In this document: in pieces, positions 1 through 64,000 of the stretch
How positions within the stretch are numbered: position 1 is the stretch's first letter
Layout of the letters: each line of letters begins with the position of its first letter
Assembly: GCA_026709265.1 (NCBI GenBank)
Contig: JAPOTI010000115.1
Location: 1 to 64,000 of the forward strand
Source: Paracoccaceae bacterium
Lineage (GTDB): Bacteria; Pseudomonadota; Alphaproteobacteria; Rhodobacterales; Rhodobacteraceae
Length of the DNA: 64,000 nt
Reading direction: 5' to 3'
Made by a program: the position numbers and the translations under genes
Notes under the pieces: model-generated
Seen by the model: only the letters and a program-made list of their open reading frames with translations
What the model was told of the DNA's origin: nothing
The model's database searches: none

Positions 1-97
1 TGCGCCCATAACTCGCACACAATCAAACACGAGTCAAGTGTGTAATATTGATAGGGCCGAGACGGGTCGGGTGACATCCTGGATGGGATCCTTGCGC

Positions 98-112
98 AGG
101 CCTGATGATCAG
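98..112. promoter_or_regulatory. Short inverted repeat upstream of the recombinase
   Basis: GCCTGA-TGA-TCAGGC is a perfect 6-bp inverted repeat 14 bases before the recombinase start codon. It could be an autoregulatory operator or a recombination-associated site. This rests on sequence symmetry and position only. Confidence 0.2.
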
Positions 113-126
113 GCTACATTCACACA

Positions 127-1704
127 ATGATGAACAATGGCAATGCGGGATGGGATCCGAGGCAACCCCCTGTTCGGCAGGCGGTCCTCTATGCGCGTGT
201 TTCTTCCAAGGAGCAGGACAGGGAGGGGTATTCCATTCCGGCCCAGTTGAAGCTTCTCCAGGATTATGCGTTGAAGGAAGGTTTTGCTGTTGCGCGGGAA
301 TATGTCGATATTGAGACGGCCAAGACCACGGGGCGGGCGGGTTTCAGCGGCATGGTGGCCTATCTTCGCCAACATTCCTGCGTGCGGGTGGTGTTGGCTG
401 AGAAGACGGATCGGTTATACCGCAACCTGCGGGACTGGGTGACATTCGACGAGCTGGGCATGGAAATCCATCTTCCGAAGGAAGGTGTTGTTCTGTCGCG
501 GGACTCGCGGTCCGCAGAGAAGTTGATGCATGGGATCCGCGTCGTGATGGCCAAGAACTATATTGACAATCTGTCGGAAGAAGCCCGCAAGGGTCAACTT
601 GAGAAAGCGGCGCAAGGCCATTGGCCCACCCGCGCGCCCATCGGTTATCGCAATGTGACCCGCCCGGATGGCCGGAAGGTGATTGCGCCGGATCCAGAGT
701 TGGCCCCTCTGGTCACCAAGCTGTTCAACTGGTATGCCACGGGTCACTATGCGCTGGGGGAGATCACCACCCGGGCGCGTGCCGAAGGCCTGGTCTATCG
801 CAAGAGCGGCAACAGGGTGCCGGTGAGCACTGTTCATTCGGTTTTGCGCAACCGCATCTACACCGGCGAGTTTGACTGGAAGGGGACGAGATATCAGGGC
901 CAGCACGCCCCGCTCGTTCCGGTCGAATTGTGGGAGCGGGTCCAGGCCGTCCTGGACAGCCGGTCGTCGCGGAAACCGAAACGTTCCAAGCATAACTTCG
1001 CGTTTTCCGGGCTGATCTCCTGTTCCCGATGTGGGTGCGCCATTGTCGGTGAGATGAAGAAGCAGAAATACATCTATTATCACTGCACGGGCTATGCCGA
1101 GAAATGCACAGGCAATCCGGCGTCCTGTCGCCGGAAGCATGTGCGCGAGGAAGTCCTTGAAGATCAATTCGCCCAGGTGCTGGGCCGATTGCGGTTTGAT
1201 GACGAGGTGCTCGAGTGGGCGCGTCTGGCCTTGCAGGCGAGCCATGCGGAAGAGCAGCAGGAACACCAGGCAGCCATCAGCCGGCTGGACGCCGAATGCA
1301 CGCGTCTGGGTGAACGGATTGATGCCATGTACATTGATAAACTCGACGGTCGTATCGATGGGGCATTCTTTGACAGGAAGTCAGCGGAATGGCGCGCCGC
1401 GCAAAACCGCTGTCTGCGTGAGATTGCGCACCATCAGCAAGCCGGGCCGTCTTATATTCACGAAGGTGTCGCCCTTCTTGATCTGGCGCGCAACGCCCAG
1501 CCCCTGTTCGAACGCCAAGGGGCACGGGAGAAACGCCGCTTGCTCAATTTTGGACTATCGAACTGCACCTGGGATGATGGAGTGATCGACGTGGTTCTGC
1601 GACAACCCTATGATTTATTGGCAGAAACCACTGCCGTGGCGACCCGTTCAGACACCGAGTCCGGGGTGAATCCCAACAAAAGTGAGATTTGGCTGGGGTG
1701 GTAG
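127..1704 (+). CDS. Large serine recombinase (site-specific integrase)
   Basis: Predicted serine recombinase of 525 aa that catalyses integration or excision of a mobile element. An N-terminal resolvase domain (about residues 17-150) carries the catalytic serine in AVLYARVSSKEQ (near S26). A Recombinase domain follows (around IGYRNVTRPDG). A zinc-ribbon has CSRCGC and later Cys residues, and a charged helical, probably coiled-coil tail ends the protein. The size and domain order fit large serine integrases rather than small resolvases. The first in-frame ATG is used, although no clear ribosome binding site precedes it. The stop codon and last five codons lie inside the minus-strand tRNA-Gln gene, as expected for an integrase at the att end of an element inserted in a tRNA. 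The rest of that element would lie to the left of the window. Confidence 0.9.
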   Translation: MMNNGNAGWDPRQPPVRQAVLYARVSSKEQDREGYSIPAQLKLLQDYALKEGFAVAREYVDIETAKTTGRAGFSGMVAYLRQHSCVRVVLAEKTDRLYRNLRDWVTFDELGMEIHLPKEGVVLSRDSRSAEKLMHGIRVVMAKNYIDNLSEEARKGQLEKAAQGHWPTRAPIGYRNVTRPDGRKVIAPDPELAPLVTKLFNWYATGHYALGEITTRARAEGLVYRKSGNRVPVSTVHSVLRNRIYTGEFDWKGTRYQGQHAPLVPVELWERVQAVLDSRSSRKPKRSKHNFAFSGLISCSRCGCAIVGEMKKQKYIYYHCTGYAEKCTGNPASCRRKHVREEVLEDQFAQVLGRLRFDDEVLEWARLALQASHAEEQQEHQAAISRLDAECTRLGERIDAMYIDKLDGRIDGAFFDRKSAEWRAAQNRCLREIAHHQQAGPSYIHEGVALLDLARNAQPLFERQGAREKRRLLNFGLSNCTWDDGVIDVVLRQPYDLLAETTAVATRSDTESGVNPNKSEIWLGW

Positions 1705-1764
1705 GATTCGAACCTACGGTACACGGTACCAAAAACCGCTGCCTTACCACTTGGCTACACCCCA
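1690..1764 (-). tRNA. tRNA-Gln (anticodon TTG)
   Basis: Read on the minus strand, this 75-nt stretch folds as a complete tRNA. The acceptor arms TGGGGTG and CACCCCA pair, followed by discriminator G and an encoded CCA. The D-arm is AGCCAAGTGGTAAGGC, the anticodon loop TTTTGGT gives anticodon TTG, and the T-arm contains GGTTCGAATCC. The U1-A72 first pair is typical of tRNA-Gln. Its 3' end overlaps the last 15 bases of the convergent serine recombinase gene, so this is the likely attachment site of the element. Confidence 0.95.
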
Positions 1765-2002
1765 CCAGGTTGAACTTCGTAATTTCACGCTGCTTGATTT
1801 GCAACGCATAATTCATCTCTTACGACAATTGAGAGTTGGAGGAAATCTACGCGCGTGCTGATTGGCCAATATCCCATTGGTGAACCGGGTCGGGTCGGCC
1901 ATTTGGGTTCCGCGGTGTGCCTGAATTTCGACCCCAATCACTGTGAGTTGGCACCGACCGGTTCGCCGCTGCATCGATGACAGTGACCTGCGGAACAGTC
2001 TT

Positions 2003-3508
2003 TCAAATGGATTGATCATAAGGGCCAATCGTGCCCTCCTGACGGATCAGTTGATCAAAATCCTCGAAGATCCGGCGCATCTCGTTTTCGCTTGACATGC
2101 TTTCGCAGACAACAACGAGATTGGGGGTGTTTGAAGATGCACGGACCAGTGCCCATGATCCATTCTCGAGTTGGCAGCGCGCGCCATTGACAGTGACAAT
2201 ATCAACAATCCTTTGACCGCCGAGACGACCATTTTGTGCCCCATATGATTTGAGCCGGTTGATGATCCGTTCGACCGTTTCATACTTGTCGGTGTCGCGA
2301 CAATGAGGGGACATGGTGGGGGTGATCCAACTCTGCGGCAGCGCGGCAATGGCATCGGAAAGTGAAGCGTCGGGCATGTCATCGAGAAACTGGCAGAGAG
2401 TTATTGCCGCCAATAACGCATCGTCATACCCACGCCCGATCGGATTTCCGAAATAGAAATGACCGGACTTCTCAAAACCGGCAATTGCGCCGGTTTCGGC
2501 CAGCCGCCATTTCATGTGGCTGTGTCCGGTTTTCCAGTATTCCGTTTGCGCATCATGGGCACTGAGCACAGGATCAGTTACGAATAATCCGGTTGACTTG
2601 ATGTCAACAATGAATCTTGCACCCGGATGTCGCGCGGCCAGTGCGCGGGCGATCAGGAGCCCGATCTTGTCCGAGAATATCGGCGCACCGGTATTGTCGA
2701 CGACACCCAGTCGATCACCGTCACCATCAAACCCGAATCCAAGATCAGCATGGGTTTCGCGTACATTCCGACCGATATCATGCAGCATTTCAAGTGATTC
2801 AGGATTGGGGTTGTAATTGGGGAAACGGCTATCGGGCGTGGTATGCAAGGGAATCACCTCCACGCCGCACCTTTCCAGAATCGATGGAACAAATTGTCCC
2901 GCCGTCCCATTCCCGGCAGCACAGACGATTTTCAGAGGCCGGGTGATGTGCACCTCCTCACACAAGTCATCAGCGTAAGGTCCGAAAATGGTCTCGTTCT
3001 GACGATAACTGCTGATCCGGTTTCCCGAAAATTCCTGCTCAATGACAATTTCGCGCAGCCGCTTCATCTCAGTTTCACTCAGGGTCTGCGGATGACGAAA
3101 ACCTGCTTTCAGGCCGGTCCAGCCATTGGGATTATGTGAAGCGGTGACCATGGCGACAGCATCGATGCCAAGATGGACCCGGCTGAAATAAGCCATCGGC
3201 GACAGCACTGTGCCAATATCGACAACGTCAATACCACAGTTGATCAGCCCAATGGTCAATGCCTGTGCGATTTGTCGCGAGTAGCTGCGAAAATCACAAC
3301 CGACGATAATCCTTGGGTGAATATTCTGTTCGTTCATCAGGGTGCCGAGGCCTCTGCCGAGCAACAGGGCACCGGGCAGGTTGATCTCATCAGGAAAACG
3401 CCAGCGACCATCATATTCCCTGAATCCCTCAGGAATGATCAGGGGTTGCGTGACGCCTTCCCAGCTGCATGTCGCGGGAATCGAATATTGCACCTTCTCA
3501 GCCGACAC
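2003..3508 (-). CDS. Phosphomannomutase/phosphoglucomutase
   Basis: Alpha-D-phosphohexomutase of 501 aa that interconverts mannose-6-P/mannose-1-P or glucose-6-P/glucose-1-P, supplying sugar nucleotides for LPS and exopolysaccharide. The phosphoserine loop TASHNPNGWTG, the metal-binding loop GFDGDGDRLGV and the sugar-binding loop EKSGHFYF are all present, in the order expected for the AlgC/ManB family. The start codon is GTG, five bases after the kdsA stop. It is the last gene of an apparent nhaA-kdsA-mutase operon, which fits a role in envelope carbohydrate supply. Whether mannose or glucose phosphate is preferred cannot be told from the sequence. Confidence 0.9.
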   Translation of the reverse strand: MSAEKVQYSIPATCSWEGVTQPLIIPEGFREYDGRWRFPDEINLPGALLLGRGLGTLMNEQNIHPRIIVGCDFRSYSRQIAQALTIGLINCGIDVVDIGTVLSPMAYFSRVHLGIDAVAMVTASHNPNGWTGLKAGFRHPQTLSETEMKRLREIVIEQEFSGNRISSYRQNETIFGPYADDLCEEVHITRPLKIVCAAGNGTAGQFVPSILERCGVEVIPLHTTPDSRFPNYNPNPESLEMLHDIGRNVRETHADLGFGFDGDGDRLGVVDNTGAPIFSDKIGLLIARALAARHPGARFIVDIKSTGLFVTDPVLSAHDAQTEYWKTGHSHMKWRLAETGAIAGFEKSGHFYFGNPIGRGYDDALLAAITLCQFLDDMPDASLSDAIAALPQSWITPTMSPHCRDTDKYETVERIINRLKSYGAQNGRLGGQRIVDIVTVNGARCQLENGSWALVRASSNTPNLVVVCESMSSENEMRRIFEDFDQLIRQEGTIGPYDQSI

Positions 3509-3513
3509 GAGAA

Positions 3514-4392
3514 TTACGGTTGATGTGTGAGAGGTGATTTGACCACGCGATCAATCGCAACCAGCCGTGCAATCAGTTGCGGCATATCCGCGATTGGAAT
3601 CATGGTGGGTCCATCGCTCGGTGCCGCGTCGGGATCGTCATGTGTTTCCATGAAAACGGCGGCAACGCCGACCGCGACCCCGGCACGACAAATGACCGGG
3701 GCAAATTCTCTTTGTCCACCGGATGCGGCGCCAAGCCCGCCAGGTTGTTGTACCGAGTGCGTTGCATCGATCACAACCGGGTAACCGAGCGCGGCCATGA
3801 TGGGCAGGCTTCGCATGTCGGCAATCAGCGAATTATAGCCAAATGAACTGCCGCGTTCACATAACAGGATTCGGTGGTTTCCACACGCTGCGACCTTGGC
3901 CGCAACCTGCTTCATATCCCAGGGTGCCAGAAATTGTCCTTTCTTGATATTAACAGCAGCACCGGACTCACCGGCGGCAACGAGAAGATCGGTCTGACGA
4001 CAGAGAAATGCCGGAATCTGCAGGATATCGACAGCCTCGGCTGCCGCCTGGCATTGATGGACTTCATGGACATCGGTGAGGGTCGGGCACCCGAATTGCT
4101 CACGTATCTCAGCAAGCACGGCAAGTCCCGCCTTGAAACCAATTCCGCGCTTTCCATCCATGGAAGTCCGGTTCGCCTTGTCAAAGGATGACTTGAACAC
4201 GAAATTGATGCCAGCCTGTTCGGAGATCGCCTTCAGTCGTTCGGCAATTTCTAGAGAATGGTCCCGCGATTCAATCTGGCAGGGACCAGAAATCAGTGTC
4301 ATGGGCCGGTCATTGCCAATCCGGAACTTGCCCACCCGGACATCCCTGCCTGGTGTGAACGCTCCTGCATCTGCCACAGCGCCTGATGCCAT
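3514..4392 (-). CDS. kdsA: 3-deoxy-8-phosphooctulonate synthase (KDO-8-P synthase)
   Basis: Condenses phosphoenolpyruvate with arabinose-5-phosphate to give KDO-8-phosphate, the committed cytoplasmic step to the Kdo sugars of LPS inner core. The 292-aa product has the DAHP/KDO synthase barrel signatures LISGPCQIES, FKSSFDKANRTS, KKGQFLAPWDM and CERGSSFGYNSL, plus DATHSVQQPGG near the end. Length is usual for the family. It lies ten bases after nhaA and six before the hexomutase gene, all on the minus strand, so the three are probably co-transcribed. KdsA implies a Gram-negative envelope with Kdo-containing LPS. Confidence 0.95.
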   Translation of the reverse strand: MASGAVADAGAFTPGRDVRVGKFRIGNDRPMTLISGPCQIESRDHSLEIAERLKAISEQAGINFVFKSSFDKANRTSMDGKRGIGFKAGLAVLAEIREQFGCPTLTDVHEVHQCQAAAEAVDILQIPAFLCRQTDLLVAAGESGAAVNIKKGQFLAPWDMKQVAAKVAACGNHRILLCERGSSFGYNSLIADMRSLPIMAALGYPVVIDATHSVQQPGGLGAASGGQREFAPVICRAGVAVGVAAVFMETHDDPDAAPSDGPTMIPIADMPQLIARLVAIDRVVKSPLTHQP

Positions 4393-4401
4393 ATCTCGAA
4401 T

Positions 4402-5655
4402 TCAGGCGATGCGCTTGACGGGGAAAAGCCGTGACACCAAAAAGGCGATTGCCGCAGAAAACAGGCTGAGCAGGGCACCCATCTTGGCGGCATCCTGAAT
4501 GGGGCCGGTCTCGAACGCGACCGTTGCGACAAAGAGAGCCACGGTGAAACCAATTGCGGCGATGAACCCGACGATCATGATATCCGAGACGCTCATCCCG
4601 TCAGGCATTCCGAACCTGAGCGGATAGGCAGCAAGCCAGCCAAAGAGCAGAATGCCAATGGGTTTACCCACAAGTAATCCCGTGAGCACAAGAAAAGTCG
4701 GGACGCCAATCGTGGACAACAACACGCCAGCATTGGCCAGCCCAAAAAAGAACAGAATAAACTCGACCGGAACAGCCAGAAGATGTTCGATATGGTTGAG
4801 GAGATCTGTTTCTGATTCAGGTTTTGTAAAGACGCCAAAAGCACGGTCACTATGGGGGATGGCAACGATAACCGGTACCAGACTGAGTGCCGGATGGACT
4901 CCCGATTCCTGAAAAGCGAAGTAGGATACAATACCGGCCAGGGCATAGGGCCAGAAGTTCAATCTCTTGCGCATGAAAGTTGAAAAGGGGCGCTCCTGGC
5001 GGCCACGATCAAGTCGGCGTGGGAGCCAGTTGAACAGGGTGTAAACTGTGACGACGGCGGCAACCGACATCAGCAGCCAGGCCGGTGCCAGCTCGCCCGT
5101 GGGATAGAATATTGCAAGAATAAGCAGACCCGCAGCGTCGTCAGCGATAGCAAGCAGCAGCAGGAACTTGACTGCCGGATGTCCACGACCGAAGATGACA
5201 CGTCCGACAAGGTAAGAAAAAGCGATATCCGTGGCTGTTGGCACCGCCCATCCATTGGCAACCGCCGAAAAGGTTTCCGAGCCGAACAGCGACGCCAGAC
5301 CCAGATAGATGATGACCGGCGCGATCATCCCACCGCCTGCCGCAAAGAGCGGTGTCACCGCCTTTTTTCCCCGCAGTGATCCGTCCTTGAGCCAGATGGC
5401 CTCCCAGACCTCCTTGCCGGCGATAGCAAAGAAGAATGCCATCAGGATGTCGTTGACGAGATAGTGAATACTGAGTTCGTAGACGACCTCGCCATGGTGG
5501 GCATGTTTATGGCCGATAAAGGAGTTTTCCCAGAACACGCCGTCAATCAGTTTTGTATAGCTGTCAGGAGAAAGATTGCACCAAATCAGGGCAGTGACAG
5601 CACCTGCGAGCAGCAGCAGGGAAAAGTCTGAAACGACTGACCAAACATGGCGCAT
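4402..5655 (-). CDS. nhaA: Na+/H+ antiporter NhaA
   Basis: Inner-membrane antiporter exporting Na+ in exchange for H+, used in pH and sodium homeostasis. The product has about 12 hydrophobic segments and the NhaA signatures VPTATDIAFSYLVGR and LLLLAIADDAAGLLILA, the latter holding the adjacent aspartates needed for ion transport. I chose the ATG at 5655 (417 aa) because GGAG precedes it by seven bases. The ORF stays open to an ATG at 5685, which is possible but has a poorly spaced ribosome binding site. It is first in the nhaA-kdsA-hexomutase run and fits a marine or alkaline lifestyle. Confidence 0.92.
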   Translation of the reverse strand: MRHVWSVVSDFSLLLLAGAVTALIWCNLSPDSYTKLIDGVFWENSFIGHKHAHHGEVVYELSIHYLVNDILMAFFFAIAGKEVWEAIWLKDGSLRGKKAVTPLFAAGGGMIAPVIIYLGLASLFGSETFSAVANGWAVPTATDIAFSYLVGRVIFGRGHPAVKFLLLLAIADDAAGLLILAIFYPTGELAPAWLLMSVAAVVTVYTLFNWLPRRLDRGRQERPFSTFMRKRLNFWPYALAGIVSYFAFQESGVHPALSLVPVIVAIPHSDRAFGVFTKPESETDLLNHIEHLLAVPVEFILFFFGLANAGVLLSTIGVPTFLVLTGLLVGKPIGILLFGWLAAYPLRFGMPDGMSVSDIMIVGFIAAIGFTVALFVATVAFETGPIQDAAKMGALLSLFSAAIAFLVSRLFPVKRIA

Positions 5656-5831
5656 CGGCGGACTCCAAGCCATCGGGCAGTGCATCTGCCTCCGGCAATC
5701 CGATATATTTGTGTTTCTTCCTATGCAAGTTCCTGCGTACCCCCGCCTCCGGTAGCGGCCAGTCCATCAGGTGTACAGTCCCATCGCGGGATGGACAGCT
5801 TGATCCATCTTTGCGGGAGCAATCACTGTGC

Positions 5832-6770
5832 TCAGTAACCTCTGTCCTTGTCGGCAAGATAGAGAAAATCCATGCCGTGCTCGCCGCGGCGGATATTCTC
5901 GACAATCACGGCGGCGGCGGTCTCCACCGGGGTATCGGCCGCAATATGCGGCGATACGGTGACGTGCGGATGCATCCAGAAGGGATGTTCACGGGGCAGG
6001 GGTTCGGTTTGAAAGACATCAAGAGTTGCGTGCGCGATTCGGCCGGATGTCAACGCGTCAAGCAAGGCGTCCTCGTCGATCAGTGCGCCGCGGCCCGAAT
6101 TGATGATCATTGCACCCGGTTTGAACTTTGTCAGAAGTGTGGCATCGACAAGATTGGTGGTTGCTTTGGTGTGGGGCAGGAGCAGGACGATGATATCCGC
6201 CTCGGCGACTGCCGATTCGAGTCCGTCTCTTCCCGTGCGACATTCGATGCCTCTCAGATCTTTGCTTCTCTGACTCCATCCGATCACACGAAAATTCAGA
6301 CTGCTGAGCATTGCTGCGCTTGCCCGTCCCAGTTGGCCGAGTCCGAGAACCGCCACGGTCGTTGCTCGCGGCAGAGCCGGCAAGAGTTCACGATGCCATG
6401 TCCCGTCCTGATTCGCGATGACACGATCAAGTCCGAGATGGTGGCGCAATGTCTGTCCGACCACCCAGGCGGTCATGCTCTCGGTCATACCGGAATCGAC
6501 CATTCGTGCGATGGGACGATGAATTGTTGGATTGTCAAGAAGCTGTTCGACCCCGGCCCAGAGGCTCAGAACGGCTTTCAGGCGGGAAAAAGGCTTGAAA
6601 TCACTGATCGGGCCATTCGGAGAGCAGGCGATATAGTCGATGGTTTCCGGATGATCTGTCCGATCAGAAATCTCGGCGTCAATGCCGCATTCTTCAAGCT
6701 GCCGCGCAAGCGGGCCGTGCCAGACCGGATACAGTTGCTCAGCAGCGGAAAACAGCAGTCGAACCGGCAT
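5832..6770 (-). CDS. D-isomer 2-hydroxyacid dehydrogenase (GhrA-like)
   Basis: NAD(P)H-dependent 2-hydroxyacid dehydrogenase of 312 aa, closest in layout to glyoxylate/hydroxypyruvate reductase A. The Rossmann motif VLGLGQLGRASAAML, the NSGRGALIDEDAL segment with its conserved Arg, and the HPFWMHPHVTVSPHIAA catalytic-His region are visible. The ORF track starts at 6818 inside rodA. The ATG at 6770 (MPVRLLFSAAEQ) just after the rodA stop is the better start. It follows rodA by five bases and may be read through from the cell-shape operon, though its metabolic role is unrelated. Substrate specificity is inferred from family only. Confidence 0.85.
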   Translation of the reverse strand: MPVRLLFSAAEQLYPVWHGPLARQLEECGIDAEISDRTDHPETIDYIACSPNGPISDFKPFSRLKAVLSLWAGVEQLLDNPTIHRPIARMVDSGMTESMTAWVVGQTLRHHLGLDRVIANQDGTWHRELLPALPRATTVAVLGLGQLGRASAAMLSSLNFRVIGWSQRSKDLRGIECRTGRDGLESAVAEADIIVLLLPHTKATTNLVDATLLTKFKPGAMIINSGRGALIDEDALLDALTSGRIAHATLDVFQTEPLPREHPFWMHPHVTVSPHIAADTPVETAAAVIVENIRRGEHGMDFLYLADKDRGY

Positions 6771-6774
6771 TGTC

Positions 6775-7917
6775 TCAATATCTCTCCGCATGAATGATGA
6801 CATTTTGCACCAGTCCAAATCCGAACATCAGGGCCATCATTGATGATCCGCCATAGGAAATGAGCGGCAGCGGTATACCAACGACCGGGATGAGCCCCGT
6901 AATCATTGCGACATTCGTGGTCACCGTGAGAAACACCAGGCTGCTGATTCCCAACACCAACAGTGACCCAAAACGATCCTTGCACCGCAGAGCGGCGATG
7001 CTGCAAATCAACACAATGATAACGAAGAATGTGAGCAGAATCATGCACCAGATCAGGCCAAATTCTTCGGCCAATGTGGTAAATACGAAATCTGTATGCT
7101 TTTCCGGGAGGAAATCGAGTTGGCTCTGGGTGCCTTGCAGGAAGCCACGACCATGAAGCCCGCCTGAACCAATCGCGATTTTGGATTGGATAATGTGGTA
7201 GCCGGCACCGAAGGGATCCAATGATGGATCAAAAAAGGTGTTGATGCGATCATATTGATAATCCTGCAGAATCTGCCACGCGGTCCCCTGGCTCAAGAGG
7301 ACAGTCGCGACAACGCCGATCACGGCCAAAATGACAACGGCAAAATAGAGGTAATGAACACCGGCAAGGAACATGACGATACCGCCAACGAGCATAATCA
7401 AAATACCGGTTCCAAGATCAGGTTGAGACGCAACGAGAAGAAACGGCAGAAGGACCAGTGCTGCCGGCAGGGCAACCCAGACCGGGTGCGATACTTTGGT
7501 CTTGGGGAGAAGGGAATAATAGGTTGCCAACGCCATAATCAGTGCGATTTTTGCCACTTCTGACGGTTGAAAGTTGATCAGTCCAAAATCGATCCAGCGC
7601 TGGGCACCTTTCGCCGAGACGCCGATAAAGGCGTTCAATACGAGCAATCCGACGACAGCGACATAAAATGGCACCACGATGGAAAACCAAATTCGCAGGG
7701 GAATGAGAGCGACAATAAACAGGATAACGAAACCGACAAGAATTCGCATGATCTGAGGGAAAGCCCAGGGCTCAAATGACCCACCAGCCACCGAATAGAG
7801 GGCCAGGGCTCCCACGATACACAAAGTCGCGATCAAGGCGATGAGTAACCAATTGATGCGTGATAATTTGTGCGTGAGCACGACACCAGGCGACAACTTT
7901 TCGTCGATAAAGGTCAT
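6775..7917 (-). CDS. rodA: Rod-shape SEDS glycosyltransferase RodA
   Basis: SEDS-family peptidoglycan polymerase of the elongasome, paired with PBP2 in the inner membrane. The 380-aa product has about ten membrane segments. SEDS signatures include WIDFGLINFQPSEVAKIALI, QPDLGTGILIMLVGG, LPEKHTDFVFTTLAEEFG and the C-terminal GIPLPLISYGGSSM. Its ATG overlaps the mrdA stop by four bases (ATGA), so translation is probably coupled with PBP2. This completes the conserved mreB-mreC-mreD-mrdA-rodA order. Confidence 0.96.
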   Translation of the reverse strand: MTFIDEKLSPGVVLTHKLSRINWLLIALIATLCIVGALALYSVAGGSFEPWAFPQIMRILVGFVILFIVALIPLRIWFSIVVPFYVAVVGLLVLNAFIGVSAKGAQRWIDFGLINFQPSEVAKIALIMALATYYSLLPKTKVSHPVWVALPAALVLLPFLLVASQPDLGTGILIMLVGGIVMFLAGVHYLYFAVVILAVIGVVATVLLSQGTAWQILQDYQYDRINTFFDPSLDPFGAGYHIIQSKIAIGSGGLHGRGFLQGTQSQLDFLPEKHTDFVFTTLAEEFGLIWCMILLTFFVIIVLICSIAALRCKDRFGSLLVLGISSLVFLTVTTNVAMITGLIPVVGIPLPLISYGGSSMMALMFGFGLVQNVIIHAERY

Positions 7918-9863
7918 ACGCGCTGTCGCCCTGTCGTCGGCTCTGCGGGTGGTATACCGCGCAGCTTGAGGTTCAGGAGTTGCTCGCGCACTTCGTCACG
8001 CACCTCAGAAGGATACATCTGTAGAGGGGGAATTCCACCATACTGCGCCCACATGATGAGGTCTCTGGCAAGCGGTGCGGCCTTGGCGGAGCCACTGCCA
8101 CCATGTTCGACGATCACGGTTGCCGCGTAGCGAGGAGCATGGCTGGGCGCATAACAGCAAAACAATGCATGATCTCGCTTCTCGAAAGGCAGATCCTCAT
8201 TCCTGATAATTCCACTCGTGCGTTCGCGCGATGATATCGCGCGCACCTGGCTTGTGCCGGTTTTTCCGGCAATAATGAAGGATTCATCGGCAGTACGTGA
8301 CATATAGGCTGTTCCTAACGGTTGATTGACGACGGAGACCATGCCCGCACGAATCAAATCGAGATGGGTATCCGCAACCGGCAATGGTTTGAACGGTTCG
8401 TCCGTAACTCTCTGGCCGTGTTGTGCCAGCACGAGCCTGGGTTCAACCTGCCGACCGGTGGCGATACGCGCTGTCATGATGGTCAGCTGCAAGGCTGAGG
8501 CAAGGACAAAACCTTGCCCGATTGCAGCATTCAATGTGTCTCCAATGACCCATTGTTGACCATGCTGAAGCAATTTCCAGTCACGCGTCGGGAATAGACC
8601 GCTGGACAGGCTGGGCATAGGAAACTGTGGCCTTTCACCAATACCGAACCGTCGTGCGACTTTGTTGATCTTTTCGATTCCGACCCGTTGCCCGAGTTCA
8701 TAATAATAGACATCGCACGACTGGCTCAGGCTTGTCTGAAGATCGACCTCGCCATGGCCTCCTGATTTCCAGCAATGAAACAAGCGGTCGGCAGCCTCGA
8801 GTGATCCGGTACAGGTGATGACTTCGTCAGGAGTCACCACTCCACTCTCCAGCGCGGCGAGGGCGGTGATCATCTTGAAGGTTGAACCCGGTGGATAAAT
8901 TCCCTGCGTCGGCCGATTAAACAAAGGCCGGCGCTCGTCATTGAGCAATTGATCAAATTCCTCTTGTGAGATCTTCGAAGCCAGCTTGTTGGGGTCAAAC
9001 GAAGGCACCGAGACCATCGCGAGAATATCTCCATTCTGGACATTCATCACGACCCCGGACGCGGTTTCACCCGATAGGCGCGCAGCGGCGAAATTCTGGT
9101 GCCAACTGTCAACCGTCAATTGCAGGCTGGGACCATGTTGGGCACCCGTGACACCAAGTTTACGCATAACCCGACCGCTTGCATTGACCTCAATGCGACG
9201 GTGACCGGCGCGACCACGCAAGGTTTTGTCCAGATGCCTCTCGACACCGGTTTTTCCAACGCGAAAGTCTGGAACCTGGAGGAGCGGATCACGACTCAAC
9301 GGATCGTTCATTTCCTTGGAACTGACCCTGCCGACATAGCCAACAAGATGCGCCAAATCTGCGCCCATTGGATAGATCCGACGGTCGCCAACCACGGCCT
9401 CAACCCCGGGAAGAGATGGTGCATTAACTGACACGGATGCGACTTGTTCCCAGGAGGCCTCTTCAACGATGACAGTGGGGATATGCTCCCTGCGAGTCGA
9501 GATGTCTTGCAGCAGTTTGGCCCGGTTTTCAGGGGGCAGCGGTACAATTCTGCTGAGTTTCTCCAACGTTGCAGCGGCATCGCCGATTTCGGCCCCGGCC
9601 ATCAGAATCCGGTATTGCTTTTCGTTGGCCGCCAGCAGCGTACCGTTACGATCAACGATCAGGCCACGTTCGGGGATGAGCAGACGAATACTGATTCTGT
9701 TGCGTTCCGAAAGATCCGCCAGAGCCTCTGATTCAGTGACGTGCAGATAGTAGAGTCGGCTGCTGATGACAGCGAGGGCACCCAATTGTGCGGTTCCGAG
9801 GACAAAAGCGCGGCGACTGAGATTGCGTCTCCCCAGGTTGATTTCAGGACGCATCGAGAACAT
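7914..9863 (-). CDS. mrdA: Penicillin-binding protein 2 (transpeptidase)
   Basis: Class B penicillin-binding protein that cross-links lateral-wall peptidoglycan with RodA. The 649-aa product has an N-terminal membrane anchor (about residues 18-40), a dimerisation domain and a transpeptidase domain. Active-site motifs are visible: PPGSTFKM (SxxK), SQSCDVYY (SxD) and AGKTGTSQV (KTG). The ORF track extends to 10115, but the true start is very probably the ATG at 9863, which overlaps the mreD stop (TGATG). Translational coupling with mreD upstream and rodA downstream supports one elongasome operon. Confidence 0.95.
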   Translation of the reverse strand: MFSMRPEINLGRRNLSRRAFVLGTAQLGALAVISSRLYYLHVTESEALADLSERNRISIRLLIPERGLIVDRNGTLLAANEKQYRILMAGAEIGDAAATLEKLSRIVPLPPENRAKLLQDISTRREHIPTVIVEEASWEQVASVSVNAPSLPGVEAVVGDRRIYPMGADLAHLVGYVGRVSSKEMNDPLSRDPLLQVPDFRVGKTGVERHLDKTLRGRAGHRRIEVNASGRVMRKLGVTGAQHGPSLQLTVDSWHQNFAAARLSGETASGVVMNVQNGDILAMVSVPSFDPNKLASKISQEEFDQLLNDERRPLFNRPTQGIYPPGSTFKMITALAALESGVVTPDEVITCTGSLEAADRLFHCWKSGGHGEVDLQTSLSQSCDVYYYELGQRVGIEKINKVARRFGIGERPQFPMPSLSSGLFPTRDWKLLQHGQQWVIGDTLNAAIGQGFVLASALQLTIMTARIATGRQVEPRLVLAQHGQRVTDEPFKPLPVADTHLDLIRAGMVSVVNQPLGTAYMSRTADESFIIAGKTGTSQVRAISSRERTSGIIRNEDLPFEKRDHALFCCYAPSHAPRYAATVIVEHGGSGSAKAAPLARDLIMWAQYGGIPPLQMYPSEVRDEVREQLLNLKLRGIPPAEPTTGRQRV

Positions 9864-10414
9864 CAGTTCGTGTCTCCAACAGGTCCGATGGGGTTGAACA
9901 TTCTGGTTTCCCATGATCGTGGCTTGGTGACTCGGAAGACCCAATTGGACATCAAAACCACGGGCGGATATGCGATGGCAGTTACTCCGATATGCAAAAA
10001 GATGGAAGGTACGGTTGCAGCAGGAAGGAACGTAATTTCCAGTAACAGGTGACAGATGGCCTGTGCGAGAGCAAAGGTGAAAACCACAAATGCCCATTCC
10101 AGCCAGAACGGCCAAGCACGAATTCTCTCATGATTGTCGAAATAATATTGACATAAGGCCAGCAACAATGCGCTCCATAGACCTGGGGTTTTGAGCAGCA
10201 GCAGCTCGGTTGTCAGAGACGCTGTAACCACGGCAACAATGCTCACAGATGCTGGCTGTCGGACCAGCCAGCAAATCATGAAACAGTAAATGAAGTCGGG
10301 ACGCGGTATCGGCGCGATCAGAGGAAAAACGGGGGCTGTGTTGCCACAAATCAGCAAATAGAGACCCAGGCCAAACAGCAATCTGAATTTCCATATTGTT
10401 GTGGTTGACGTCAT
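9863..10414 (-). CDS. mreD: Rod shape-determining protein MreD
   Basis: Small integral membrane component of the elongasome that bridges MreC and the peptidoglycan synthases. The 183-aa product is mostly hydrophobic with about five or six membrane segments and the conserved stretch PLIAPIPRPDFIYCFM near the N-terminus. Identity rests on size, hydrophobicity and position between mreC and mrdA, since MreD proteins are poorly conserved. The start overlaps the mreC stop by four bases. Confidence 0.88.
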   Translation of the reverse strand: MTSTTTIWKFRLLFGLGLYLLICGNTAPVFPLIAPIPRPDFIYCFMICWLVRQPASVSIVAVVTASLTTELLLLKTPGLWSALLLALCQYYFDNHERIRAWPFWLEWAFVVFTFALAQAICHLLLEITFLPAATVPSIFLHIGVTAIAYPPVVLMSNWVFRVTKPRSWETRMFNPIGPVGDTN

Positions 10415-11292
10415 TGACTGTTACCCGAGGTAGGCAGCGGAACTGGGCTGATGAGTTCACCTTCGACAGTCGGGGCTGGGGTGATGTCCGGTGCCCGCAA
10501 CGTAACGAAATCAAGATTCCACAGGTCACCGAGCAAACGTACCCGGAAGATCTGATCCGGGTCCACGACGACTTCACCAACCGGAATGTCGGGTACAAAG
10601 ACACCGTCATCTCCTGATGTCACAACCTTTGCTCCCGGAGAGATCGTGGTGGCGCTGACAAAGGCGAGCTGCGGGCTGAGTGCGCCATCTCCAACAACAA
10701 GTCCACGCGAGTCCCTGCCGATTCTGACTGGAACCTTGCTTTCCGGATCTGCGAGAAGGATGATCCGTGCCGAGTTCCTGTCAACACCCCAAACCCGACC
10801 AACGAGACCACTCGAGTCAAGTGCGAGCCAGCCGTCCTCAACGCCATTTTCCGATCCGGCCTTGACGACTGCCGAATGTCTGAATTCCGAACTGGTATCG
10901 GCGACGACCTGGGCTGTCACCAGGAATGGAGCCGGAGAGCTGGTCGCTTGGAGTAAGTCGCGAAGTTCGGCATTCTGGTCCTGTAGCAGGCTGGCCTGCA
11001 CACGCCAATGTTCAAGTTGCGCCACTTCCTGCTCAAGTTCTGCAATCCGTTTTGATTGCTTCAAATGTTCCCCAAGATTGCCGGCAAGTTGAACACTGTA
11101 CTGGATTGGCCGTGCACCGAATTCGATAACCGGAAGGAGTGAGTCGACGATTGCGGCCCGCACCCTTTCCATCCGTTCACTCTCAACGCGCCACACAAGG
11201 AATAGGAGCACGAGTGCACAAATTGTAATCGCGGTATACAAACGGCGGACATTGACCACGAAACGGTTCTGCTCACCCTCACGGCGATCCAT
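10411..11292 (-). CDS. mreC: Rod shape-determining protein MreC
   Basis: Periplasmic scaffold of the elongasome, anchored by one N-terminal membrane helix (about residues 17-35). A coiled coil follows (SKRIAELEQEVAQLEHW), then a beta-barrel core around GVEDGWLALDSSGLVGRVWGV and VTSGDDGVFVPDIPVGEV, both typical of MreC. Length (293 aa) is normal for the family. The C-terminal tail is proline-rich and low complexity. It lies 22 bases after mreB and overlaps mreD by four. Confidence 0.93.
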   Translation of the reverse strand: MDRREGEQNRFVVNVRRLYTAITICALVLLFLVWRVESERMERVRAAIVDSLLPVIEFGARPIQYSVQLAGNLGEHLKQSKRIAELEQEVAQLEHWRVQASLLQDQNAELRDLLQATSSPAPFLVTAQVVADTSSEFRHSAVVKAGSENGVEDGWLALDSSGLVGRVWGVDRNSARIILLADPESKVPVRIGRDSRGLVVGDGALSPQLAFVSATTISPGAKVVTSGDDGVFVPDIPVGEVVVDPDQIFRVRLLGDLWNLDFVTLRAPDITPAPTVEGELISPVPLPTSGNSQ

Positions 11293-11314
11293 CGCATCAT
11301 TCTTTCAGTGACGT

Positions 11315-12364
11315 TCAACTTTCATAATCAATCACGTGACGAAGTTGCGGATTGAGATCAAGTGCGAGGCCGGTGCCCTTGGCGACACAGCGGAGTGGAT
11401 CATCGGCTATCACGACCGGAAGATTCGTCCGCTTCCGCAAAGTTGCGTCAAGATCAGCGATCTGCGCCCCACCACCGGTCATCATGATACCTGTGGCGGA
11501 AATGTCGTTCGAAAGTGCTGGCGGTGTCTGCTGTAACACGCTGGCAATTGCTTCACGAATGCGACCAAGTGGTTCGGAAAGCGCTTCTGCGACATGGCTT
11601 TGATTTAATTCAGTTTCCCGGGGAGCACCACCCACACGATCGCGACCGCGCACCATCAGACTGCTGCCTTGACCATCCGCAGGTACCGTTGCTGTGCCCA
11701 GCACATTTTTAACCCCCTCAGCGGTGCCGGTGCTGACAATAAGATTGTGCTTGATTCGCAGATATTCGATGATGGTTTCATCCATCAGGTCTCCTGCAAC
11801 CCGGATGGAGTTGGCGTGGACGATGCCACCAAGTGCAATAATAGCAATATCGGTGGTTCCACCGCCGATATCCACCACCATGCTGCCATGAGGACCACCG
11901 ATTTCGATACCGGCACCGATTGCAGCGGCGATTGGCTCGCTGATCAGACCGGTGCGCCGTGCGCCGGCAGATAGAACCGCCTCACGAATCGCTCTTTTTT
12001 CCACCTGCGTCGAACCAAAAGGGACACAGACGATCACATTCGGTTTAACAATCCGCAGTGGCGAGGTGACCCGGCGGAAAAAATACTTGATCATTTCTTC
12101 CGCCACCGCAAAATCTGCAATGACGCCGTCACGCATGGGCCTGATGGCTTCGATTCCCTTCGGTGTGCGCCCGAGCATGGATTTCGCCTCTGCCCCGACT
12201 GCGATCACTTTTCGGTTGCCACCGGACGTTTTGAAGGCGACGACTGACGGTTCGTTCAGGACAATCCCCTCGTCTTTTATAAATACCAGTGTGTTGGCCG
12301 TTCCGAGGTCTATTGCAATATCTGACCTGAACTTTCTGAGAAGATTTGTGGGAAAGGAAACCAT
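11315..12364 (-). CDS. mreB: Rod shape-determining protein MreB (bacterial actin)
   Basis: Actin-like ATPase whose membrane-associated filaments guide the elongasome. The 349-aa sequence shows the nucleotide-binding signatures IAIDLGTANTLVF, VVDIGGGTTDIAI and MMTGGGAQIADL, and the N-terminal FPTNLLRKF likely binds the membrane. It is the first gene of the mreB-mreC-mreD-mrdA-rodA run, so its upstream region (12365-12593) should contain the operon promoter. Length and motifs are fully normal. Confidence 0.97.
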   Translation of the reverse strand: MVSFPTNLLRKFRSDIAIDLGTANTLVFIKDEGIVLNEPSVVAFKTSGGNRKVIAVGAEAKSMLGRTPKGIEAIRPMRDGVIADFAVAEEMIKYFFRRVTSPLRIVKPNVIVCVPFGSTQVEKRAIREAVLSAGARRTGLISEPIAAAIGAGIEIGGPHGSMVVDIGGGTTDIAIIALGGIVHANSIRVAGDLMDETIIEYLRIKHNLIVSTGTAEGVKNVLGTATVPADGQGSSLMVRGRDRVGGAPRETELNQSHVAEALSEPLGRIREAIASVLQQTPPALSNDISATGIMMTGGGAQIADLDATLRKRTNLPVVIADDPLRCVAKGTGLALDLNPQLRHVIDYES

Positions 12365-12593
12365 GTTGCTCGACAGCCCAATTATTTTGCTTGATTCACG
12401 CCTTTGGGGTGAACTTTACGGTGATTGTTTGGGAATAGTAAAGAATTTTGTAATCTCAGAGTTGACTCTCATCATCGGCCCCGATCTGTGCATGGACAGA
12501 AGGTATCGACCCAGCCACAGGGGCATTGCGACCGATCAGTTGCGCTACGGCGACGGGTGAATCCGACAGGCACCATATCCGAGGCCGATGGCC
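12365..12593. promoter_or_regulatory. mreB upstream region between mreB and leuA
   Basis: This 229-base stretch follows leuA and precedes mreB in the minus direction. It is AT-richer than its neighbours. It holds a possible minus-strand promoter (TTTACT, 18 bases, TAAAGT) about 55 bases before mreB, but the match is weak. No terminator with a T-run is evident after leuA. Confidence 0.3.
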
Positions 12594-14150
12594 TCAGTGA
12601 ACGGAGGTGACATGCTTTCTGCGGCGTACGACAAGATTGTTCAATGCGTTGACATAAGCGAGAAGCGAGGCCACGATGGTATCGGTGTCAGAGGCCTGAC
12701 CGACAACGATTCGATCATTCTCGGTGAGCCGAATACTCGCATTGGCTTGTGCATCGATACCTTCGGTGACAGCGGTAACCTGATACTGACTCAAACGGGC
12801 CTTATGTGGAAACACCTTCTTGACGGCGCTGAATGCGGCATCCAGTGGGCCGTCGCCTTCGGCAGTGACTCGATGTTGCTTTCCCTTGAAGGTGAGTTCG
12901 ACTGTGGCTTCTGCCCGACGATGCATGCCACAACTCAATGACAGTGAATCCAGTTGCAAATGCGCATTGGATTCTTCTGCTGCCGTTGATTGCATCAAGG
13001 CAATGATATCGTCCTCATACACTTCACGTTTCTTGTCAGCGAGATCCTTGTAACGTGAAAAGATCACGTTCAAACGATTGTCACCGACCACATAGCCGAG
13101 CGCCGCCAGTTTCTCGCGCAAAGCCGCGCGACCTGAATGTTTGCCCATGACGAGAACGGTCTCGGACAGTCCGATATCCTCGGGACACATGATCTCGTAG
13201 GTGTCGGCATGTTTGAGCATGCCGTCCTGGTGGATACCGGCCTCATGGGCAAAGGCATTCTTGCCCACAATCGCCTTGTTGTATTGAACAGGAAATTGCG
13301 TGGCTTCCGACACCATGCGGGATGCCTGCATGATCTTGCGGCTGTCGATCCCGGTCGTGTAGGGCATGGCATCATTGCGGACCCGCATCGCCATCACAAC
13401 TTCTTCGAGTGCCGCGTTCCCGGCGCGTTCTCCAAGACCATTGATCGTGCATTCGATTTGACGGGCACCGGCGATCACAGCTGCCAGCGAATTGGCAACG
13501 GCCAACCCCAAATCGTTATGGCAATGTGTCGAGATTACGGCATTCTCAATAGCCGGAACGCGTTCCAGCAACATGCGGATAATATCCGCGGATTCTGAGG
13601 GCACTGTATATCCAACAGTATCGGGAATGTTGATTGTGGTGGCGCCCGCCCGCAACGCTGTTTCGACGGCCCGGCAGAGAAAATCTCGATCGCTACGGGT
13701 TCCGTCCTCCGGTGACCATTGCACATTGTCGGTCAAGTTGCGGGCCCGCCTGACTGAAAAGTCAATGGCTTCAAGCACGTCTTCGGGAGACATGTTGAGC
13801 TTGTGGCGCATATGGATCGGGGAGGTGGCGATAAAGGTGTGGATTCGTGGCCTTTTGGCTTTCGCCAATGCGGCACCCGCCCGGTCGATATCGGAAGAGA
13901 CTGATCTCGCCAACCCACAGATAATGGCATTCTTGGCAATTTTTGAAATATTGACAACGGCTTCAAAGTCGCCGGGTGAAGCGTTGGGAAACCCGGCTTC
14001 AATGATATCGACACCCATCTCGTCGAGATGCGCGGCGATGCTGATTTTTTGATCAAGGGTCATGGTTGCTCCGGGAGACTGCTCACCGTCTCTCAGGGTC
14101 GTGTCAAAAATCAGAACCCTATCCTGATTGGCATCCGAAACGTTTGTCAT
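12594..14150 (-). CDS. leuA: 2-isopropylmalate synthase
   Basis: First committed enzyme of leucine biosynthesis, condensing acetyl-CoA with 2-ketoisovalerate. The 518-aa product has the HMGL-like barrel motifs FDTTLRDGEQSPGATM (near residue 15), the metal-binding STHCHNDLGLAVANS and INGLGERAGNA. A C-terminal LeuA regulatory domain follows (around MHRRAEATVELTFKGKQHRV), which normally binds leucine for feedback inhibition. Length is that of the standard bacterial long form. A strong hairpin and a short ORF in the leader (14212-14328) suggest leader-mediated control. Other leu genes are not in the window. Confidence 0.95.
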   Translation of the reverse strand: MTNVSDANQDRVLIFDTTLRDGEQSPGATMTLDQKISIAAHLDEMGVDIIEAGFPNASPGDFEAVVNISKIAKNAIICGLARSVSSDIDRAGAALAKAKRPRIHTFIATSPIHMRHKLNMSPEDVLEAIDFSVRRARNLTDNVQWSPEDGTRSDRDFLCRAVETALRAGATTINIPDTVGYTVPSESADIIRMLLERVPAIENAVISTHCHNDLGLAVANSLAAVIAGARQIECTINGLGERAGNAALEEVVMAMRVRNDAMPYTTGIDSRKIMQASRMVSEATQFPVQYNKAIVGKNAFAHEAGIHQDGMLKHADTYEIMCPEDIGLSETVLVMGKHSGRAALREKLAALGYVVGDNRLNVIFSRYKDLADKKREVYEDDIIALMQSTAAEESNAHLQLDSLSLSCGMHRRAEATVELTFKGKQHRVTAEGDGPLDAAFSAVKKVFPHKARLSQYQVTAVTEGIDAQANASIRLTENDRIVVGQASDTDTIVASLLAYVNALNNLVVRRRKHVTSVH

Positions 14151-14211
14151 GTTGATTTCCAGTGGTGATGAAAGGTGTGTTTGATCACGGGTACCATTGC
14201 ACCCAACAGAT

Positions 14212-14244
14212 ACGGTCGAGACCGACGAGCGGTCAGTCGACCGT
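14212..14244 (-). promoter_or_regulatory. Strong leader hairpin upstream of leuA
   Basis: The arms ACGGTCGA and TCGACCGT enclose a second stem GACCG/CGGTC around a five-base loop, making a 13-bp hairpin with a two-base bulge about 60 bases before the leuA start. It has no following T-run, so it is not a simple rho-independent terminator. It contains the stop codon of a 31-codon leader ORF. An attenuation-like or RNA-stability role is inference. Confidence 0.4.
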
Positions 14245-14328
14245 GATGGTAAGTCGAAGAGTGCCCCCCGAACGGGACGGACCCACCGTCTTGATCAGAC
14301 TTGATTGTGTAATCAGTTGTCCTTCCAT
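14233..14328 (-). CDS. Possible leaderless leader peptide of leuA
   Basis: A 31-codon minus-strand ORF (MEGQLITQSS... to ...ITVD) begins about seven bases after the proposed -10 box, so the transcript may start at or next to its ATG. Its stop codon lies inside the downstream hairpin arm. It has four leucine codons but no leucine run, so classical leucine attenuation is not proven. Some alphaproteobacterial leader peptides, such as trpL in Sinorhizobium, are leaderless, which makes the arrangement plausible. Confidence 0.25.
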   Translation of the reverse strand: MEGQLITQSSLIKTVGPSRSGGTLRLTITVD

Positions 14329-14334
14329 GAACCT

Positions 14335-14364
14335 ATCATAGACAATAACAGTCAGAGGTGGCAA
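14335..14364 (-). promoter_or_regulatory. Candidate sigma-70 promoter for leuA
   Basis: On the minus strand TTGCCA and TATGAT are separated by 18 bases, about 185 bases upstream of leuA. The position gives a long leader that would contain the hairpin and short ORF. This is a consensus match only. Confidence 0.4.
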
Positions 14365-14509
14365 GCAAAAAGTCTCGGCTGAGTTTTGTTGTGTCCCGGC
14401 CACGACAAATCTTGTCTGCCCGGGGTAACCTCGCCAATTCTAGACGACTTCTCAGTCACGGAGAAGCCAATGGACGCAAACTGTTCAACATATGTTGCGG
14501 CGATGATTG

Positions 14510-14650
14510 ATGTACAAACTCAACGTGCAGAATCTGTCTGGCCCCGAAGCAGAGCGCAGCTTGTTCACGCATGCCTGTCTGCAGCTTCGGGTCGAACTGA
14601 TGACGGTTCCGGGCAATCAAGTCGAAGTCTGGGTCGCCCGCGCTTTGTGA
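14510..14650 (+). CDS. Possible small protein (46 aa)
   Basis: A 46-codon plus-strand ORF (MYKLNVQNLSGPEAERS... to ...VWVARAL) lies in the 620-base gap between leuA and the MORN gene. Its composition looks protein-like, with alternating hydrophobic and charged residues. There is no clear ribosome binding site, and an in-frame TGA lies just upstream of the TTG-ATG start. I do not recognise a family. It could be a small gene, a decayed fragment or chance. Confidence 0.2.
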   Translation: MYKLNVQNLSGPEAERSLFTHACLQLRVELMTVPGNQVEVWVARAL

Positions 14651-14770
14651 AGCCGGCGAGGTTTGACCAGCCTCATGTCATTCTTGGTCTCGGCATCCTG
14701 CACGCCGATGGGCAAAGATTGACAGGACATGGGTCACTCATGTCGTATGCGGTCGATTTCCCTTGCGGGG

Positions 14771-16210
14771 TCAGTGGGGCAGTACGGTCACTTTGCCGTC
14801 CGCTGATGTCATCTGGCCTTCGCCATGTGGCATGCCGTCCATAAATTGCCCCACATATTTGTCCCCATTGGGAAAATAGGCTGTTCCCTGACCATTCTGT
14901 TGACCACGTTCCCAGTCACCGATGTAGTGATATCCTTCGGGAGTCTTCAGCGAACCCCGGCCACTGCGCTGGCCACCCACGAACATACCATCATATATTT
15001 GGCCATCCGGAAACTCTTCGATTCCGCTTCCATGTTTGACACCGTCTTGCCACTGGCCGTCGTAGCTATAGCCCCCGGAGTTCGTCAGCCGACCGCTCCC
15101 GTTGAATTTCGAAGCCACAAACTCACCCACATATTGGCTGCCATCCGACAGCAGCGCAGTGCCGTTGCCTTCGATCAGGCCGTTTCGCCACTCCGCCTGG
15201 AATACCGAACCGTCAGCCAGGTTCAGCTGGCCGGCACCATGAATCTGCCCGGCCACGAAACTGCCCTCGTAACGCGTGCCGTTCGGTGTGACCATGATGC
15301 CTTGACCATGATTTTTGCCCTGTTGCCATTCTCCTGCATAGATGGTGCCGTCGGGCCGCTGTAATATCCCTTCACCATCAAAGACGCCGTTGTCGAAATA
15401 ACCGATATAGGCGGATCCATCAGCAAATCGTCCCTGTCCGGGGCCTGACAAGACACCCTGTTCCCATGTACCGGAAAGCCAATAACTGTTGGCAACTGCG
15501 CATTCTCCATTGCCTTGTAGCCAGCCGTCGCGAAATTCACCCCGACAAATCGTCCCGTCGGGCTTCCACAATTGCCCGTTTCCGGTAAAGCGGTTTTCTG
15601 TCCAGTCTCCGACAAAGATGGTTCCGTCGGCGCGTGCGAGCTGACCTTGACCCTGCGCCTGACCCTCGACAAACTCGCCCGCAAACACGGCACCATCGCT
15701 AAAGGCTGCAACTCCTCGTCCATGCTGGACTCCATTCTCCCAGTTTCCGAGAAACCGATAACCGTCGGCCAGGTTGAGTTGTCCTTCGCCGTGTCGTTGT
15801 CCTTGCCGGTAGCTGCCTTCGTAGAATGAACCGTCGGAGTAGGTGAGTCTTCCAATACCCTCAAAAAGGTTGTGTTTCCAATCTCCCTCGTAGACCCGGC
15901 CGTCACTGAAGGTCATCGTCCCCTTTCCCTGCGCCGCCCCCGCGACAAAATCACCTGTATAGACGGTGCCATCAGGAAATGTGACCGTGCCAAAGCCATC
16001 CTGTAATCCATATTGCCACTCGCCCGTATAACTGCGCACGCCTGGTTGTTGGACTACAACAGTTGCGTGAGACCGTTCCTCACCCTGGATATTTTCATCA
16101 CGATCCTGAGAAATTGCATTCTCCGATGCAACTGCTGTGACGGCGGTGACAAAAGCGAGCGTGCCGCCTGTCAAACAACATCGGCTTGCCGCGTGAGAAA
16201 AAATACGCAA
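14771..16210 (-). CDS. Secreted protein of about 18 tandem MORN repeats
   Basis: Protein of 479 aa with an N-terminal signal-like hydrophobic segment (about residues 12-30) and a short charged linker. From about residue 58 to the end there are about 18 consecutive 23-residue MORN units of the form Y-x-G-x-W/F...G-x-G-x...DG, for example YTGEWQYGLQDGFGTVTF and YEGSYRQGQRHGEGQLNL. No enzymatic domain is visible, so the whole mature protein is probably one elongated beta-solenoid. The start is a TTG with GGAG six bases upstream. MORN arrays often bind lipids or partner proteins. A periplasmic or surface role is inferred from the signal peptide. It stands alone between leuA and the nadE region. 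Confidence 0.85.
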   Translation of the reverse strand: MRIFSHAASRCCLTGGTLAFVTAVTAVASENAISQDRDENIQGEERSHATVVVQQPGVRSYTGEWQYGLQDGFGTVTFPDGTVYTGDFVAGAAQGKGTMTFSDGRVYEGDWKHNLFEGIGRLTYSDGSFYEGSYRQGQRHGEGQLNLADGYRFLGNWENGVQHGRGVAAFSDGAVFAGEFVEGQAQGQGQLARADGTIFVGDWTENRFTGNGQLWKPDGTICRGEFRDGWLQGNGECAVANSYWLSGTWEQGVLSGPGQGRFADGSAYIGYFDNGVFDGEGILQRPDGTIYAGEWQQGKNHGQGIMVTPNGTRYEGSFVAGQIHGAGQLNLADGSVFQAEWRNGLIEGNGTALLSDGSQYVGEFVASKFNGSGRLTNSGGYSYDGQWQDGVKHGSGIEEFPDGQIYDGMFVGGQRSGRGSLKTPEGYHYIGDWERGQQNGQGTAYFPNGDKYVGQFMDGMPHGEGQMTSADGKVTVLPH

Positions 16211-16538
16211 ACTTAACTCCGTTTTGACCCTGCTGATTTCCTCATAGTGGTTTGTCCCATGGGTTTGAAGTCACTTGGGGGACGTGATCACAGCGCGACG
16301 GCGCTTGACGTTTCAATGGGGAGTTCAGAAATGGAGTGTCCGGGGCATAGACCGCGATACAGGAATGTCTGCAGAGCCGACCGATTCATGCGAACCATGA
16401 TGATTGATGCGAATGGGACATTTCGTGACGGCACAACGATTGGTTGACTGAAATGCAGGTTACCGATTAGACCCTGCCTGTGCGACGTGCCTTCCGGGAT
16501 CATCGGCGACGCGGTCCATAGTACCGCATGATTGGAGA
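16211..16538. other. Intergenic region between divergent MORN and small-protein genes
   Basis: About 330 bases holding the upstream regions of two divergent genes. I see no convincing gene. Short ORFs on both strands (16247-16447 and 16288-16551) lack ribosome binding sites and recognisable sequence. Confidence 0.4.
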
Positions 16539-16997
16539 ATGACCGTGACATCTTCGCTGCGAGTCAAGCTTGGCAAGATTGAAATCGCCTGTGAGGGATC
16601 AGAGGAATTTATGAAGGATAGCCTTCCTGAACTGGTCTCGGTCATTGGTGATCATGTGGTGCGTATGCATGCTGCGACATCTCCGGCCCGGGCCAAGGAC
16701 AAACAGGCAGAAGGAGGCGCTGCGAGTCTTCCCCATTTGATTGCCGTGCAGGAAGACAAAACTCAGGTCCGTCGGTTTCTCGTGGCGGCTGCGTTTCTGC
16801 AGGTTCACAAGGATCAGGAACTTACGACCAGCAAAGTCGTCGCGGTCCTCAAGGAAACCCGACAGGACGGGCTCGGGAATGCTTCGGACTGTCTTAACCA
16901 GAATATTGAACAGGGTTTATGTGAACGGGCAAATGGAAAAGTGTTTTTTGTGACTCCTGCGGGGTTGAAGAAGGTGGGAATTGACAAACCGGTTTAA
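16539..16997 (+). CDS. Hypothetical protein, possible winged-helix C-terminus
   Basis: Unrecognised 152-aa protein. The N-terminal half contains LRVKLGKIEIACEG and a variable Ala/Lys-rich linker. The C-terminal half (about residues 90-150) reads like a small winged-helix domain: a helix with TTSKVVAVLKE, a helix NASDCLNQNIEQGLC and a hairpin GKVFFVTPAGLKKVG. A GTG two codons downstream (16545) has better spacing from GGAG and may be the true start. It overlaps nadE by 17 bases, so the two are probably co-transcribed. I do not assign a function. Confidence 0.6.
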   Translation: MTVTSSLRVKLGKIEIACEGSEEFMKDSLPELVSVIGDHVVRMHAATSPARAKDKQAEGGAASLPHLIAVQEDKTQVRRFLVAAAFLQVHKDQELTTSKVVAVLKETRQDGLGNASDCLNQNIEQGLCERANGKVFFVTPAGLKKVGIDKPV

Positions 16998-18663
16998 CCT
17001 GTCCCTGGTTCAGGCCGGGCCAACGGTCGGTGCCATCAACCAGAATGCCGAGGCAATCGTCAAATACTGGCGTCAGGCGCGGGATGAGCGTGCCGATCTG
17101 GTGGCTTTTCCCGAATTGTTCCTTGCCGGATATCCGGCCCAGGACCTGGTCCTCAAACATGCTTTTATTGATGCCTGTGAGCGCCGGGTTGAATGGATCG
17201 CAGCCGCCTGCAAGGATGGCCCGGCATTGGGTTTTGGATCACCGTCTATCGTCGATGGCAAGCTGCGCAACGCCTATTTTATCTTTCAGAATGGTCAGTT
17301 GAAGGGACGCATCCTGAAGCACAAGCTTCCCAATGTCGGTGTGTTCGATGAGATGCGGCTATTTGAGTCGGGGCCCATCTGCGGTCCAGTGAAAATCGGG
17401 CCGGCACGGATCGGTGTGCCGATTTGCGAAGATGCCTGGTCGGAAGATGTCTGCGAAGCACTGATGGAGTCGGGTGCCGAGATTTTGCTTGTGGCGAACG
17501 GTTCGCCATACCATCGCGGTAAATATGATGTCCGTCTTTCTCATATGGTGGCCCGGGTTATCGAGACGGGTCTTCCATTGGTTTATCTCAACATGGTTGG
17601 CGGTCAGGATGACCAGATTTTCGATGGGGGTTCCTTTGTGCTCAATGCCGGAGGTGCACTGGCTTTGCAAATGCCGGTATTTGATGCTGATTGCGTGACG
17701 GTTTGTTTTGTTCAGGGCAATGCCGGATGGCAGGCGGTTGATGGTCAACGCGAGGCACTTCCAGACCAATGGGAGCAGGACTATCGTGCGATGGTCGAAG
17801 CGGTACGCGATTTCGTGTTTAAGAATGGTTTTTCACGTTCAGTTGTTGGGCTCTCCGGTGGAATTGACTCGGCACTCGTCGCCACCATCGCCGCCGATGC
17901 GCTGGGCCCCGAACAACTGCGCTGCATCTCGCTCCCATCCCCCTATACCTCACTTGAATCGATCAGCGATGCGATCGAATTGGCCAACAATCTGCGCTGT
18001 CGGATTGATAAAATCAGGATTGACGGGTTGCAGGCGGAAGTCGATTGCGCTCTCGGGGATCTGTTCGCCGGTCATCCGCAGGACCTCACCGAAGAGAATA
18101 TTCAATCGCGGTTACGGGGACTGTTACTGATGGCCGTTTCCAACAAGTTTGGCGAGATGTTGTTGACGACCGGCAACAAATCGGAAGCCGCCGTCGGTTA
18201 TGCGACCATTTATGGAGACATGGCCGGTGCCTATAACCCCATCAAGGATTTGTACAAGACACGGGTTTTTGAAAGTTGCCGCTGGCGCAACAGGAACCAC
18301 AGGAGCTGGATGAAAGGGCCAGACGGCGTGTGCATACCTGACCAGATTCTGGAAAAGCCGCCCTCGGCAGAGCTGCGCCCGGGACAGCGTGATTCCGATA
18401 GTCTGCCGCCGTACGAGGAGCTGGACGGTATCCTCGAGATTCTCATAGACCAGGATAGATCAGTCGCGGAGGCCGAGGCCGCCGGTTTTGACGGAGAGAC
18501 GGTCAGACGGGTTGAGGAACTGGTCTTTGGATCTGAACATAAGAGATTTCAATCTGCGCCTGGCCTCAAGCTCACGGAACGGGCTCTCTGGTTGGATCGG
18601 CGCTATCCGATTGTCAATCATTGGCGCGATGAGTCGGATGGTCAGTCGCATGACCCGGCATAA
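16981..18663 (+). CDS. nadE: Glutamine-dependent NAD+ synthetase
   Basis: Last step of NAD synthesis, amidating deamido-NAD+ with ammonia released from glutamine. The 560-aa product is the two-domain form. The N-terminal nitrilase-type glutaminase has VAFPELFLAGYP (Glu), LKHKLPNVGVFDE (Lys) and VPICEDAW (Cys). The C-terminal synthetase has the P-loop GLSGGIDSALVATIAAD and TTGNKSEAAVGYATIYGDM. Translation apparently begins with TTG inside the end of the upstream ORF, since no ATG fits the conserved N-terminus. Length is normal. Confidence 0.94.
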   Translation: MTNRFNLSLVQAGPTVGAINQNAEAIVKYWRQARDERADLVAFPELFLAGYPAQDLVLKHAFIDACERRVEWIAAACKDGPALGFGSPSIVDGKLRNAYFIFQNGQLKGRILKHKLPNVGVFDEMRLFESGPICGPVKIGPARIGVPICEDAWSEDVCEALMESGAEILLVANGSPYHRGKYDVRLSHMVARVIETGLPLVYLNMVGGQDDQIFDGGSFVLNAGGALALQMPVFDADCVTVCFVQGNAGWQAVDGQREALPDQWEQDYRAMVEAVRDFVFKNGFSRSVVGLSGGIDSALVATIAADALGPEQLRCISLPSPYTSLESISDAIELANNLRCRIDKIRIDGLQAEVDCALGDLFAGHPQDLTEENIQSRLRGLLLMAVSNKFGEMLLTTGNKSEAAVGYATIYGDMAGAYNPIKDLYKTRVFESCRWRNRNHRSWMKGPDGVCIPDQILEKPPSAELRPGQRDSDSLPPYEELDGILEILIDQDRSVAEAEAAGFDGETVRRVEELVFGSEHKRFQSAPGLKLTERALWLDRRYPIVNHWRDESDGQSHDPA

Positions 18664-18782
18664 CCCGCATTTCCCGATAGAAACTGTCAAATGGTTGTCG
18701 CTGCCGCGTGCACTTGCCGAAGGTCATCGAGGAACATAGGAGCGGGTGGCGGCGATTCCCTGACTGTTTGCAAAGGACCAAC

Positions 18783-20105
18783 ATGACCATAACCCGATTT
18801 GCCCCGTCACCAACCGGTCATCTCCACGTCGGGAATGTCAGGACAGCATTGTTCAACTTTCTGATTTCCCGCGGCGTGGACGGAGAGTTTATCCTGCGTC
18901 TGGATGACACTGATGCGGAGAGGTCACGACCGGAATTTGTCGAGTCAATTCACCGTGATCTGGAGTGGCTTGGTTTGCATTGGAGTCGGGTGGAGCGCCA
19001 ATCGGAACGGATTGATCTCTACCATGCGGCAGCGGATCAGTTACGAAAAAAGGATCGACTTTACGAGTGTTTTGAATCGCCAAGTGAACTTGCGCTGCGG
19101 CGAAAGACACTGTTGAGTATGGGTCGGCCACCGATCTATGACCGAAATGCCCGAAACCTGTCAACAGCAGAACAGGACCGGCTTCGACGTCAGGCACCGG
19201 GATATTGGCGTTTCCTCCTGAGTGGTGAAAGAGTCGAATGGCAAGATGGAATACAAGGTGCCGTTTCGATCGATTCGTCGAGTCTGTCCGACCCGGTGCT
19301 GATTCGCGCTGACGGGCAGTTTCTTTACACGCTGGCTTCGGTCGTTGATGACCTCGATATGGGAATTACGCATATTGTGCGTGGTTCCGATCACGTCACC
19401 AACACGGCCACCCAGATTCAACTGATGCATTGTCTGACGAAGCCTGCCCCATCTTTTGCCCACCACTCACTCCTGACCGGCCCACAAGGCGAGCCACTGG
19501 GCAAACGAATGGGGGCCTTGTCCATCAGGGAGTTACGGGAAAAGGGTATCGAACCCATGGCACTGCTATCGCAACTGGCGTTTATTGGTTCGGGAAAGCC
19601 CATTCAGCTCTGCGGCTCGCTGGACGAACTTGCCGATCACTTTGAGCTGGCTTCTTTCAGTTCAGCACCGGTCAAGTTTGATGAGTCCGACCTCGTTGGG
19701 CTCACCGCACGCAGCCTGGCGCGACTTTCTTTTGAGGAAATCGCCGACGAGATTCGTGCATGTGGTGTCAATGAAAATATTGAAGAGGCTTTTTGGAACG
19801 CAGTGCGTGGGAATTTGACCCGGCGCAGTGACCTTGCCACCTGGTGGAAATTGCTGCGTGACGGGGCCAGTCCACTCGTGAGTGATGAAGACCGTGAATT
19901 TGTTGAAGGAGCCTTTCAGTGCCTTCCACAACTTCCTTTTGATGATCGCACCTGGGAAAGCTGGACGCGGGCAGTCGGGCAAACTTCAGGGCGTACGGGA
20001 CGTCAACTCTACATGCCCCTCCGCAAGGCTTTAACAGGAAAGGTCCAGGGTCCGGAAATGCATATGCTCATGCCGCTGATGCAAAAGGTCACGCGCGTGT
20101 TCTGA
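18783..20105 (+). CDS. gltX: Glutamyl-tRNA synthetase
   Basis: Class I aminoacyl-tRNA synthetase charging tRNA-Glu, and in organisms lacking GlnRS also tRNA-Gln. The 440-aa product carries the HIGH-type motif APSPTGHLHVGN and a KMSKS-type loop GKRMGALSI. The ORF track begins at 18708, but the conserved N-terminus TITRFAPSPTGH starts at the ATG at 18783, so that start is used. Alphaproteobacteria often have two gltX genes, and whether this is the sole copy cannot be decided here. It lies 119 bases after nadE on the same strand. Confidence 0.95.
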   Translation: MTITRFAPSPTGHLHVGNVRTALFNFLISRGVDGEFILRLDDTDAERSRPEFVESIHRDLEWLGLHWSRVERQSERIDLYHAAADQLRKKDRLYECFESPSELALRRKTLLSMGRPPIYDRNARNLSTAEQDRLRRQAPGYWRFLLSGERVEWQDGIQGAVSIDSSSLSDPVLIRADGQFLYTLASVVDDLDMGITHIVRGSDHVTNTATQIQLMHCLTKPAPSFAHHSLLTGPQGEPLGKRMGALSIRELREKGIEPMALLSQLAFIGSGKPIQLCGSLDELADHFELASFSSAPVKFDESDLVGLTARSLARLSFEEIADEIRACGVNENIEEAFWNAVRGNLTRRSDLATWWKLLRDGASPLVSDEDREFVEGAFQCLPQLPFDDRTWESWTRAVGQTSGRTGRQLYMPLRKALTGKVQGPEMHMLMPLMQKVTRVF

Positions 20106-20411
20106 ACATCCCGGCTGTCTGGTCTTGTCGGTGAATTTGGGGCTTATATACATTGGTTGACATACCACCTTATGTTGTGGTTACCTTTCGACAAAAACTC
20201 ATCCTGCTGTATTCTATCAATTATTCGTTATAAGCCCCTTGAATTTGCATGGCTGGTTCGCGCCATCAATCGGCATCACGTCGATCAGGGTCGGCAAAAC
20301 AAATCGTGGTATCCAATGCCTTTTGACGGGATAGGGCAGGGATTCACAGACAGTTGTTGAACCTGCGGGTCAACCACCGAGAATTCTGCGGCAAGAGTAT
20401 GAGGCCAAGAC
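20106..20411. other. AT-rich intergenic region with flanking inverted repeats
   Basis: This 306-base stretch lies between convergent gltX and glk. It contains GGGGCTTATA at 20139-20148 and its exact complement TATAAGCCCC at 20229-20238, enclosing about 80 AT-rich bases. No gene is apparent. The short ORF 20157-20360 has no support. Confidence 0.4.
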
Positions 20412-21371
20412 TCAATCACGATCAGATATGTCATCTCCAGCCGGGAGTTGCTGCCCGAGGCATACCGCGCAACCTTTGAGAGCCACCTGGTCATCGCAGA
20501 TCAGATGGATCGAAAATTGCCGCATGAATTCTGAAAACCGGCCGGCGGACAGAAATGACTCGACAAATCCGGAGTGATTGAGTTGCGATGCGATTCCGCG
20601 GCCCACACCCCCGGTCAGAAAAATGCCACCGAAAGGCAAATGCGTCAGCGTCAGGTCGCGGGTGATCGCACCCAGGGTTTCGGCAAGAATCCGATGGTAG
20701 GTCTCGGATGCTGTCTTGTCCGCCGCGTCGCATGTCTGCCGGGTCCAGTGATCCACCATTTTTGCACCTCGCCCCGAGAGTATGTCTTCGACCGAAGCGA
20801 ATCCATTCCGGGATTCAATATGTTGGCGGAGCATTTCAACCTCCCGGTTACCATGGGGCAGCGATGTGTGACCGCATTCGGATGGGGCAGCCAGATAATG
20901 ACCATCGACATGATGCACGGCGACCGCATTGAAACCCGTACCGGCATTGATGGCCAGTTGTCGGTTTCCTGCCTCGTGGCTTCCCTGGAACAGGGGCATC
21001 AGATCGTTTTTCCTCAGTCGATGTAATCCATATCCGACGGCTTGCAGGTCATTGATGAGGTAAACGGGGATACCGCCCAGACGATCACTTACATCCTGCC
21101 CGACGATATCCCAGTCCCGATTGGTCAATTCTGCACGGTTTTGTGCAACCGGCCCAGCAACCGCAATACAAGCCTCTTGAGGGGCGGGGCTGTTGCATTC
21201 CCGAAGATAGTCTTCAATTGCCGAATTCAGATCACTGATCCGGGCATTCTCAAACCGTTGAACCGAGCTGGAATCAATCACCTCGCCAGTCGTCAGGGCA
21301 AAGCGTGTGTTGGTTCCGCCAATATCGGCAACCAGGGCATATTGATGATTGCCATACGATTCCGCGATCAT
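20412..21371 (-). CDS. glk: Glucokinase (ROK-independent Glk family)
   Basis: Phosphorylates glucose to glucose-6-phosphate, feeding the Entner-Doudoroff pathway encoded just upstream. The 319-aa product shows the ATP-binding motif VADIGGTNTRFAL, the sugar-binding segment INAGTGFNAVAV with SECGHTSL, and LTGGVGRGIAS near the C-terminus. The ORF track runs open to 21959, but homologous sequence starts at the ATG at 21371 (MIAESYGNHQYALVADIGG). It follows eda by about 130 bases in the same direction, making an edd-eda-glk unit. Confidence 0.92.
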   Translation of the reverse strand: MIAESYGNHQYALVADIGGTNTRFALTTGEVIDSSSVQRFENARISDLNSAIEDYLRECNSPAPQEACIAVAGPVAQNRAELTNRDWDIVGQDVSDRLGGIPVYLINDLQAVGYGLHRLRKNDLMPLFQGSHEAGNRQLAINAGTGFNAVAVHHVDGHYLAAPSECGHTSLPHGNREVEMLRQHIESRNGFASVEDILSGRGAKMVDHWTRQTCDAADKTASETYHRILAETLGAITRDLTLTHLPFGGIFLTGGVGRGIASQLNHSGFVESFLSAGRFSEFMRQFSIHLICDDQVALKGCAVCLGQQLPAGDDISDRD

Positions 21372-21501
21372 TGAGATGTTATCCGTGGCGGCCAGACCAT
21401 GTCTTTGCTCCTGTCTCAGCGCCCCGTCTGCGGACCTGTGGGTTTCACTGCTGCCTGAGGTTGACAGACCTTGAAGGCCTGCGCGCCATTCGAGTGCGCT
21501 C

Positions 21502-22170
21502 TCAAGGACTGCAGTTGTCTGAGGGCGCTGGTGGTCTGTCAGAACGTGTTCGCTGCGCCGTCGCACGAATCCGATCCCAGTCTTCAGCGATGATCGTGTC
21601 GGCGGGGGCAATCCAACTGCCACCCACGCAAATAATATTCTGATGTTCCAGATAGCGGTTGGCGCTCGCAGCGGTAATTCCACCTGTCGGGCAGTAGCTG
21701 ACATGCGGTAACGGCGATGCCAGAGCCGAGAGAGCGGCAAGCCCGCCATTTGTCTCGGCAGGAAAAAACTTGACGAAATCGAATCCCTGATCAGACAGTG
21801 CCATGATCTCACTGGCTGTTGCGGCTCCGGGAAGCAGCGGCAGGTCGAGATCGAGACAAGCCTGAATGAGGCCGTCTGTTGAACCGGGCGACACACCAAA
21901 TGCCGCACCTGCCTTCTTGGCTTTCTCGGCACAAGCCGGGGTGAGCAAGGTCCCGGCACCGATCAGAATTCCAGACATTGCCGACATTTCCCTGATGGAG
22001 TCGAGCGCGGCGTCAGTCCGCAAAGTGACCTCGATGACATGCAGACCGCCGTCGGCCAGTGCCCGGGCAAGCGGCACAGAATGTTTCGCATATTCGATCG
22101 TCAGGACCGGCATGACACCAATGTCACGGCAAGCTCGCCGCAGCCATCTGCTGCTGTCATCGGGAGTCAT
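21502..22170 (-). CDS. eda: 2-dehydro-3-deoxy-6-phosphogluconate (KDPG) aldolase
   Basis: Cleaves KDPG to pyruvate and glyceraldehyde-3-phosphate. The 222-aa barrel shows IEVTLRTDAALDSI (catalytic Glu), GAGTLLTPACAEKAKKAG, VSPGSTDGLI and the Schiff-base lysine in FDFVKFFPAETNGG, then CPTGGIT. The start overlaps the edd stop by four bases, so the two steps of the pathway are translationally coupled. Confidence 0.95.
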   Translation of the reverse strand: MTPDDSSRWLRRACRDIGVMPVLTIEYAKHSVPLARALADGGLHVIEVTLRTDAALDSIREMSAMSGILIGAGTLLTPACAEKAKKAGAAFGVSPGSTDGLIQACLDLDLPLLPGAATASEIMALSDQGFDFVKFFPAETNGGLAALSALASPLPHVSYCPTGGITAASANRYLEHQNIICVGGSWIAPADTIIAEDWDRIRATAQRTRSDRPPAPSDNCSP

Positions 22171-23987
22171 TGATCGACGCTCATGACAATGGCTGAGGCA
22201 CCCTGATCAGACTGACCGGCGTGGCGACGAAACAACTCAAATAGCTGTTGTCCACAGAATTCCGAAGCGGTGTGATCGGGCATTTCCTGTACTTCTCGCT
22301 CCTGCAGGTCGACACCGATGACGTTGAGTCGTCCTGTCCTGGCATCAAGAGTGATGACATCGCCATCTTGAATCCTTGCCAAGGGACCCCCGTCTGCGGC
22401 TTCCGGAGACAGGTGGATGGCAGCGGGGACTTTTCCTGAGGCCCCTGACATCCGGCCATCGGTCACAAGCGCTATACGAAATCCCCGGTCGAGAAGCACC
22501 GACAGACTGGGAGTGAGCCCGTGCAATTCCGGCATCCCGTTGGCTTTGGGTCCCTGGAAACGGACGATTATGACACAGTCCTGATTGAGTTCGCCCTGTG
22601 AGAAAGCAACTTTCACATCGTCCGGTTGAGAAAAAACCCGCGCGGGCGCGGTGATCGATTGATGCTCTGAGGCCACGGCCGAAATCTTCATCGCCCCTCT
22701 CCCAAGATTGCCCTTGATACGTTTCAAGCCACCTGTTGGCGAGAAAGGTCGTGCCGCCGGGCGAAGAATTTTCTCGTTCTGTGACTCGCAGGGGGTTTCT
22801 TCCCAGTTCAGTATGCCGTCTCGCAATTTAGGTTCCCGGCAATAATTGTTGAGGCCCGTACCGGCATTGGTCTGAACATCCTCATGCAACAAGCCTGCAT
22901 TCAATAATTCGCGAATGAGGAACGCGAGTCCTCCGGCGGCATGGAAGTGATTGATGTCTGCCAGGCCGTTTGGATAGACCCTTGCCATCAATGGGACCAC
23001 CTCGGAAATGTCCGCGAAATCATCAACATCAAGCTCAATGCCGCCGGCCCGCGCCATTGCGGGAAGATGCAGCAGCAGATTGGTCGATCCACCCGTGGCC
23101 ATGAGACCGACGATGCCGTTGACGAAGGCTTTTTCATCCAAAATCTGGCCAACAGGTCGATAATCGTTGCCCAACGCAGTGATGGCAAGAGCGCGTCTGA
23201 CGGCCGCTTTCGTGAGTTCTTCGCGAATGGGTGTATGGGGATTGAAAAATGATGTTCCGGGAAGGTGCAGTCCCATGAATTCCATCAGCATCTGGTTTGA
23301 ATTCGCCGTGCCGTAAAAGGTGCAGGTTCCCGGCCCGTGATAAGATTCCATTTCAGCTTGCATGAGCGTGTCACGCCCGACTTCGCCGGCGGCAAATTGC
23401 TGACGGATACGGGATTTCCGATCATTGGGAAGTCCCGAGACCATGGGTCCGGCAGGAACAAATATCGCCGGAATATGTCCGAATGTCTGCGCTGCAATGA
23501 CCAGGCCGGGAACGATCTTGTCGCAGACTCCCAGATGAAGTGCGGCATCGAACGTGTTGTGGCTCAGTGCCACACTCGCGGCGAGGGCAATGACATCGCG
23601 TGAAAACAGCGACAGTTCCATGCCCTGCTGACCCTGAGTGACCCCATCGCACATGGCCGGCACGCCGCCAGCAACCTGTGCTGTCCCACCCGCTTGGCGC
23701 GCTGCCTCCTTGATGATCTGTGGATATGCGGCGAAGGGCTGATGCGCCGAGAGCATGTCATTATAGGCCGTGACAATGCCGAGATTTGCGACCCGCCCGC
23801 CCGCCAGATCCTCTTTTTGACTTCCCATTGCGGCATAGGCATGGGCCTGGTTGCCACACGAGAGATGGGCCCGTGCCGGGCGTGATGTGATCGCGCGATG
23901 AATTCTATCAAGATAGGCCTTGCGGCTGTCTGTGCTGCGCAACTGAATACGTTCGGTGACGGCAGCGATCTGATCGTTAATCCTCAT
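22167..23987 (-). CDS. edd: 6-phosphogluconate dehydratase
   Basis: Fe-S dehydratase converting 6-phosphogluconate to KDPG, the defining step of the Entner-Doudoroff pathway. The IlvD/Edd family sequence includes [43 protein letters not shown] and [15 protein letters not shown], with the cysteines expected for cluster binding. The ATG at 23987 gives 606 aa, the usual length, while the track start at 24008 would be a TTG. It is first in the edd-eda-glk operon. Confidence 0.95.
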
Positions 23988-24008
23988 GAGCGCTCGCGAG
24001 CTGGACAA

Positions 24009-24414
24009 GCCGATTTGGACATTTGCGCACGATCGACCCGCGCGAAAGGGTATCTATGCGCAAGGGCAGGCAACATCATGGGGTGACATGCGCAAGGGCC
24101 GGTATTGTTTTTGCGGTCCTGCTGTTCGTGTCCCCATCCGTGACGCAGAAAATGGCATCAGGGGTGCCATGGAGTCCGGCCTTGTGAATAGGTTGATCAT
24201 GACATTTCGCATCATCCATCGCAACATCACATTCAGTCCCTTGAGATGTGCCCCGTCACGAAATTCTGATTTCCGCAGGAGGCGAACGAACAGGGTTTCA
24301 TTAAGCGGCTCGACCATCTTGTGCAAGATTGATCCCGTCTTGCAATAAACTTAAGGGAGCGATAACAACGGATAAATTTTCGACACCATTGCTAGCTTGA
24401 AGGAGAAACACAAA
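24009..24414. promoter_or_regulatory. Divergent control region between edd and dctP
   Basis: About 400 bases separate two divergent operons. The only clear structure is the inverted repeat at 24322-24344. A 90-codon minus ORF (24054-24326) has no ribosome binding site or recognisable sequence and is not called. Confidence 0.4.
24322..24344 (+). promoter_or_regulatory. Operator-like inverted repeat upstream of dctP
   Basis: TGCAAGA and TCTTGCA are perfect 7-bp inverted arms separated by nine bases, 70 bases before the dctP start codon. The spacing gives one arm per helical turn and a half, typical of a dimeric transcription-factor site. The regulator is unknown. Confidence 0.35.
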
Positions 24415-25515
24415 ATGGAAAATGTTGATCGGAGGAAGTTCCTCGGCGGCGCGGCCCTGGCGGCAACTGCCTCTGCCGGTGGACTTGCCGCGCCGGCTCT
24501 GGCGCAGTCGGCCACCAACCTGAAAATGCAAGCGGCATGGGGTGGCGGTATTTTTCTGGAAAATGCGCAGGCCTATGTGCAGCGCGTCAATGATATGGCG
24601 GGCGGGGCGCTCAATATTGAGCTTCTTCCCGTGGACGCGGTTGTCAAGACGAGCCAAATGCAGGACGCCGTACATCGGGGTATTCTCGATGCATGCCACT
24701 ATGTGCCCGCTTACTGGTATTCGAAATCACCGACAGCATCCTTGTTTGGAACGGGCCCGTGTTTCGGATGGTCAAGTCAAGAGGTTCTGGGTTGGGTGCA
24801 TTATGGTGGTGGCCAGGAACTGTTCAATGAATTGATGGCAGAACTTCGGCTGAATGTCGTGTCGTTCTTCAATAGTCCGATGCCGGCGCAGCCGCTTGGC
24901 TGGTTCAAGGAACAGATCACCGATGCAGCGCAGATGGATGGGCTCAAGTATCGCACCGTGGGTCTTGCGGCTGACGTTCTGCTCGAGATGGGAATGTCGG
25001 TTGTTCAACTCCCGGGTGGTGAAATCCAGCCGGCGATGAAGTCTGGACTGATCGACGCTGCCGAATTCAACAACCCGACATCCGACCGGGATTTTGGTAT
25101 GCAGGATGTGTCCAAACATTATCATCTTGCGTCTTTCCATCAGAGTCAGGAATTCTTTGAAATTTCCTTTAACCGTGACACGTACGAGTCTCTCGCGCCC
25201 GAACTTCAGGCGATACTCAGATATGCGTCAGAAGCGGAAAGTTCGAATTTCTACTGGCACAACACGAAACGTTACGCGGAAGATCTGATCACATTGCGCG
25301 ATCAGGAAGGCGTCAACGTGTATCGGACGCCCGACTCCGTGATGAAGGCGCAGCTCGAGGCCTGGGATATCGTGGTTGATCGGATTTCGGGTGAGGATCC
25401 CTTCTTCGCCAGGGTGATTGAGAGCCAGAAGGCCTATGCCGAGGTGGTCATGAATTACCTCAATCTCAACCAGCCGAATTACCAGCTTGCCTACGAACAT
25501 ACTTTTGGTTCGTGA
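24415..25515 (+). CDS. TRAP transporter solute-binding protein DctP
   Basis: Periplasmic binding subunit of a TRAP importer, 366 aa from the ATG at 24415, which has AGGAG at good spacing. The N-terminus has a twin-arginine-like signal (VDRRKFLGGAALAATASAGG) ending in APALAQ, so it may be exported folded by Tat. The mature protein has DctP-family features such as LPVDAVVKTSQMQDAVHRG, LKYRTVGLAADVLLEMG and VQLPGGEIQPAMKSGLIDAAEF. These resemble the TakP-type branch, known to bind 2-oxoacids. The conserved Arg of KYRTVG usually contacts a substrate carboxylate. It heads a dctP-dctQ-dctM-amidase operon. Confidence 0.93.
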   Translation: MENVDRRKFLGGAALAATASAGGLAAPALAQSATNLKMQAAWGGGIFLENAQAYVQRVNDMAGGALNIELLPVDAVVKTSQMQDAVHRGILDACHYVPAYWYSKSPTASLFGTGPCFGWSSQEVLGWVHYGGGQELFNELMAELRLNVVSFFNSPMPAQPLGWFKEQITDAAQMDGLKYRTVGLAADVLLEMGMSVVQLPGGEIQPAMKSGLIDAAEFNNPTSDRDFGMQDVSKHYHLASFHQSQEFFEISFNRDTYESLAPELQAILRYASEAESSNFYWHNTKRYAEDLITLRDQEGVNVYRTPDSVMKAQLEAWDIVVDRISGEDPFFARVIESQKAYAEVVMNYLNLNQPNYQLAYEHTFGS

Positions 25516-25532
25516 GTGATTGATATCATGGA

Positions 25533-25558
25533 TCCGGGAACCGGTCGCGGTTCCCGGA
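25533..25558 (+). promoter_or_regulatory. Intra-operonic stem-loop after dctP
   Basis: TCCGGGAACC-GGTCGC-GGTTCCCGGA forms a perfect 10-bp stem 18 bases after the dctP stop, with no T-run. Such structures after binding-protein genes commonly protect the upstream mRNA and lower expression of the downstream permeases. That role is inferred here. Confidence 0.5.
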
Positions 25559-25574
25559 ATGCGAATTCAGCCCC

Positions 25575-26144
25575 ATGAAGGTTTTTATCAGCTCCGTCGA
25601 AACGTTGAGTGTATGGGTTGGCCGCGCGTTTGGATGGTGTATCCTCATCCTGACACTTTCGGTTTCTTACGAGGTTTTCGTCCGTTATGTCCTGAACGCG
25701 CCGACGGTATGGGCGTTTGACATGATGGTTCAGATGTATGGAGCACTTTTCCTGATGGCCGGACCTTACGCGCTGGCTCAGGATGCGCATGTCCGCGGCG
25801 ACGTTATCTATCGGTTGTTCCCGGTGCGCTGGCAGGCACGGATCGATTTTGTTCTCTATCTCCTGTTCTTTTTTCCGGGAATGCTGGCGCTCTTCTGGTT
25901 CGGTTACGAAATCGCTGCTGACAGTTGGCGCTACAAGGAAGTCAGTTGGAACAGTCCGGCACGAATACAGATTTATTTCTTCAAGACCCTGATTCCAGTT
26001 GCCGGTGGACTCCTGATCATTCAGGGAATCGCCGAACTGCTGCGTTGCTGGCATGCGATGCGGACAGGCGTCTGGATGGAGCGGGTTGACGATGTGCGGG
26101 AAACAGAGGACGTGCTGATCAAGGACGGTGACGCGGCTGGCTGA
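25575..26144 (+). CDS. TRAP transporter small permease DctQ
   Basis: Small membrane subunit of the TRAP importer, 189 aa with four predicted membrane helices. Family features are visible: an early FISSVETLSVWVGRAFGWCILILTLSV helix region, the MYGALFLMAGPYALAQDAHVRGDV segment conserved in DctQ proteins, and a charged cytoplasmic tail. It sits 60 bases after dctP and 46 before dctM, so stoichiometry may be set by the stem-loop before it. Confidence 0.9.
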   Translation: MKVFISSVETLSVWVGRAFGWCILILTLSVSYEVFVRYVLNAPTVWAFDMMVQMYGALFLMAGPYALAQDAHVRGDVIYRLFPVRWQARIDFVLYLLFFFPGMLALFWFGYEIAADSWRYKEVSWNSPARIQIYFFKTLIPVAGGLLIIQGIAELLRCWHAMRTGVWMERVDDVRETEDVLIKDGDAAG

Positions 26145-26189
26145 CTGGTGGTCGTGCAACGCGTGGAAGACAGTTGAAGGAATGTTGAC

Positions 26190-27554
26190 ATGACCGATCC
26201 CCACGTCGCAATCCTGATGCTGTGCCTGTTCATCCTGATGGTGCTGCTTGGTTTTCCCATTGCGTTCACTCTGGTCGCGATGGGCGTCGCCTTCGGCTAT
26301 TATGCATACTACCAGGGCGGTATTGACAGTTTCGCCGACCTGATCAACAACAATATCTTTTATCTCCTCAACCAGAACACATATTCGGTTATGGAGAATG
26401 ACACGCTTGTCGCGATTCCTTTGTTCCTGTTCATGGGTTATGTGGTCGAGAGGGCAAGCATTATTGACCGGCTGTTTTATTCGCTGCGGGAGGCGGCGCA
26501 TAATCTGCCGGGTTCAATGGCAGTGGCAGCGTTGGTCACCTGCACGGTTTTTTCCACAGCTTCGGGAATTGTCGGTGCGGTTGTCACGCTCATGGGTCTG
26601 CTTGCCTTCCCGGCCATGGCAAATGCGTCATACGACAGACGGTTTGCCGCCGGCGTGATTTGTGCCGGTGGGACGCTGGGAATCCTGATTCCGCCATCGA
26701 TCATGCTGATCGTCTATGCGGCAATCGCAGAACTGTCACCGCTTCGCCTCTATGCGGCCGCTGTTTTCCCGGGCCTGATTCTTGCCGGTCTTTACATTGT
26801 CTATGTGATGGCCCGCGCTTTGATCAATCCTGACATCGCACCAAAACCCAAACATGAGGATCTTCCACCGGTCCGTGAAATTTACTGGAACCTGCTGGTT
26901 TCGTTCGTTCCATTGACCGTGCTGATCATGTTGGTTCTCGGCTCGATACTGGGTGGGCTTGCAACACCTGCAGAAGCGGCGGCAATGGGTGCGTTGGGTG
27001 GACTGGTCCTGGCGATGATATACCGCACCTTGACCTGGCGGCGATTGCGAGAAAGTGTATTCCTGACGGCGAAAGCAACGGCGATGGTCTGTTGGCTTTT
27101 CGTTGGTTCCTGGACTTTCGCATCCGTGTTTTCGTATCTCGGTGGCCAGGAAGTGATTGAACAATTGATCCTGGGAATGAACCTGCAGACCTGGCAGTTT
27201 CTGGTCCTCGCGCAACTGATCATCTTCCTCTTGGGCTGGCCGCTTGAATGGACCGAGATTCTGATCATATTTGTGCCGATATTCCTGCCAATGCTGGATA
27301 TTTTCGGGGTGAACCCGTATTTCTTTGCGATGCTTGTGGCCTTGAATCTGCAGACATCGTTCCTGACGCCGCCGATGGCGATGTCGGCCTATTATCTGAA
27401 AGGGGTGCTGCGGGCGCGCATTCAACTGGTGGAGATTTTCAAGGGCATCCTGCCCTATCTCGCCATCGTGATTTTTTCGATGGTCCTGATGTACCAATTT
27501 CCCGGAATTGCGCTCTGGTTTCCAGAATATCTGTTCGGTGAGTATATTCCGTAG
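26190..27554 (+). CDS. TRAP transporter large permease DctM
   Basis: Transport channel subunit of the TRAP system, 454 aa with about 12-13 membrane helices. It drives uptake with the Na+ or H+ gradient. Signatures include LMVLLGFPIAFTLVAMG, NDTLVAIPLFLFMGYVVERA, GTLGILIPPSIMLIVYA and LATPAEAAAMGALGGLV. The FLTPPMAMSAYYLKGV region near the C-terminus is also typical. It belongs to the operon with dctP, dctQ and the amidase. Confidence 0.95.
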   Translation: MTDPHVAILMLCLFILMVLLGFPIAFTLVAMGVAFGYYAYYQGGIDSFADLINNNIFYLLNQNTYSVMENDTLVAIPLFLFMGYVVERASIIDRLFYSLREAAHNLPGSMAVAALVTCTVFSTASGIVGAVVTLMGLLAFPAMANASYDRRFAAGVICAGGTLGILIPPSIMLIVYAAIAELSPLRLYAAAVFPGLILAGLYIVYVMARALINPDIAPKPKHEDLPPVREIYWNLLVSFVPLTVLIMLVLGSILGGLATPAEAAAMGALGGLVLAMIYRTLTWRRLRESVFLTAKATAMVCWLFVGSWTFASVFSYLGGQEVIEQLILGMNLQTWQFLVLAQLIIFLLGWPLEWTEILIIFVPIFLPMLDIFGVNPYFFAMLVALNLQTSFLTPPMAMSAYYLKGVLRARIQLVEIFKGILPYLAIVIFSMVLMYQFPGIALWFPEYLFGEYIP

Positions 27555-27565
27555 GTTCTTGCCGA

Positions 27566-28936
27566 ATGCAACGGCACATGCAGCGGCCTGATTCGTCTGA
27601 ACTGACTGTTCTCTCTGCTGTTGCCGCGGCAGAACGGATACGCACGGGTCAGCTCAAGTCCGAGAGACTGGTGCAGGAATGTCTCAATCGAATTCAGGAG
27701 ACGGACAGCGAAATCGCGGCCTGGGAATGGTTTGATCCCGATCTGGCACTGAAACAGGCGCGGGAACTCGACCGTATCCGCTGGTTTGGCCGACCGGTCG
27801 GTGCTCTGCACGGTGTGCCTGTCGGCATCAAGGATATCGTTGATACCAGGGGGATTCCCACTGAGAGAGGAACCCCCGCCTGCAGGGGGCGGATTCCCCG
27901 CCGCGAGGCATTCCTCGTCGACCGGCTCCGCGATGCCGGCGCGGTCATTCTTGGAAAGACGGTCACAACTGAACTGGCGTTCATGCAGCCCAGCCGCACC
28001 GTTAATCCGCATGACACCGCACGTAGCCCCGGAGGCTCATCGAGCGGGTCAGCTGCCGCGGTTGCTGCATTCCAGGTGCCTTTTACGATTGGAACCCAGA
28101 CCAATGGATCAGTTATCCGACCGGCATCATTTTGCGGTGTGTTCGGCTTTAAACCGTCGCGAGGGCTGATCTCACGTACCGGTGTTCTGCGCACGAGCCA
28201 GACGCTCGACCAGATTGGTATGTTCGCCCGGGATTTGGAAGATGTCGCTGCACTCGCTGATGCCATGGCGGCGTGTGATTCATCCGATCCTGCGACTCTT
28301 GCGCGTCCGCGTCCCAGCATGCTTGCGGGCTGTCGCAGCGAACCGCCGGTCGAACCGATGTTGGCCTGGATGGGTGCAACCTACCATCAGGAATTGCAGG
28401 ATGATGCCCGACAAGGGCTCGAGGATGTGGTCGCATTGCTGTCTCCACGCGTCGAAAAACTGCCAGCACCGGTGGATTTTGATTTATTGCTGGACGCTCA
28501 CCGCACCATTCAGAACTATGAAATCGGCCGCAATCTGAAACAGTTGAAAGACGCGCATGGCGAACTGATGAGCAGGCAAATTCTTGGAGCCATTGATGAA
28601 GGTCTGGGAATTGATCGCAAGACTTACCGGAACGCATTGCGCAAGATGTCGGCAGCGCAAGAGTATTTCGCGAAATTCTTCATGGATTTTGATGCCATCA
28701 TTGCACCTGCTGCGCTTGGCGATGCACCGCAACTTGCCAGTGGTACCGGGAATCCAGTCTGCAGTACGATCTGGACATTGTGCGGATTGCCATGTCTTTC
28801 ACTGCCGCTCTTGATCAGTGCAGACGGACTTCCGATCGGGGTGCAGATCATCGGTGCTCCAGAAAGGGATGACAGGTTGTTGCGAACAGCCCGGTGGATT
28901 TTGACGTCACTTGCAGTGGAGACAGTAACGGTTTAG
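27566..28936 (+). CDS. Amidase-signature hydrolase
   Basis: Amidase-signature family enzyme of 456 aa that hydrolyses a C-N amide bond. The catalytic Lys is in VPVGIKDIVDT (near residue 89). The Gly/Ser-rich signature PGGSSSGSAAAVAA holds the cis-Ser, and the nucleophile region TNGSVIRPASFCG follows. It lacks a signal peptide, so it acts in the cytoplasm. It starts 11 bases after dctM, which suggests the TRAP-imported substrate is an amide or that the amidase acts later in the same pathway. The exact substrate is unknown. Confidence 0.88.
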   Translation: MQRHMQRPDSSELTVLSAVAAAERIRTGQLKSERLVQECLNRIQETDSEIAAWEWFDPDLALKQARELDRIRWFGRPVGALHGVPVGIKDIVDTRGIPTERGTPACRGRIPRREAFLVDRLRDAGAVILGKTVTTELAFMQPSRTVNPHDTARSPGGSSSGSAAAVAAFQVPFTIGTQTNGSVIRPASFCGVFGFKPSRGLISRTGVLRTSQTLDQIGMFARDLEDVAALADAMAACDSSDPATLARPRPSMLAGCRSEPPVEPMLAWMGATYHQELQDDARQGLEDVVALLSPRVEKLPAPVDFDLLLDAHRTIQNYEIGRNLKQLKDAHGELMSRQILGAIDEGLGIDRKTYRNALRKMSAAQEYFAKFFMDFDAIIAPAALGDAPQLASGTGNPVCSTIWTLCGLPCLSLPLLISADGLPIGVQIIGAPERDDRLLRTARWILTSLAVETVTV

Positions 28937-28948
28937 GGAACAGGGACG

Positions 28949-29146
28949 ATGGGTAAAACGACCAATATACTGATGGCGGTGATTGCGCTTCTGATGATGG
29001 CGTCCTTCACACTGGGTCTCGCGCATGGGATTTCAACCGGATTTGCCGGTTTCTGGGGCGGGTTGCCATTCTGGATCATCTTGCTCACCGTTCTCTCCTT
29101 TGCTGCTTATGATGCATGGGACAGCATCATCCGCGACAAGGATTGA
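28949..29146 (+). CDS. Small two-helix membrane protein
   Basis: Protein of 65 aa with two hydrophobic segments (about residues 6-27 and 38-53) and a charged C-terminus. I do not recognise a family. It starts 12 bases after the amidase stop on the same strand, with GGGACG upstream, so it is probably the last gene of the TRAP-amidase operon. It could be a transporter accessory peptide. Confidence 0.6.
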   Translation: MGKTTNILMAVIALLMMASFTLGLAHGISTGFAGFWGGLPFWIILLTVLSFAAYDAWDSIIRDKD

Positions 29147-29148
29147 GT

Positions 29149-29745
29149 TCAGTCTTCTTTGCTCCCCGGCGGTCTGATCTCAAGGCTGATCGAAGCGTAC
29201 CAATTGGCGAATTCCCGAATGTCCTCGTCACTCAGTGACGCCGCAATTTCAGTCATGATGTCATGGCTGCGTTTGCCGCGTTTGAACGCCTTGAGTTGTG
29301 CGTCAATATATAATCTGTCTTCACCTGCGAGATGGGGTGCGTCCAAAAGGGTCGAGATTCCGTCGGCACCGTGACAGGACACACAAAGATCGGGCGCGTC
29401 CGCCGCATGGGAACCTTCCGGCAGTGCCGCAACTGCTGTATGCGCGGCATACCAGGCAGAGACATCGGCGATCTGTTGTGCTGAAAGCCCGGCGGTGACC
29501 ACGCTCATCATCTCGTGCTGACGGCTGCCGGTCTTGAACGCCATCAGCTGCGCTTCAAGATAGGATTGCGGTTCGCCGCCGATGTGCGGAGCATTCGGAA
29601 GGCGGGCATAACCGTCGGTCCCGTGACATGTCATGCACATATTGGCCACCAGTCGCCCGGCCGCCGGGTCGGCGGCCATGGTTGGTTGGGTGGTGACCCC
29701 GGCGAGCATCAGCCCGCCGAGGATCAGTGAGGCAGCAGCGTTCAA
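29149..29745 (-). CDS. Periplasmic diheme c-type cytochrome (c4-like)
   Basis: Soluble electron carrier of 198 aa with a signal peptide (cleavage near PTMAADPA) and two cytochrome c class I domains. Heme sites are MCMTCHG (Cys37/Cys40) and LCVSCHG (Cys121/Cys124). Methionines such as HEMMSVV and HDIMTEI are candidates for the axial ligands. The start codon is TTG and overlaps the stop of the upstream PQQ-type dehydrogenase, so the two are translationally coupled. It probably accepts electrons from that enzyme and passes them to a terminal oxidase. Confidence 0.92.
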   Translation of the reverse strand: MNAAASLILGGLMLAGVTTQPTMAADPAAGRLVANMCMTCHGTDGYARLPNAPHIGGEPQSYLEAQLMAFKTGSRQHEMMSVVTAGLSAQQIADVSAWYAAHTAVAALPEGSHAADAPDLCVSCHGADGISTLLDAPHLAGEDRLYIDAQLKAFKRGKRSHDIMTEIAASLSDEDIREFANWYASISLEIRPPGSKED

Positions 29746-31001
29746 TTGGCCGCAGTACGAGGAGCGTAAGCAATACGCCAGATTGCGCCGGCAAAGTCGT
29801 CCGATACCAGCATGGATCCATCGGGCAGGAAGGCGACATCCATTGGCCGACCGAGATATTCTCCGGTGCGCTCATTGAGCCATCCATCGGCGAAGACTTC
29901 GGCTTTGACCGCATTGCCTTCGTCATCGAGTGACGTGAACATGACTCGTGCACCAACCGGGGTTGTCCGGTTCCAGGACCCGTGTTGCGCCCAGAAAATT
30001 CCACCATGGTATTTTTCCGGGAAGCTGTCATGGCGGTAAAAACTCATACCCAGATCAGCAGCATGTGCCGTCAATTCAAGCTGAGGTTCGACAAACGTCA
30101 TGCCCTCAGGCCGCGGCACATCCTTGTAATCCGGAATTTCCACGCGGGCATTGGTCCAGGGAAAGCCGAAATGTTGGCCTGCCGCCGTCTGGCGGTTGAG
30201 TTCACCTGGCGGAATGTCGTCACCCATGCCATCGACCTGGTTGTCGGTAAACCACAATTCGCCGGTCGCCGGATTGAAATCATGACCGACTGAATTGCGC
30301 ACACCACGCGTGTAGACTTCGCGGCCCGTACCGTCAGTGTTGATCCGAATGATACCGCCAATTCCGATTTCGTCATACATGTCAAGCTTGTCCAATGGCT
30401 GCACATTGAACGGCTGTCCAAGTGAGATGTAAAGCTTTCCGTCAGGGCCCACGCGGCAGACCCGTGCCGAATGGTTGAAGCTCTCTTCCTCTTCGGGAAT
30501 CAGGTCCCCTTGACCGACCACGTAGCCAACAGCCGGATCCGGTCCTTCAAAGAAAAACTCGGCGGCAGGGAAGACCAGCACGCGATTGCGTTCTGCGATA
30601 TAGAGAAACCCGTCGGGTGAAAAGCAGGGGCCGTTGGGAATGTCAAAGGCGATTGACGGGGCGAAATCCTTGACTTCGTCGGCGACCCGGTTGCGATCGC
30701 GATCCACGATGGACCAGACATTTTCTTTTCGTGTGCCGGCGAACACAACGGTCCCTTGCGGTGCGACGGCCATTGAACGCGCATTCGGGACGACTGCATA
30801 CAGGCTGATCTCAAACCCGTCCGGAACATTGAGGCTTGGCAGAATGGCACGCAGTGATTCCGCCACTTCATCATTCTGTTCGATGAAGGTGAAAATGGCA
30901 TCTGTCCGCTGCATGTTGGTCAACTTGTCCATATTGTCCTGAGCCAGCGCCGGGGCTGCAAACAGTGCCGCACCCGCCAATCCTGTTACAATTCTATTCA
31001 T
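29742..31001 (-). CDS. PQQ-type soluble sugar dehydrogenase (GSDH/sorbosone family)
   Basis: Periplasmic beta-propeller dehydrogenase of the glucose/sorbosone family, 419 aa from the ATG at 31001, which has AGGAG upstream. The track start at 31130 is too long. A signal peptide ends at APALAQ. Propeller motifs include RDRNRVADEVKDFA, YISLGQPFNVQPLDK, RNSVGHDFNPATGELWFTDN and AQHGSWNRTTPVG. Family members bind PQQ and oxidise aldoses or other alcohols, but the true substrate is not evident. The coupled cytochrome c is its likely electron acceptor. No PQQ biosynthesis genes are in the window. Confidence 0.85.
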   Translation of the reverse strand: MNRIVTGLAGAALFAAPALAQDNMDKLTNMQRTDAIFTFIEQNDEVAESLRAILPSLNVPDGFEISLYAVVPNARSMAVAPQGTVVFAGTRKENVWSIVDRDRNRVADEVKDFAPSIAFDIPNGPCFSPDGFLYIAERNRVLVFPAAEFFFEGPDPAVGYVVGQGDLIPEEEESFNHSARVCRVGPDGKLYISLGQPFNVQPLDKLDMYDEIGIGGIIRINTDGTGREVYTRGVRNSVGHDFNPATGELWFTDNQVDGMGDDIPPGELNRQTAAGQHFGFPWTNARVEIPDYKDVPRPEGMTFVEPQLELTAHAADLGMSFYRHDSFPEKYHGGIFWAQHGSWNRTTPVGARVMFTSLDDEGNAVKAEVFADGWLNERTGEYLGRPMDVAFLPDGSMLVSDDFAGAIWRIAYAPRTAAN

Positions 31002-31168
31002 GTCAATTCTCCTGTCCACAAGACGCCTCTCACTCTGGCGTGAGAGGCGAATATCGATTTGCAACGCAACCGGCAGCAAATCCTTCTCTGTCTTGTTTCT
31101 AATCAGATGATGGCTGAAAGTAAAATTCACGACGCCGTTCAGGTCCCGGGCTTTCCATCGTCGATATG

Positions 31169-32623
31169 TCAGACAGGTTTTGGGATGTCTGATCTTTGCT
31201 GCGTGGTATCTGCGGTCGACGTGATCTCGGATGCCAGTTCGCGCACAATGTCATACACCGACATGACATCACTTTCCGCACATGAAAAGGTGCCCGCAGT
31301 CATGCGGATGACCGGGCGACCCTTGAATTGAGATGGCGTCAGATAGATCCGTCCGTCGTCATTGATATTGTTGAGCAGTCGTGTTGTCAGGGAATCAGCA
31401 TCACCGCCTTTTGGGGCGTAGCGAAAAGTAAACAAGGCCAGTGGACAGGAAGTGACGATTTCGAATTCCGGATCGGCAATCAACTTGTTTTCAAGCGCTT
31501 TGACCCAGTTGACATGGTTGCGGATCATCCCTTGCAATCCGCTCACGCCATAGACGCGAAACACGAACCACAATTTGAGCGCCCGAAAGCGACGGCCAAG
31601 AGGAATAGTCAGGTCCTGAAAATCCGTCATACCGTTCTGATTGCCGGATTGAAGATATTCCGGCCGCAGGCTGAGCGTCCTGGATTGAAGTTCCGGTTCC
31701 GTGAGAAGCTGTACGGAACAGTCAAACTGCGCACCGAGCCATTTTGTCGGGTTGATCACAATTGAATCTGCGGATTCTGCACCTTTCCAAAGATAACGGA
31801 ATTCCGGACAGATCATTGCGGCCCCGGCCCAGGCAGCATCAACATGACAATAGAGTCCAAACTCTTTCGCCACGGCAATGGTGTCAGCGATCCGGTCGAA
31901 AGCACCATTGGCAGTGCCGCCGGCACAGAGGACAAGGCCTGCGGGACGCATGCCAGCTGCCAGATCCTGCTCAATGGCCTGACGCAGGCGACGCGGGCAC
32001 ATCGCCAATTGACTGTCGGTTGCCACTTGGACCAGATTCGCGTCTCCGATACCGGAAATCCGTGCTGCCTTGATGATCGAAGAGTGATTTTCCGGCGAGG
32101 CGTAGATGCGAATGACGTCTTGACCGGTGAGCCCATGAGACAGCCCCTGCCAGTCAAGACTGCGCTCACGCATCGTCAATATGGCGCATAAGGTCGCCGT
32201 TGTGGCGCTATCCTGAATGGTTCCGGTGAATCTGTCCGGCAATCCGACGGCTCCGCGCAACCATTCAACCATGCGCTGTTCCAGTTCAGTTGCGGCCGGG
32301 GATGTCTGCCAAAGCATACAGTTACAGGCCATCGTGTTGATGATCTGTTCAGCGAGAATGGAAGCCGGTGCAGCATTGGCAGGAAAGTAGGCAAAGAAAC
32401 GCGGATGCTGCCAATGGGTCATGGCGTCTGGAATGAGTTTCTCAAAGTCGGCAAAGACAATATCGACAGGCGTGGGGTTGGTCGGTGCATGTGCCGGAAT
32501 CTCGCGCAGGATATCTCCTGGTGCCGTCTGGGCCCTGACTGGTCGCGCGCGTAATGTATCATGATATTGCGCGGCCCAGCGACCTATTCTGAGAGACCAT
32601 TCTGAGAGATCGGAATAACGCAT
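31169..32623 (-). CDS. Group II PLP-dependent amino-acid decarboxylase
   Basis: Pyridoxal-phosphate decarboxylase of 484 aa in the aromatic-L-amino-acid/glutamate decarboxylase family. Visible features are HWQHPRFFAYFPANAAPASIL, the cofactor Asp in YCHVDAAWAGAAMICPE and the Schiff-base Lys in INPTKWLGAQFDCS. Most relatives have His before that Lys, whereas here it is Thr. It is a single gene, with its start at 32623. Tryptophan, tyrosine or DOPA are typical substrates, but this is not resolved by the sequence. Confidence 0.85.
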   Translation of the reverse strand: MRYSDLSEWSLRIGRWAAQYHDTLRARPVRAQTAPGDILREIPAHAPTNPTPVDIVFADFEKLIPDAMTHWQHPRFFAYFPANAAPASILAEQIINTMACNCMLWQTSPAATELEQRMVEWLRGAVGLPDRFTGTIQDSATTATLCAILTMRERSLDWQGLSHGLTGQDVIRIYASPENHSSIIKAARISGIGDANLVQVATDSQLAMCPRRLRQAIEQDLAAGMRPAGLVLCAGGTANGAFDRIADTIAVAKEFGLYCHVDAAWAGAAMICPEFRYLWKGAESADSIVINPTKWLGAQFDCSVQLLTEPELQSRTLSLRPEYLQSGNQNGMTDFQDLTIPLGRRFRALKLWFVFRVYGVSGLQGMIRNHVNWVKALENKLIADPEFEIVTSCPLALFTFRYAPKGGDADSLTTRLLNNINDDGRIYLTPSQFKGRPVIRMTAGTFSCAESDVMSVYDIVRELASEITSTADTTQQRSDIPKPV

Positions 32624-32968
32624 ATCAAATCCTTGCCATCAAGACATCTTCAAGAAAGCCGATCTGCTGCCACCGTGACGACATGTCAATCCGACTGTTG
32701 AGGGAGAGGTGACTCGCCGCTCTCAATTGCCGTGAACATGGGGATTGGACCAGCATTGACTCACCCGCGAAGGATGGTCTTTTGCACCTGTTTTCTGGAC
32801 TGTTGCCAAATTGGTAAAAGGAATCTATAGAACGCATATGACAACGGTATGCACAATAATTAGGATTTGCATTATCGGCTGATATCCTCAGCCGGGCCGT
32901 TCGATTCTTTAACATTGAGAGATGCGATCCCGGCTCAGGCGGTGACGGCTGTTATGGGAGGCGGATGT
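32624..32968. promoter_or_regulatory. Divergent control region between the decarboxylase and cysS
   Basis: About 345 bases of divergent upstream sequence. It contains an imperfect palindrome TTGCCAAATTGGTAA (32803-32817) and a short hairpin CGGCTGA-TATCC-TCAGCCG (32876-32894). AT-rich stretches between them probably hold promoters. No further gene is seen. Confidence 0.3.
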
Positions 32969-34387
32969 GTGACGGATCTGACTTTTTACGATACGCGCCG
33001 GCGTGCACGCGTGGCCTTTGAGCCGATAGATCCACGAAATGTCCGCCTCTATGCCTGCGGTCCGACCGTTTACGACCGTGCGCATATCGGCAATGCGCGA
33101 CCAGCGGTGGTTTTTGACGTGCTGTTTCGTCTTCTCCGGCATCGTTTCGGGGGCGATTGCGTCACATATGTCCGTAACATTACGGACATCGATGACAAGA
33201 TCAACACGCGGGCCGCCGAGATGCGGAGTCGAGGTGACAAGCGTGCCCTCGTTGAAATCATCCGATCGATCACGGCTCAAACAACCAGTTGGTACCACGA
33301 GGACATGGCCGCGCTTGGTGTCCTCCGACCGAGTCATGAACCGCGCGCCACAGAGTTTATCCCCGAAATGATCGCGATGATTGGCGATCTCATTCGTGGT
33401 GGACATGGTTACGAAGCCGAAGGTCATGTGCTTTTTTCAGTCAAGAGCTGGAGCGGATATGGCAGTCTCGCCCATCGTTCGCTTGAAGATATGATTGCCG
33501 GCGCCCGTGTTGAGCAGGCACCTTACAAGCGTGATGCCATGGATTTTGTCTTGTGGAAACCGTCTTCGGAAGATTTGCCCGGATGGGATTCACCGTGGGG
33601 GCGGGGACGTCCCGGTTGGCATATTGAATGCTCGGCCATGAGTCATAAACTCCTTGGGGAGAGTTTCGATATCCATGCCGGCGGAATCGATCTGGCTTTT
33701 CCACATCACGAAAACGAGGCGGCACAGAGTCTGTGTGCCAACAAGGGAAGTGAATTTGCCCGCCTGTGGATGCATAACGGATTCGTTCAGGTTGAAGGCC
33801 GGAAAATGGCCAAGAGCCTGGGAAATTTCATCACGGTCAAGGATTTGCGTGATCAGGGCATCGATGGAGATGTCATTCGTCTCACCCTGCTGTCCACACA
33901 TTATCGACAACCGCTCGATTGGACTCAGAGAAAGCTGGATGAAATGCACAACGTCCTCCGCCGATGGAGAAAATTGTCGGCAGCCGTCGATTCCGGGCTG
34001 CAACCGCCGCGAGATTCCGTGATTACGGCCCTCGCTGAAGATTTGAACACACCGGAGGCAATCAGCGAAATCCATTCTCTCGTCGCCGCAGGTGACGCCG
34101 AAGGAGTGAAATCATCAGCAGCATTTCTGGGCCTATCAATGGCCACCGCAAGTCATCGACTGATGGACGCGAGCCGGGGGGTCATTGAGAAAATGATTGC
34201 GCAACGAACAATGGCACGGCGGATGAAAGACTTCGCCGCTGCAGATTTGATTCGCAACCATTTGCACGCAGCGGGCATTGATATCAGCGATGAGCCCAAT
34301 GGAACCCAATGGGACGTCAGTGACCGATTTGATCCGGCAAAACTGGAGTTGGATCCACCCGTGAAAACGCATGAGTGGGAAGAATGA
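32969..34387 (+). CDS. cysS: Cysteinyl-tRNA synthetase
   Basis: Class I synthetase charging tRNA-Cys. The HIGH motif is in [17 protein letters not shown], with Cys30 as a zinc ligand. The KMSKS motif is KMAKSLGNF, and further zinc ligands lie in HIECSAMS and FPHHENE. The GTG at 32969 is chosen because GGGAGG precedes it by seven bases and the protein (472 aa) then begins [11 protein letters not shown] like its homologues. The ATG at 32954 is an alternative, and the track start at 32867 is too early. Its stop overlaps the cimA start (ATGA). Confidence 0.95.
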
Positions 34388-36006
34388 GAAAACCACGTCT
34401 GGTCATCTATGACACGACATTGCGTGATGGCCAGCAGACCCATGGCGTCCAGTTTTCACTGGACGACAAGCGAAGAATCGCCGCGGCGCTGGACGCGCTT
34501 GGAATAGATTATGTGGAGGCCGGTTGGCCGGGTGCCAATCCGACCGACAGTGCGTTTTTTGCTGATCCACCTGTCATGCGCCGGTCAAAGGTGACCGCGT
34601 TCGGAATGACCAAACGCACGGGTCGCTCGGCGGCCAATGATGATCTGTTGGCACAATTGATGAATTCCGGTGCGACATCGATCTGTCTCGTTGGCAAGAC
34701 GAGTGAGTTTCATGTGGAGAGCGTACTCGGTATTTCCCGCGCTGAAAATCTTGAGAATATAGCGCAGTCGATTGGACATCTTGCCAAGCATCAATGCGAG
34801 GCGATTTTTGATGCCGAGCATTTCTTCGACGGATTTAAATTGAATCGTGCTTACGCACTCGATTGTCTTCGGGCGGCATTGGAAAATGGCGCAGGTTGGA
34901 TTGTGCTGTGTGACACCAATGGCGGAAGCCTTCCAGCCGAAATCGGCGCGATCACTGAACAGGTCATTCAAGCCGGCATTCCTGGTGACCAACTTGGAAT
35001 TCACACGCATAATGATACCGGCACCGCCGTGGCAGGTGCCTTGGCAGCTGTTGATGCCGGTGCCCGGCAAATTCAGGGCACATTGAATGGGCTTGGCGAA
35101 CGCTGTGGCAATGCTGATCTGGTGTCTTTGTTACCAACATTGACCCTGAAAGAGCCCTATAAATCACGATTTTCGATAGGAACAAAGACATCAGAACTTG
35201 CCCAACTGACGCAGATTTCCCGACTTGTTGATGACATATTGAATCGCGTACCGGAAAAGTCAGCACCATATGTGGGTGCGTCGGCCTTCGTCCACAAGGC
35301 GGGGCTTCATGCATCTGGTGTCGTGCGTAATCCAACCAGCTATGAACATGTCAATCCCAACGACGTTGGGAATCGACGCTTTATCCCGATGTCGAACCAA
35401 GCGGGACGGTCAAACCTCGTGGCCCGCCTTCATGAAGCTGGCATTGACGTTGATCCAGATGACGAACGTATCGGTGACATGCTGGCCGAAGTGAAACGGC
35501 GGGAAGATGTCGGATACAGCTACGACAATGCGCAGGCTTCGTTTGAACTGCTTGCGAGAAAAATGCTTGGCCTGCTACCGGATTTCTTTGCGATTGAGGA
35601 ATTTTCAGTGTCGGTCAGGCATGCACATGACGGTGATATGGTGCGGACCACCTCACATTCAGAGGTTCTTCTGAATATCGCGGGAGACAGACGCCGCTCG
35701 TCGGGCCATTCGGGCACCCATGGCGGTGAGGATCATGGGCCGTTTCACGCACTCGCGGCGGCAATCAAGAGAGATCTGGGCATGTACCAGCCTTTCGTCG
35801 ATGATATGGGATTGGTTGATTACAAGGTCCGTATCACCAATAGCGGCACCGCAGCGGTCACGCGTGTGATCATTGACAGTGAAGACAAACTGGGGCGCCG
35901 ATGGTCCACGATCGGTGTGTCTGCCAATATCATCAATGCATCCTTCGAGGCGCTGGTCGACTCCATCAGGTGGAAACTTGTCAGAGACCAAGCACCAGCA
36001 CCATGA
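34384..36006 (+). CDS. cimA: (R)-citramalate synthase
   Basis: Condenses pyruvate and acetyl-CoA to citramalate, a threonine-independent route to 2-ketobutyrate and isoleucine. The 540-aa protein has the HMGL barrel motifs [33 protein letters not shown] and [15 protein letters not shown], plus a C-terminal LeuA-type regulatory domain. The WPGANP signature separates CimA from LeuA and homocitrate synthase. Translation starts at the ATG overlapping the cysS stop. leuA for the leucine branch is at 12.6 kb. Confidence 0.92.
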
Positions 36007-36778
36007 TTGTGCTGCGATTCAGGGGTTTGTCGAATCCGGCGATCCTGATCGATCTGTCGTTGCAAAGATCGCGCCGCGAGAGAAGCGATGCCTGCTGCTG
36101 TCTCTCTATGCTTTCAATCTGGAAGCCGCACGAATCACATGGAAAGCACCGGATCCGGCAACGGCGGCAATCCGTTTTCAATGGTGGCATGATATCGTGG
36201 ACAAGGCCGGTTCAGGTGACGATATTCCATGTCACCATGTTGCGGAGGGTCTGGCCCGGTTGATTGGTCAATGCCGATTGCCCACAGCGCCATTTCATCG
36301 ACTTCTCGATGCTTATCAATCCACGGCGAGCCTGCCGGATGGCCATGATGAACGGCAACGATTTGAGCAATATATCGATTCGACAGCAGGTGAAGTGATG
36401 TGGCTGGCCGCGCAGATCCTGGATAGGCCATTGGCATGTGAGGAAACGGTGCGTGACTTGGCATGGGGTTGCGGCGTGGCGTCATATTTGCGCGCCGTGG
36501 CGACATTGAAGGCTCGAGGACGTTTAGACTTTCTGACCGATATGACGACCCAGCACTGGGCGGTCACCGCTGCTACCGCACGAATTGACAGGGCGCGGTC
36601 TCATCGGGATGAGCTCCCGGCGTCGATTTTTCCAGCATTGCTGACGGGATGGAGAGCGAATTCAACGCTCCGGCGGGCGCGGGTGAATATCGCCCGGGTG
36701 GATGCCGGAGGATTGGATGAGTCCGAGTTTGTGCGCCGTGTGCGTCTCGCTATATGTGGCTTGACAGGGAGATGGTGA
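35978..36778 (+). CDS. Squalene/phytoene synthase-family protein, NDUFAF6-like
   Basis: Protein of about 266 aa with the all-alpha trans-isoprenyl synthase fold: FQWWHDIVDKAGSGD occupies the place of the first Asp-rich motif and IDSTAGEVMWLAAQIL the middle region. A second canonical Asp-rich motif is not evident, so classic catalysis is doubtful. In this respect it resembles the NDUFAF6 group of respiratory complex I assembly factors. The likely start is the TTG at 35978 inside the end of cimA, since sequence before it belongs to cimA in another frame. It appears to be co-transcribed with cysS-cimA. Confidence 0.7.
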   Translation: MSETKHQHHDCAAIQGFVESGDPDRSVVAKIAPREKRCLLLSLYAFNLEAARITWKAPDPATAAIRFQWWHDIVDKAGSGDDIPCHHVAEGLARLIGQCRLPTAPFHRLLDAYQSTASLPDGHDERQRFEQYIDSTAGEVMWLAAQILDRPLACEETVRDLAWGCGVASYLRAVATLKARGRLDFLTDMTTQHWAVTAATARIDRARSHRDELPASIFPALLTGWRANSTLRRARVNIARVDAGGLDESEFVRRVRLAICGLTGRW

Positions 36779-36872
36779 CAGCCGCGATTGGAAAACGGAG
36801 GCGGAATACCGCTTCATTCTCAATACCGGGTTGCAAGCATCGGTTGACGGAAGCCCATGACCCTCTCCAAAC

Positions 36873-38093
36873 CTATGCCAGCTTTCCTGATGATGATTGT
36901 CTGTTGAATGCCAGCCAGATCAACGCAATGCCGGCAAGCAGGAGAAAGGGCAACATCGCCCAGTTGACGGCGACCCACCCCTCAGCTGCGGTGCCACCGG
37001 TACAATTCATCAGTGTCCCCGAAGCCAGTGATGCGATGGTGACACATCCGAATACCAACAGGTCATTCAACCCCTGAACCTTGCCACGTTCTTCGGGGCG
37101 ATGCGCTTCAACAAGCATCGCCGTGGCACCAATAAATCCAAAGTTCCAACCCAAACCGAGTAATATCAGCGCCGCAAAAAAGTTTGTTAACGCGACACCC
37201 GCCAATCCGATGATGCCGGCACAGGCCAGCAACATGAGACCGGCAGCGACAATTCGCTGTGATCCAAAGCGGGAAATCAGATGGCCTGTGAAGAACGAAG
37301 GTGCGAACATGGCCAGGACGTGCGACGAGACAATGTCAGCCGCGCGATCCGTGCCAAATCCACAACCAACGACGGCCAGCGGAGTTGATGTCATCACGAG
37401 ATTCATCAACGAATAAGAGACCATTGCACAAACGATGGCCACGGCAATTTTCGGTGTTCGAAGGATTTCACCATAGCTGCGGATGTGCTGGTGATGGGAA
37501 TCCTTGATTTTTGGACGGGGAATGTCAAGAAACATATAAGCGAAGCTGCCCACAAGATTGACGATAATGACCGCAATATAGGTTCCGGCAAATGGCACCA
37601 CCATTGCATCGGCCGTTACTTTCACCAGTTGCGGCCCGACCAGAGCTGCCACCAATCCGCCCGCCATGACATAAGATATGGCGCGCGGGCGAAAGCTTTC
37701 GGACGCCGTGTCCGCTGCCGCAAAGCGGACGAATCCATGTGCGGACATGTAGATCCCGGTGAAGTAGGAAGACACCAGGAACAGGATGAAGGAGTCGATC
37801 ATCAGCGCATAGCTGCCAGTTATACCACCGAGTCCACCCCCGAGTGACCCGATCAGGAATCCTGTGCGTCGGCCAAATCGCTGCATCGTCTGACTCATCC
37901 ATGTCGCCGATGTCATGGAACCGAAAACCAGCAGGGATATCGGCAATGTGGCCAGGCAGACATGAGGCGTCATTGATTGACCGGCAAGACCGGCAATGGT
38001 AAAGATCATCGGTAATTGTGCGCCAATCGTCATTTGTGCCACGATCAATGCGGTCACGTTGCGAAATTGGCGTGAATTTGTCGTGTCTGCCAT
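36873..38093 (-). CDS. Major facilitator superfamily transporter
   Basis: Inner-membrane carrier of 406 aa with 12 predicted helices. MFS features include the loop after helix 2 (MSQTMQRFGRRTGFLIGSLGGG) and the central-loop HIRSYGEILRTPKIAV. A C-terminal half has GFIGATAMLVEAHRPEERGKVQGLND, similar to YfkF/YwoG-type exporters. The ORF is open to 38321, but hydrophobic MFS sequence begins after the ATG at 38093 (MADTTNSRQF). It is convergent with the squalene-synthase-like gene. Substrate is unknown. Confidence 0.85.
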   Translation of the reverse strand: MADTTNSRQFRNVTALIVAQMTIGAQLPMIFTIAGLAGQSMTPHVCLATLPISLLVFGSMTSATWMSQTMQRFGRRTGFLIGSLGGGLGGITGSYALMIDSFILFLVSSYFTGIYMSAHGFVRFAAADTASESFRPRAISYVMAGGLVAALVGPQLVKVTADAMVVPFAGTYIAVIIVNLVGSFAYMFLDIPRPKIKDSHHQHIRSYGEILRTPKIAVAIVCAMVSYSLMNLVMTSTPLAVVGCGFGTDRAADIVSSHVLAMFAPSFFTGHLISRFGSQRIVAAGLMLLACAGIIGLAGVALTNFFAALILLGLGWNFGFIGATAMLVEAHRPEERGKVQGLNDLLVFGCVTIASLASGTLMNCTGGTAAEGWVAVNWAMLPFLLLAGIALIWLAFNRQSSSGKLA

Positions 38094-38427
38094 CCCGACT
38101 TTCGTATCCTCGTCAGGCTGTGACGGCAAGGGATGCAGGAACCGCCGATGTTTGAACGACAGCGTGTCCCACGGCATGTTGCGCCAGTCTGTACGAGGAA
38201 ATCTGACGCATGGGCATTTGACCGACCGGAATGATACTGATTCTCCAAAGTGATGACCGATCGATTGACCAGTTCCTGCAATTGACACAATGTGAGACGC
38301 ACCGTGCCGCTGACAGGTCAAGAGTTCCGGGAATCGGTATGGGAGAAGTCGGTTGGACAGGTGCGGCTTCTGCCTGATTGTTGATACGATTGGTCAAGAG
38401 CCGCTACCAGCATTGAATGTGGAAAAT
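38094..38427. other. Region between divergent MFS and AlkA-like genes
   Basis: About 330 bases. ORFs of 82-94 codons on the minus strand overlap here in three frames without any having a ribosome binding site or family signature. I see upstream sequence for both flanking genes and nothing else certain. Confidence 0.3.
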
Positions 38428-39054
38428 ATGCAAATAGCCATCGAATCAAAATCGGATCTCAAACGTGGCATTGACTCGCTGGCGCAAAGAGAGCCACGTT
38501 TTGCCGATGTGGCCGAATTGGTGGGGCCGTTGCCCTTGCGTCGGCGGACCGAGGGATTCGAGTCGCTGCTCGGGATGATCGTGAGTCAGCAGGTTTCAGT
38601 GGCCGCAGCTGATTCCATATGGAAGAGGCTGAAAGCAGCCGGATTGACGGAACCGGAGTCTCTCGGTTGCTGCACCGATGAGGCATTGCGTGCCTGTGGC
38701 CTGTCGCGGCAGAAAGCGCGGTATGCCCGTGCTCTGGCCGCCGCAGATATTGATTTTGTGGCCCTTGGTCAACTGGATGACACCGGATTGGTCAAGCGGC
38801 TCACTCAAGTTGCGGGTGTGGGGCGCTGGACGGCGGAGATTTATGGTATGTTTTCTCTCGGGCGGCCCGATATGATCGCTGCCGGTGATTTGGCATTGCG
38901 CGAGAGTGCACGGATTCTCTTTAAACTTTCAGAACGGCCAACGGATCAGGTTTTGCGCCGGATGGCGGAGCCATGGTCTCCATGGCGAGCCGTCGCGGCG
39001 CAGCTTCTCTGGTCCTACTACAGGGTTATGAAGAATCGAGAGGGAGTTCGTTGA
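38428..39054 (+). CDS. DNA-3-methyladenine glycosylase II (AlkA/HhH-GPD family)
   Basis: Base-excision glycosylase removing alkylated purines. The 208-aa product has LLGMIVSQQVSVAAADSIW, a helix-hairpin-helix LTQVAGVGRWTAEIYGMF and the catalytic Asp in MIAAGDLALRES, as expected for the HhH-GPD fold. It lacks the N-terminal domain of E. coli AlkA, as many short alphaproteobacterial forms do. The ATG at 38428 fits better than the track start at 38353. It ends three bases before the esterase gene, so the two are likely co-transcribed. Confidence 0.88.
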   Translation: MQIAIESKSDLKRGIDSLAQREPRFADVAELVGPLPLRRRTEGFESLLGMIVSQQVSVAAADSIWKRLKAAGLTEPESLGCCTDEALRACGLSRQKARYARALAAADIDFVALGQLDDTGLVKRLTQVAGVGRWTAEIYGMFSLGRPDMIAAGDLALRESARILFKLSERPTDQVLRRMAEPWSPWRAVAAQLLWSYYRVMKNREGVR

Positions 39055-39056
39055 CC

Positions 39057-39707
39057 ATGGAAATGACAATATTGCGGCAGAGCGCAATGTCGGGTGAGTC
39101 GCATTCCGTGATCTTCCTGCTTCATGGATATGGGGCAAATGCCGATGATCTCATGGGATTGGCGCGTCCCCTGGCCACCCCGTTCCCCGACTGTGAATTT
39201 GTGGCCCCGAATGCACCTGAATCTTGTCCCGGACTCCCGAATGGGCGGAGATGGTTTCCCATTCCCTGGATGGATGGTGCAGACGAAGAGACAGTGGAAT
39301 CGTCGTTGCAGGCGTCGACAGAGATTCTTGCGCAAATGGTCGAGAGCGAATTGCAGCGATTGAATCTCCGTGAAGAGTCGGCAATTCTCTTCGGCTTCTC
39401 ACAGGGAACAATGATTGCCTTGCATTACGCCGTGCGTCATGTGCGCTGTTTTGCGGGAGTGATTGGCTTCTCAGGGCGACTGCTGGCGCCTGAGCGTCTG
39501 CACAGTGAGACTGTTTCGCGCCCACCGGTGCTTCTCGTGCATGGTGACGCCGATCCGGTGGTGCCATTTGCTTGCCTGCGGGAGGCAGGGGCGGCCCTGG
39601 AGACGGCAGAATTTTCAGTCAGAACGCATGTATCGCCCGGTACAGCCCATTCAATTGCACCGGATGGACTGGAGCAAGCGGTTTTATTTGCACGCACGCT
39701 TCTGTAA
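39057..39707 (+). CDS. Carboxylesterase/phospholipase-type alpha/beta hydrolase
   Basis: Cytoplasmic serine hydrolase of 216 aa in the Abhydrolase_2 family. The oxyanion region is FLLHGYGANADDL, the nucleophile elbow is FGFSQGTM, and the Asp and His are in VHGDADPVVPF and SPGTAHSIAPDGL. Family members hydrolyse short-chain esters. The start is the ATG just after the glycosylase stop, since upstream sequence in the ORF track belongs to that gene. Confidence 0.88.
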   Translation: MEMTILRQSAMSGESHSVIFLLHGYGANADDLMGLARPLATPFPDCEFVAPNAPESCPGLPNGRRWFPIPWMDGADEETVESSLQASTEILAQMVESELQRLNLREESAILFGFSQGTMIALHYAVRHVRCFAGVIGFSGRLLAPERLHSETVSRPPVLLVHGDADPVVPFACLREAGAALETAEFSVRTHVSPGTAHSIAPDGLEQAVLFARTLL

Positions 39708-39763
39708 CAGCGGGGCTGAATTGCGCAAAAGACTGACGGAACTGTTTCGAGATAGGAAATTTG

Positions 39764-40342
39764 ATGCCCGGTGCCGATGACATTCTGTCCTTTTGGTTTG
39801 AAACCCTGACAAGCCAGCAGAGATTTATGGCGCGTGAGGATGTTGACTCGGCCATTACTGCGCGTTTCCATGATTTGTGGTGCTGTGCAGCCGGTGGTGG
39901 AAAGTCAGATTGGGAACAGGAAGGTTTGTCGTCGCTGGCCTTGGTCATCGTGCTTGATCAGTTTCCACGTAATATGTTTCGCGGTTCTGCTCAGTCTTTC
40001 CACAGTGACGCCCTTTCATTGCGAATCGCAGGCCAGATGATCGCTGCCGGTTTTGATCTTCAACTTGACGAAGAACAACGGCTGTTTGTTTATATGCCGT
40101 TCATGCATTCAGAGCGGCTGGCTGATCAGGACCAGGCTGTAGGCTACATTGAAGAGAGGATGAAAGAAACAGGCGCATTGAACCTGATTCATGCGCGCGC
40201 CCACCGGCGCATCATCCGCAAGTTTCAGCGTTTTCCTTACCGCAATGACGCACTTGCGCGTCCATCCACACCGGATGAAGAGAAATGGCTGGAAAATGTC
40301 GGTTATGCCAGTCTGGTCAGGACTCTTCAGGCCGAAGGTTAA
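39764..40342 (+). CDS. DUF924 family protein
   Basis: Protein of 192 aa with the DUF924 features DDILSFWFETL at the N-terminus, the central LVIVLDQFPRNMFRGSAQSF, VYMPFMHSERLADQD, and the HARAHRRIIRKFQRFPYRN region. The fold is helical and TPR-like, but no biochemical function is established for the family. The ATG at 39764 is used, as the track start is a TTG one codon earlier. It lies between the esterase and lpd on the same strand. Confidence 0.88.
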   Translation: MPGADDILSFWFETLTSQQRFMAREDVDSAITARFHDLWCCAAGGGKSDWEQEGLSSLALVIVLDQFPRNMFRGSAQSFHSDALSLRIAGQMIAAGFDLQLDEEQRLFVYMPFMHSERLADQDQAVGYIEERMKETGALNLIHARAHRRIIRKFQRFPYRNDALARPSTPDEEKWLENVGYASLVRTLQAEG

Positions 40343-40371
40343 GAATTCGAGCGACAATCGGGAGAGAGTAA

Positions 40372-41766
40372 ATGTCGAAACCAAATTTTGATGTCGCGAT
40401 CATTGGAACCGGCCCGGGAGGTTATGTCGCCGCCATCAGAGCGGCGCAGCTGGGTCTGTCAGTTGCCGTCATTGAACGTGAGAATCTCGGCGGGATTTGT
40501 CTCAACTGGGGGTGTATTCCGACCAAGGCCATGCTGCGGTCATCGGAGATTTACGCACAGATGAACCGTGCCAGGGAATATGGATTGGTGGCTGAAAAGG
40601 TCGATTTTGATCTCGATGCAATCGTCTCCCGCTCGCGATCGGTTGCCAAACGGCTCAATGGCGGTGTGGGATACCTGATGAAGAAGAATAAAATCCAGGT
40701 TTTCATGGGCACCGCGCGCTTGAATCCACCAGGTCGGGTCCATATTGCATCGGAGACGGGTGAAGAGGAAATTTCGGCAAGGGAGATCATTGTGGCGAGC
40801 GGTGCCCGGGCGCGTGAACTTCCCGGAATGGAAGCCGACGGGGAATTGATCTGGACCTATCGGCATGCCCTCAAACCGCCGAGAATGCCCGGGAAACTTC
40901 TGGTGATCGGCTCGGGTGCCATCGGCATCGAGTTTGCCAGTTTCTACAATGCGCTTGGTGCCGACACGACCGTTGTGGAATTGCTGGAGCGCATTCTGCC
41001 GGTTGAAGATGAGGAAGTTTCTGCCGCGGCCAAGGCGGAGTTTCAGCGCCAGGGAATGACGATACGAGAACAGACTGCAGTCACCAAGATCGAACGCGGC
41101 AAAGAGAGTGCAACGGCGACGATTGTTATGGACGGCAAGGAAGTTTCCGAAGAGTTCGACACGGTGATTTCGGCAACGGGCATTGTCGGAAATATCGAGG
41201 ATCTCGGTTTGGAGGAGGCGAATGTGGAGACTGACCGGGGGCATATCGTTGTCGATGAGTTTTGCCGGACAGGTGTCGCAGGAATATCGGCGATCGGAGA
41301 TGTTGCCGGGCCGCCATGGCTCGCCCACAAGGCCAGTCATGAAGGTGTTGCCGTCGCCGAGAGAATTGCAGGTCTGGACGTTCATCCCGTGCGTCCCGAG
41401 ACGATTGCGGGCTGCACTTATTGCCATCCGCAGATCGCTTCGGTGGGTATGACAGAAAGCGCCGCCAAATCGACAGGACGGGACATCGGTGTCGGGCGTT
41501 TCCCCTGGTCAGCCAACGGAAAAGCCATTGCGCTTGGAGAGACTGAAGGCTTTGTCAAGACCGTCTTTGATCGTCAGACGGGTGAGCTTCTCGGGGCACA
41601 TATGATTGGTGCCGATGTGACGGAATTGATCCAGGGATTCGTTGTGGGGCGCCAACTCGAGACCACTGAAATTGATCTGATGCATGCGGTGTTCCCCCAT
41701 CCAACGCTGTCAGAAGCCATGCATGAGAGTGTCCTGGACGCATTTGATCGGGTCATTCATACCTGA
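40372..41766 (+). CDS. lpdA: Dihydrolipoyl dehydrogenase (E3)
   Basis: FAD flavoenzyme that reoxidises lipoamide in 2-oxoacid dehydrogenase complexes or the glycine cleavage system. The 464-aa product has AIIGTGPGGYVAAIRAAQLG for FAD, the redox disulfide in GGICLNWGCIPTKAML (Cys43/Cys48), the NAD site VIGSGAIGIEFASFY and the C-terminal His-Glu pair in HAVFPHPTLSEAMHE. No E1 or E2 genes are adjacent, so which complex it serves is not shown. GGGAGAG upstream supports the start. Confidence 0.95.
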   Translation: MSKPNFDVAIIGTGPGGYVAAIRAAQLGLSVAVIERENLGGICLNWGCIPTKAMLRSSEIYAQMNRAREYGLVAEKVDFDLDAIVSRSRSVAKRLNGGVGYLMKKNKIQVFMGTARLNPPGRVHIASETGEEEISAREIIVASGARARELPGMEADGELIWTYRHALKPPRMPGKLLVIGSGAIGIEFASFYNALGADTTVVELLERILPVEDEEVSAAAKAEFQRQGMTIREQTAVTKIERGKESATATIVMDGKEVSEEFDTVISATGIVGNIEDLGLEEANVETDRGHIVVDEFCRTGVAGISAIGDVAGPPWLAHKASHEGVAVAERIAGLDVHPVRPETIAGCTYCHPQIASVGMTESAAKSTGRDIGVGRFPWSANGKAIALGETEGFVKTVFDRQTGELLGAHMIGADVTELIQGFVVGRQLETTEIDLMHAVFPHPTLSEAMHESVLDAFDRVIHT

Positions 41767-41941
41767 CGGCCTTTTCCCGGGTCACAGTTTCAGGTTGATT
41801 GGCGCGCAACAGCGGACCAATCAATGAGAGATCGGGAACGGACAGTGTGCAAGCCGCCACCGGCCAGGATCATGTTGCGTGAACAAACTGAATCCCTGGT
41901 CTGGAGCAGAGCACCAGGGAACATGATGACTCGTGCATTTT

Positions 41942-42706
41942 TCAGCGACTTGAGGTGATGGGCAGAGACCTGATGATGGCGTTGAAGCTTGATGCCCTGA
42001 GCGACGCCCCGCCAACCAATGCACCATTGACCTCAGGGAGTGACAGGATTGTGGATGCATTGTCAGGAGTCACTGACCCGCCATAGAGGAGGCGCATGCC
42101 AGCTGCCTCATTCTGTGCCAGTCGCGCATGGCAGGCACACCGAACAAAATCGTGCATTTCGGTAATTTCATCGGGTGACGCGCTACGCCCCGTGCCGATC
42201 GCCCAGACAGGCTCGTAAGCGATGGCCAAACGGGTTGCGGTGGCCTCAATGGGAACGCTTCCTTCAATCTGCGCGCCAACCACTGTCTGTGCCTGCCCGA
42301 CCGCGCGTTGTTCGCCCGATTCGCCGACACAGACAATGGCTGTCAGCCCGGCGCGCCATGCGGCACGGACCTTCCGGTTCACCACATCATCCGTTTCTCC
42401 ATAGCATTGGCGGCGTTCGGAATGTCCGACGATCACGAATTCAGCCCCAGCATCGGCAAGCATTTCTGCCGAATGGTCACCGGTATGTGCGCCGCAAGGG
42501 GAGGGATGACAATCCTGGCCGCCAAGCCTGATTGCGGTTCCACGAAGGCGTTCGGACAGGCGCGTGAGCAAGGGAGCCGGCGGGCAAATCACGATATCGC
42601 AGTCGCCGCGATGAGGATCCGGAGTGACACAGCTTGCCTCTTCGACGGAAGCGGCAAGCCCATTCATTTTCCAGTTACCGGCCACCAGAAATCGGGGCAA
42701 CAGCAA
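41942..42706 (-). CDS. tpiA: Triosephosphate isomerase
   Basis: Interconverts dihydroxyacetone phosphate and glyceraldehyde-3-phosphate. The 254-aa TIM barrel contains VAGNWKMNG (catalytic Lys), EFVIVGHSERRQ (catalytic His) and AYEPVWAIGTGRSA (catalytic Glu), with the phosphate-binding LYGGSVTPDNA and VGGASL. Length is usual. It is convergent with lpdA and separated by 175 bases without an obvious T-run terminator. Confidence 0.96.
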   Translation of the reverse strand: MLLPRFLVAGNWKMNGLAASVEEASCVTPDPHRGDCDIVICPPAPLLTRLSERLRGTAIRLGGQDCHPSPCGAHTGDHSAEMLADAGAEFVIVGHSERRQCYGETDDVVNRKVRAAWRAGLTAIVCVGESGEQRAVGQAQTVVGAQIEGSVPIEATATRLAIAYEPVWAIGTGRSASPDEITEMHDFVRCACHARLAQNEAAGMRLLYGGSVTPDNASTILSLPEVNGALVGGASLRASSFNAIIRSLPITSSR

Positions 42707-42746
42707 ACCTCATTATGGGTGAGTCGGGTTCAACGAAAAACCTGCC

Positions 42747-43100
42747 TCAATCAGTTTCCTGGAACTTGATCGATTCACCACAGCCGCAGGCTTCGGTCAC
42801 GTTGGGGTTGTTGAATTTGAAGCCGGATTCAAGCAATCCGGCCGCATAGTCGATTTCAGTGCCAAACAAGAACATCTGCGCCATCGGCGCAATCAGCACA
42901 CACGCGCCATCCTGTTCGATCACTTCGTCGAGTTCATCAGGCTTGTCGACATATTCCATTGTATATTCCATTCCCGCGCATCCACCTTTTTTGAGGCCGA
43001 TGCGCAACCCTGCTTTTCCAGCCGTCTCCATCAGTTGTTTGATTTGCCGAACTGCAGTGTCCGTCAGTGTGACTGCAGGTGCATTTCCTGTTGCAAACAT
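42747..43100 (-). CDS. sufA: A-type Fe-S scaffold/carrier (SufA/IscA)
   Basis: HesB/IscA-type carrier that passes Fe-S clusters to apoproteins. The 117-aa product has the three conserved cysteines: LKKGGCAGMEY (Cys41) and TEACGCGES (Cys105, Cys107). It lies 70 bases after sufT on the same strand. The usual suf neighbours (sufB, sufC, sufD, sufS) are absent. Naming it sufA rather than iscA rests on the sufT neighbour. Confidence 0.9.
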   Translation of the reverse strand: MFATGNAPAVTLTDTAVRQIKQLMETAGKAGLRIGLKKGGCAGMEYTMEYVDKPDELDEVIEQDGACVLIAPMAQMFLFGTEIDYAAGLLESGFKFNNPNVTEACGCGESIKFQETD

Positions 43101-43170
43101 TCAGGCCTCTTCAATGGTGCTGCACAAAATAGCAATTCATTTCCTTGCATCATAAGATCAGGTTCCGTTG

Positions 43171-43536
43171 CTACATGAAACCCAGTTCAAGACGTGCCTC
43201 ATCGGACATCATCTCCATTCCCCATGGCGGATCCCAGGTCAGTTCGACATTGACTTTTTGTACGCCTTCCAACGGCTCAATCGCATCTGCGAGCCAGCCG
43301 GGCATTTCCCCGGCGACCGGACAGCCCGGCGCGGTGAGCGTCATGATCACATCGACGCTTCCCCCGGAATCGATTTCAATCGTGTAGACCAGTCCCAAAT
43401 CATAGATATTGACGGGAATTTCAGGGTCATAGACGGATCGGCATGCTTCAACGATATTGCTGTAGAGCGGATGGTCGGTCGAGGAGGGACGGATGAGCAG
43501 GGACCCTTCCAGTTGCGTATTGTCTCCAACTTCCAT
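43171..43536 (-). CDS. sufT: SUF-associated MIP18/DUF59 protein SufT
   Basis: Fe-S maturation factor of the MIP18 family, about 121 aa from the ATG at 43536. The extension to 43620 in the track would run through the promoter. Family motifs are SVYDPEIPVNIYDLGLVY and LTAPGCPVAGEMPGWL, the latter holding the conserved reactive Cys, with VELTWDPPWGMEMMS near the end. A sigma-70-like promoter (43571-43599) precedes it. Together with sufA it forms an isolated pair away from the main suf operon. Confidence 0.88.
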   Translation of the reverse strand: MEVGDNTQLEGSLLIRPSSTDHPLYSNIVEACRSVYDPEIPVNIYDLGLVYTIEIDSGGSVDVIMTLTAPGCPVAGEMPGWLADAIEPLEGVQKVNVELTWDPPWGMEMMSDEARLELGFM

Positions 43537-43570
43537 GATGTACCAACAGCAAACAAATAGTTGAGTCCTT

Positions 43571-43599
43571 TTATAAGGTATTTCAAGCGCAAAGTCCAA
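43571..43599 (-). promoter_or_regulatory. Candidate promoter of sufT-sufA
   Basis: On the minus strand TTGGAC and TTATAA are spaced by 17 bases, ending 34 bases before the sufT ATG. I saw no convincing RirA, IscR or Irr motif overlapping it. Confidence 0.45.
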
Positions 43600-43774
43600 C
43601 AATTTGGATGTATCGGGCACAATCAGAGGATCAGAGATCAGAGGTTTGATGGTTGCACACGGAAACCGTCTCGGCTATTGACGAGTTCGGGCGAGGTGGA
43701 CCTCGATCGATTGCAGGTCAGGAAGGTGAAATCGGTATCATTGCGGAACAACGCATCCTGCCGGCACTTTACGC

Positions 43775-44521
43775 ATGACCCAACCCAACCCGATTATTGA
43801 TATTCGCGGGCTGAACAAGCATTTCGGAGATTTTCAGGCTCTGTCCCAGGTGGATCTTTCCGTCGAGACCGGTGAAAAAGTCGTGATCTGTGGTCCATCA
43901 GGTTCCGGCAAATCGACTCTCATCCGTTGTATCAATTGTCTTGAGGACTATTCTTCCGGCAGCCTGATTGTGAATGGAGTCAAACTGTCAGAAGACAATC
44001 GGGATATTCGCGTGGTGCGGATGGAAGTCGGGATGGTGTTTCAACAATTTAATCTTTTTCCCCATTTGACAGTCCTGGGCAATCTGACCATCGGCATGGT
44101 GCGGGTCCGGAAAATGTCAAGGACCGATGCCGAAGAGAGGGCCCGGCATTATCTGGAACGGGTCCATATTCCGGAACAGGCGGACAAGTATCCAGAACAG
44201 CTTTCTGGTGGTCAACAACAACGGGTGGCGATTGCACGGGCATTGTGCATGGAACCTAAAATCATGTTGTTCGATGAACCCACATCAGCCCTGGATCCTG
44301 AGATGATCAATGAAGTCCTCGATGTCATGACCGAACTCGCTGCAACCGGAATGACGATGATTTGCGTGACACATGAAATGGGTTTCGCGCGCCGGGTTGC
44401 CGACAAGATGGTGTTCATGGAGGGAGGATCGATCGAGGAAATCGCACCGCCCGAGGTCTTTTTTAGCAAACCAGAAAGTGCGCGCTGCCGAATGTTTCTC
44501 GACAGGATTCTGGTCCATTGA
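43775..44521 (+). CDS. Polar amino-acid ABC transporter ATP-binding protein
   Basis: ATPase of an amino-acid importer, 248 aa and GlnQ-like. It has Walker A GPSGSGKSTLIRC, the Q-loop VFQQFNLFPHLTV, signature LSGGQQQRVAIARAL, Walker B MLFDEPTSALDPEM and the switch His in CVTHEMGF. The N-terminus IRGLNKHFGDFQAL is typical of this subfamily. It is the first gene of a four-gene operon with two permeases and a binding protein. Confidence 0.94.
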   Translation: MTQPNPIIDIRGLNKHFGDFQALSQVDLSVETGEKVVICGPSGSGKSTLIRCINCLEDYSSGSLIVNGVKLSEDNRDIRVVRMEVGMVFQQFNLFPHLTVLGNLTIGMVRVRKMSRTDAEERARHYLERVHIPEQADKYPEQLSGGQQQRVAIARALCMEPKIMLFDEPTSALDPEMINEVLDVMTELAATGMTMICVTHEMGFARRVADKMVFMEGGSIEEIAPPEVFFSKPESARCRMFLDRILVH

Positions 44522-44580
44522 AGATGCTGACGGCATTCAGCGGTCACAAACCATTGAGCATGAATTTGTGGGAATCAATT

Positions 44581-45357
44581 ATGAATTCCCGCCCCGTATC
44601 GATTTTGCTTTATCTTGTTGTCATGTGGCTGATTGTTCAGCTGGCCGTCAACGGTGCCGCATCCATGGGTTACAATTGGCAATGGTACCGAATTCCCCAA
44701 TATATCCTTGCGCAGACGGATAACGGAATTCAACCCGGCGAACTCGTGACTGGACTGGTCAGGACTGTTGATCTGACGGTGCGATCTTTTCTGCTCGCGG
44801 TGGCCTTGGGTCTTGTGGTGGCTTTGTTGCGTCTGTCGTCACTCGTCATTGGTGTGGCAGTTGCCACCGGTTTTCTCGAATTCATCAGAAATCTGCCACT
44901 GCTTGTCCTGCTCTATCTCATCTATTATGTCTGCGGACCGGTCTTTGGCCTTGACCGCTACACGGCGTCAATCGTTTGCCTCGCAGTGTATCATTCAGTC
45001 CTGATCTCCGAGATTTTTCGTGCTGGAATTCTCGCGGTTTCAGCCGGGCAATGGGAGGCCGCCCAATCCATCGGCATGTCAAGGGCGCAGAGCTACTGCT
45101 ACATCATTCTGCCGCAATCGATTCGATTTGTCCTGCCACCGCTCACCGGGGAGGCCGTGCACCTGATCAAAAGCTCGGCCATAGTCAGCGTCATCGCGGT
45201 TGCTGAACTCACCACCATGGGCCGGAATATCATTTCGGATACGTTCATGAGTTTTGAAGTCTGGTTGACCGTGGCAGCAATCTACCTTGTGATGACGCTC
45301 ATGCTTTCAATTTTTGTGACGCGGCTGGAACGAAAATTTTCCGTCGCGTCGCGATAA
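44581..45357 (+). CDS. Polar amino-acid ABC transporter permease 1
   Basis: Inner-membrane permease of the HisM/GlnP type, about 258 aa, with the EAA loop in EAAQSIGMSRAQSYCYIILPQS and the FLEFIRNLPLLVLLYLIYY helix. I chose the ATG at 44581 because GGGA lies at a reasonable distance. ATG codons at 44560 and 44524 are also in frame. It follows the ATPase within 60 bases. The two permeases differ in sequence, so they probably form a heterodimer. Confidence 0.9.
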   Translation: MNSRPVSILLYLVVMWLIVQLAVNGAASMGYNWQWYRIPQYILAQTDNGIQPGELVTGLVRTVDLTVRSFLLAVALGLVVALLRLSSLVIGVAVATGFLEFIRNLPLLVLLYLIYYVCGPVFGLDRYTASIVCLAVYHSVLISEIFRAGILAVSAGQWEAAQSIGMSRAQSYCYIILPQSIRFVLPPLTGEAVHLIKSSAIVSVIAVAELTTMGRNIISDTFMSFEVWLTVAAIYLVMTLMLSIFVTRLERKFSVASR

Positions 45358-45390
45358 TGGTCACATTCACAGAAAGAAAAGGAGTTGATT

Positions 45391-46218
45391 GTGAAACTGA
45401 CAAGACGATATCTCGGAATGGCACTGGCAGGCCTGGTGGCAGCTGTTGTCGCGGCCCCGCCGGGGATGACGCAAAGCACGACTCAGTCGCTGTCGGGAGA
45501 GAGCGTGATTGAGACAATCAAGAAGCGCGGCGTCATCAAGATAGGCCTGTCACTTTTTGTCCCGTGGTCAATGCGTGATGAGAGTGGTGAACTGGTCGGA
45601 TTTGAGCTTGATGTTGGCCGGAAACTGGCCGAAGATATGGGTGTGGAGCCGGAATTTATTCCCACCGCCTGGGATGGCATCATCCCGGCTCTCGTGGCCG
45701 GAAAATTCGATGTGATTATCTCCGGTATGTCAGTGACGGCACAGCGCAACCTGACCGTCAACTTTTCGGAACCCTATGCCTATTCCGGTCTGGCGATTCT
45801 TGCGAACCGGCAAATGACCGAGGGATTCACGATGGAAGATTTCAATAGTGAAGATGTCATCTTTGCCCTGCGGCGCGGCGCGACGCCATCAGCGGTGGTC
45901 CCCGTCATGTTCCCGAAAGCACAGATCCTGCAATTTGATGAGGACGGGGCTGCCCAACAGGAAGTGCGCAATGGACAGGCCCATGCCTATATGGGGGCCG
46001 AACCGGCTGGACCATCACGAGAAGCCAACCTGTATCCGGAGACGCTCACTGTGCCGTTTGAGACGCTGTTTGACCCGCGTGGTGAGGCTTTCGCCCTGCG
46101 CAAGGGTGATCCGGATGCTCTGAACTACTTCAACAACTGGATTTCACATCACTGGCGCACCGGGTGGCTGGAAGAACGCCACGACTACTGGTTCACGACA
46201 CAAGAGTGGGACAAGTAA
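45391..46218 (+). CDS. Amino-acid ABC transporter solute-binding protein
   Basis: Periplasmic binding protein of 275 aa in SBP family 3. A signal peptide (about residues 1-30) precedes IKKRGVIKIGLSLFVPWSM. Ligand-binding features include GFELDVGRKLAEDMGV, the segment GKFDVIISGMSVTAQRNLTVNFSEPY, whose Arg normally grips the amino-acid carboxylate, and RRGATPSAVVP. The GTG at 45391 has AGGAG six bases upstream and is preferred over the TTG at 45385. A strong stem-loop follows the gene. Confidence 0.92.
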   Translation: MKLTRRYLGMALAGLVAAVVAAPPGMTQSTTQSLSGESVIETIKKRGVIKIGLSLFVPWSMRDESGELVGFELDVGRKLAEDMGVEPEFIPTAWDGIIPALVAGKFDVIISGMSVTAQRNLTVNFSEPYAYSGLAILANRQMTEGFTMEDFNSEDVIFALRRGATPSAVVPVMFPKAQILQFDEDGAAQQEVRNGQAHAYMGAEPAGPSREANLYPETLTVPFETLFDPRGEAFALRKGDPDALNYFNNWISHHWRTGWLEERHDYWFTTQEWDK

Positions 46219-46239
46219 GCACATCCCTCAAGAAAAAAT

Positions 46240-46265
46240 GCTGCCGAGCCTGTGGGTTCGGCAGC
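46240..46265 (+). promoter_or_regulatory. Stem-loop between binding-protein and permease genes
   Basis: GCTGCCGAGCC-TGTG-GGTTCGGCAGC gives an 11-bp stem with one G-U pair, 21 bases after the binding-protein stop. On the plus strand it has no T-run and probably stabilises the binding-protein mRNA. On the minus strand it is followed by ATTTTTTCTTG and would work as a rho-independent terminator of antisense transcription. Confidence 0.55.
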
Positions 46266-46291
46266 TCCGGATTTGAAACCTGAACGGAACC

Positions 46292-47182
46292 ATGCGTTCA
46301 ATAAAGGCACGGTTGCATTGGCTGGACCTGGTCATTGTTGTTTTGCTGTTCCTGTTTGTTGGATATGTCTGGCAGCAAATCGATGGAAAACTCAACTACA
46401 AGTGGGATTGGGCGCGTGTTCCCAACTACCTGTTTCGATATGATGACACGGCCGAAAAATGGGTGGCGAACGTCCTCATCCTTGGTCTCGTCAACACCAT
46501 TCGCATTAGCATTTATGCCAGTCTCCTGGCAATTCTGTTCGGGCTGATCCTGGGAGTCGCGCGGACATCACGCAACCTTGCTGTGCGGATGCTTGCCCGC
46601 ACTTATCTCGAGCTGCTGCGTAATATTCCGCCGCTCGTTGTCATCTTTATTTTCTTTTTCTTTCTGTCAGAGCAGTTGATCTCCTTCTTCAATATTGAAA
46701 GCTGGGCTTACGCGATCGCCAGGTCTGAGAATGCTGAAGTCTGGACATTCTTGTTCGGCGACATGCGCCAATTTCCTGCATTGATTTCAGGAATTATTGT
46801 ACTGGCATTATTTGAAAGCGCTTTTGTCGGCGAAATCCTTCGTGCGGGAATTGAGTCGGTCGAAACAGGGCAGAGAGAAGCCGCGCGGTCATTGGGAATG
46901 CGCTGGAGCGACGAGATGCGTTTCATTGTGCTCCCGCAAGCCTTGCGGAAGACACTGCCACCACTTGCCAATCAGTTTATTACCCTCATCAAGGATAGTG
47001 CGATCATTTCCCTGATCTCGGTCCCTGATCTGACATTGCGCGCCGTCGAGATGGCCAATTCCACGCGATTACTTTTTGAGACATGGATCGTCGCCGCGGG
47101 GCTGTATTTCATTCTCTGTTTTGGATTGTCGCTGCTTTTCCGCAGCCTTGAAACCCGGATCGGGCGGCGAACTTCCAAATGA
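46292..47182 (+). CDS. Polar amino-acid ABC transporter permease 2
   Basis: Second permease of the importer, 296 aa. It has an N-terminal helix ending VGYVWQQIDGKL, the ARTYLELLRNIPPLVVIFIFFF helix and the EAA loop EAARSLGMRWSDEMRFIVLPQA. It starts 73 bases after the binding-protein gene, past the stem-loop, and ends the operon before a bidirectional hairpin terminator. Confidence 0.92.
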   Translation: MRSIKARLHWLDLVIVVLLFLFVGYVWQQIDGKLNYKWDWARVPNYLFRYDDTAEKWVANVLILGLVNTIRISIYASLLAILFGLILGVARTSRNLAVRMLARTYLELLRNIPPLVVIFIFFFFLSEQLISFFNIESWAYAIARSENAEVWTFLFGDMRQFPALISGIIVLALFESAFVGEILRAGIESVETGQREAARSLGMRWSDEMRFIVLPQALRKTLPPLANQFITLIKDSAIISLISVPDLTLRAVEMANSTRLLFETWIVAAGLYFILCFGLSLLFRSLETRIGRRTSK

Positions 47183-47228
47183 TCGCTCGGCCTGATCGTC
47201 AAAATTTCTTGCTGGATCTGCCGAAATC

Positions 47229-47264
47229 GACGGCGCTGCCGCAGCAGCGCCGTCCGATCGTTTT
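47229..47264. terminator. Hairpin terminator between convergent transport operons
   Basis: GACGGCGCTGC-CGCA-GCAGCGCCGTC is a perfect 11-bp stem with a four-base loop, followed by CGATCGTTTT on the plus strand. It lies midway between the ends of two convergent operons and could stop transcription from both, although the T-run is short. Confidence 0.6.
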
Positions 47265-47278
47265 CGTCTGGACTGATC

Positions 47279-48262
47279 CTATTGTACGCAGGTATCGATA
47301 TTGTCGTTGTTGCAGACATCAAGACCTGTGAAGATCGGATCGTCAACCGACTTGCCTTCGGCAATGTCCTTGAGGACGAACATGGCCTTGTAACCCATCT
47401 CGTACGGACGCTGTCCGACGAGGCCATTGCCCAGACCGTCACGGGTCTGCCCGATTTGCATCGGCAGTGTATCGGCCACAACGATCGTCAGTACACCCGC
47501 ATCCATCTTGGCTTTATAGGGTTCAGCAGCCTGACGATACGCGTTGTCAAACCACTGGGTGAATGCACCGGTGGAGAGGAAAGCGGTCAAATCGGGATTG
47601 GCTGCCAGAATGTCGGTCATGCCCTGAACCGCAACGTTGCCATCGTCATTCGTGATCAGCGGGCAGCCCGCAATCTCCGTCCAGCCACCTTCACCCGTGA
47701 GAGCCGTGCCCGGAGGATTACCCATATCCATTCCGGAAAGCGTATCACGCGCACCTTTCAGACGCTCGTTGTGGTTTGCCGCCGCCGCGCCACCGGTCTG
47801 GAGGCAGATCGTTCCGCCATCAGGATGACGGGCTTGAACCAGCTTTGCCAGATTCACGCCGATATCGTAGTTATTGGTGCCGACATATGTCGTCCGCAAG
47901 CCAGCGTCTTCAGGCAGCAGGTCTGAATCCCATGTCATGACGGGAATGCCGGCTGCGACAGCTGCCTCCAGCACCTTGCCCATGGCCGGCGCGTTGGATG
48001 GAGCGACGGCGATTCCGTCGATTCCCTTGGTGATCAGGTCCTGTACGATCTGTATCTGCTCCAGTTCGGTGTGCTCACCGGGTCCGATATATTCACAAGT
48101 CACATCGGCCAGCTCTGACTGGGCCTGATAACAGCCATCACGCGCCAGGTCGAAGAACGGATTGTTCATCGCCTTGGGCACCAGCGCAAAAGTATATTCG
48201 GCAGTTGCGATCGCTGGCGTCATGACCGCCATCGCCGTTAAAGTTAACAACAGTTTCTTCAT
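47279..48262 (-). CDS. Sugar/polyol ABC transporter solute-binding protein
   Basis: Periplasmic type I binding protein of 327 aa in the ribose/fructose/rhizopine group. The ATG at 48262 has a very good AGGAGG site and opens a signal peptide (KKLLLTLTAMAVMTPAIATA). Family features are LVPKAMNNPFFDLARDGC, QIQIVQDLITKGIDGIAVAPSNA and VMTWDSDLLPEDAGLRTTYVGTNNYDIG. It is the last gene of the inositol-type cluster, so inositol or a related polyol is the likely ligand. Order and sequence resemble FrcB and IbpA-type proteins. Confidence 0.88.
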   Translation of the reverse strand: MKKLLLTLTAMAVMTPAIATAEYTFALVPKAMNNPFFDLARDGCYQAQSELADVTCEYIGPGEHTELEQIQIVQDLITKGIDGIAVAPSNAPAMGKVLEAAVAAGIPVMTWDSDLLPEDAGLRTTYVGTNNYDIGVNLAKLVQARHPDGGTICLQTGGAAAANHNERLKGARDTLSGMDMGNPPGTALTGEGGWTEIAGCPLITNDDGNVAVQGMTDILAANPDLTAFLSTGAFTQWFDNAYRQAAEPYKAKMDAGVLTIVVADTLPMQIGQTRDGLGNGLVGQRPYEMGYKAMFVLKDIAEGKSVDDPIFTGLDVCNNDNIDTCVQ

Positions 48263-48300
48263 TTTATCCTCCTGTGAGTCTTGAAGAAGTGGAATCGGGG

Positions 48301-49323
48301 TCATTTACCCCCACGATTGCGGATCTGTTCCAGGAGTACTGCGAGAATGAGGAACAGCCCCACAAAAAACTGCTGCCACAACGCCGGTATGCCCGCGAGC
48401 AGCAGCGAGTTTCGGATGAGTTCGATGAGGGCGGCACCTATAGGTGCGCCCAGTGCAAATACAATTCCGCCCATCAGATTGGCGCCACCGATCACGGTCG
48501 CCGCGATTACGGTCAGTTCCCAGGTGAAGCCCATACCATTGGTAACAGAACCAGTGTAGCCTACGAAAAGGAACGCTGAGAGCCCCGCGCAAAGTGAGCA
48601 TACAACATAAACTGACACAACGACGCGCTCGACGGGGATACCGGCAAGTTTGGCAGCATGTGCGTTGCCACCGATGGCAATGACCCAGCGACCCCAGGTC
48701 GAGAAACGCCAAACCCACCAGAAGACTGCAGTCAGTATGATCAGTACCCAGACCACATTGGGCACGCCCAGAACGCTTTCGCCGCCGATCCATTCAAAGA
48801 GATCCTGATCCGGACCGAACTGGTAAATCATCTGGTTGTTGGACACGACCCGGGCCAGAGAAACGACGATTGAAAGCATGCCCAGCGTGACCACGAAAGG
48901 CGGCATTCGGAGATACGCGATGAGTATGCCATTGACCATGCCGACGGAAGCGGCGACCAGCATGCAACCCAGGAAGCCAAGTTCGATGCCATAGCCAGCC
49001 CGCATGATCAGGCCGGTGACGATTCCGGTGAGTCCAACCAGCGATCCGACACTGAGATCAATGCCTGCAGTACAAATCACTGCGGACATGCCGAGTGCCA
49101 TAATCCCGAAAAACGCCATGTTGCGGGTGATGTTGAACATGTTGCGCTCGGTCATGAAGGCATCAGAGACGAAACTCATGACCACCCCAAGTGCCACGAG
49201 GGCAAGGAAGACCCAAAAGGGTTGCGTGCGGACAATTGCCGCAAAACCAGAGACCTCCTGACGTGAGGTAATACTCTCATCGATCGCGGCATGATCTTCT
49301 TGATATGGTGATGAATTGGTCAT
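48301..49323 (-). CDS. Sugar/polyol ABC transporter permease
   Basis: Inner-membrane permease of 340 aa, RbsC/FrcC-like, with about eight to ten helices. Typical sequences are GMSAVICTAGIDLSVGSLVGLTG, MPPFVVTLGMLSIVVSLARV, GGNAHAAKLAGIPVERV and IAATVIGGANLMGGIVFALGA. It overlaps the ATPase stop by four bases and precedes the binding-protein gene by 38 bases. Confidence 0.92.
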   Translation of the reverse strand: MTNSSPYQEDHAAIDESITSRQEVSGFAAIVRTQPFWVFLALVALGVVMSFVSDAFMTERNMFNITRNMAFFGIMALGMSAVICTAGIDLSVGSLVGLTGIVTGLIMRAGYGIELGFLGCMLVAASVGMVNGILIAYLRMPPFVVTLGMLSIVVSLARVVSNNQMIYQFGPDQDLFEWIGGESVLGVPNVVWVLIILTAVFWWVWRFSTWGRWVIAIGGNAHAAKLAGIPVERVVVSVYVVCSLCAGLSAFLFVGYTGSVTNGMGFTWELTVIAATVIGGANLMGGIVFALGAPIGAALIELIRNSLLLAGIPALWQQFFVGLFLILAVLLEQIRNRGGK

Positions 49324-50060
49324 GCTGATTCAATGGCCCCGATGATGAGTCCGGTCACTTCTTCCGGTGTGGTTTGACTGATATGCTTGTCGGCGACCTT
49401 GGCACCGCGGCGCAATACGGCGACGCGGTCGCAGACTTCGAAGACATCAGGCATCCTGTGGGAGACAAGGATCACGGCGTGCCCCGTGTCCTTCAGCTGA
49501 TGGATCAGTGCCAGAACCTCCTTCACCTGGCGAACCGAGATTGCCGCGGTGGGTTCATCCATCAACACGAGCTTCGGATCCGACAGGCGTGTCCGCGCGA
49601 TTGCGACGGCTTGCCGCTGGCCTCCTGACATTTGCCGAACCAGATCACGTGGACGCGTTTCTGACTTGAGCTCGGTAAAGAGATCGCCAGCTTGCCTGTA
49701 CATCGCAGCGTGGTCAAGCATCGAGAATGGCCCCAACCTTTTCTTGAGTTCGCGGCCAAGAAACACGTTGGCCCCGGCAGTCAGATTGTCGCAGAGCGCA
49801 AGATCCTGGTAAACGATTTCGATCCCGGATTCCCTTGCATCGATGGGTTTATGAAATTCAACCGCATTGCCTTCGATCCGAATTTCACCTGAGGTCGGCA
49901 GGAAGTTTCCGGCGACTATTTTCATGAGCGTCGACTTGCCGGCGCCGTTATCTCCCATCAGCCCAACAGCTTCACCGCGTGCGACGTCAAGATCAACACC
50001 CTGCAATGCATGGATCGCACCAAAGTTCTTTGTGATGCTCCTGAGCTCCAGGAGGCTCAT
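49320..50060 (-). CDS. Sugar ABC transporter ATP-binding protein (single-domain)
   Basis: ATPase of 246 aa with Walker A GDNGAGKSTLMK, signature MSGGQRQAVAIART, Walker B LVLMDEPTAAISVRQ and switch His ILVSHRM. It has one nucleotide-binding domain, unlike the fused two-domain RbsA and XylG proteins, and so resembles FrcA. It presumably works as a homodimer under the adjacent permease. It overlaps iolG and the permease gene by four bases each, so the block is tightly coupled. Confidence 0.92.
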   Translation of the reverse strand: MSLLELRSITKNFGAIHALQGVDLDVARGEAVGLMGDNGAGKSTLMKIVAGNFLPTSGEIRIEGNAVEFHKPIDARESGIEIVYQDLALCDNLTAGANVFLGRELKKRLGPFSMLDHAAMYRQAGDLFTELKSETRPRDLVRQMSGGQRQAVAIARTRLSDPKLVLMDEPTAAISVRQVKEVLALIHQLKDTGHAVILVSHRMPDVFEVCDRVAVLRRGAKVADKHISQTTPEEVTGLIIGAIESA

Positions 50061-51100
50061 ATTTCTTTTCCTCTCAAGCTTTCAGTCTTCTGCCCTTCAT
50101 GCGCATACAGCGCAGGCATTTCGGCACGCGCGATGTCAACGCGAGCCCCGGCTTTCAAAGACGCCATTCCCGCCTCCGCAACGCGTGTCGCACAGTATCC
50201 ATCCCAGGCATTGGCCGCAGACGAATCTGGATGCTCCGTCACGATGCTGTTCAACCATGCCCTGTTCTGCCGCCGGTAGGCCTCTGCAAAACGCGGCCGC
50301 CAATCCGCATCATAGGAGTGGGTTGAATGCAGTGCCAAGTCATAACTGGCATGTACGGGCGTGCTGAGACTGACCGATCCGCGCTCACCGACCAGTTCGC
50401 CGCGGACATCGTAACCATAGGCCGCATTGTTGTTGATCTCGATGTTTACGAGTTGGCCGTCAACAGTTTCCAGAACCATCATGACAGGTGCTATCGACTT
50501 CGTTTTCTGTCCTTGAAACGCGGTCATGGATACATATTCCGTGCCAAGAACAAAGCGGCATATGTCGAATTCATGCGGTGCTGAATTGGAGATGGCCATT
50601 TGACCCGTGAACCAATCCGGGGCTGCCATGTTTCGATGGAAATTGTGCATCATGACGGCCTTGCCGAGAGTTCCTTCGTCAAATGCAGCTTTCATTGCCA
50701 TATAGGATTGGTCAAATCGACGCATGAATCCTGTCTGGATCAGCCGAAGTCCGGCCTGCAATTCAGCCGCGATCACCTCAAGACATTCCTGGGAGGTCGG
50801 GGCAAGTGGTTTTTCACAGAGTGTCGGCTTGGACGCCGCAATCGCGGCAATGGCCAGGGGGGCATGTGTATCGTCCGGGCTCGCAATCAGCACGGCATCG
50901 ACGTCGCTGCGCGTAATGGTGGCCATGGCGTCGGTGGCAACGTCTGATGCTCCCAGCGCGTCGGCAACGCTGCGTGCACGATTTTCTCTTGCATCGCAGA
51001 CGACCTGCAAATGTGCGCCCGGGAGTTCCTCGGCTATGATCCGGGCATGATCGCGACCCATGATACCAGCCCCGATGATGGCGACTCGCACACTCATCAT
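50057..51100 (-). CDS. iolG: Gfo/Idh/MocA oxidoreductase, probably inositol 2-dehydrogenase
   Basis: NAD-dependent dehydrogenase of 347 aa with the Rossmann motif AIIGAGIMGRDHARI, the EKP signature TLCEKPLAPTS and the substrate-site segment HEFDICRFVLG with His-Asp. The NNNAAYGYDVRGELVGE stretch resembles the conserved region of myo-inositol 2-dehydrogenases. Its position between inositol genes and an importer supports that role, the first oxidation of inositol to inosose. Gene naming is moderately secure, since scyllo-inositol or other cyclitols are also possible. Confidence 0.82.
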   Translation of the reverse strand: MMSVRVAIIGAGIMGRDHARIIAEELPGAHLQVVCDARENRARSVADALGASDVATDAMATITRSDVDAVLIASPDDTHAPLAIAAIAASKPTLCEKPLAPTSQECLEVIAAELQAGLRLIQTGFMRRFDQSYMAMKAAFDEGTLGKAVMMHNFHRNMAAPDWFTGQMAISNSAPHEFDICRFVLGTEYVSMTAFQGQKTKSIAPVMMVLETVDGQLVNIEINNNAAYGYDVRGELVGERGSVSLSTPVHASYDLALHSTHSYDADWRPRFAEAYRRQNRAWLNSIVTEHPDSSAANAWDGYCATRVAEAGMASLKAGARVDIARAEMPALYAHEGQKTESLRGKEI

Positions 51101-51918
51101 TTACCCGCGGTCAACTTTGTGGTTGGACCGGGGGCCTGACCATCGTAACCGCCCCAGACAGACTGATCAAAATGAATCACCGATCCTGTCATCATCCCGG
51201 AATCTTCGGATGCCAGAAACAAGACGGCACGGGCGACTTCCGCCGGGTCGAGAAGTCGCCCAAAGGGAAGGTTTGCACAGGCCTTGGCCTCCCAGTCGGG
51301 ATCACCCGATTCCTTTAACTGCAAGGCCCGTTCGTGATCTGATGCCATCCAACCGATATCCAGTTGGTTGACATGAATACGGTTTCGCATCAGTGCATAG
51401 CCAGCGCTTCGGGTCAAGGTCGAGAGAGCAGCCTTCGATGCACAATATGGCGCGATAAACGGTTGGCCGGCACGCGATGAGGTCGAACCGATATTGATGA
51501 TCCGTCCTTCAATAGCCTCGCGTTCCATGAGTTTGACAGCATCTTGCATCAGGAAGAATGGCGCTCGCGTGTTGACAGCAAACATGGCGTCGAAAAGCTC
51601 AGATGTGGTATTCAAAAGGTTACCGCGATCGGTGAGGCCGGCAGCGTTCACCAAGATATCCACGCGTCCAAATCTTGCGTCTGCAGCCGGAATGACGGTG
51701 CGAACATCCTCGATCTCACCGAGATCGGCGGCAAACATCTCAACCACGACCCCGGTTTCACCGGTGATGGCTTGAGCCCGTTTCTGGCCTTTCTCCTTTC
51801 CCCGCCCGACAATCATGATGCCTTCTGCCCCTGCCCGGGAGAAGAGAAGCGCGATGGCAGCACCAAGCCCCTGCGTACCACCGGTGATGACGGCGACCTT
51901 GCCATCGATCCGATTCAT
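51097..51918 (-). CDS. SDR-family oxidoreductase of the inositol cluster
   Basis: Classical short-chain dehydrogenase, 273 aa from the ATG at 51918. It has cofactor motif TGGTQGLGAAIALLF, the NAAG element LVNAAGLTDRGN, and catalytic Ser and YxxxK in INIGSTSSRAGQPFIAPYCASKAA. It stops inside the iolG start (ATGA). It may oxidise a second cyclitol or an intermediate. The ORF track extension to 52218 is not supported. Confidence 0.88.
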   Translation of the reverse strand: MNRIDGKVAVITGGTQGLGAAIALLFSRAGAEGIMIVGRGKEKGQKRAQAITGETGVVVEMFAADLGEIEDVRTVIPAADARFGRVDILVNAAGLTDRGNLLNTTSELFDAMFAVNTRAPFFLMQDAVKLMEREAIEGRIINIGSTSSRAGQPFIAPYCASKAALSTLTRSAGYALMRNRIHVNQLDIGWMASDHERALQLKESGDPDWEAKACANLPFGRLLDPAEVARAVLFLASEDSGMMTGSVIHFDQSVWGGYDGQAPGPTTKLTAGK

Positions 51919-52391
51919 ACGGGTTTCTCTTGGCCGGCATCCGCTGACAGGTTCATGAAAGCGGTGTTCCTTGAAACGATGGGGGCGTAGCCAAATCGGG
52001 CTGTGGGCATGTGACCCAAACTCCGAGTCCTGGTCTCCTGCGGAAATTACCGGTGTCGAAAATGACCTTCTGGGTGCTCTCCGTCGCCTTGGCGGGAGAC
52101 GCCGGACTGGCGCGTGTGGCGTAGCAAGACATGTCGTCTGTTCCCGCAGTCGCTGAAATGGATCTTGGGCCAATCCTGGTGAACAAGCTGCACAAAAAAC
52201 GCATCGTTGCTTGGGCAAGCGACACGCAAAAGATCTTTGGCCCCATTATCCACCCCTCCCAGGGTGCCTCTTTGGGCACCCCTGAATAATTCGCCGACAA
52301 TGAAAGCATTTTACCGGTGGGTTTGCAATGCCACTTCTGCGAAGAACTGATCAACCTGTCGTTTGAGCGTGTCTGCCTTCCCAAAACGTGA
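51919..52391. other. Intergenic region between iolE and the SDR gene
   Basis: About 470 bases within the minus-strand inositol cluster. It holds a hairpin CAGGGTGCC-TCTTTG-GGCACCCCTG (52260-52284) with no T-run, possibly a processing or stability element ending the iolD-iolE transcript. A promoter for the SDR-iolG-ABC block must lie here if they are separate, but I found no strong match. Open frames in this stretch show no family sequence. Confidence 0.4.
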
Positions 52392-53312
52392 TCAGTTGCT
52401 GTCGATTTTATGGATATCCAGGATCTCATAACCCGCTTCCAGAAGATGGTTTTGCATGGTCTGAAAGCCGATTCTGGCATATTCGAGGGGCGGTGCTTGT
52501 ACCGGATCCTGCTCAGCCTCGACCACAAACCATCCTTCATAACCATGATCAGCGAGGCATTTCACACATGGCAAGAAATCAAGATCGCCATCGCCCGGTA
52601 CCGTAAAGGCCCCCTTCAGGACGGCATCAAGAAAACTTTCGTGATTTCGATCCAGTTGATCCGTGACCGTGCGGCGAACATCTTTGGCATGAAAATGCGC
52701 GATTCGTCCCACATGTCGTTCAAGTGTCGGGAGAATGCGACCTCCTGCGAACGCGAGATGCCCGACATCAAACAGGAGATCTACCGCTTCGCCCGTCCAG
52801 TTCATGATACAGTCGATATCGCCTTCCGACTCGATGACTGTGCCCATGTGATGGTGCAAGGCAATGGGCATTCCTGATTCGGCACACCATTCGGCAAAGG
52901 ATGTCAGGTGACGACCGTAGATGCGCATCTGATCGTCATCGAGCCGCGGGCGCTCATGGAGCGGTGTTTTTCGTTTGTCCTGGATTGTTTCCGTCGTTTC
53001 ACCATAGACAAGGCAAGGGGCGTTGAGCTCTCTGAACATCGCCAATTGTGCCCATACCCGATCTTTTTCGGCCTCGAGGTCGTTGCCAAGAACGGTACCT
53101 GAGTACCATCCACCACAAATTGAGAGTTCATGCTCTGCAAGAATGGGCCCCAGTTCTTCAGCATTGTCAGGAAACTTGCCACCGGTCTCGATCCCCGAGA
53201 AGCCTGCAGCACGCGCTTCGCTGAGGCAGGCTTCCAGGGGCGTATTGCCTCCCAGTTCCGGCAAATCGTCATTCGTCCATGCGATGGGTGCAATGCCAAG
53301 ACGTGCGCGCAT
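52392..53312 (-). CDS. iolE: Inosose dehydratase IolE
   Basis: Xylose-isomerase-fold enzyme of 306 aa that dehydrates 2-keto-myo-inositol to a trihydroxycyclohexanedione. Features are GIAPIAWTNDDLPELGG at the N-terminus, SGIETGGKFP, ALHHHMGTVIES and the metal-site segments LFDVGHLAFAGG and HFHAKDVR. It starts two bases after iolD, so the two consecutive pathway steps are co-translated. Confidence 0.9.
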   Translation of the reverse strand: MRARLGIAPIAWTNDDLPELGGNTPLEACLSEARAAGFSGIETGGKFPDNAEELGPILAEHELSICGGWYSGTVLGNDLEAEKDRVWAQLAMFRELNAPCLVYGETTETIQDKRKTPLHERPRLDDDQMRIYGRHLTSFAEWCAESGMPIALHHHMGTVIESEGDIDCIMNWTGEAVDLLFDVGHLAFAGGRILPTLERHVGRIAHFHAKDVRRTVTDQLDRNHESFLDAVLKGAFTVPGDGDLDFLPCVKCLADHGYEGWFVVEAEQDPVQAPPLEYARIGFQTMQNHLLEAGYEILDIHKIDSN

Positions 53313-53314
53313 CG

Positions 53315-55168
53315 TCAGACTCCAACCCGTTGACGCGCCCTGATACCTTCCTGTTCAGCGCGCGCCGCCTGCACCTCTTTCCGTTCGCTGACCTCGGGCA
53401 CCCCGAGATCCCAGGAGGCATCACCCGGGGTCCATTGATAAGCATCCGTGACTATAGAAATGACTGTGGTACGGTCGTTTTCCAACGCCCACTGCAGAGC
53501 GGACTCAAGATCTGCAATCGACTCGACGGTGCGACTCAGAGCTCCCTGCGCTTCGGCATGTTGAGCAAAATCCACGGCAAATGGTTCCTTGACGCGACAA
53601 TCGGCGATCAGATTATTGAATGATTCGCCACCTTTGCCATTCTGCAGCCTGTTGATGACGGCGAATCCACCGTTATCACACACGATGACAATCATCTTGT
53701 GGCCGCTGAGCACCGAAGAATAGATATCAGAGTTCATCATCAGGTATGAACCATCGCCGACAAGCACGATCGGCGGCGAATCTTTTGCCGCGGCCATTGC
53801 TGCACCCCAACCACCGGCGATCTCGTATCCCATGCAGGAAAACCCGAATTCGCAGTCAAAACTGTCGGGATTCTTGACTCGCCAGCCCTTGGTGACTTCT
53901 CCGGGAAGCCCGCCCGCAGCCGTGATCATGCGGCAATTGTCAGGTGCCCATCGATTCACCGCACCGACCACCTGGGCGTAAGTCGGCACGGGTGTGTTGG
54001 TTGGTTTTTGTAAACCATCCAGCAATTTGTTCCAGGCGGCAAATTCGCTTTGGCCACGCGCCAGCCAGCTGGGATCAGCAACCCAGTCCCCAAGCTGTGC
54101 GTCCAGCTCGACGAGTGATTCACGTGCATCACCAACTACAGCAAGTGATCGGTGTTTTGCGGCGTCCCAGCGCGCGGTATTGATGGAGATAAACGCGGCA
54201 TCATGTGCGAAAGCCGTCCATGATCCGGTGGTGAAGTCCTGCAGTCTCGTACCCACTGCAAGGATGACATCAGCATCCTGCGCGTGGCGATTCGCCGATT
54301 CAGACCCAATCACGCCAATGGGACCGATATGTGCAGGATGCTGGTGGGTGACGGTGCCCTTGCCGGAAATGGTCTCGGTCAGGGGAATGTTTCTCGCACG
54401 TGCAAAGTCGGCAAGCGTTGTTTCGGCGAGTGAATAATGAACGCCACCGCCAGCGATAATGAGCGGTCGCGCCGCCTGCCTGAGCTGTTCTGCAGCCCGC
54501 CTGACGCTGGCGGCGTCGGGGCGCGGGCGCTGTAGCGAATGACGGGTTCGCTCGAAGAATTTCAGCGGGTAATCATAAGCGATTTCCTGTGTGTCCTGGC
54601 ACAGGCCGATGAAAGCTGGACCACATGTCGCAGGATCAAGCATGGTGCCGACCGCTTGCGGTAGTGACGAGATGATTTGTTCCGGGTGGGTGATTCGATC
54701 CCAGTAGCGGGAGACTGCACGGAAACTGTCATTGACGGTGGTGCCCGGATTGTCAAAATGTTCAACCTGCTGCAAGACAGGATCGGGTCTTCGATTGGCA
54801 AATGTATCACCAGCCAGAATCAAGAGTGGCAAACGGTTGGAATGAGCGACCCCGGCCGCAGTGACCATATTGGTTGCACCCGGACCAATGGAACTCGTTG
54901 CCACCATGATCTGCTGTCGTTTTCTGGCCTTGGCAAAGGCAATCCCTGCCAGCGCCATTGATTGTTCATTCTGACCGCGCCAGACGGGAAGTTGATCCTG
55001 GTGTTTCCACAACGCTTCTGCCAGGCAGGTGACATTGCCATGGCCGAAGATTCCGAACAGTCCGGCGAACAGGGGTAAGTCCTGTCCATCTTCCAGTTCG
55101 ACCCGCTGGCTGCACAGAAACCTGACCAGCGCCTGTGCCATCGTCAGGCGTACGGTATTCGGACTCAT
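53315..55168 (-). CDS. iolD: 3D-trihydroxycyclohexane-1,2-dione acylhydrolase IolD
   Basis: Thiamine-diphosphate enzyme of 617 aa that opens the inositol ring after the dehydratase step. The N-terminal PYR domain has GIFGHGNVTCLAEAL and WRGQNEQSMALAGIAFAKA, and the C-terminal ThDP site is VLVGDGSYLMMNSDIYS with CDNGGFAVINRL. A strong GGGAGG site precedes the ATG. It is the first gene of the minus-strand inositol run, divergent from an aldolase gene. Pathway partners IolB and IolC are absent from the window. Confidence 0.93.
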   Translation of the reverse strand: MSPNTVRLTMAQALVRFLCSQRVELEDGQDLPLFAGLFGIFGHGNVTCLAEALWKHQDQLPVWRGQNEQSMALAGIAFAKARKRQQIMVATSSIGPGATNMVTAAGVAHSNRLPLLILAGDTFANRRPDPVLQQVEHFDNPGTTVNDSFRAVSRYWDRITHPEQIISSLPQAVGTMLDPATCGPAFIGLCQDTQEIAYDYPLKFFERTRHSLQRPRPDAASVRRAAEQLRQAARPLIIAGGGVHYSLAETTLADFARARNIPLTETISGKGTVTHQHPAHIGPIGVIGSESANRHAQDADVILAVGTRLQDFTTGSWTAFAHDAAFISINTARWDAAKHRSLAVVGDARESLVELDAQLGDWVADPSWLARGQSEFAAWNKLLDGLQKPTNTPVPTYAQVVGAVNRWAPDNCRMITAAGGLPGEVTKGWRVKNPDSFDCEFGFSCMGYEIAGGWGAAMAAAKDSPPIVLVGDGSYLMMNSDIYSSVLSGHKMIVIVCDNGGFAVINRLQNGKGGESFNNLIADCRVKEPFAVDFAQHAEAQGALSRTVESIADLESALQWALENDRTTVISIVTDAYQWTPGDASWDLGVPEVSERKEVQAARAEQEGIRARQRVGV

Positions 55169-55272
55169 TTTTTCCTCCCGTTTGCAAAATCAAAATTTGC
55201 CTTTATTGGCGAAGGGATATTGGTGCAATGCGGATCCCATGATCATCCGCAACTGAGAGAACGGAGTAGAGA
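55169..55272. promoter_or_regulatory. Divergent promoter region of iolD and aldolase gene
   Basis: About 100 AT-rich bases between two start codons. An imperfect palindrome GCAAAATCAAAATTTGC (55184-55200) overlaps the iolD upstream region and is a candidate operator. No regulator gene is adjacent. Confidence 0.3.
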
Positions 55273-56094
55273 ATGATTTCAAACCCCATCAGAGAGCTGA
55301 AAGCGCAAGGCAAACCAGTCGTCAATGGCTGGCTCACAATGGGAAGTTCTTTCGCTGCCGAGATCCAGGCGGAGCTGGGCTTTGACAGTTTGACAGCTGA
55401 CATGCAGCATGGGCTTCTGGATTATCGTGACGCGTTGGCAATATTCAGTACATTGCGTGCGAGTGGCGTGGCACCGCTGTCCCGTGTTCCATGGTTGGAA
55501 CCTGGAATCATCATGAAGACACTGGATGCGGGTGCCTTGGGAATCATTTGCCCGATGATCAATAATCGTGAGCAGGCAGAGACCCTTGTTTCCTATAGCC
55601 ACTATCCGCCACAGGGAAGCCGCAGTTTTGGCCCGATACGCGCGTCAGTTTCTGTCGGTTCAGACTATGTCGAAAAAGCCAATGATACGATCGTCTGTCT
55701 GGCGATGGTGGAAACAGCGGAAGCCTATGAAAAGCGGGACGAGATCGTTTCCACTCCCGGTCTTGACGGGATTTATATTGGCCCCTCCGATCTTGCGCTT
55801 GGACTCCATGACGGGCGCATGGGGGTTGGTTTTGACCGCAGGGAAAAGGAAATACTGGACCCCATTAAACGTATCCTCGAGTCAGCCAAACGCCATCATG
55901 TCATTGCCGGTATTCATTGCGGCTCGGCCGAATATGCTGCCGATGCCATTGGATGGGGTTTCGACCTTGTCACTTTGTCAAGCGATGCCCGGTTGCTGGT
56001 TGAGGCCGCCACGGCAAGATTGGCAAAAATCCGTTCGCTTCTCGGGGATGAAGACTCAAGCCCTGATGGCGCATCTGGCGCGGGAGGCTATTGA
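55273..56094 (+). CDS. HpcH/HpaI-family aldolase
   Basis: Class II pyruvate-type aldolase of 273 aa. Family motifs are FDSLTADMQHGLLDY, VPWLEPGIIMKTLDAGALG with IICPMI, HYPPQGSRSFGPIRA and IYIGPSDLALGL. Relatives split 2-keto-3-deoxy or 4-hydroxy-2-oxo acids into pyruvate and an aldehyde. It is transcribed divergently from iolD. It could act on an end product of cyclitol breakdown, but its link to the inositol pathway is positional only. Confidence 0.88.
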   Translation: MISNPIRELKAQGKPVVNGWLTMGSSFAAEIQAELGFDSLTADMQHGLLDYRDALAIFSTLRASGVAPLSRVPWLEPGIIMKTLDAGALGIICPMINNREQAETLVSYSHYPPQGSRSFGPIRASVSVGSDYVEKANDTIVCLAMVETAEAYEKRDEIVSTPGLDGIYIGPSDLALGLHDGRMGVGFDRREKEILDPIKRILESAKRHHVIAGIHCGSAEYAADAIGWGFDLVTLSSDARLLVEAATARLAKIRSLLGDEDSSPDGASGAGGY

Positions 56095-56180
56095 CCTGAC
56101 TGTGACCGGTTTGAGATTCAGGCTGTGGCGCGTCGATTCGACCGGGAGTTCGATCACTCCGGATTGAGCGAAATTGCCTC

Positions 56181-56648
56181 ATGAGTCATCAGGACCAGTA
56201 TATTGACGGGACTGCGGTCGCAGTCGCGGGTGCTGCCGTCTTGATCATGGGCACATCGGGGAGCGGCAAATCGACACTTGCCCTTGACCTGATGTCACGC
56301 GGTGCGGAGCTCGTATCAGATGACAAGGTGCTGGCCCGGCGCATCGGGGAACAGGTTGTGTTGTCGGCGCCACAAACCATTGCTGGAATGATCGAGGCAC
56401 GCGGTGTTGGTCTCCTTGCCGTGAGATATTGTGAGGCGCGACTCAAACTGATTGTCGATCTGGACGCTGAAGAAACTGCGCGGCTGCCACAACAGACAGA
56501 GTCGATATGCGGTGTGACGTTTCCGCTGATTCGGGCGCGCGGCCGGCACCGTATCGCGGGGACTGTCATGGTGACTTTGTGTAATGACTTTCATCCTGAG
56601 ACGATGTCGATTCACCAGCCAGCCAGGGACAAAGACAGAAACAGGTGA
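56181..56648 (+). CDS. hprK: HPr kinase/phosphorylase, short alphaproteobacterial type
   Basis: Sensor kinase of 155 aa that would phosphorylate the HPr protein of the nitrogen/carbon PTS on a serine. P-loop MGTSGSGKSTLALDLM (residues 23-38), SDDKV (acidic catalytic pair at 47-48) and the signature IEARGVGLLAVR are present. It lacks the N-terminal domain of Gram-positive HprK, as usual in alphaproteobacteria. There it normally sits with chvG/chvI and PTS genes. Here it follows an aldolase gene by 86 bases, an unusual place. Confidence 0.85.
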   Translation: MSHQDQYIDGTAVAVAGAAVLIMGTSGSGKSTLALDLMSRGAELVSDDKVLARRIGEQVVLSAPQTIAGMIEARGVGLLAVRYCEARLKLIVDLDAEETARLPQQTESICGVTFPLIRARGRHRIAGTVMVTLCNDFHPETMSIHQPARDKDRNR

Positions 56649-56721
56649 GGCGTGGGGCAACAGATGACCCTCTGGCCAGAATTCAGCCGTCTCATCGCTT
56701 CGCTGTCAAAATATAAACCCC

Positions 56722-56735
56722 TGTGTTGCAACACA
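56722..56735. promoter_or_regulatory. 14-bp perfect palindrome in a convergent gap
   Basis: TGTGTTGCAACACA is fully self-complementary and lies next to an AT-rich ATATAAA stretch between the hprK and proline-racemase genes, which converge. It looks like a repressor site, but no gene starts nearby. Confidence 0.3.
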
Positions 56736-56832
56736 ATTTATGACTGATGAGTAGCGCACGCCTCCTCAAACGGTCGTGCTCGTTCTTCTTCAAGACAACG
56801 CAACCGTCCTCTATTGGATATCAGTCGTGAGC

Positions 56833-57849
56833 CTATCCGCCCCAAGTGTCTGACAATCGGAAGCCTGCGGGGAAGGGGTCACTTGGGTCCAAACCGAGCT
56901 GACTGAATCCATAGATCCAGCACTGACCTGACACGCGGTTTCGGGTCGCTTCATATGTCCCCACATTGGTGATGCCCAAAAGTTCCGTGGTAAACTCGCC
57001 TCCGATAATGGAGCGCGACACGGCTATGTCTCCAGGCGTGGCCAGCCCCGCCGCGTAGCGCACGGCCATGTTGGCGTTCGATCCCGTGCCGCAGGGTGAT
57101 CTGTCGACTCGCCCCGGACGCAGGGTTGTGCAGGTCCGTATCGCGCCATCCGGTTCGGTTGACCGGAACATGACATAGGCCAACCCGTTCAGGGCTGGAG
57201 TGATTGGGTGCTGCGCCTCTTCGGTTTGGGCGATCATGTTGCGCAGGGTGATACCACGCGTGGCAAGATCACGCGCGTTGTCGGGAGTGATCGACAACCC
57301 GATTTGATCCACATCCACCAGCGTATAGAAGACACCGCCGAAACACAGGTCGTAGCGGATCGTCCCCCAGTCTGGTGTCTCGATTGCACCGTCTTTTTTG
57401 GTAACAAAAGATGGCGGCATATCTAGTGACACCCCTGTCACCTTGCCATCCACGCAACTGGCCTGTGCCTGCACCAGGCCGGCTGCCGTGTCCAGCGTCA
57501 CGATGGTCTCGGGCTCAGTCATCGGGATCGCCCCGGTTTCAAGCAAAGCGGTCACCGCACACATTGCATTTGAGCCTGACATGGCATGGGCTTGATCCGG
57601 TTGCAGGACAATGAACCCAACGTCAGCTGCCGGATCGCAGGCGGGCACCAGCAAACAGAAAGACCCCGCCGGGGTCGAACGCGGTTCTGAGCACAACAGT
57701 TGGCGTAAACTGTCATCGACTGTGTTCAGATGATCGAGCTTGTTGGCCATGGTCGCTCCGGGAATGTCCAGCACTCCACCGGTCACGACCCGGCCGATTT
57801 CGCCAGCGCAATGCACATCGACCGTTTGCAGAGTTCTGGACCAGCGCAT
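56833..57849 (-). CDS. Proline racemase-superfamily enzyme with Ser/Cys active site
   Basis: Hydroxyproline epimerase or related enzyme of 338 aa. The family N-terminus is LQTVDVHCAGEIGRVVTGG. The first catalytic position in AHAMSGSNAMC is Ser91 instead of Cys, and the second in DRSPCGTGSNAN is Cys253. Superfamily members with a Ser/Cys pair have been reported as 4-hydroxyproline epimerases, while Cys/Thr members are 3-hydroxyproline dehydratases. Being co-directional with a DadA-type oxidase and a DHDPS-family lyase suggests hydroxyproline or a similar imino acid as substrate. It is the last gene of the run. Confidence 0.88.
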   Translation of the reverse strand: MRWSRTLQTVDVHCAGEIGRVVTGGVLDIPGATMANKLDHLNTVDDSLRQLLCSEPRSTPAGSFCLLVPACDPAADVGFIVLQPDQAHAMSGSNAMCAVTALLETGAIPMTEPETIVTLDTAAGLVQAQASCVDGKVTGVSLDMPPSFVTKKDGAIETPDWGTIRYDLCFGGVFYTLVDVDQIGLSITPDNARDLATRGITLRNMIAQTEEAQHPITPALNGLAYVMFRSTEPDGAIRTCTTLRPGRVDRSPCGTGSNANMAVRYAAGLATPGDIAVSRSIIGGEFTTELLGITNVGTYEATRNRVSGQCWIYGFSQLGLDPSDPFPAGFRLSDTWGG

Positions 57850-57868
57850 GGTATCGTCCTTTCCGTTT

Positions 57869-58627
57869 CTAGGTCACAGCCTGAGCACCAGTGATTTCCA
57901 CCACAGAGCCACAGAGGTATTTTGCCTCGTCCGAGGCCAGGAACGCGATGAGGGCGGCAATCTCATCAGGCTCGCCAATCCGGCCAAACGGCACCAGCAC
58001 GTTTAGATCTTCGAGACAACGGCCCGACCTCGCCAGATTGCTTTCCAGCATTGGCGTTCGAACCTCGCCCGGTGCCACGCCATTCACGCGAATGTTGTCA
58101 GGCGCATAATCGCGGGCAAGGTTCTGGGTGAAGGCGACAACGGCCGCCTTGGTGGTGTTGTATGCGATATGACCGGGCGCCGGATACATCCCCCATTGCG
58201 ACGCTGTGTTGACGATGGCCCCACCGCCCTGGTCCTGCATCACAGGGATGACCGCCTGACACATATGGAACAGCGCATCGACATTAACGGCGAAGGATTG
58301 TCGCCAATCCTCGACAGACAGTTCCATTAGCGCACCTCGCCGCATCAGCCCGGCATTGTTACACAACACATCTATCTTGGACCCTGTGCTGGTCCAATCC
58401 CGGACGAAGTCCTGGATTTCCGCGGGATCGGTCAGGTCAAACGCGTGGGCTTTTGCCTGGCCTCCGGCGGCATGTATGTTCCCCGCGACCGTTTTCGCTC
58501 CTGCAAAATCTGCGTCTGTGACACAGACCAAAGCGCCTTCGGACGCAAAGCGTTGGCAGATCGCGCTGCCGATACCACCTGCCCCGCCGGTGACCACAAC
58601 GGATTTTCCCATAAATCGCAATATCAT
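57869..58627 (-). CDS. SDR-family oxidoreductase (catabolic island, SDR 1)
   Basis: Classical SDR of 252 aa with TGGAGGIGSAICQRF, the acidic Asp of VCVTDADFAG suggesting NAD preference, LCNNAGLMRRG and the catalytic Ser/Tyr/Lys in NTASQWGMYPAPGHIAYNTTK. The ATG at 58627 overlaps the SDR 2 stop by four bases and is chosen, although an ATG at 58612 is also possible. It precedes the racemase-family gene by 19 bases. Substrate is unknown. Confidence 0.88.
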   Translation of the reverse strand: MILRFMGKSVVVTGGAGGIGSAICQRFASEGALVCVTDADFAGAKTVAGNIHAAGGQAKAHAFDLTDPAEIQDFVRDWTSTGSKIDVLCNNAGLMRRGALMELSVEDWRQSFAVNVDALFHMCQAVIPVMQDQGGGAIVNTASQWGMYPAPGHIAYNTTKAAVVAFTQNLARDYAPDNIRVNGVAPGEVRTPMLESNLARSGRCLEDLNVLVPFGRIGEPDEIAALIAFLASDEAKYLCGSVVEITGAQAVT

Positions 58628-59385
58628 GACCTCATCTGACTTGCGCCGTTTACATCCAGAATAGCCCCAGTGAGCGACACCTGCGACGGCTGCAATACGA
58701 ACGCTACAAGTTCGGCCAGTTCTTCCGGTTCGGCCATTTGGCCCACCGGGATGCCCGAAAGGGCTGCCGCTTCGCCATGTTTGTGAATGTAATCGTCGGA
58801 CATCTCGGTACGCACCCAACCCGGCGCAATAGCTACAGCCGTGATTCCATCAGCGCCAAAACCGCGTGCGACACTTTGTGTCAGGTTGATCAGGGCCGCT
58901 TTGGTTGCACCATAAGACATCGCCTCGGTACGGTAACCGCCCTGCCCCGCGCGCGAGGCCATGTTGATGATCCGCCCGCCGCCTTGCGCCCGAAAATGCC
59001 GGATCGCTGCGCGGCTCAGATCGGCGGCAGCCATCAAGTTGACCTGAAGATCACCCTGCCAGGCGCGATGCCAAGCATCCAAAGGATCATCTACGGATGA
59101 AGCTGTGAGAATGCCGGCATTGTTGATCAACGCGTGAATACGGCCCGCTTGGGCCTCAGCGGCTTCCCACAACGCGTTTGGCCCCAGTGGATCGGACAGA
59201 TCGGCTGAAAGCGCAATAGCCCCTTGCCCGATCTGCGCCGCCAGCGCTTCGGCATGGATGGCGTTGCTGTGATAGTGCAGCAAAACACGCGCACCTGCGG
59301 TCGCCAATTCGCGGGCAACGGCCTGACCAATGGATCCCGTGGCCCCTGTCAACAGGACGGATGTACCTTGCAGAGGACGGGTCAT
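58624..59385 (-). CDS. SDR-family oxidoreductase (catabolic island, SDR 2)
   Basis: Classical SDR of 253 aa with TGATGSIGQAVAREL, LINNAGILTASS and the catalytic residues in NMASRAGQGGYRTEAMSYGATK, ending with GAILDVNGASQMRS. Its ATG overlaps the stop of a 40-codon ORF (59382-59504), evidence that a larger gene once lay upstream in the same operon. It is coupled to SDR 1 by a four-base overlap. Confidence 0.88.
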   Translation of the reverse strand: MTRPLQGTSVLLTGATGSIGQAVARELATAGARVLLHYHSNAIHAEALAAQIGQGAIALSADLSDPLGPNALWEAAEAQAGRIHALINNAGILTASSVDDPLDAWHRAWQGDLQVNLMAAADLSRAAIRHFRAQGGGRIINMASRAGQGGYRTEAMSYGATKAALINLTQSVARGFGADGITAVAIAPGWVRTEMSDDYIHKHGEAAALSGIPVGQMAEPEELAELVAFVLQPSQVSLTGAILDVNGASQMRS

Positions 59386-59504
59386 TCCACATCTCCCCCG
59401 AACGCTTTGCGAGCATCGCTCAGCCGCTCCATAACACTGTCCAGACCTGCCATCAAAGCCTCGGGATCACCGGCGTTTGCAAAGGGAGTTGACAGAGCCT
59501 CCAT
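59382..59504 (-). pseudogene. Truncated 3' end of an upstream operon gene
   Basis: A 40-codon ORF (MEALSTPFANAGDPEALMAG... to ...FGGDVE) ends in the ATGA overlap with SDR 2, the coupling expected of two real operon genes. A stop lies eight codons upstream in the same frame, and beyond it IS66-type sequence begins. It is most simply the tail of a gene cut by the insertion. The family is not recognisable from so little sequence. Confidence 0.45.
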
Positions 59505-59642
59505 GAGTTCAGAAGAATTGGTATTCTACAATGAATTTTGCCAGATATTTCATTGGGGCTTCAAACGCTTGGATATCATTGGGTCCTCTGATTCCTGCCA
59601 ACTCAAGTGTGTCATCTCCCTTGCAAAGATCTCGGTAACTGC

Positions 59643-59947
59643 TCACTCCGTCTCGGGGGTGGCTTGGTTGTCATGCAGGTCAATCATGCGGACGGCATTG
59701 CTGGCTCGTGCGATCTGGATGGCGACGAGGAGGTTGTATCCAAGCGTGGCCATGGAGCTGAGATAGCTTGAGATCCGGCACCATGCGTCGGCGTGGAACT
59801 GGTGCGGAAGCACTCGCTGACCTTGATCTTGACCTTTGCCATGCGGATTTTCTGCTCATCGGCGTTGTTCGTGAAGCTGGCATGGGGGTCAGCCATGAAG
59901 CACAGGACGGAGTCCACGTGCTTGACGAGGCTGTGGCGCGTCAATCA
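59643..59947 (-). pseudogene. IS66-type transposase C-terminal remnant, frameshifted
   Basis: The minus strand encodes HSLVKHVDSVLCFMADPHASF followed by FTNNADEQKIRMAKVKIKV and SECFRT. After a frameshift it continues AWCRISSYLSSMATLGYNLLV and AIQIARASNAVRM. This matches the conserved C-terminus of IS66-family transposases (FTNN-AEQ-RM-KVK-KISGCFRT...FCRI-SYLST). The 5' three quarters of the gene, including most of the DDE domain, is missing. Short TGAGAAT direct repeats flank its right side (about 59950-59980). It is a dead mobile-element fragment inserted in the catabolic cluster. Confidence 0.7.
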
Positions 59948-60086
59948 ACCTGAGAATTTGCGACAAACAGGGTGAGAATCCTGGGGAGTGGCGGGTCAGA
60001 CGCGTCATGCTCTGCACGGTCAGAGCGTACAGGAATGCTGCCTGATGGTGATCCAGCCAGAATGTCTCCTGTTCAATCCGTGTCAT
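59889..60086 (-). CDS. Short ORF fused into the IS remnant
   Basis: A 65-codon ORF starting at 60086 has a strong GAGGAG ribosome binding site and the start MTRIEQETFWLDHHQAAF, which reads like genuine protein. Its last third runs out of frame into the transposase remnant. It may be the surviving 5' end of the gene disrupted by the insertion, driven from the palindrome-containing region upstream. I do not recognise a family. Confidence 0.35.
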   Translation of the reverse strand: MTRIEQETFWLDHHQAAFLYALTVQSMTRLTRHSPGFSPCLSQILRLIDAPQPRQARGLRPVLHG

Positions 60087-60228
60087 GAAATTCTCCTCGT
60101 TCATGTGAACATAGCGAGGATTGACAGGACGCCTCATCCCGTCAGCAGCAGGACATACCATCAGATTGTGCGCCGCAACTGCCCTTCCGGGCCGGTCGTA
60201 TCAGCCCGAGAGATCAATATTCGAGTTT

Positions 60229-60243
60229 ATATGTTGACAACAA
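60229..60243. promoter_or_regulatory. GntR-like operator half-copy
   Basis: ATATGTTGACAACAA repeats the core of the 32-bp palindrome 80 bases away, with TGTTGACA close to the yGTmkACr pattern of GntR-family sites. A further TTGTCTACA at 60299-60307 fits the same pattern. Confidence 0.4.
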
Positions 60244-60310
60244 CGACACAGACTGACCCTGAATCAATGGGTTGGAATCAAGAGCCAACATAATACGGTT
60301 GTCTACATTA

Positions 60311-60342
60311 ACTGTGATATGTTGTTAACAACATATCACAGT
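60311..60342. promoter_or_regulatory. 32-bp perfect palindrome, candidate GntR-family operator
   Basis: ACTGTGATATGTTGTT followed by AACAACATATCACAGT is an uninterrupted 32-bp perfect palindrome, 13 bases after the SDR 3 stop. It has no T-run, and with two related sites nearby it looks more like an operator than a terminator. It would control transcription leftwards toward the disrupted gene and SDR 2. Confidence 0.5.
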
Positions 60343-60355
60343 GGCACGTGGGTCT

Positions 60356-61057
60356 TCACATATGCCGGGTGACGCCGCCATCGACACGCAGAGATTGGCC
60401 AGTAATGTAACTGCTGTCATCGCTCAGCAGAAAGGCGGCCGTTTTTGCCTGTTCCTCGGCCCGCGCCAGACGACCAAGGGCGGACATCTCGGCAAATTTA
60501 TGCGGCAGATCGAGACTGTCGGTGAAGCCGGGGAGCAGGCAGTTCATGCGAATGTTCGCTGGACCGTAGCGATCTGAGAACTGCTTGGTAAAGCTGGACA
60601 CGCCAACGCGATAGACGCTGGAGGTGGGGAAAATCAGCGACGGCTCAAAAGCCGAAAAGGTGGTGATGTTGACAATCGAGCCGCCACCCTGCGTTTCCAT
60701 CACCGGGGTCAGCAGCTTGGCCATGCGGATGACTGGTTTCAGAACCAAATCATGGGCGCGATCCCAATCTTCCTCTGGGATATCCAGCAGATCACCCTTG
60801 GGCGGGCCACCGACATGGATCAGGCAGGCATCGATACGGCTATAAGTGGTCATGGCAAGGTCAAAGACCGCCTGCGTATCCGTTGCGTTCTCGGCCTTAC
60901 CGCGATGCGCGACGTCGCCCAGTTCCTGTGCCAGCAACTCGCAGGACTCAGAAGGAGACATCAGCGCAAGCTTGTAGCCCCGCGCGTGCATTTCGCGTGC
61001 GGTGGCGGCACCCATTCCGCGTCCGCCACCAATGATAAGGCATGTCTTTGCAACCAT
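60356..61057 (-). CDS. Atypical SDR-family protein lacking catalytic Lys (SDR 3)
   Basis: SDR fold protein of 233 aa from the ATG at 61057, which has AGGAG seven bases upstream. Cofactor motif IIGGGRGMGAATAREM is intact. The usual NNAG is replaced by IHVGGPPKG, and the YxxxK position reads SSVYRVGVSSFTKQ, with no Lys four residues after Tyr. A related SDR branch with TSSxxRAGL and IRMNNVLPGF at these places is known to me from annotation, so this is a subfamily trait and not decay. It ends with YITGQSLRVDGGVTRHM. Its reaction is uncertain. Confidence 0.85.
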   Translation of the reverse strand: MVAKTCLIIGGGRGMGAATAREMHARGYKLALMSPSESCELLAQELGDVAHRGKAENATDTQAVFDLAMTTYSRIDACLIHVGGPPKGDLLDIPEEDWDRAHDLVLKPVIRMAKLLTPVMETQGGGSIVNITTFSAFEPSLIFPTSSVYRVGVSSFTKQFSDRYGPANIRMNCLLPGFTDSLDLPHKFAEMSALGRLARAEEQAKTAAFLLSDDSSYITGQSLRVDGGVTRHM

Positions 61058-61077
61058 GGTCCGCTCCTGTTTCTGTG

Positions 61078-62328
61078 TCAAAATCGGTCAACCCGATAGG
61101 GATGCAGGTCAATGTCAGGTTTCTCGCCGGCGATGAGTTGCCCCATCAGACTGGCCGTGGTGGCCGCATGGGTCAGACCCAAATGGCCATGGCCAGTTGC
61201 ATAGAATACTCCAGGAACCTTGGCAGAGGCGGATATAACCGGCACAGTATCCGGGAAGGCGGGGCGATGTCCCATCCATTCACTTGTCTCCTCAAGATGT
61301 AGATTCGGCAGCACTTTACGCGCCCGCTTCACGGTAATTTTCGGACGCCGCCAATCTGGGGGTGCGTCCAAACCGGCCATCTCGACCGTGCCGCCAACGC
61401 GGATACCTCCTGCGGTGGGAGAGACCATGAATGCCATGGCCGGCCAAATGATCGAGTGCTCCAGATGAATGCCCGGCGCATTGATCTGAGTGTGATAGCC
61501 GCGCTCGGTCTCCAGTGGGATCGGCTCGCCTAGCTGTTTGGACAACCGACCCGTATGGGCTCCTGCGGCCAGAACGACCTGGTCCGCCTTTATTCTACGG
61601 CCCTCTGCCAAAGTCACGCTGGTGATACGGTCAGCACACTCAAAGCTCGTAACCTTGCCGCGTTGAATCTGACCGCCTTGCCCGATGAAAGCCTCGGTCA
61701 GGCGGATGACAACGTTATGGGGATCGCGCACAGTGCGGTTGTCTGGCAACAGTACCGCCTTTTGAATCATCGGTGCGATTTCTGGTTCCAGATCGTGCAG
61801 GGCATTGCGGTCCAGTACTTCATAACCGAAACCGTGACGGTCCAGCATGTCCAACCGCTCACGATCGCCGGCAAACTCGGCCTCGTTGGCATAGAGCGAC
61901 AAGCAGCCAGTTCTGCTAAGATCCTCGGACAGGCCCAGATCGGCCATAAGCCGCTCGGTATCGGCCAGAGACCGACGGCAGAGGATCGCGCCTGTCGCCT
62001 CAAGCTGGCGCAGTTTTGATGGACGCCCGGCCCAGAAAAACCGCGCAAACCATGGAATCAGAAGCAGGGCATAGCCCGGAGACACCCGGATCGGACCTTT
62101 GGGATGCAGCACCCAACCGGGGGTCTGCCGCCAGACCGACGGGCGAGACACCGGCATGAATTCTGTCACGGCAATCGACGCCAGGTTGCCAAAAGATGCA
62201 CCTTGACCGGGTTCATTTGCGTCTATCAGCGTGACCTGTGAGCCGCGTTTTTGCAGCTCATAGGCGATGGCCGAGCCGACGATACCGGCACCCACAACAA
62301 GACAGTGTTTGGATGGATCTTGTCGCAC
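61078..62328 (-). CDS. FAD-dependent D-amino-acid dehydrogenase (DadA/DAO family)
   Basis: Flavoprotein of about 416 aa with the FAD motif LVVGAGIVGSAIAYELQKRG, the DAO signature around GQGASFGNLASIAVTEFMP, and a C-terminal GHRPAFPDTVPVISAS with YATGHGHLGLTHAATT typical of DadA and D-hydroxyproline dehydrogenases. No ATG precedes the FAD motif in frame after the upstream gene, so the GTG at 62328 is chosen. The longer track ORF would overlap the lyase gene by 82 bases. In a hydroxyproline pathway it would oxidise cis-4-hydroxy-D-proline to the pyrroline. Confidence 0.86.
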   Translation of the reverse strand: MRQDPSKHCLVVGAGIVGSAIAYELQKRGSQVTLIDANEPGQGASFGNLASIAVTEFMPVSRPSVWRQTPGWVLHPKGPIRVSPGYALLLIPWFARFFWAGRPSKLRQLEATGAILCRRSLADTERLMADLGLSEDLSRTGCLSLYANEAEFAGDRERLDMLDRHGFGYEVLDRNALHDLEPEIAPMIQKAVLLPDNRTVRDPHNVVIRLTEAFIGQGGQIQRGKVTSFECADRITSVTLAEGRRIKADQVVLAAGAHTGRLSKQLGEPIPLETERGYHTQINAPGIHLEHSIIWPAMAFMVSPTAGGIRVGGTVEMAGLDAPPDWRRPKITVKRARKVLPNLHLEETSEWMGHRPAFPDTVPVISASAKVPGVFYATGHGHLGLTHAATTASLMGQLIAGEKPDIDLHPYRVDRF

Positions 62329-62390
62329 CAGATGGCACCATAAAAAAATAGCGAAGGAAGGCCGGAACCGACCTTCACCCTGCGCTTGGT

Positions 62391-63281
62391 TTACATCGCC
62401 AGAATAGGCTGCATGGCTTCGGTGAACTCGGCTTTTTCTGCTTCGGCCAGTGGTCCCAACGGCGCGCGGCATTCGCCAACATCCAGCCCCTGCAACTCAG
62501 CGCCGAACTTGATCTTCTGCACATATTTGCCGCTCTCGAGAATATTCATGGCACGGTACAGCTTTTTCATCAGTTCCCTTGCTACGACCAGTTCGCCCGC
62601 CTTGTACAGGCGATCCAACTCGCAGCAGGCCTTGGCCATGCAGTTGGACGGCCCGCAAATCCAGCTTTCGGCACCCCAGAACATGAAGTCGAGCGCGATG
62701 TCGTCCGAACCTGAAATTAACTGGATTTTACCTTCATAGCGCGCGGCAATATCGATTGCCCGCTGCAACACGCCCGAGCTTTCCTTGATTCCGATGACCC
62801 GCGGGTTGTCGGCAAAATGGTCCATCAACTCGAACGAGATATCGGCACCGTCTTTCAATGGATAGCTGTACAGCACAATGTTCACATCGACTTCAGCCAG
62901 AACCGTTTCATAGTGTTTGATCAGTTCTTCTTGCGTGGGGCGCGTGTAGAACGGTGGTGCAAGCAGCACGTTGTCATAGCCGATGTCCTTAGCCAGCGCG
63001 GTCTGCTCGATCACTTCGCGGGTAGCTGGGGCATTGGTGCCCGCGATCAGAAACTCATCTTCATTGGCAAAGTCCTTGACGAATTGCAGGACCCGGCGAC
63101 GTTCTTCTGTCGATTGGCTGAAATATTCGCCGGTCGAGCCGTTTGGTACCCAGCCCGACACGCCCGCATCGCGGAAATGTGTCAGCAGGTTTTCGAAGGC
63201 CGGAAAGTTGATTTTGTCATCCGCCCCAAACGGCGTGATCAGCGCGGGCATGACACCCGAGAGTTTGACATTGAAGCTCAT
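62391..63281 (-). CDS. DHDPS/NAL-family lyase, possible pyrroline-4-hydroxy-2-carboxylate deaminase
   Basis: Class I aldolase/lyase of 296 aa. It shows VMPALITPFGADDKIN, the substrate-carboxylate loop NGSTGEYFSQS, tyrosines in IVLYSYPLKDG and the Schiff-base lysine in VIGIKESSG (Lys166). The family includes dihydrodipicolinate synthase, keto-deoxy-sugar-acid aldolases and LhpC-type deaminases. The DadA-type and racemase-family neighbours favour the LhpC role, while the sulfatase neighbour leaves a sugar-acid aldolase possible. It overlaps the sulfatase stop by four bases. Confidence 0.85.
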   Translation of the reverse strand: MSFNVKLSGVMPALITPFGADDKINFPAFENLLTHFRDAGVSGWVPNGSTGEYFSQSTEERRRVLQFVKDFANEDEFLIAGTNAPATREVIEQTALAKDIGYDNVLLAPPFYTRPTQEELIKHYETVLAEVDVNIVLYSYPLKDGADISFELMDHFADNPRVIGIKESSGVLQRAIDIAARYEGKIQLISGSDDIALDFMFWGAESWICGPSNCMAKACCELDRLYKAGELVVARELMKKLYRAMNILESGKYVQKIKFGAELQGLDVGECRAPLGPLAEAEKAEFTEAMQPILAM

Positions 63282-64000
63282 TTTGAGGCCCTTTTTCCAG
63301 TGTATTTCAAATATCCGCGCCGCTCGACGATAGGAAACGCGTCACCTCGGCGGACATAGTTGGTGTTTTGCGTGAGTGGTCGAGGCGTGAAGTCCCAAAG
63401 TTCTTCGCGTCCCTGCGACAGGGCTTGATCCACGATTTTGCGAGCCGCCTGACTGGCCATCACGTCGGATGGCAGCGTGTCCAGCGACCAGGTTTGTTTA
63501 GCCAGACGGGTCAGCCGGTCTTCATCCGGGTCACCCTGTCCTGCCAGATTGGTCAACTCCAAAGGATCGGTGCCCAAGTTGTAGAATTGCGGCGGGTACG
63601 CGCGGGAAATCACCAGTTTCTTGTCGCCATCTCGCACACAGACCCTGGGGGCTGCCGTGCCACCGTCAATATGCTCAACAAAAACCGGCGCTTCAACCGG
63701 CTCACCCCGCAACGCGGGAACAAGGCTGCGGCCGTCCAAAGGCGTCTTGATCGTGTCCGGGTTCATTCCGGCCACCTCGCATAGTGTCGGGAATATGTCG
63801 ACAAGATTCGCAGGCACAGAAATTCGGCCTGCGGGGTAGTCAGGATGTGCAATGATCAAAGGCACACGGATGGCCGGATCAAACAGAGTCTTTTTGAACC
63901 ACATGCCACGCTCGCCGATCATATCGCCATGGTCCGACGCAAACAGAACCACGGTGTTGTCGGCAAAACCACTTTGATCCAAAGCCTGCATGAGTCGACC
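63278..64000 (-). CDS. Sulfatase, choline-sulfatase-like (partial, cut by window end)
   Basis: C-terminal 238 or more residues of an alkaline-phosphatase-fold sulfatase, with the 5' part beyond the window. The metal site FASDHGDMIGERGMWFKKTLFD and the RVPLIIAHPDYPAG segment are typical of the BetC group. So is the tail GREELWDFTPRPLTQNTNYVRRGDAFP with LGTDPLELTNLAG. The active-site CxPSR motif would lie outside the window. It is translationally coupled to the lyase gene, so desulfation may be an early step of the same pathway. Confidence 0.8.
   Translation of the reverse strand, partial: GRLMQALDQSGFADNTVVLFASDHGDMIGERGMWFKKTLFDPAIRVPLIIAHPDYPAGRISVPANLVDIFPTLCEVAGMNPDTIKTPLDGRSLVPALRGEPVEAPVFVEHIDGGTAAPRVCVRDGDKKLVISRAYPPQFYNLGTDPLELTNLAGQGDPDEDRLTRLAKQTWSLDTLPSDVMASQAARKIVDQALSQGREELWDFTPRPLTQNTNYVRRGDAFPIVERRGYLKYTGKRASK

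Follow-up and report, generated by a model that had tools for sequence, protein, structure and literature searches.

The operon at the end of the analysed window (64,000 nucleotides, contig JAPOTI010000115.1 of a marine Paracoccaceae bacterium) is best explained as a hydroxyproline operon which has been extended by a sulfatase for O-sulfo-hydroxyproline, a reading to which we assign a probability of about 0.55. In this reading the catabolism of trans-4-hydroxyproline would be combined with a dedicated cytoplasmic sulfatase of the formylglycine-dependent type. An ABC transporter of the AapJQMP type would take up O-sulfated hydroxyproline, and probably free hydroxyproline too, and the sulfatase would remove the sulfate by S–O cleavage, in the manner of choline sulfatase. 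The Ser/Cys epimerase would then convert trans-4-hydroxy-L-proline to cis-4-hydroxy-D-proline, the FAD oxidase would produce pyrroline-4-hydroxy-2-carboxylate from it, the DHDPS-family enzyme would yield 2-oxoglutarate semialdehyde by deamination and dehydration, and an aldehyde dehydrogenase (ALDH) would complete the conversion to 2-oxoglutarate. The seven genes described in the first-pass annotation are all present on the minus strand at the positions it had given (Table 1).

Table 1. Features of the proposed hydroxyproline operon in the window and next to it
Feature	Position	Strand	Remarks
Proline racemase superfamily enzyme, Ser91/Cys253 type, predicted 4-hydroxyproline 2-epimerase	56833..57849	-	Pfam PF05544, 338 bits
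SDR1, classical YxxxK	about 57869..58627	-	YNTTK motif; pairs with SDR2, 4-bp overlap
SDR2, classical YxxxK	58624..59385	-	
Replacement segment, 871 bp, with IS66 transposase remnant	59481..60351	-	aldehyde dehydrogenase gene at the same place in relatives
SDR3, atypical, with Val for the catalytic Lys (YRVGV)	60356..61057	-	best PDB match 4o6v
DAO/DadA-family FAD oxidoreductase, predicted cis-4-hydroxy-D-proline oxidase	61078..62328	-	GTG start; Pfam PF01266, 213 bits
DHDPS-family lyase, predicted pyrroline-4-hydroxy-2-carboxylate deaminase	62391..63281	-	Pfam PF00701
Sulfatase, C-terminal part in the window	63278..64000	-	full gene C11:63278-64825, 515 aa, formylglycine motif CAPSR
AapPMQJ genes (AapJQMP-type amino-acid ABC transporter)	C11:64943-69068		outside the window, next after the sulfatase

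The core of the operon is the known trans-4-hydroxyproline route. The epimerase has its best PDB matches in the Ser/Cys structures of 4HypE type 4lb0/4q2h (393 bits), and its residues Ser91, Ser93, Asn94, and Cys253 are invariant in an alignment of 65 rows; 4HypE enzymes of this Ser/Cys type have been described (PMC4113996). Against one curated model the protein reaches 304 bits at a cut-off of 550, and its second catalytic residue is Cys and not Thr as in the cited structure. For the oxidase the best NCBIfam model is D-amino acid dehydrogenase, with a score below the cut-off. The start of the oxidase is at the residue equivalent to the one at which the homologue of the nearest relative (L004) begins, and a longer open reading frame reaching 62472 was rejected as the relatives give no support for it. 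The DHDPS-family lyase scores 201.4 bits with the dapA model TIGR00674, which is under the cut-off of 206.15 for DapA; its Lys166 and Tyr138 are invariant (47 rows), and a second DHDPS-family gene elsewhere in the genome is 29% identical to it. None of the cluster enzymes passes the curated hydroxyproline equivalog cut-offs. The epimerase–oxidase–deaminase route that had been proposed from the first reading is supported, but the core pathway is not new.

By searching with the epimerase, 61 loci with a homologue of at least 45% identity were surveyed, the genes being picked by conservation weighting and tblastn, and clustering of these genes was seen in many other genomes. It is thus not a chance arrangement, and the refuting case named in the first reading, a lack of clustering elsewhere, does not apply. 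The core enzymes (epimerase, FAD oxidase, DHDPS-family deaminase, and in the relatives the ALDH) are found together in ∼40 loci, nearly all of them alphaproteobacterial. The DHDPS gene is present in 45 of the 61 loci, the oxidase in 44 (38 close, six of a divergent type), and the ALDH in L004 and 20 other loci. Most core clusters do not have the sulfatase, which was found in 10/61 loci and is therefore an accessory. It is located directly upstream of the DHDPS gene in 12 loci including the window, in Rhodobacterales, Rhodospirillales, Pelagibius, and Shinella; eight of these loci, the window among them, show a 4-bp overlap between the two, and in two others it is 1 bp. This shared order with 4-bp overlaps in several genomes supports the functional link of the sulfatase, which the first-pass annotation had described as coupled to the lyase. 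A fusion of the two proteins in Leisingera ANG-Vp was rejected, as the long open reading frame is a run of N. In Rhizobium CB3060 the sulfatase gene precedes an epimerase gene, and a minimal operon in Shinella consists of exactly transporter, sulfatase, DHDPS, oxidase, ALDH, and epimerase. The divergence of the sulfatase follows that of the epimerase (r = 0.95, 91 pairs) and correlates weakly with that of DHDPS (r = 0.42).

It is conceivable, but in our view rather unlikely, that the sulfatase acts on another sulfated amino acid imported by the same transporter, for example an acyclic hydroxy amino acid or a pipecolate derivative, and that the hydroxyproline genes share its regulation but not its substrate. 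This has to be considered because of the partners of the sulfatase at exceptional loci. When the search was started from the sulfatase, four of six chromosomal clade members (L113, L114, L115, and L139) had no epimerase and DHDPS genes nearby, and no close DHDPS was found in these four genomes. The amino-acid transporter is the partner most often shared at these loci, being of the AapJQMP type in L113 and L139 even without hydroxyproline genes, and a class IV aminotransferase occurs in several: it is present in L114 and L139 as well as in 4/10 sulfatase-bearing loci of the survey as compared to 0/51 others. On the contrary, the strict gene order and the overlaps with DHDPS, the co-divergence with the epimerase, and the minimal Shinella operon argue for ring hydroxyprolines, and so do enzymes of the 3-hydroxyproline type at two of the exceptional loci. 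In L114 the sulfatase adjoins an AcnX whose closest match is cis-3-hydroxyproline dehydratase, and in L139 it adjoins an OCD most similar to pyrroline-2-carboxylate reductase.

The missing 2-ketoglutarate-semialdehyde dehydrogenase, which had been noticed in the first reading, is indeed absent from this copy, but the relatives have an ALDH gene between SDR3 and SDR2 and the loss is local. In L004 a 492-aa ALDH occupies this gap, and the synteny between L004 and the window is interrupted at 60352 and 59480. The segment found there instead contains a C-terminal fragment of an IS66 transposase (Pfam E 3e-5, over the cut-off); a DNA search in plasmids gave no near match to the segment and one short distant match. 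The sequence beyond 64000, proposed as the place to look for a transporter and a regulator, does contain the transporter adjoining the sulfatase, whereas the GntR regulator lies upstream in the relatives only and has a best homologue of ≤32% in this genome. As the operon has lost its own dehydrogenase and the GntR regulator, either another dehydrogenase serves or the copy is decaying. Decay to a non-functional operon, although the replacement by IS66 debris, the lack of a close ALDH elsewhere in the genome (best 39–40% identity), and the missing regulator point to it, appears rather doubtful to us: the remaining genes are all open, have kept their catalytic residues, and are 82–93% identical to the enzymes of the nearest relative, and several unassigned ALDHs remain in the genome which could serve as substitutes.

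The three SDRs seen in the first reading are present but do not define a new pathway, because several complete clusters have none (Shinella L125, Mesorhizobium L035 and L042, Thalassospira L049). SDR1 and SDR2 occur in about 22 of the 61 loci. The catalytic Tyr and Lys of YxxxK are invariant in SDR1 (26 rows) and SDR2 (25 rows), whereas SDR3 does not have this motif and its Val in place of the Lys is likewise invariant (17/17 rows). We regard the SDRs as optional accessories, possibly interconverting stereoisomers of the ring hydroxyl through a ketone. With SDRs and sulfatase as preparatory enzymes the whole cluster might also serve another cyclic imino acid, for example 3-hydroxyproline, a dihydroxyproline, or a hydroxypipecolate, 4-hydroxyproline not being the main substrate. 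Promiscuity for 3-hydroxyproline has been described for related epimerases of the Ser/Cys type (PMC4113996), SDR1 and SDR2 occur in the loci counted above, and the ALDH of the relatives scores above the cut-off of no curated model, that of 2-oxoglutarate-semialdehyde dehydrogenase included, the nearest being betaine-aldehyde models. Nevertheless, we consider such a substrate unlikely, as there are complete clusters without SDRs and as the DHDPS is 82–84% identical to rhizobial homologues located together with epimerase and ALDH genes.

The sulfatase is named BetC (betC) in RefSeq, passes the choline-sulfatase model TIGR03417 (587 bits for the full-length protein, cut-off 433), and resembles the Sinorhizobium (S.) meliloti choline sulfatase with a TM of 0.88 and 40% identity. 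TIGR03417 is, however, a broad model which is blind to a change in the substrate pocket. The core of a formylglycine sulfatase is identical throughout (Asp14, Gln15, Cys54, Arg58, Lys102, His104, His201, Asp296, His297, and Lys309), and the genome has a gene for a formylglycine-generating enzyme. In contrast, choline-recognising residues are replaced in 18/18 members of the clade (Glu386 by Gly, His145 by Ser, Trp143 by Gly), Tyr144 is replaced as well, and of the quaternary-ammonium recognition set (Glu386 and the Trp129/His145 clamp) only Trp129 is kept. Together with Met310Lys and Tyr383His the first three replacements separate the 18 clade members from 11/11 choline sulfatases, and the clade forms one side of a branch with support 100/99. 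Positions 310 and 383 are close to active-site residues in the linear sequence only. Glu386 is reported to be fully conserved in >80 putative choline sulfatases and to be needed for choline sulfate, the mutation Glu386Leu causing a ∼1000-fold loss on this substrate with the aryl substrate unchanged (PMC5870055). The label "choline-sulfatase-like" from the first reading therefore holds for the fold but not for the pocket, which was not visible to it. Given these losses, and with no choX or bet genes nearby, whereas true BetC genes with an intact pocket adjoin choX and LysR genes, it is very unlikely that an ordinary choline sulfatase stands by chance in a hydroxyproline operon and provides sulfur, or choline for glycine betaine. 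As the catalytic fold begins at residue 6 there is no room for a signal peptide, and the enzyme is predicted to be cytoplasmic.

What the computations establish is the gene content, its conservation and linkage, the catalytic residues, and the altered pocket. From the loss of the choline pocket and the hydroxyproline context we infer the use of sulfated hydroxyproline, and the activities of the single enzymes are likewise predictions; of the substrates considered in the first reading, a sulfated imino acid is retained as a likely extra substrate. Hydroxyproline sulfate, natural or enzymatic, was not found in the literature searched. With roughly even chances, the enzyme would be the first sulfatase dedicated to O-sulfated hydroxyproline and the operon a route for the catabolism of a sulfated imino acid that has been unrecognised in marine and rhizosphere organic matter, the "choline sulfatase" clade being misnamed. 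If this is true, an identifiable clade annotated as choline sulfatase acts on another substrate and provides a defined, testable marker gene for the cycling of organic sulfur. O-sulfo-hydroxyproline, or a closely related compound, would then be encountered by marine Rhodobacterales and rhizobia often enough for a dedicated enzyme to be kept. The origin of the sulfated compound would also become a direct question, algal or animal hydroxyproline-rich material being a guess.

Compared to the 4-hydroxyproline pathway (PMC4113996), the cluster has the same four enzyme superfamilies, an amino-acid transporter, a Ser/Cys epimerase, and in the relatives a GntR regulator. It differs in having a sulfatase coupled to it and as many as three SDRs, and the window copy is without ALDH and regulator. 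The cis-3-hydroxy-L-proline pathway (PMC5144071) is matched by the AcnX-like and OCD-like genes adjoining the clade sulfatase in L114 and L139, but its genes are absent from the window operon. The 4-oxo-L-proline reductase BDH2 (PMC8914325) shares the SDR fold and is an earlier example of an SDR that works on the hydroxyl group of the hydroxyproline ring; SDR1 as an enzyme of this type was rejected, as its best PDB matches do not include BDH2, and SDR3 is without the catalytic Lys. With BetC of S. meliloti (6fny/7pth; PMC5870055, PMC9063841) the sulfatase has in common the fold, the catalytic and metal residues, Trp129, the cytoplasmic location, and a C-terminal tail domain. In contrast to BetC, the clade has replaced Glu386, His145, Trp143, and Tyr144, has gained Lys at 310 and His at 383, has a different tail sequence, and is found in operons with hydroxyproline genes instead of choX.

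The seven genes that the first-pass annotation assigned to a possible new hydroxyproline-like pathway are indeed present and lie on one strand, and the sulfatase gene is completed past the window end on contig C11 (74,355 bases, of which the window covers 1-64000; genome 3.14 Mb), giving a product of 515 amino acids. However, the core of the pathway is already known, and the novelty rests in the coupling of the sulfatase. The closest structures of the epimerase are 4lb0 and 4q2h, and it has the Ser/Cys catalytic pair with supporting Asn described for a 4-hydroxyproline epimerase (PMC4113996); all 65 aligned rows share this pair. The core gene set agrees with the route already published for 4-hydroxyproline: there, members of these superfamilies are encoded in clusters, and 4-hydroxyproline induces them (PMC4113996). 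By scanning GTDB genomes we obtained 61 loci with an epimerase gene of 45 % identity or more. As many loci end at contig ends, the partner counts are lower bounds: at least 45 for the DHDPS-family lyase gene, 44 for the oxidase, 34 for a GntR regulator, 22 for SDR2, 21 each for aldehyde dehydrogenase (ALDH) and SDR1, 13 for SDR3, and 10 for the sulfatase. None of the enzymes passes a cut-off of the curated equivalog models of the 4-hydroxyproline pathway, and therefore their activities are predictions.

The sulfatase is choline-sulfatase-like by sequence and fold, reaches 587 bits against the choline-sulfatase equivalog model, whose cut-off is 433, and its orthologues carry the RefSeq name betC. 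In the alignment to the choline sulfatase of S. meliloti all catalytic residues are kept. Nevertheless, the pocket argues against the annotated substrate. All 18 clade members have Glu386Gly, His145Ser, and Trp143Gly, and 17 of them have Tyr144Val, the remaining one having Thr at this position; by contrast, all 11 choline sulfatases compared keep these residues intact. Likewise, Met310Lys and Tyr383His set the clade apart. Choline sulfatases reportedly keep Glu386 without exception, and changing it to Leu causes a ∼1000-fold loss on choline sulfate with the aryl substrate unaffected (PMC5870055); the choline ammonium group is clamped by Trp129 and His145 (PMC9063841). Judging from these residues, a carboxylate-bearing leaving group would fit an enzyme that has lost an acidic residue and acquired Lys and His. 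The clade has a single origin in the tree (support 100/99). With a catalytic fold that starts as early as residue 6, the enzyme probably resides in the cytoplasm and works after import. A formylglycine-generating enzyme is encoded in the genome (see table).

In 12 loci, including the window, the sulfatase gene directly precedes the DHDPS-family gene, and the overlap between the two genes measures exactly 4 bp in eight of these loci and 1 bp in two; in a further locus, L025, the junction is hidden by N. Such loci occur in Rhodobacterales (Ruegeria, Leisingera, Defluviimonas, Sulfitobacter, Mameliella), in Rhodospirillales, in Pelagibius, and in the rhizobial genus Shinella, whose operon comprises only transporter, sulfatase, DHDPS-family gene, oxidase, ALDH, and epimerase, with a GntR gene in divergent orientation ahead of them. 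In Rhizobium CB3060 the gene that comes after the sulfatase encodes an epimerase. The distances of the sulfatase correlate with those of the epimerase at 0.95, but with those of the DHDPS-family protein at only 0.42.

Since most sulfatase loci had come via the epimerase, searches were also begun from the sulfatase, in samples of ∼395 genomes from the family and ∼395 from the order. Members of the close clade are rare, occurring in 3 genomes per sample, the window's own included. Of the six chromosomal loci obtained, L116 and L138 have the full operon and L113, L114, L115, and L139 do not; the genomes of these four contain no close DHDPS-family protein, although L113 and L139 keep the AapJQMP-type transporter. 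Four of 10 sulfatase-bearing loci, but none of the 51 others, contain a class IV aminotransferase gene, which L114 and L139 have as well. In L139 an OCD-family gene comes closest to pyrroline-2-carboxylate reductase, and in L114 an aconitase X comes closest to cis-3-hydroxy-L-proline dehydratase, with neither reaching the cut-off; these enzyme types belong to the 3-hydroxyproline route (PMC5144071, PMC4113996). The exceptions thus weaken an invariable link to 4-hydroxyproline and suggest that the clade is linked to a wider range of sulfated hydroxyprolines; a different sulfated amino acid is also a possible substrate.

Beyond position 64000 a transporter was found, but neither a regulator nor an ALDH gene. 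With GntR proteins of relatives as queries there was no match in C11:60001-74355 and elsewhere in the genome only matches of 32 % identity or less; no ALDH gene is seen after the transporter genes on C11. The absence of an ALDH gene noted in the first pass holds for this copy but is not a trait of the pathway, as the nearest relative (locus L004, epimerase 89 % identical) has a 492-residue ALDH between SDR3 and SDR2. Immediately beyond the SDR3 stop (60352) the alignment with L004 is lost, to return only at 59480, and the intervening 871 bp contain an IS66 transposase fragment. Thus, the ALDH gene was lost from this copy; other ALDHs of the genome are 39–40 % identical at best.

SDR1 and SDR2 are of the classical type, with their genes mostly side by side, and in SDR3 Val replaces the catalytic Lys in 17 of 17 rows. 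The SDRs are accessory, as complete clusters without any SDR exist. By analogy to mammalian BDH2 (PMC8914325), one might guess that they invert the ring hydroxyl via 4-oxoproline; SDR1 is not specially close to BDH2.

Features of the operon, its surroundings and related loci
Feature	Location	Remarks
AapJQMP-type transporter genes	C11:64943-69068	ATPase, two large permeases, binding protein; beyond window, after sulfatase
Region without recognisable gene	C11:69069-70650 (L003:9069-10650)	∼1.6 kb upstream of transporter; site of divergent GntR regulator in relatives; possibly eroded
EIIA-man gene	C11:70666-71046	far side of operon
Inositol-type catabolic genes (IolD, IolE-like, Gfo/Idh, SDR), sugar ABC transporter	window 47279-55168	same strand, adjoining operon
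HpcH/HpaI aldolase, then short HPr-kinase-like gene	window 55273-56648	plus strand, converging on operon
Second proline racemase superfamily gene	G000:C55:8906-9925	same genome, 37 % identical
Formylglycine-generating enzyme	C60:14368-15198	
Four more sulfatase-like genes	G000:C60:12000-31000 (L118)	beside formylglycine-generating enzyme
One sulfatase of L118	L118:9299-10759	passes choline-sulfatase model (485 bits); Pro at 386; neither choline pocket nor altered pocket of operon's clade
Sulfatase-clade member near DMSP-lyase-type cupin and MttB-family methyltransferase gene	L115:12742-13494 and 18295-19848	suggesting osmolyte metabolism
Pyrroline-5-carboxylate-reductase-like gene, apparent remnants	L004:8017-8415	after ALDH
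Pyrroline-5-carboxylate-reductase-like gene, intact	L010:11073-11873	passes NF005063; intact also in a few other loci

New is the coupling of a sulfatase, with a pocket against its annotated substrate, to the hydroxyproline core. Our literature search found no paper joining choline sulfatase and hydroxyproline and none naming a hydroxyproline sulfate; many subscription papers lie outside this search, and therefore these negatives are no proof of novelty. On S. meliloti pSymA the same gene set is found without the sulfatase, and the true choline sulfatases with intact pocket adjoin choX and LysR genes instead.
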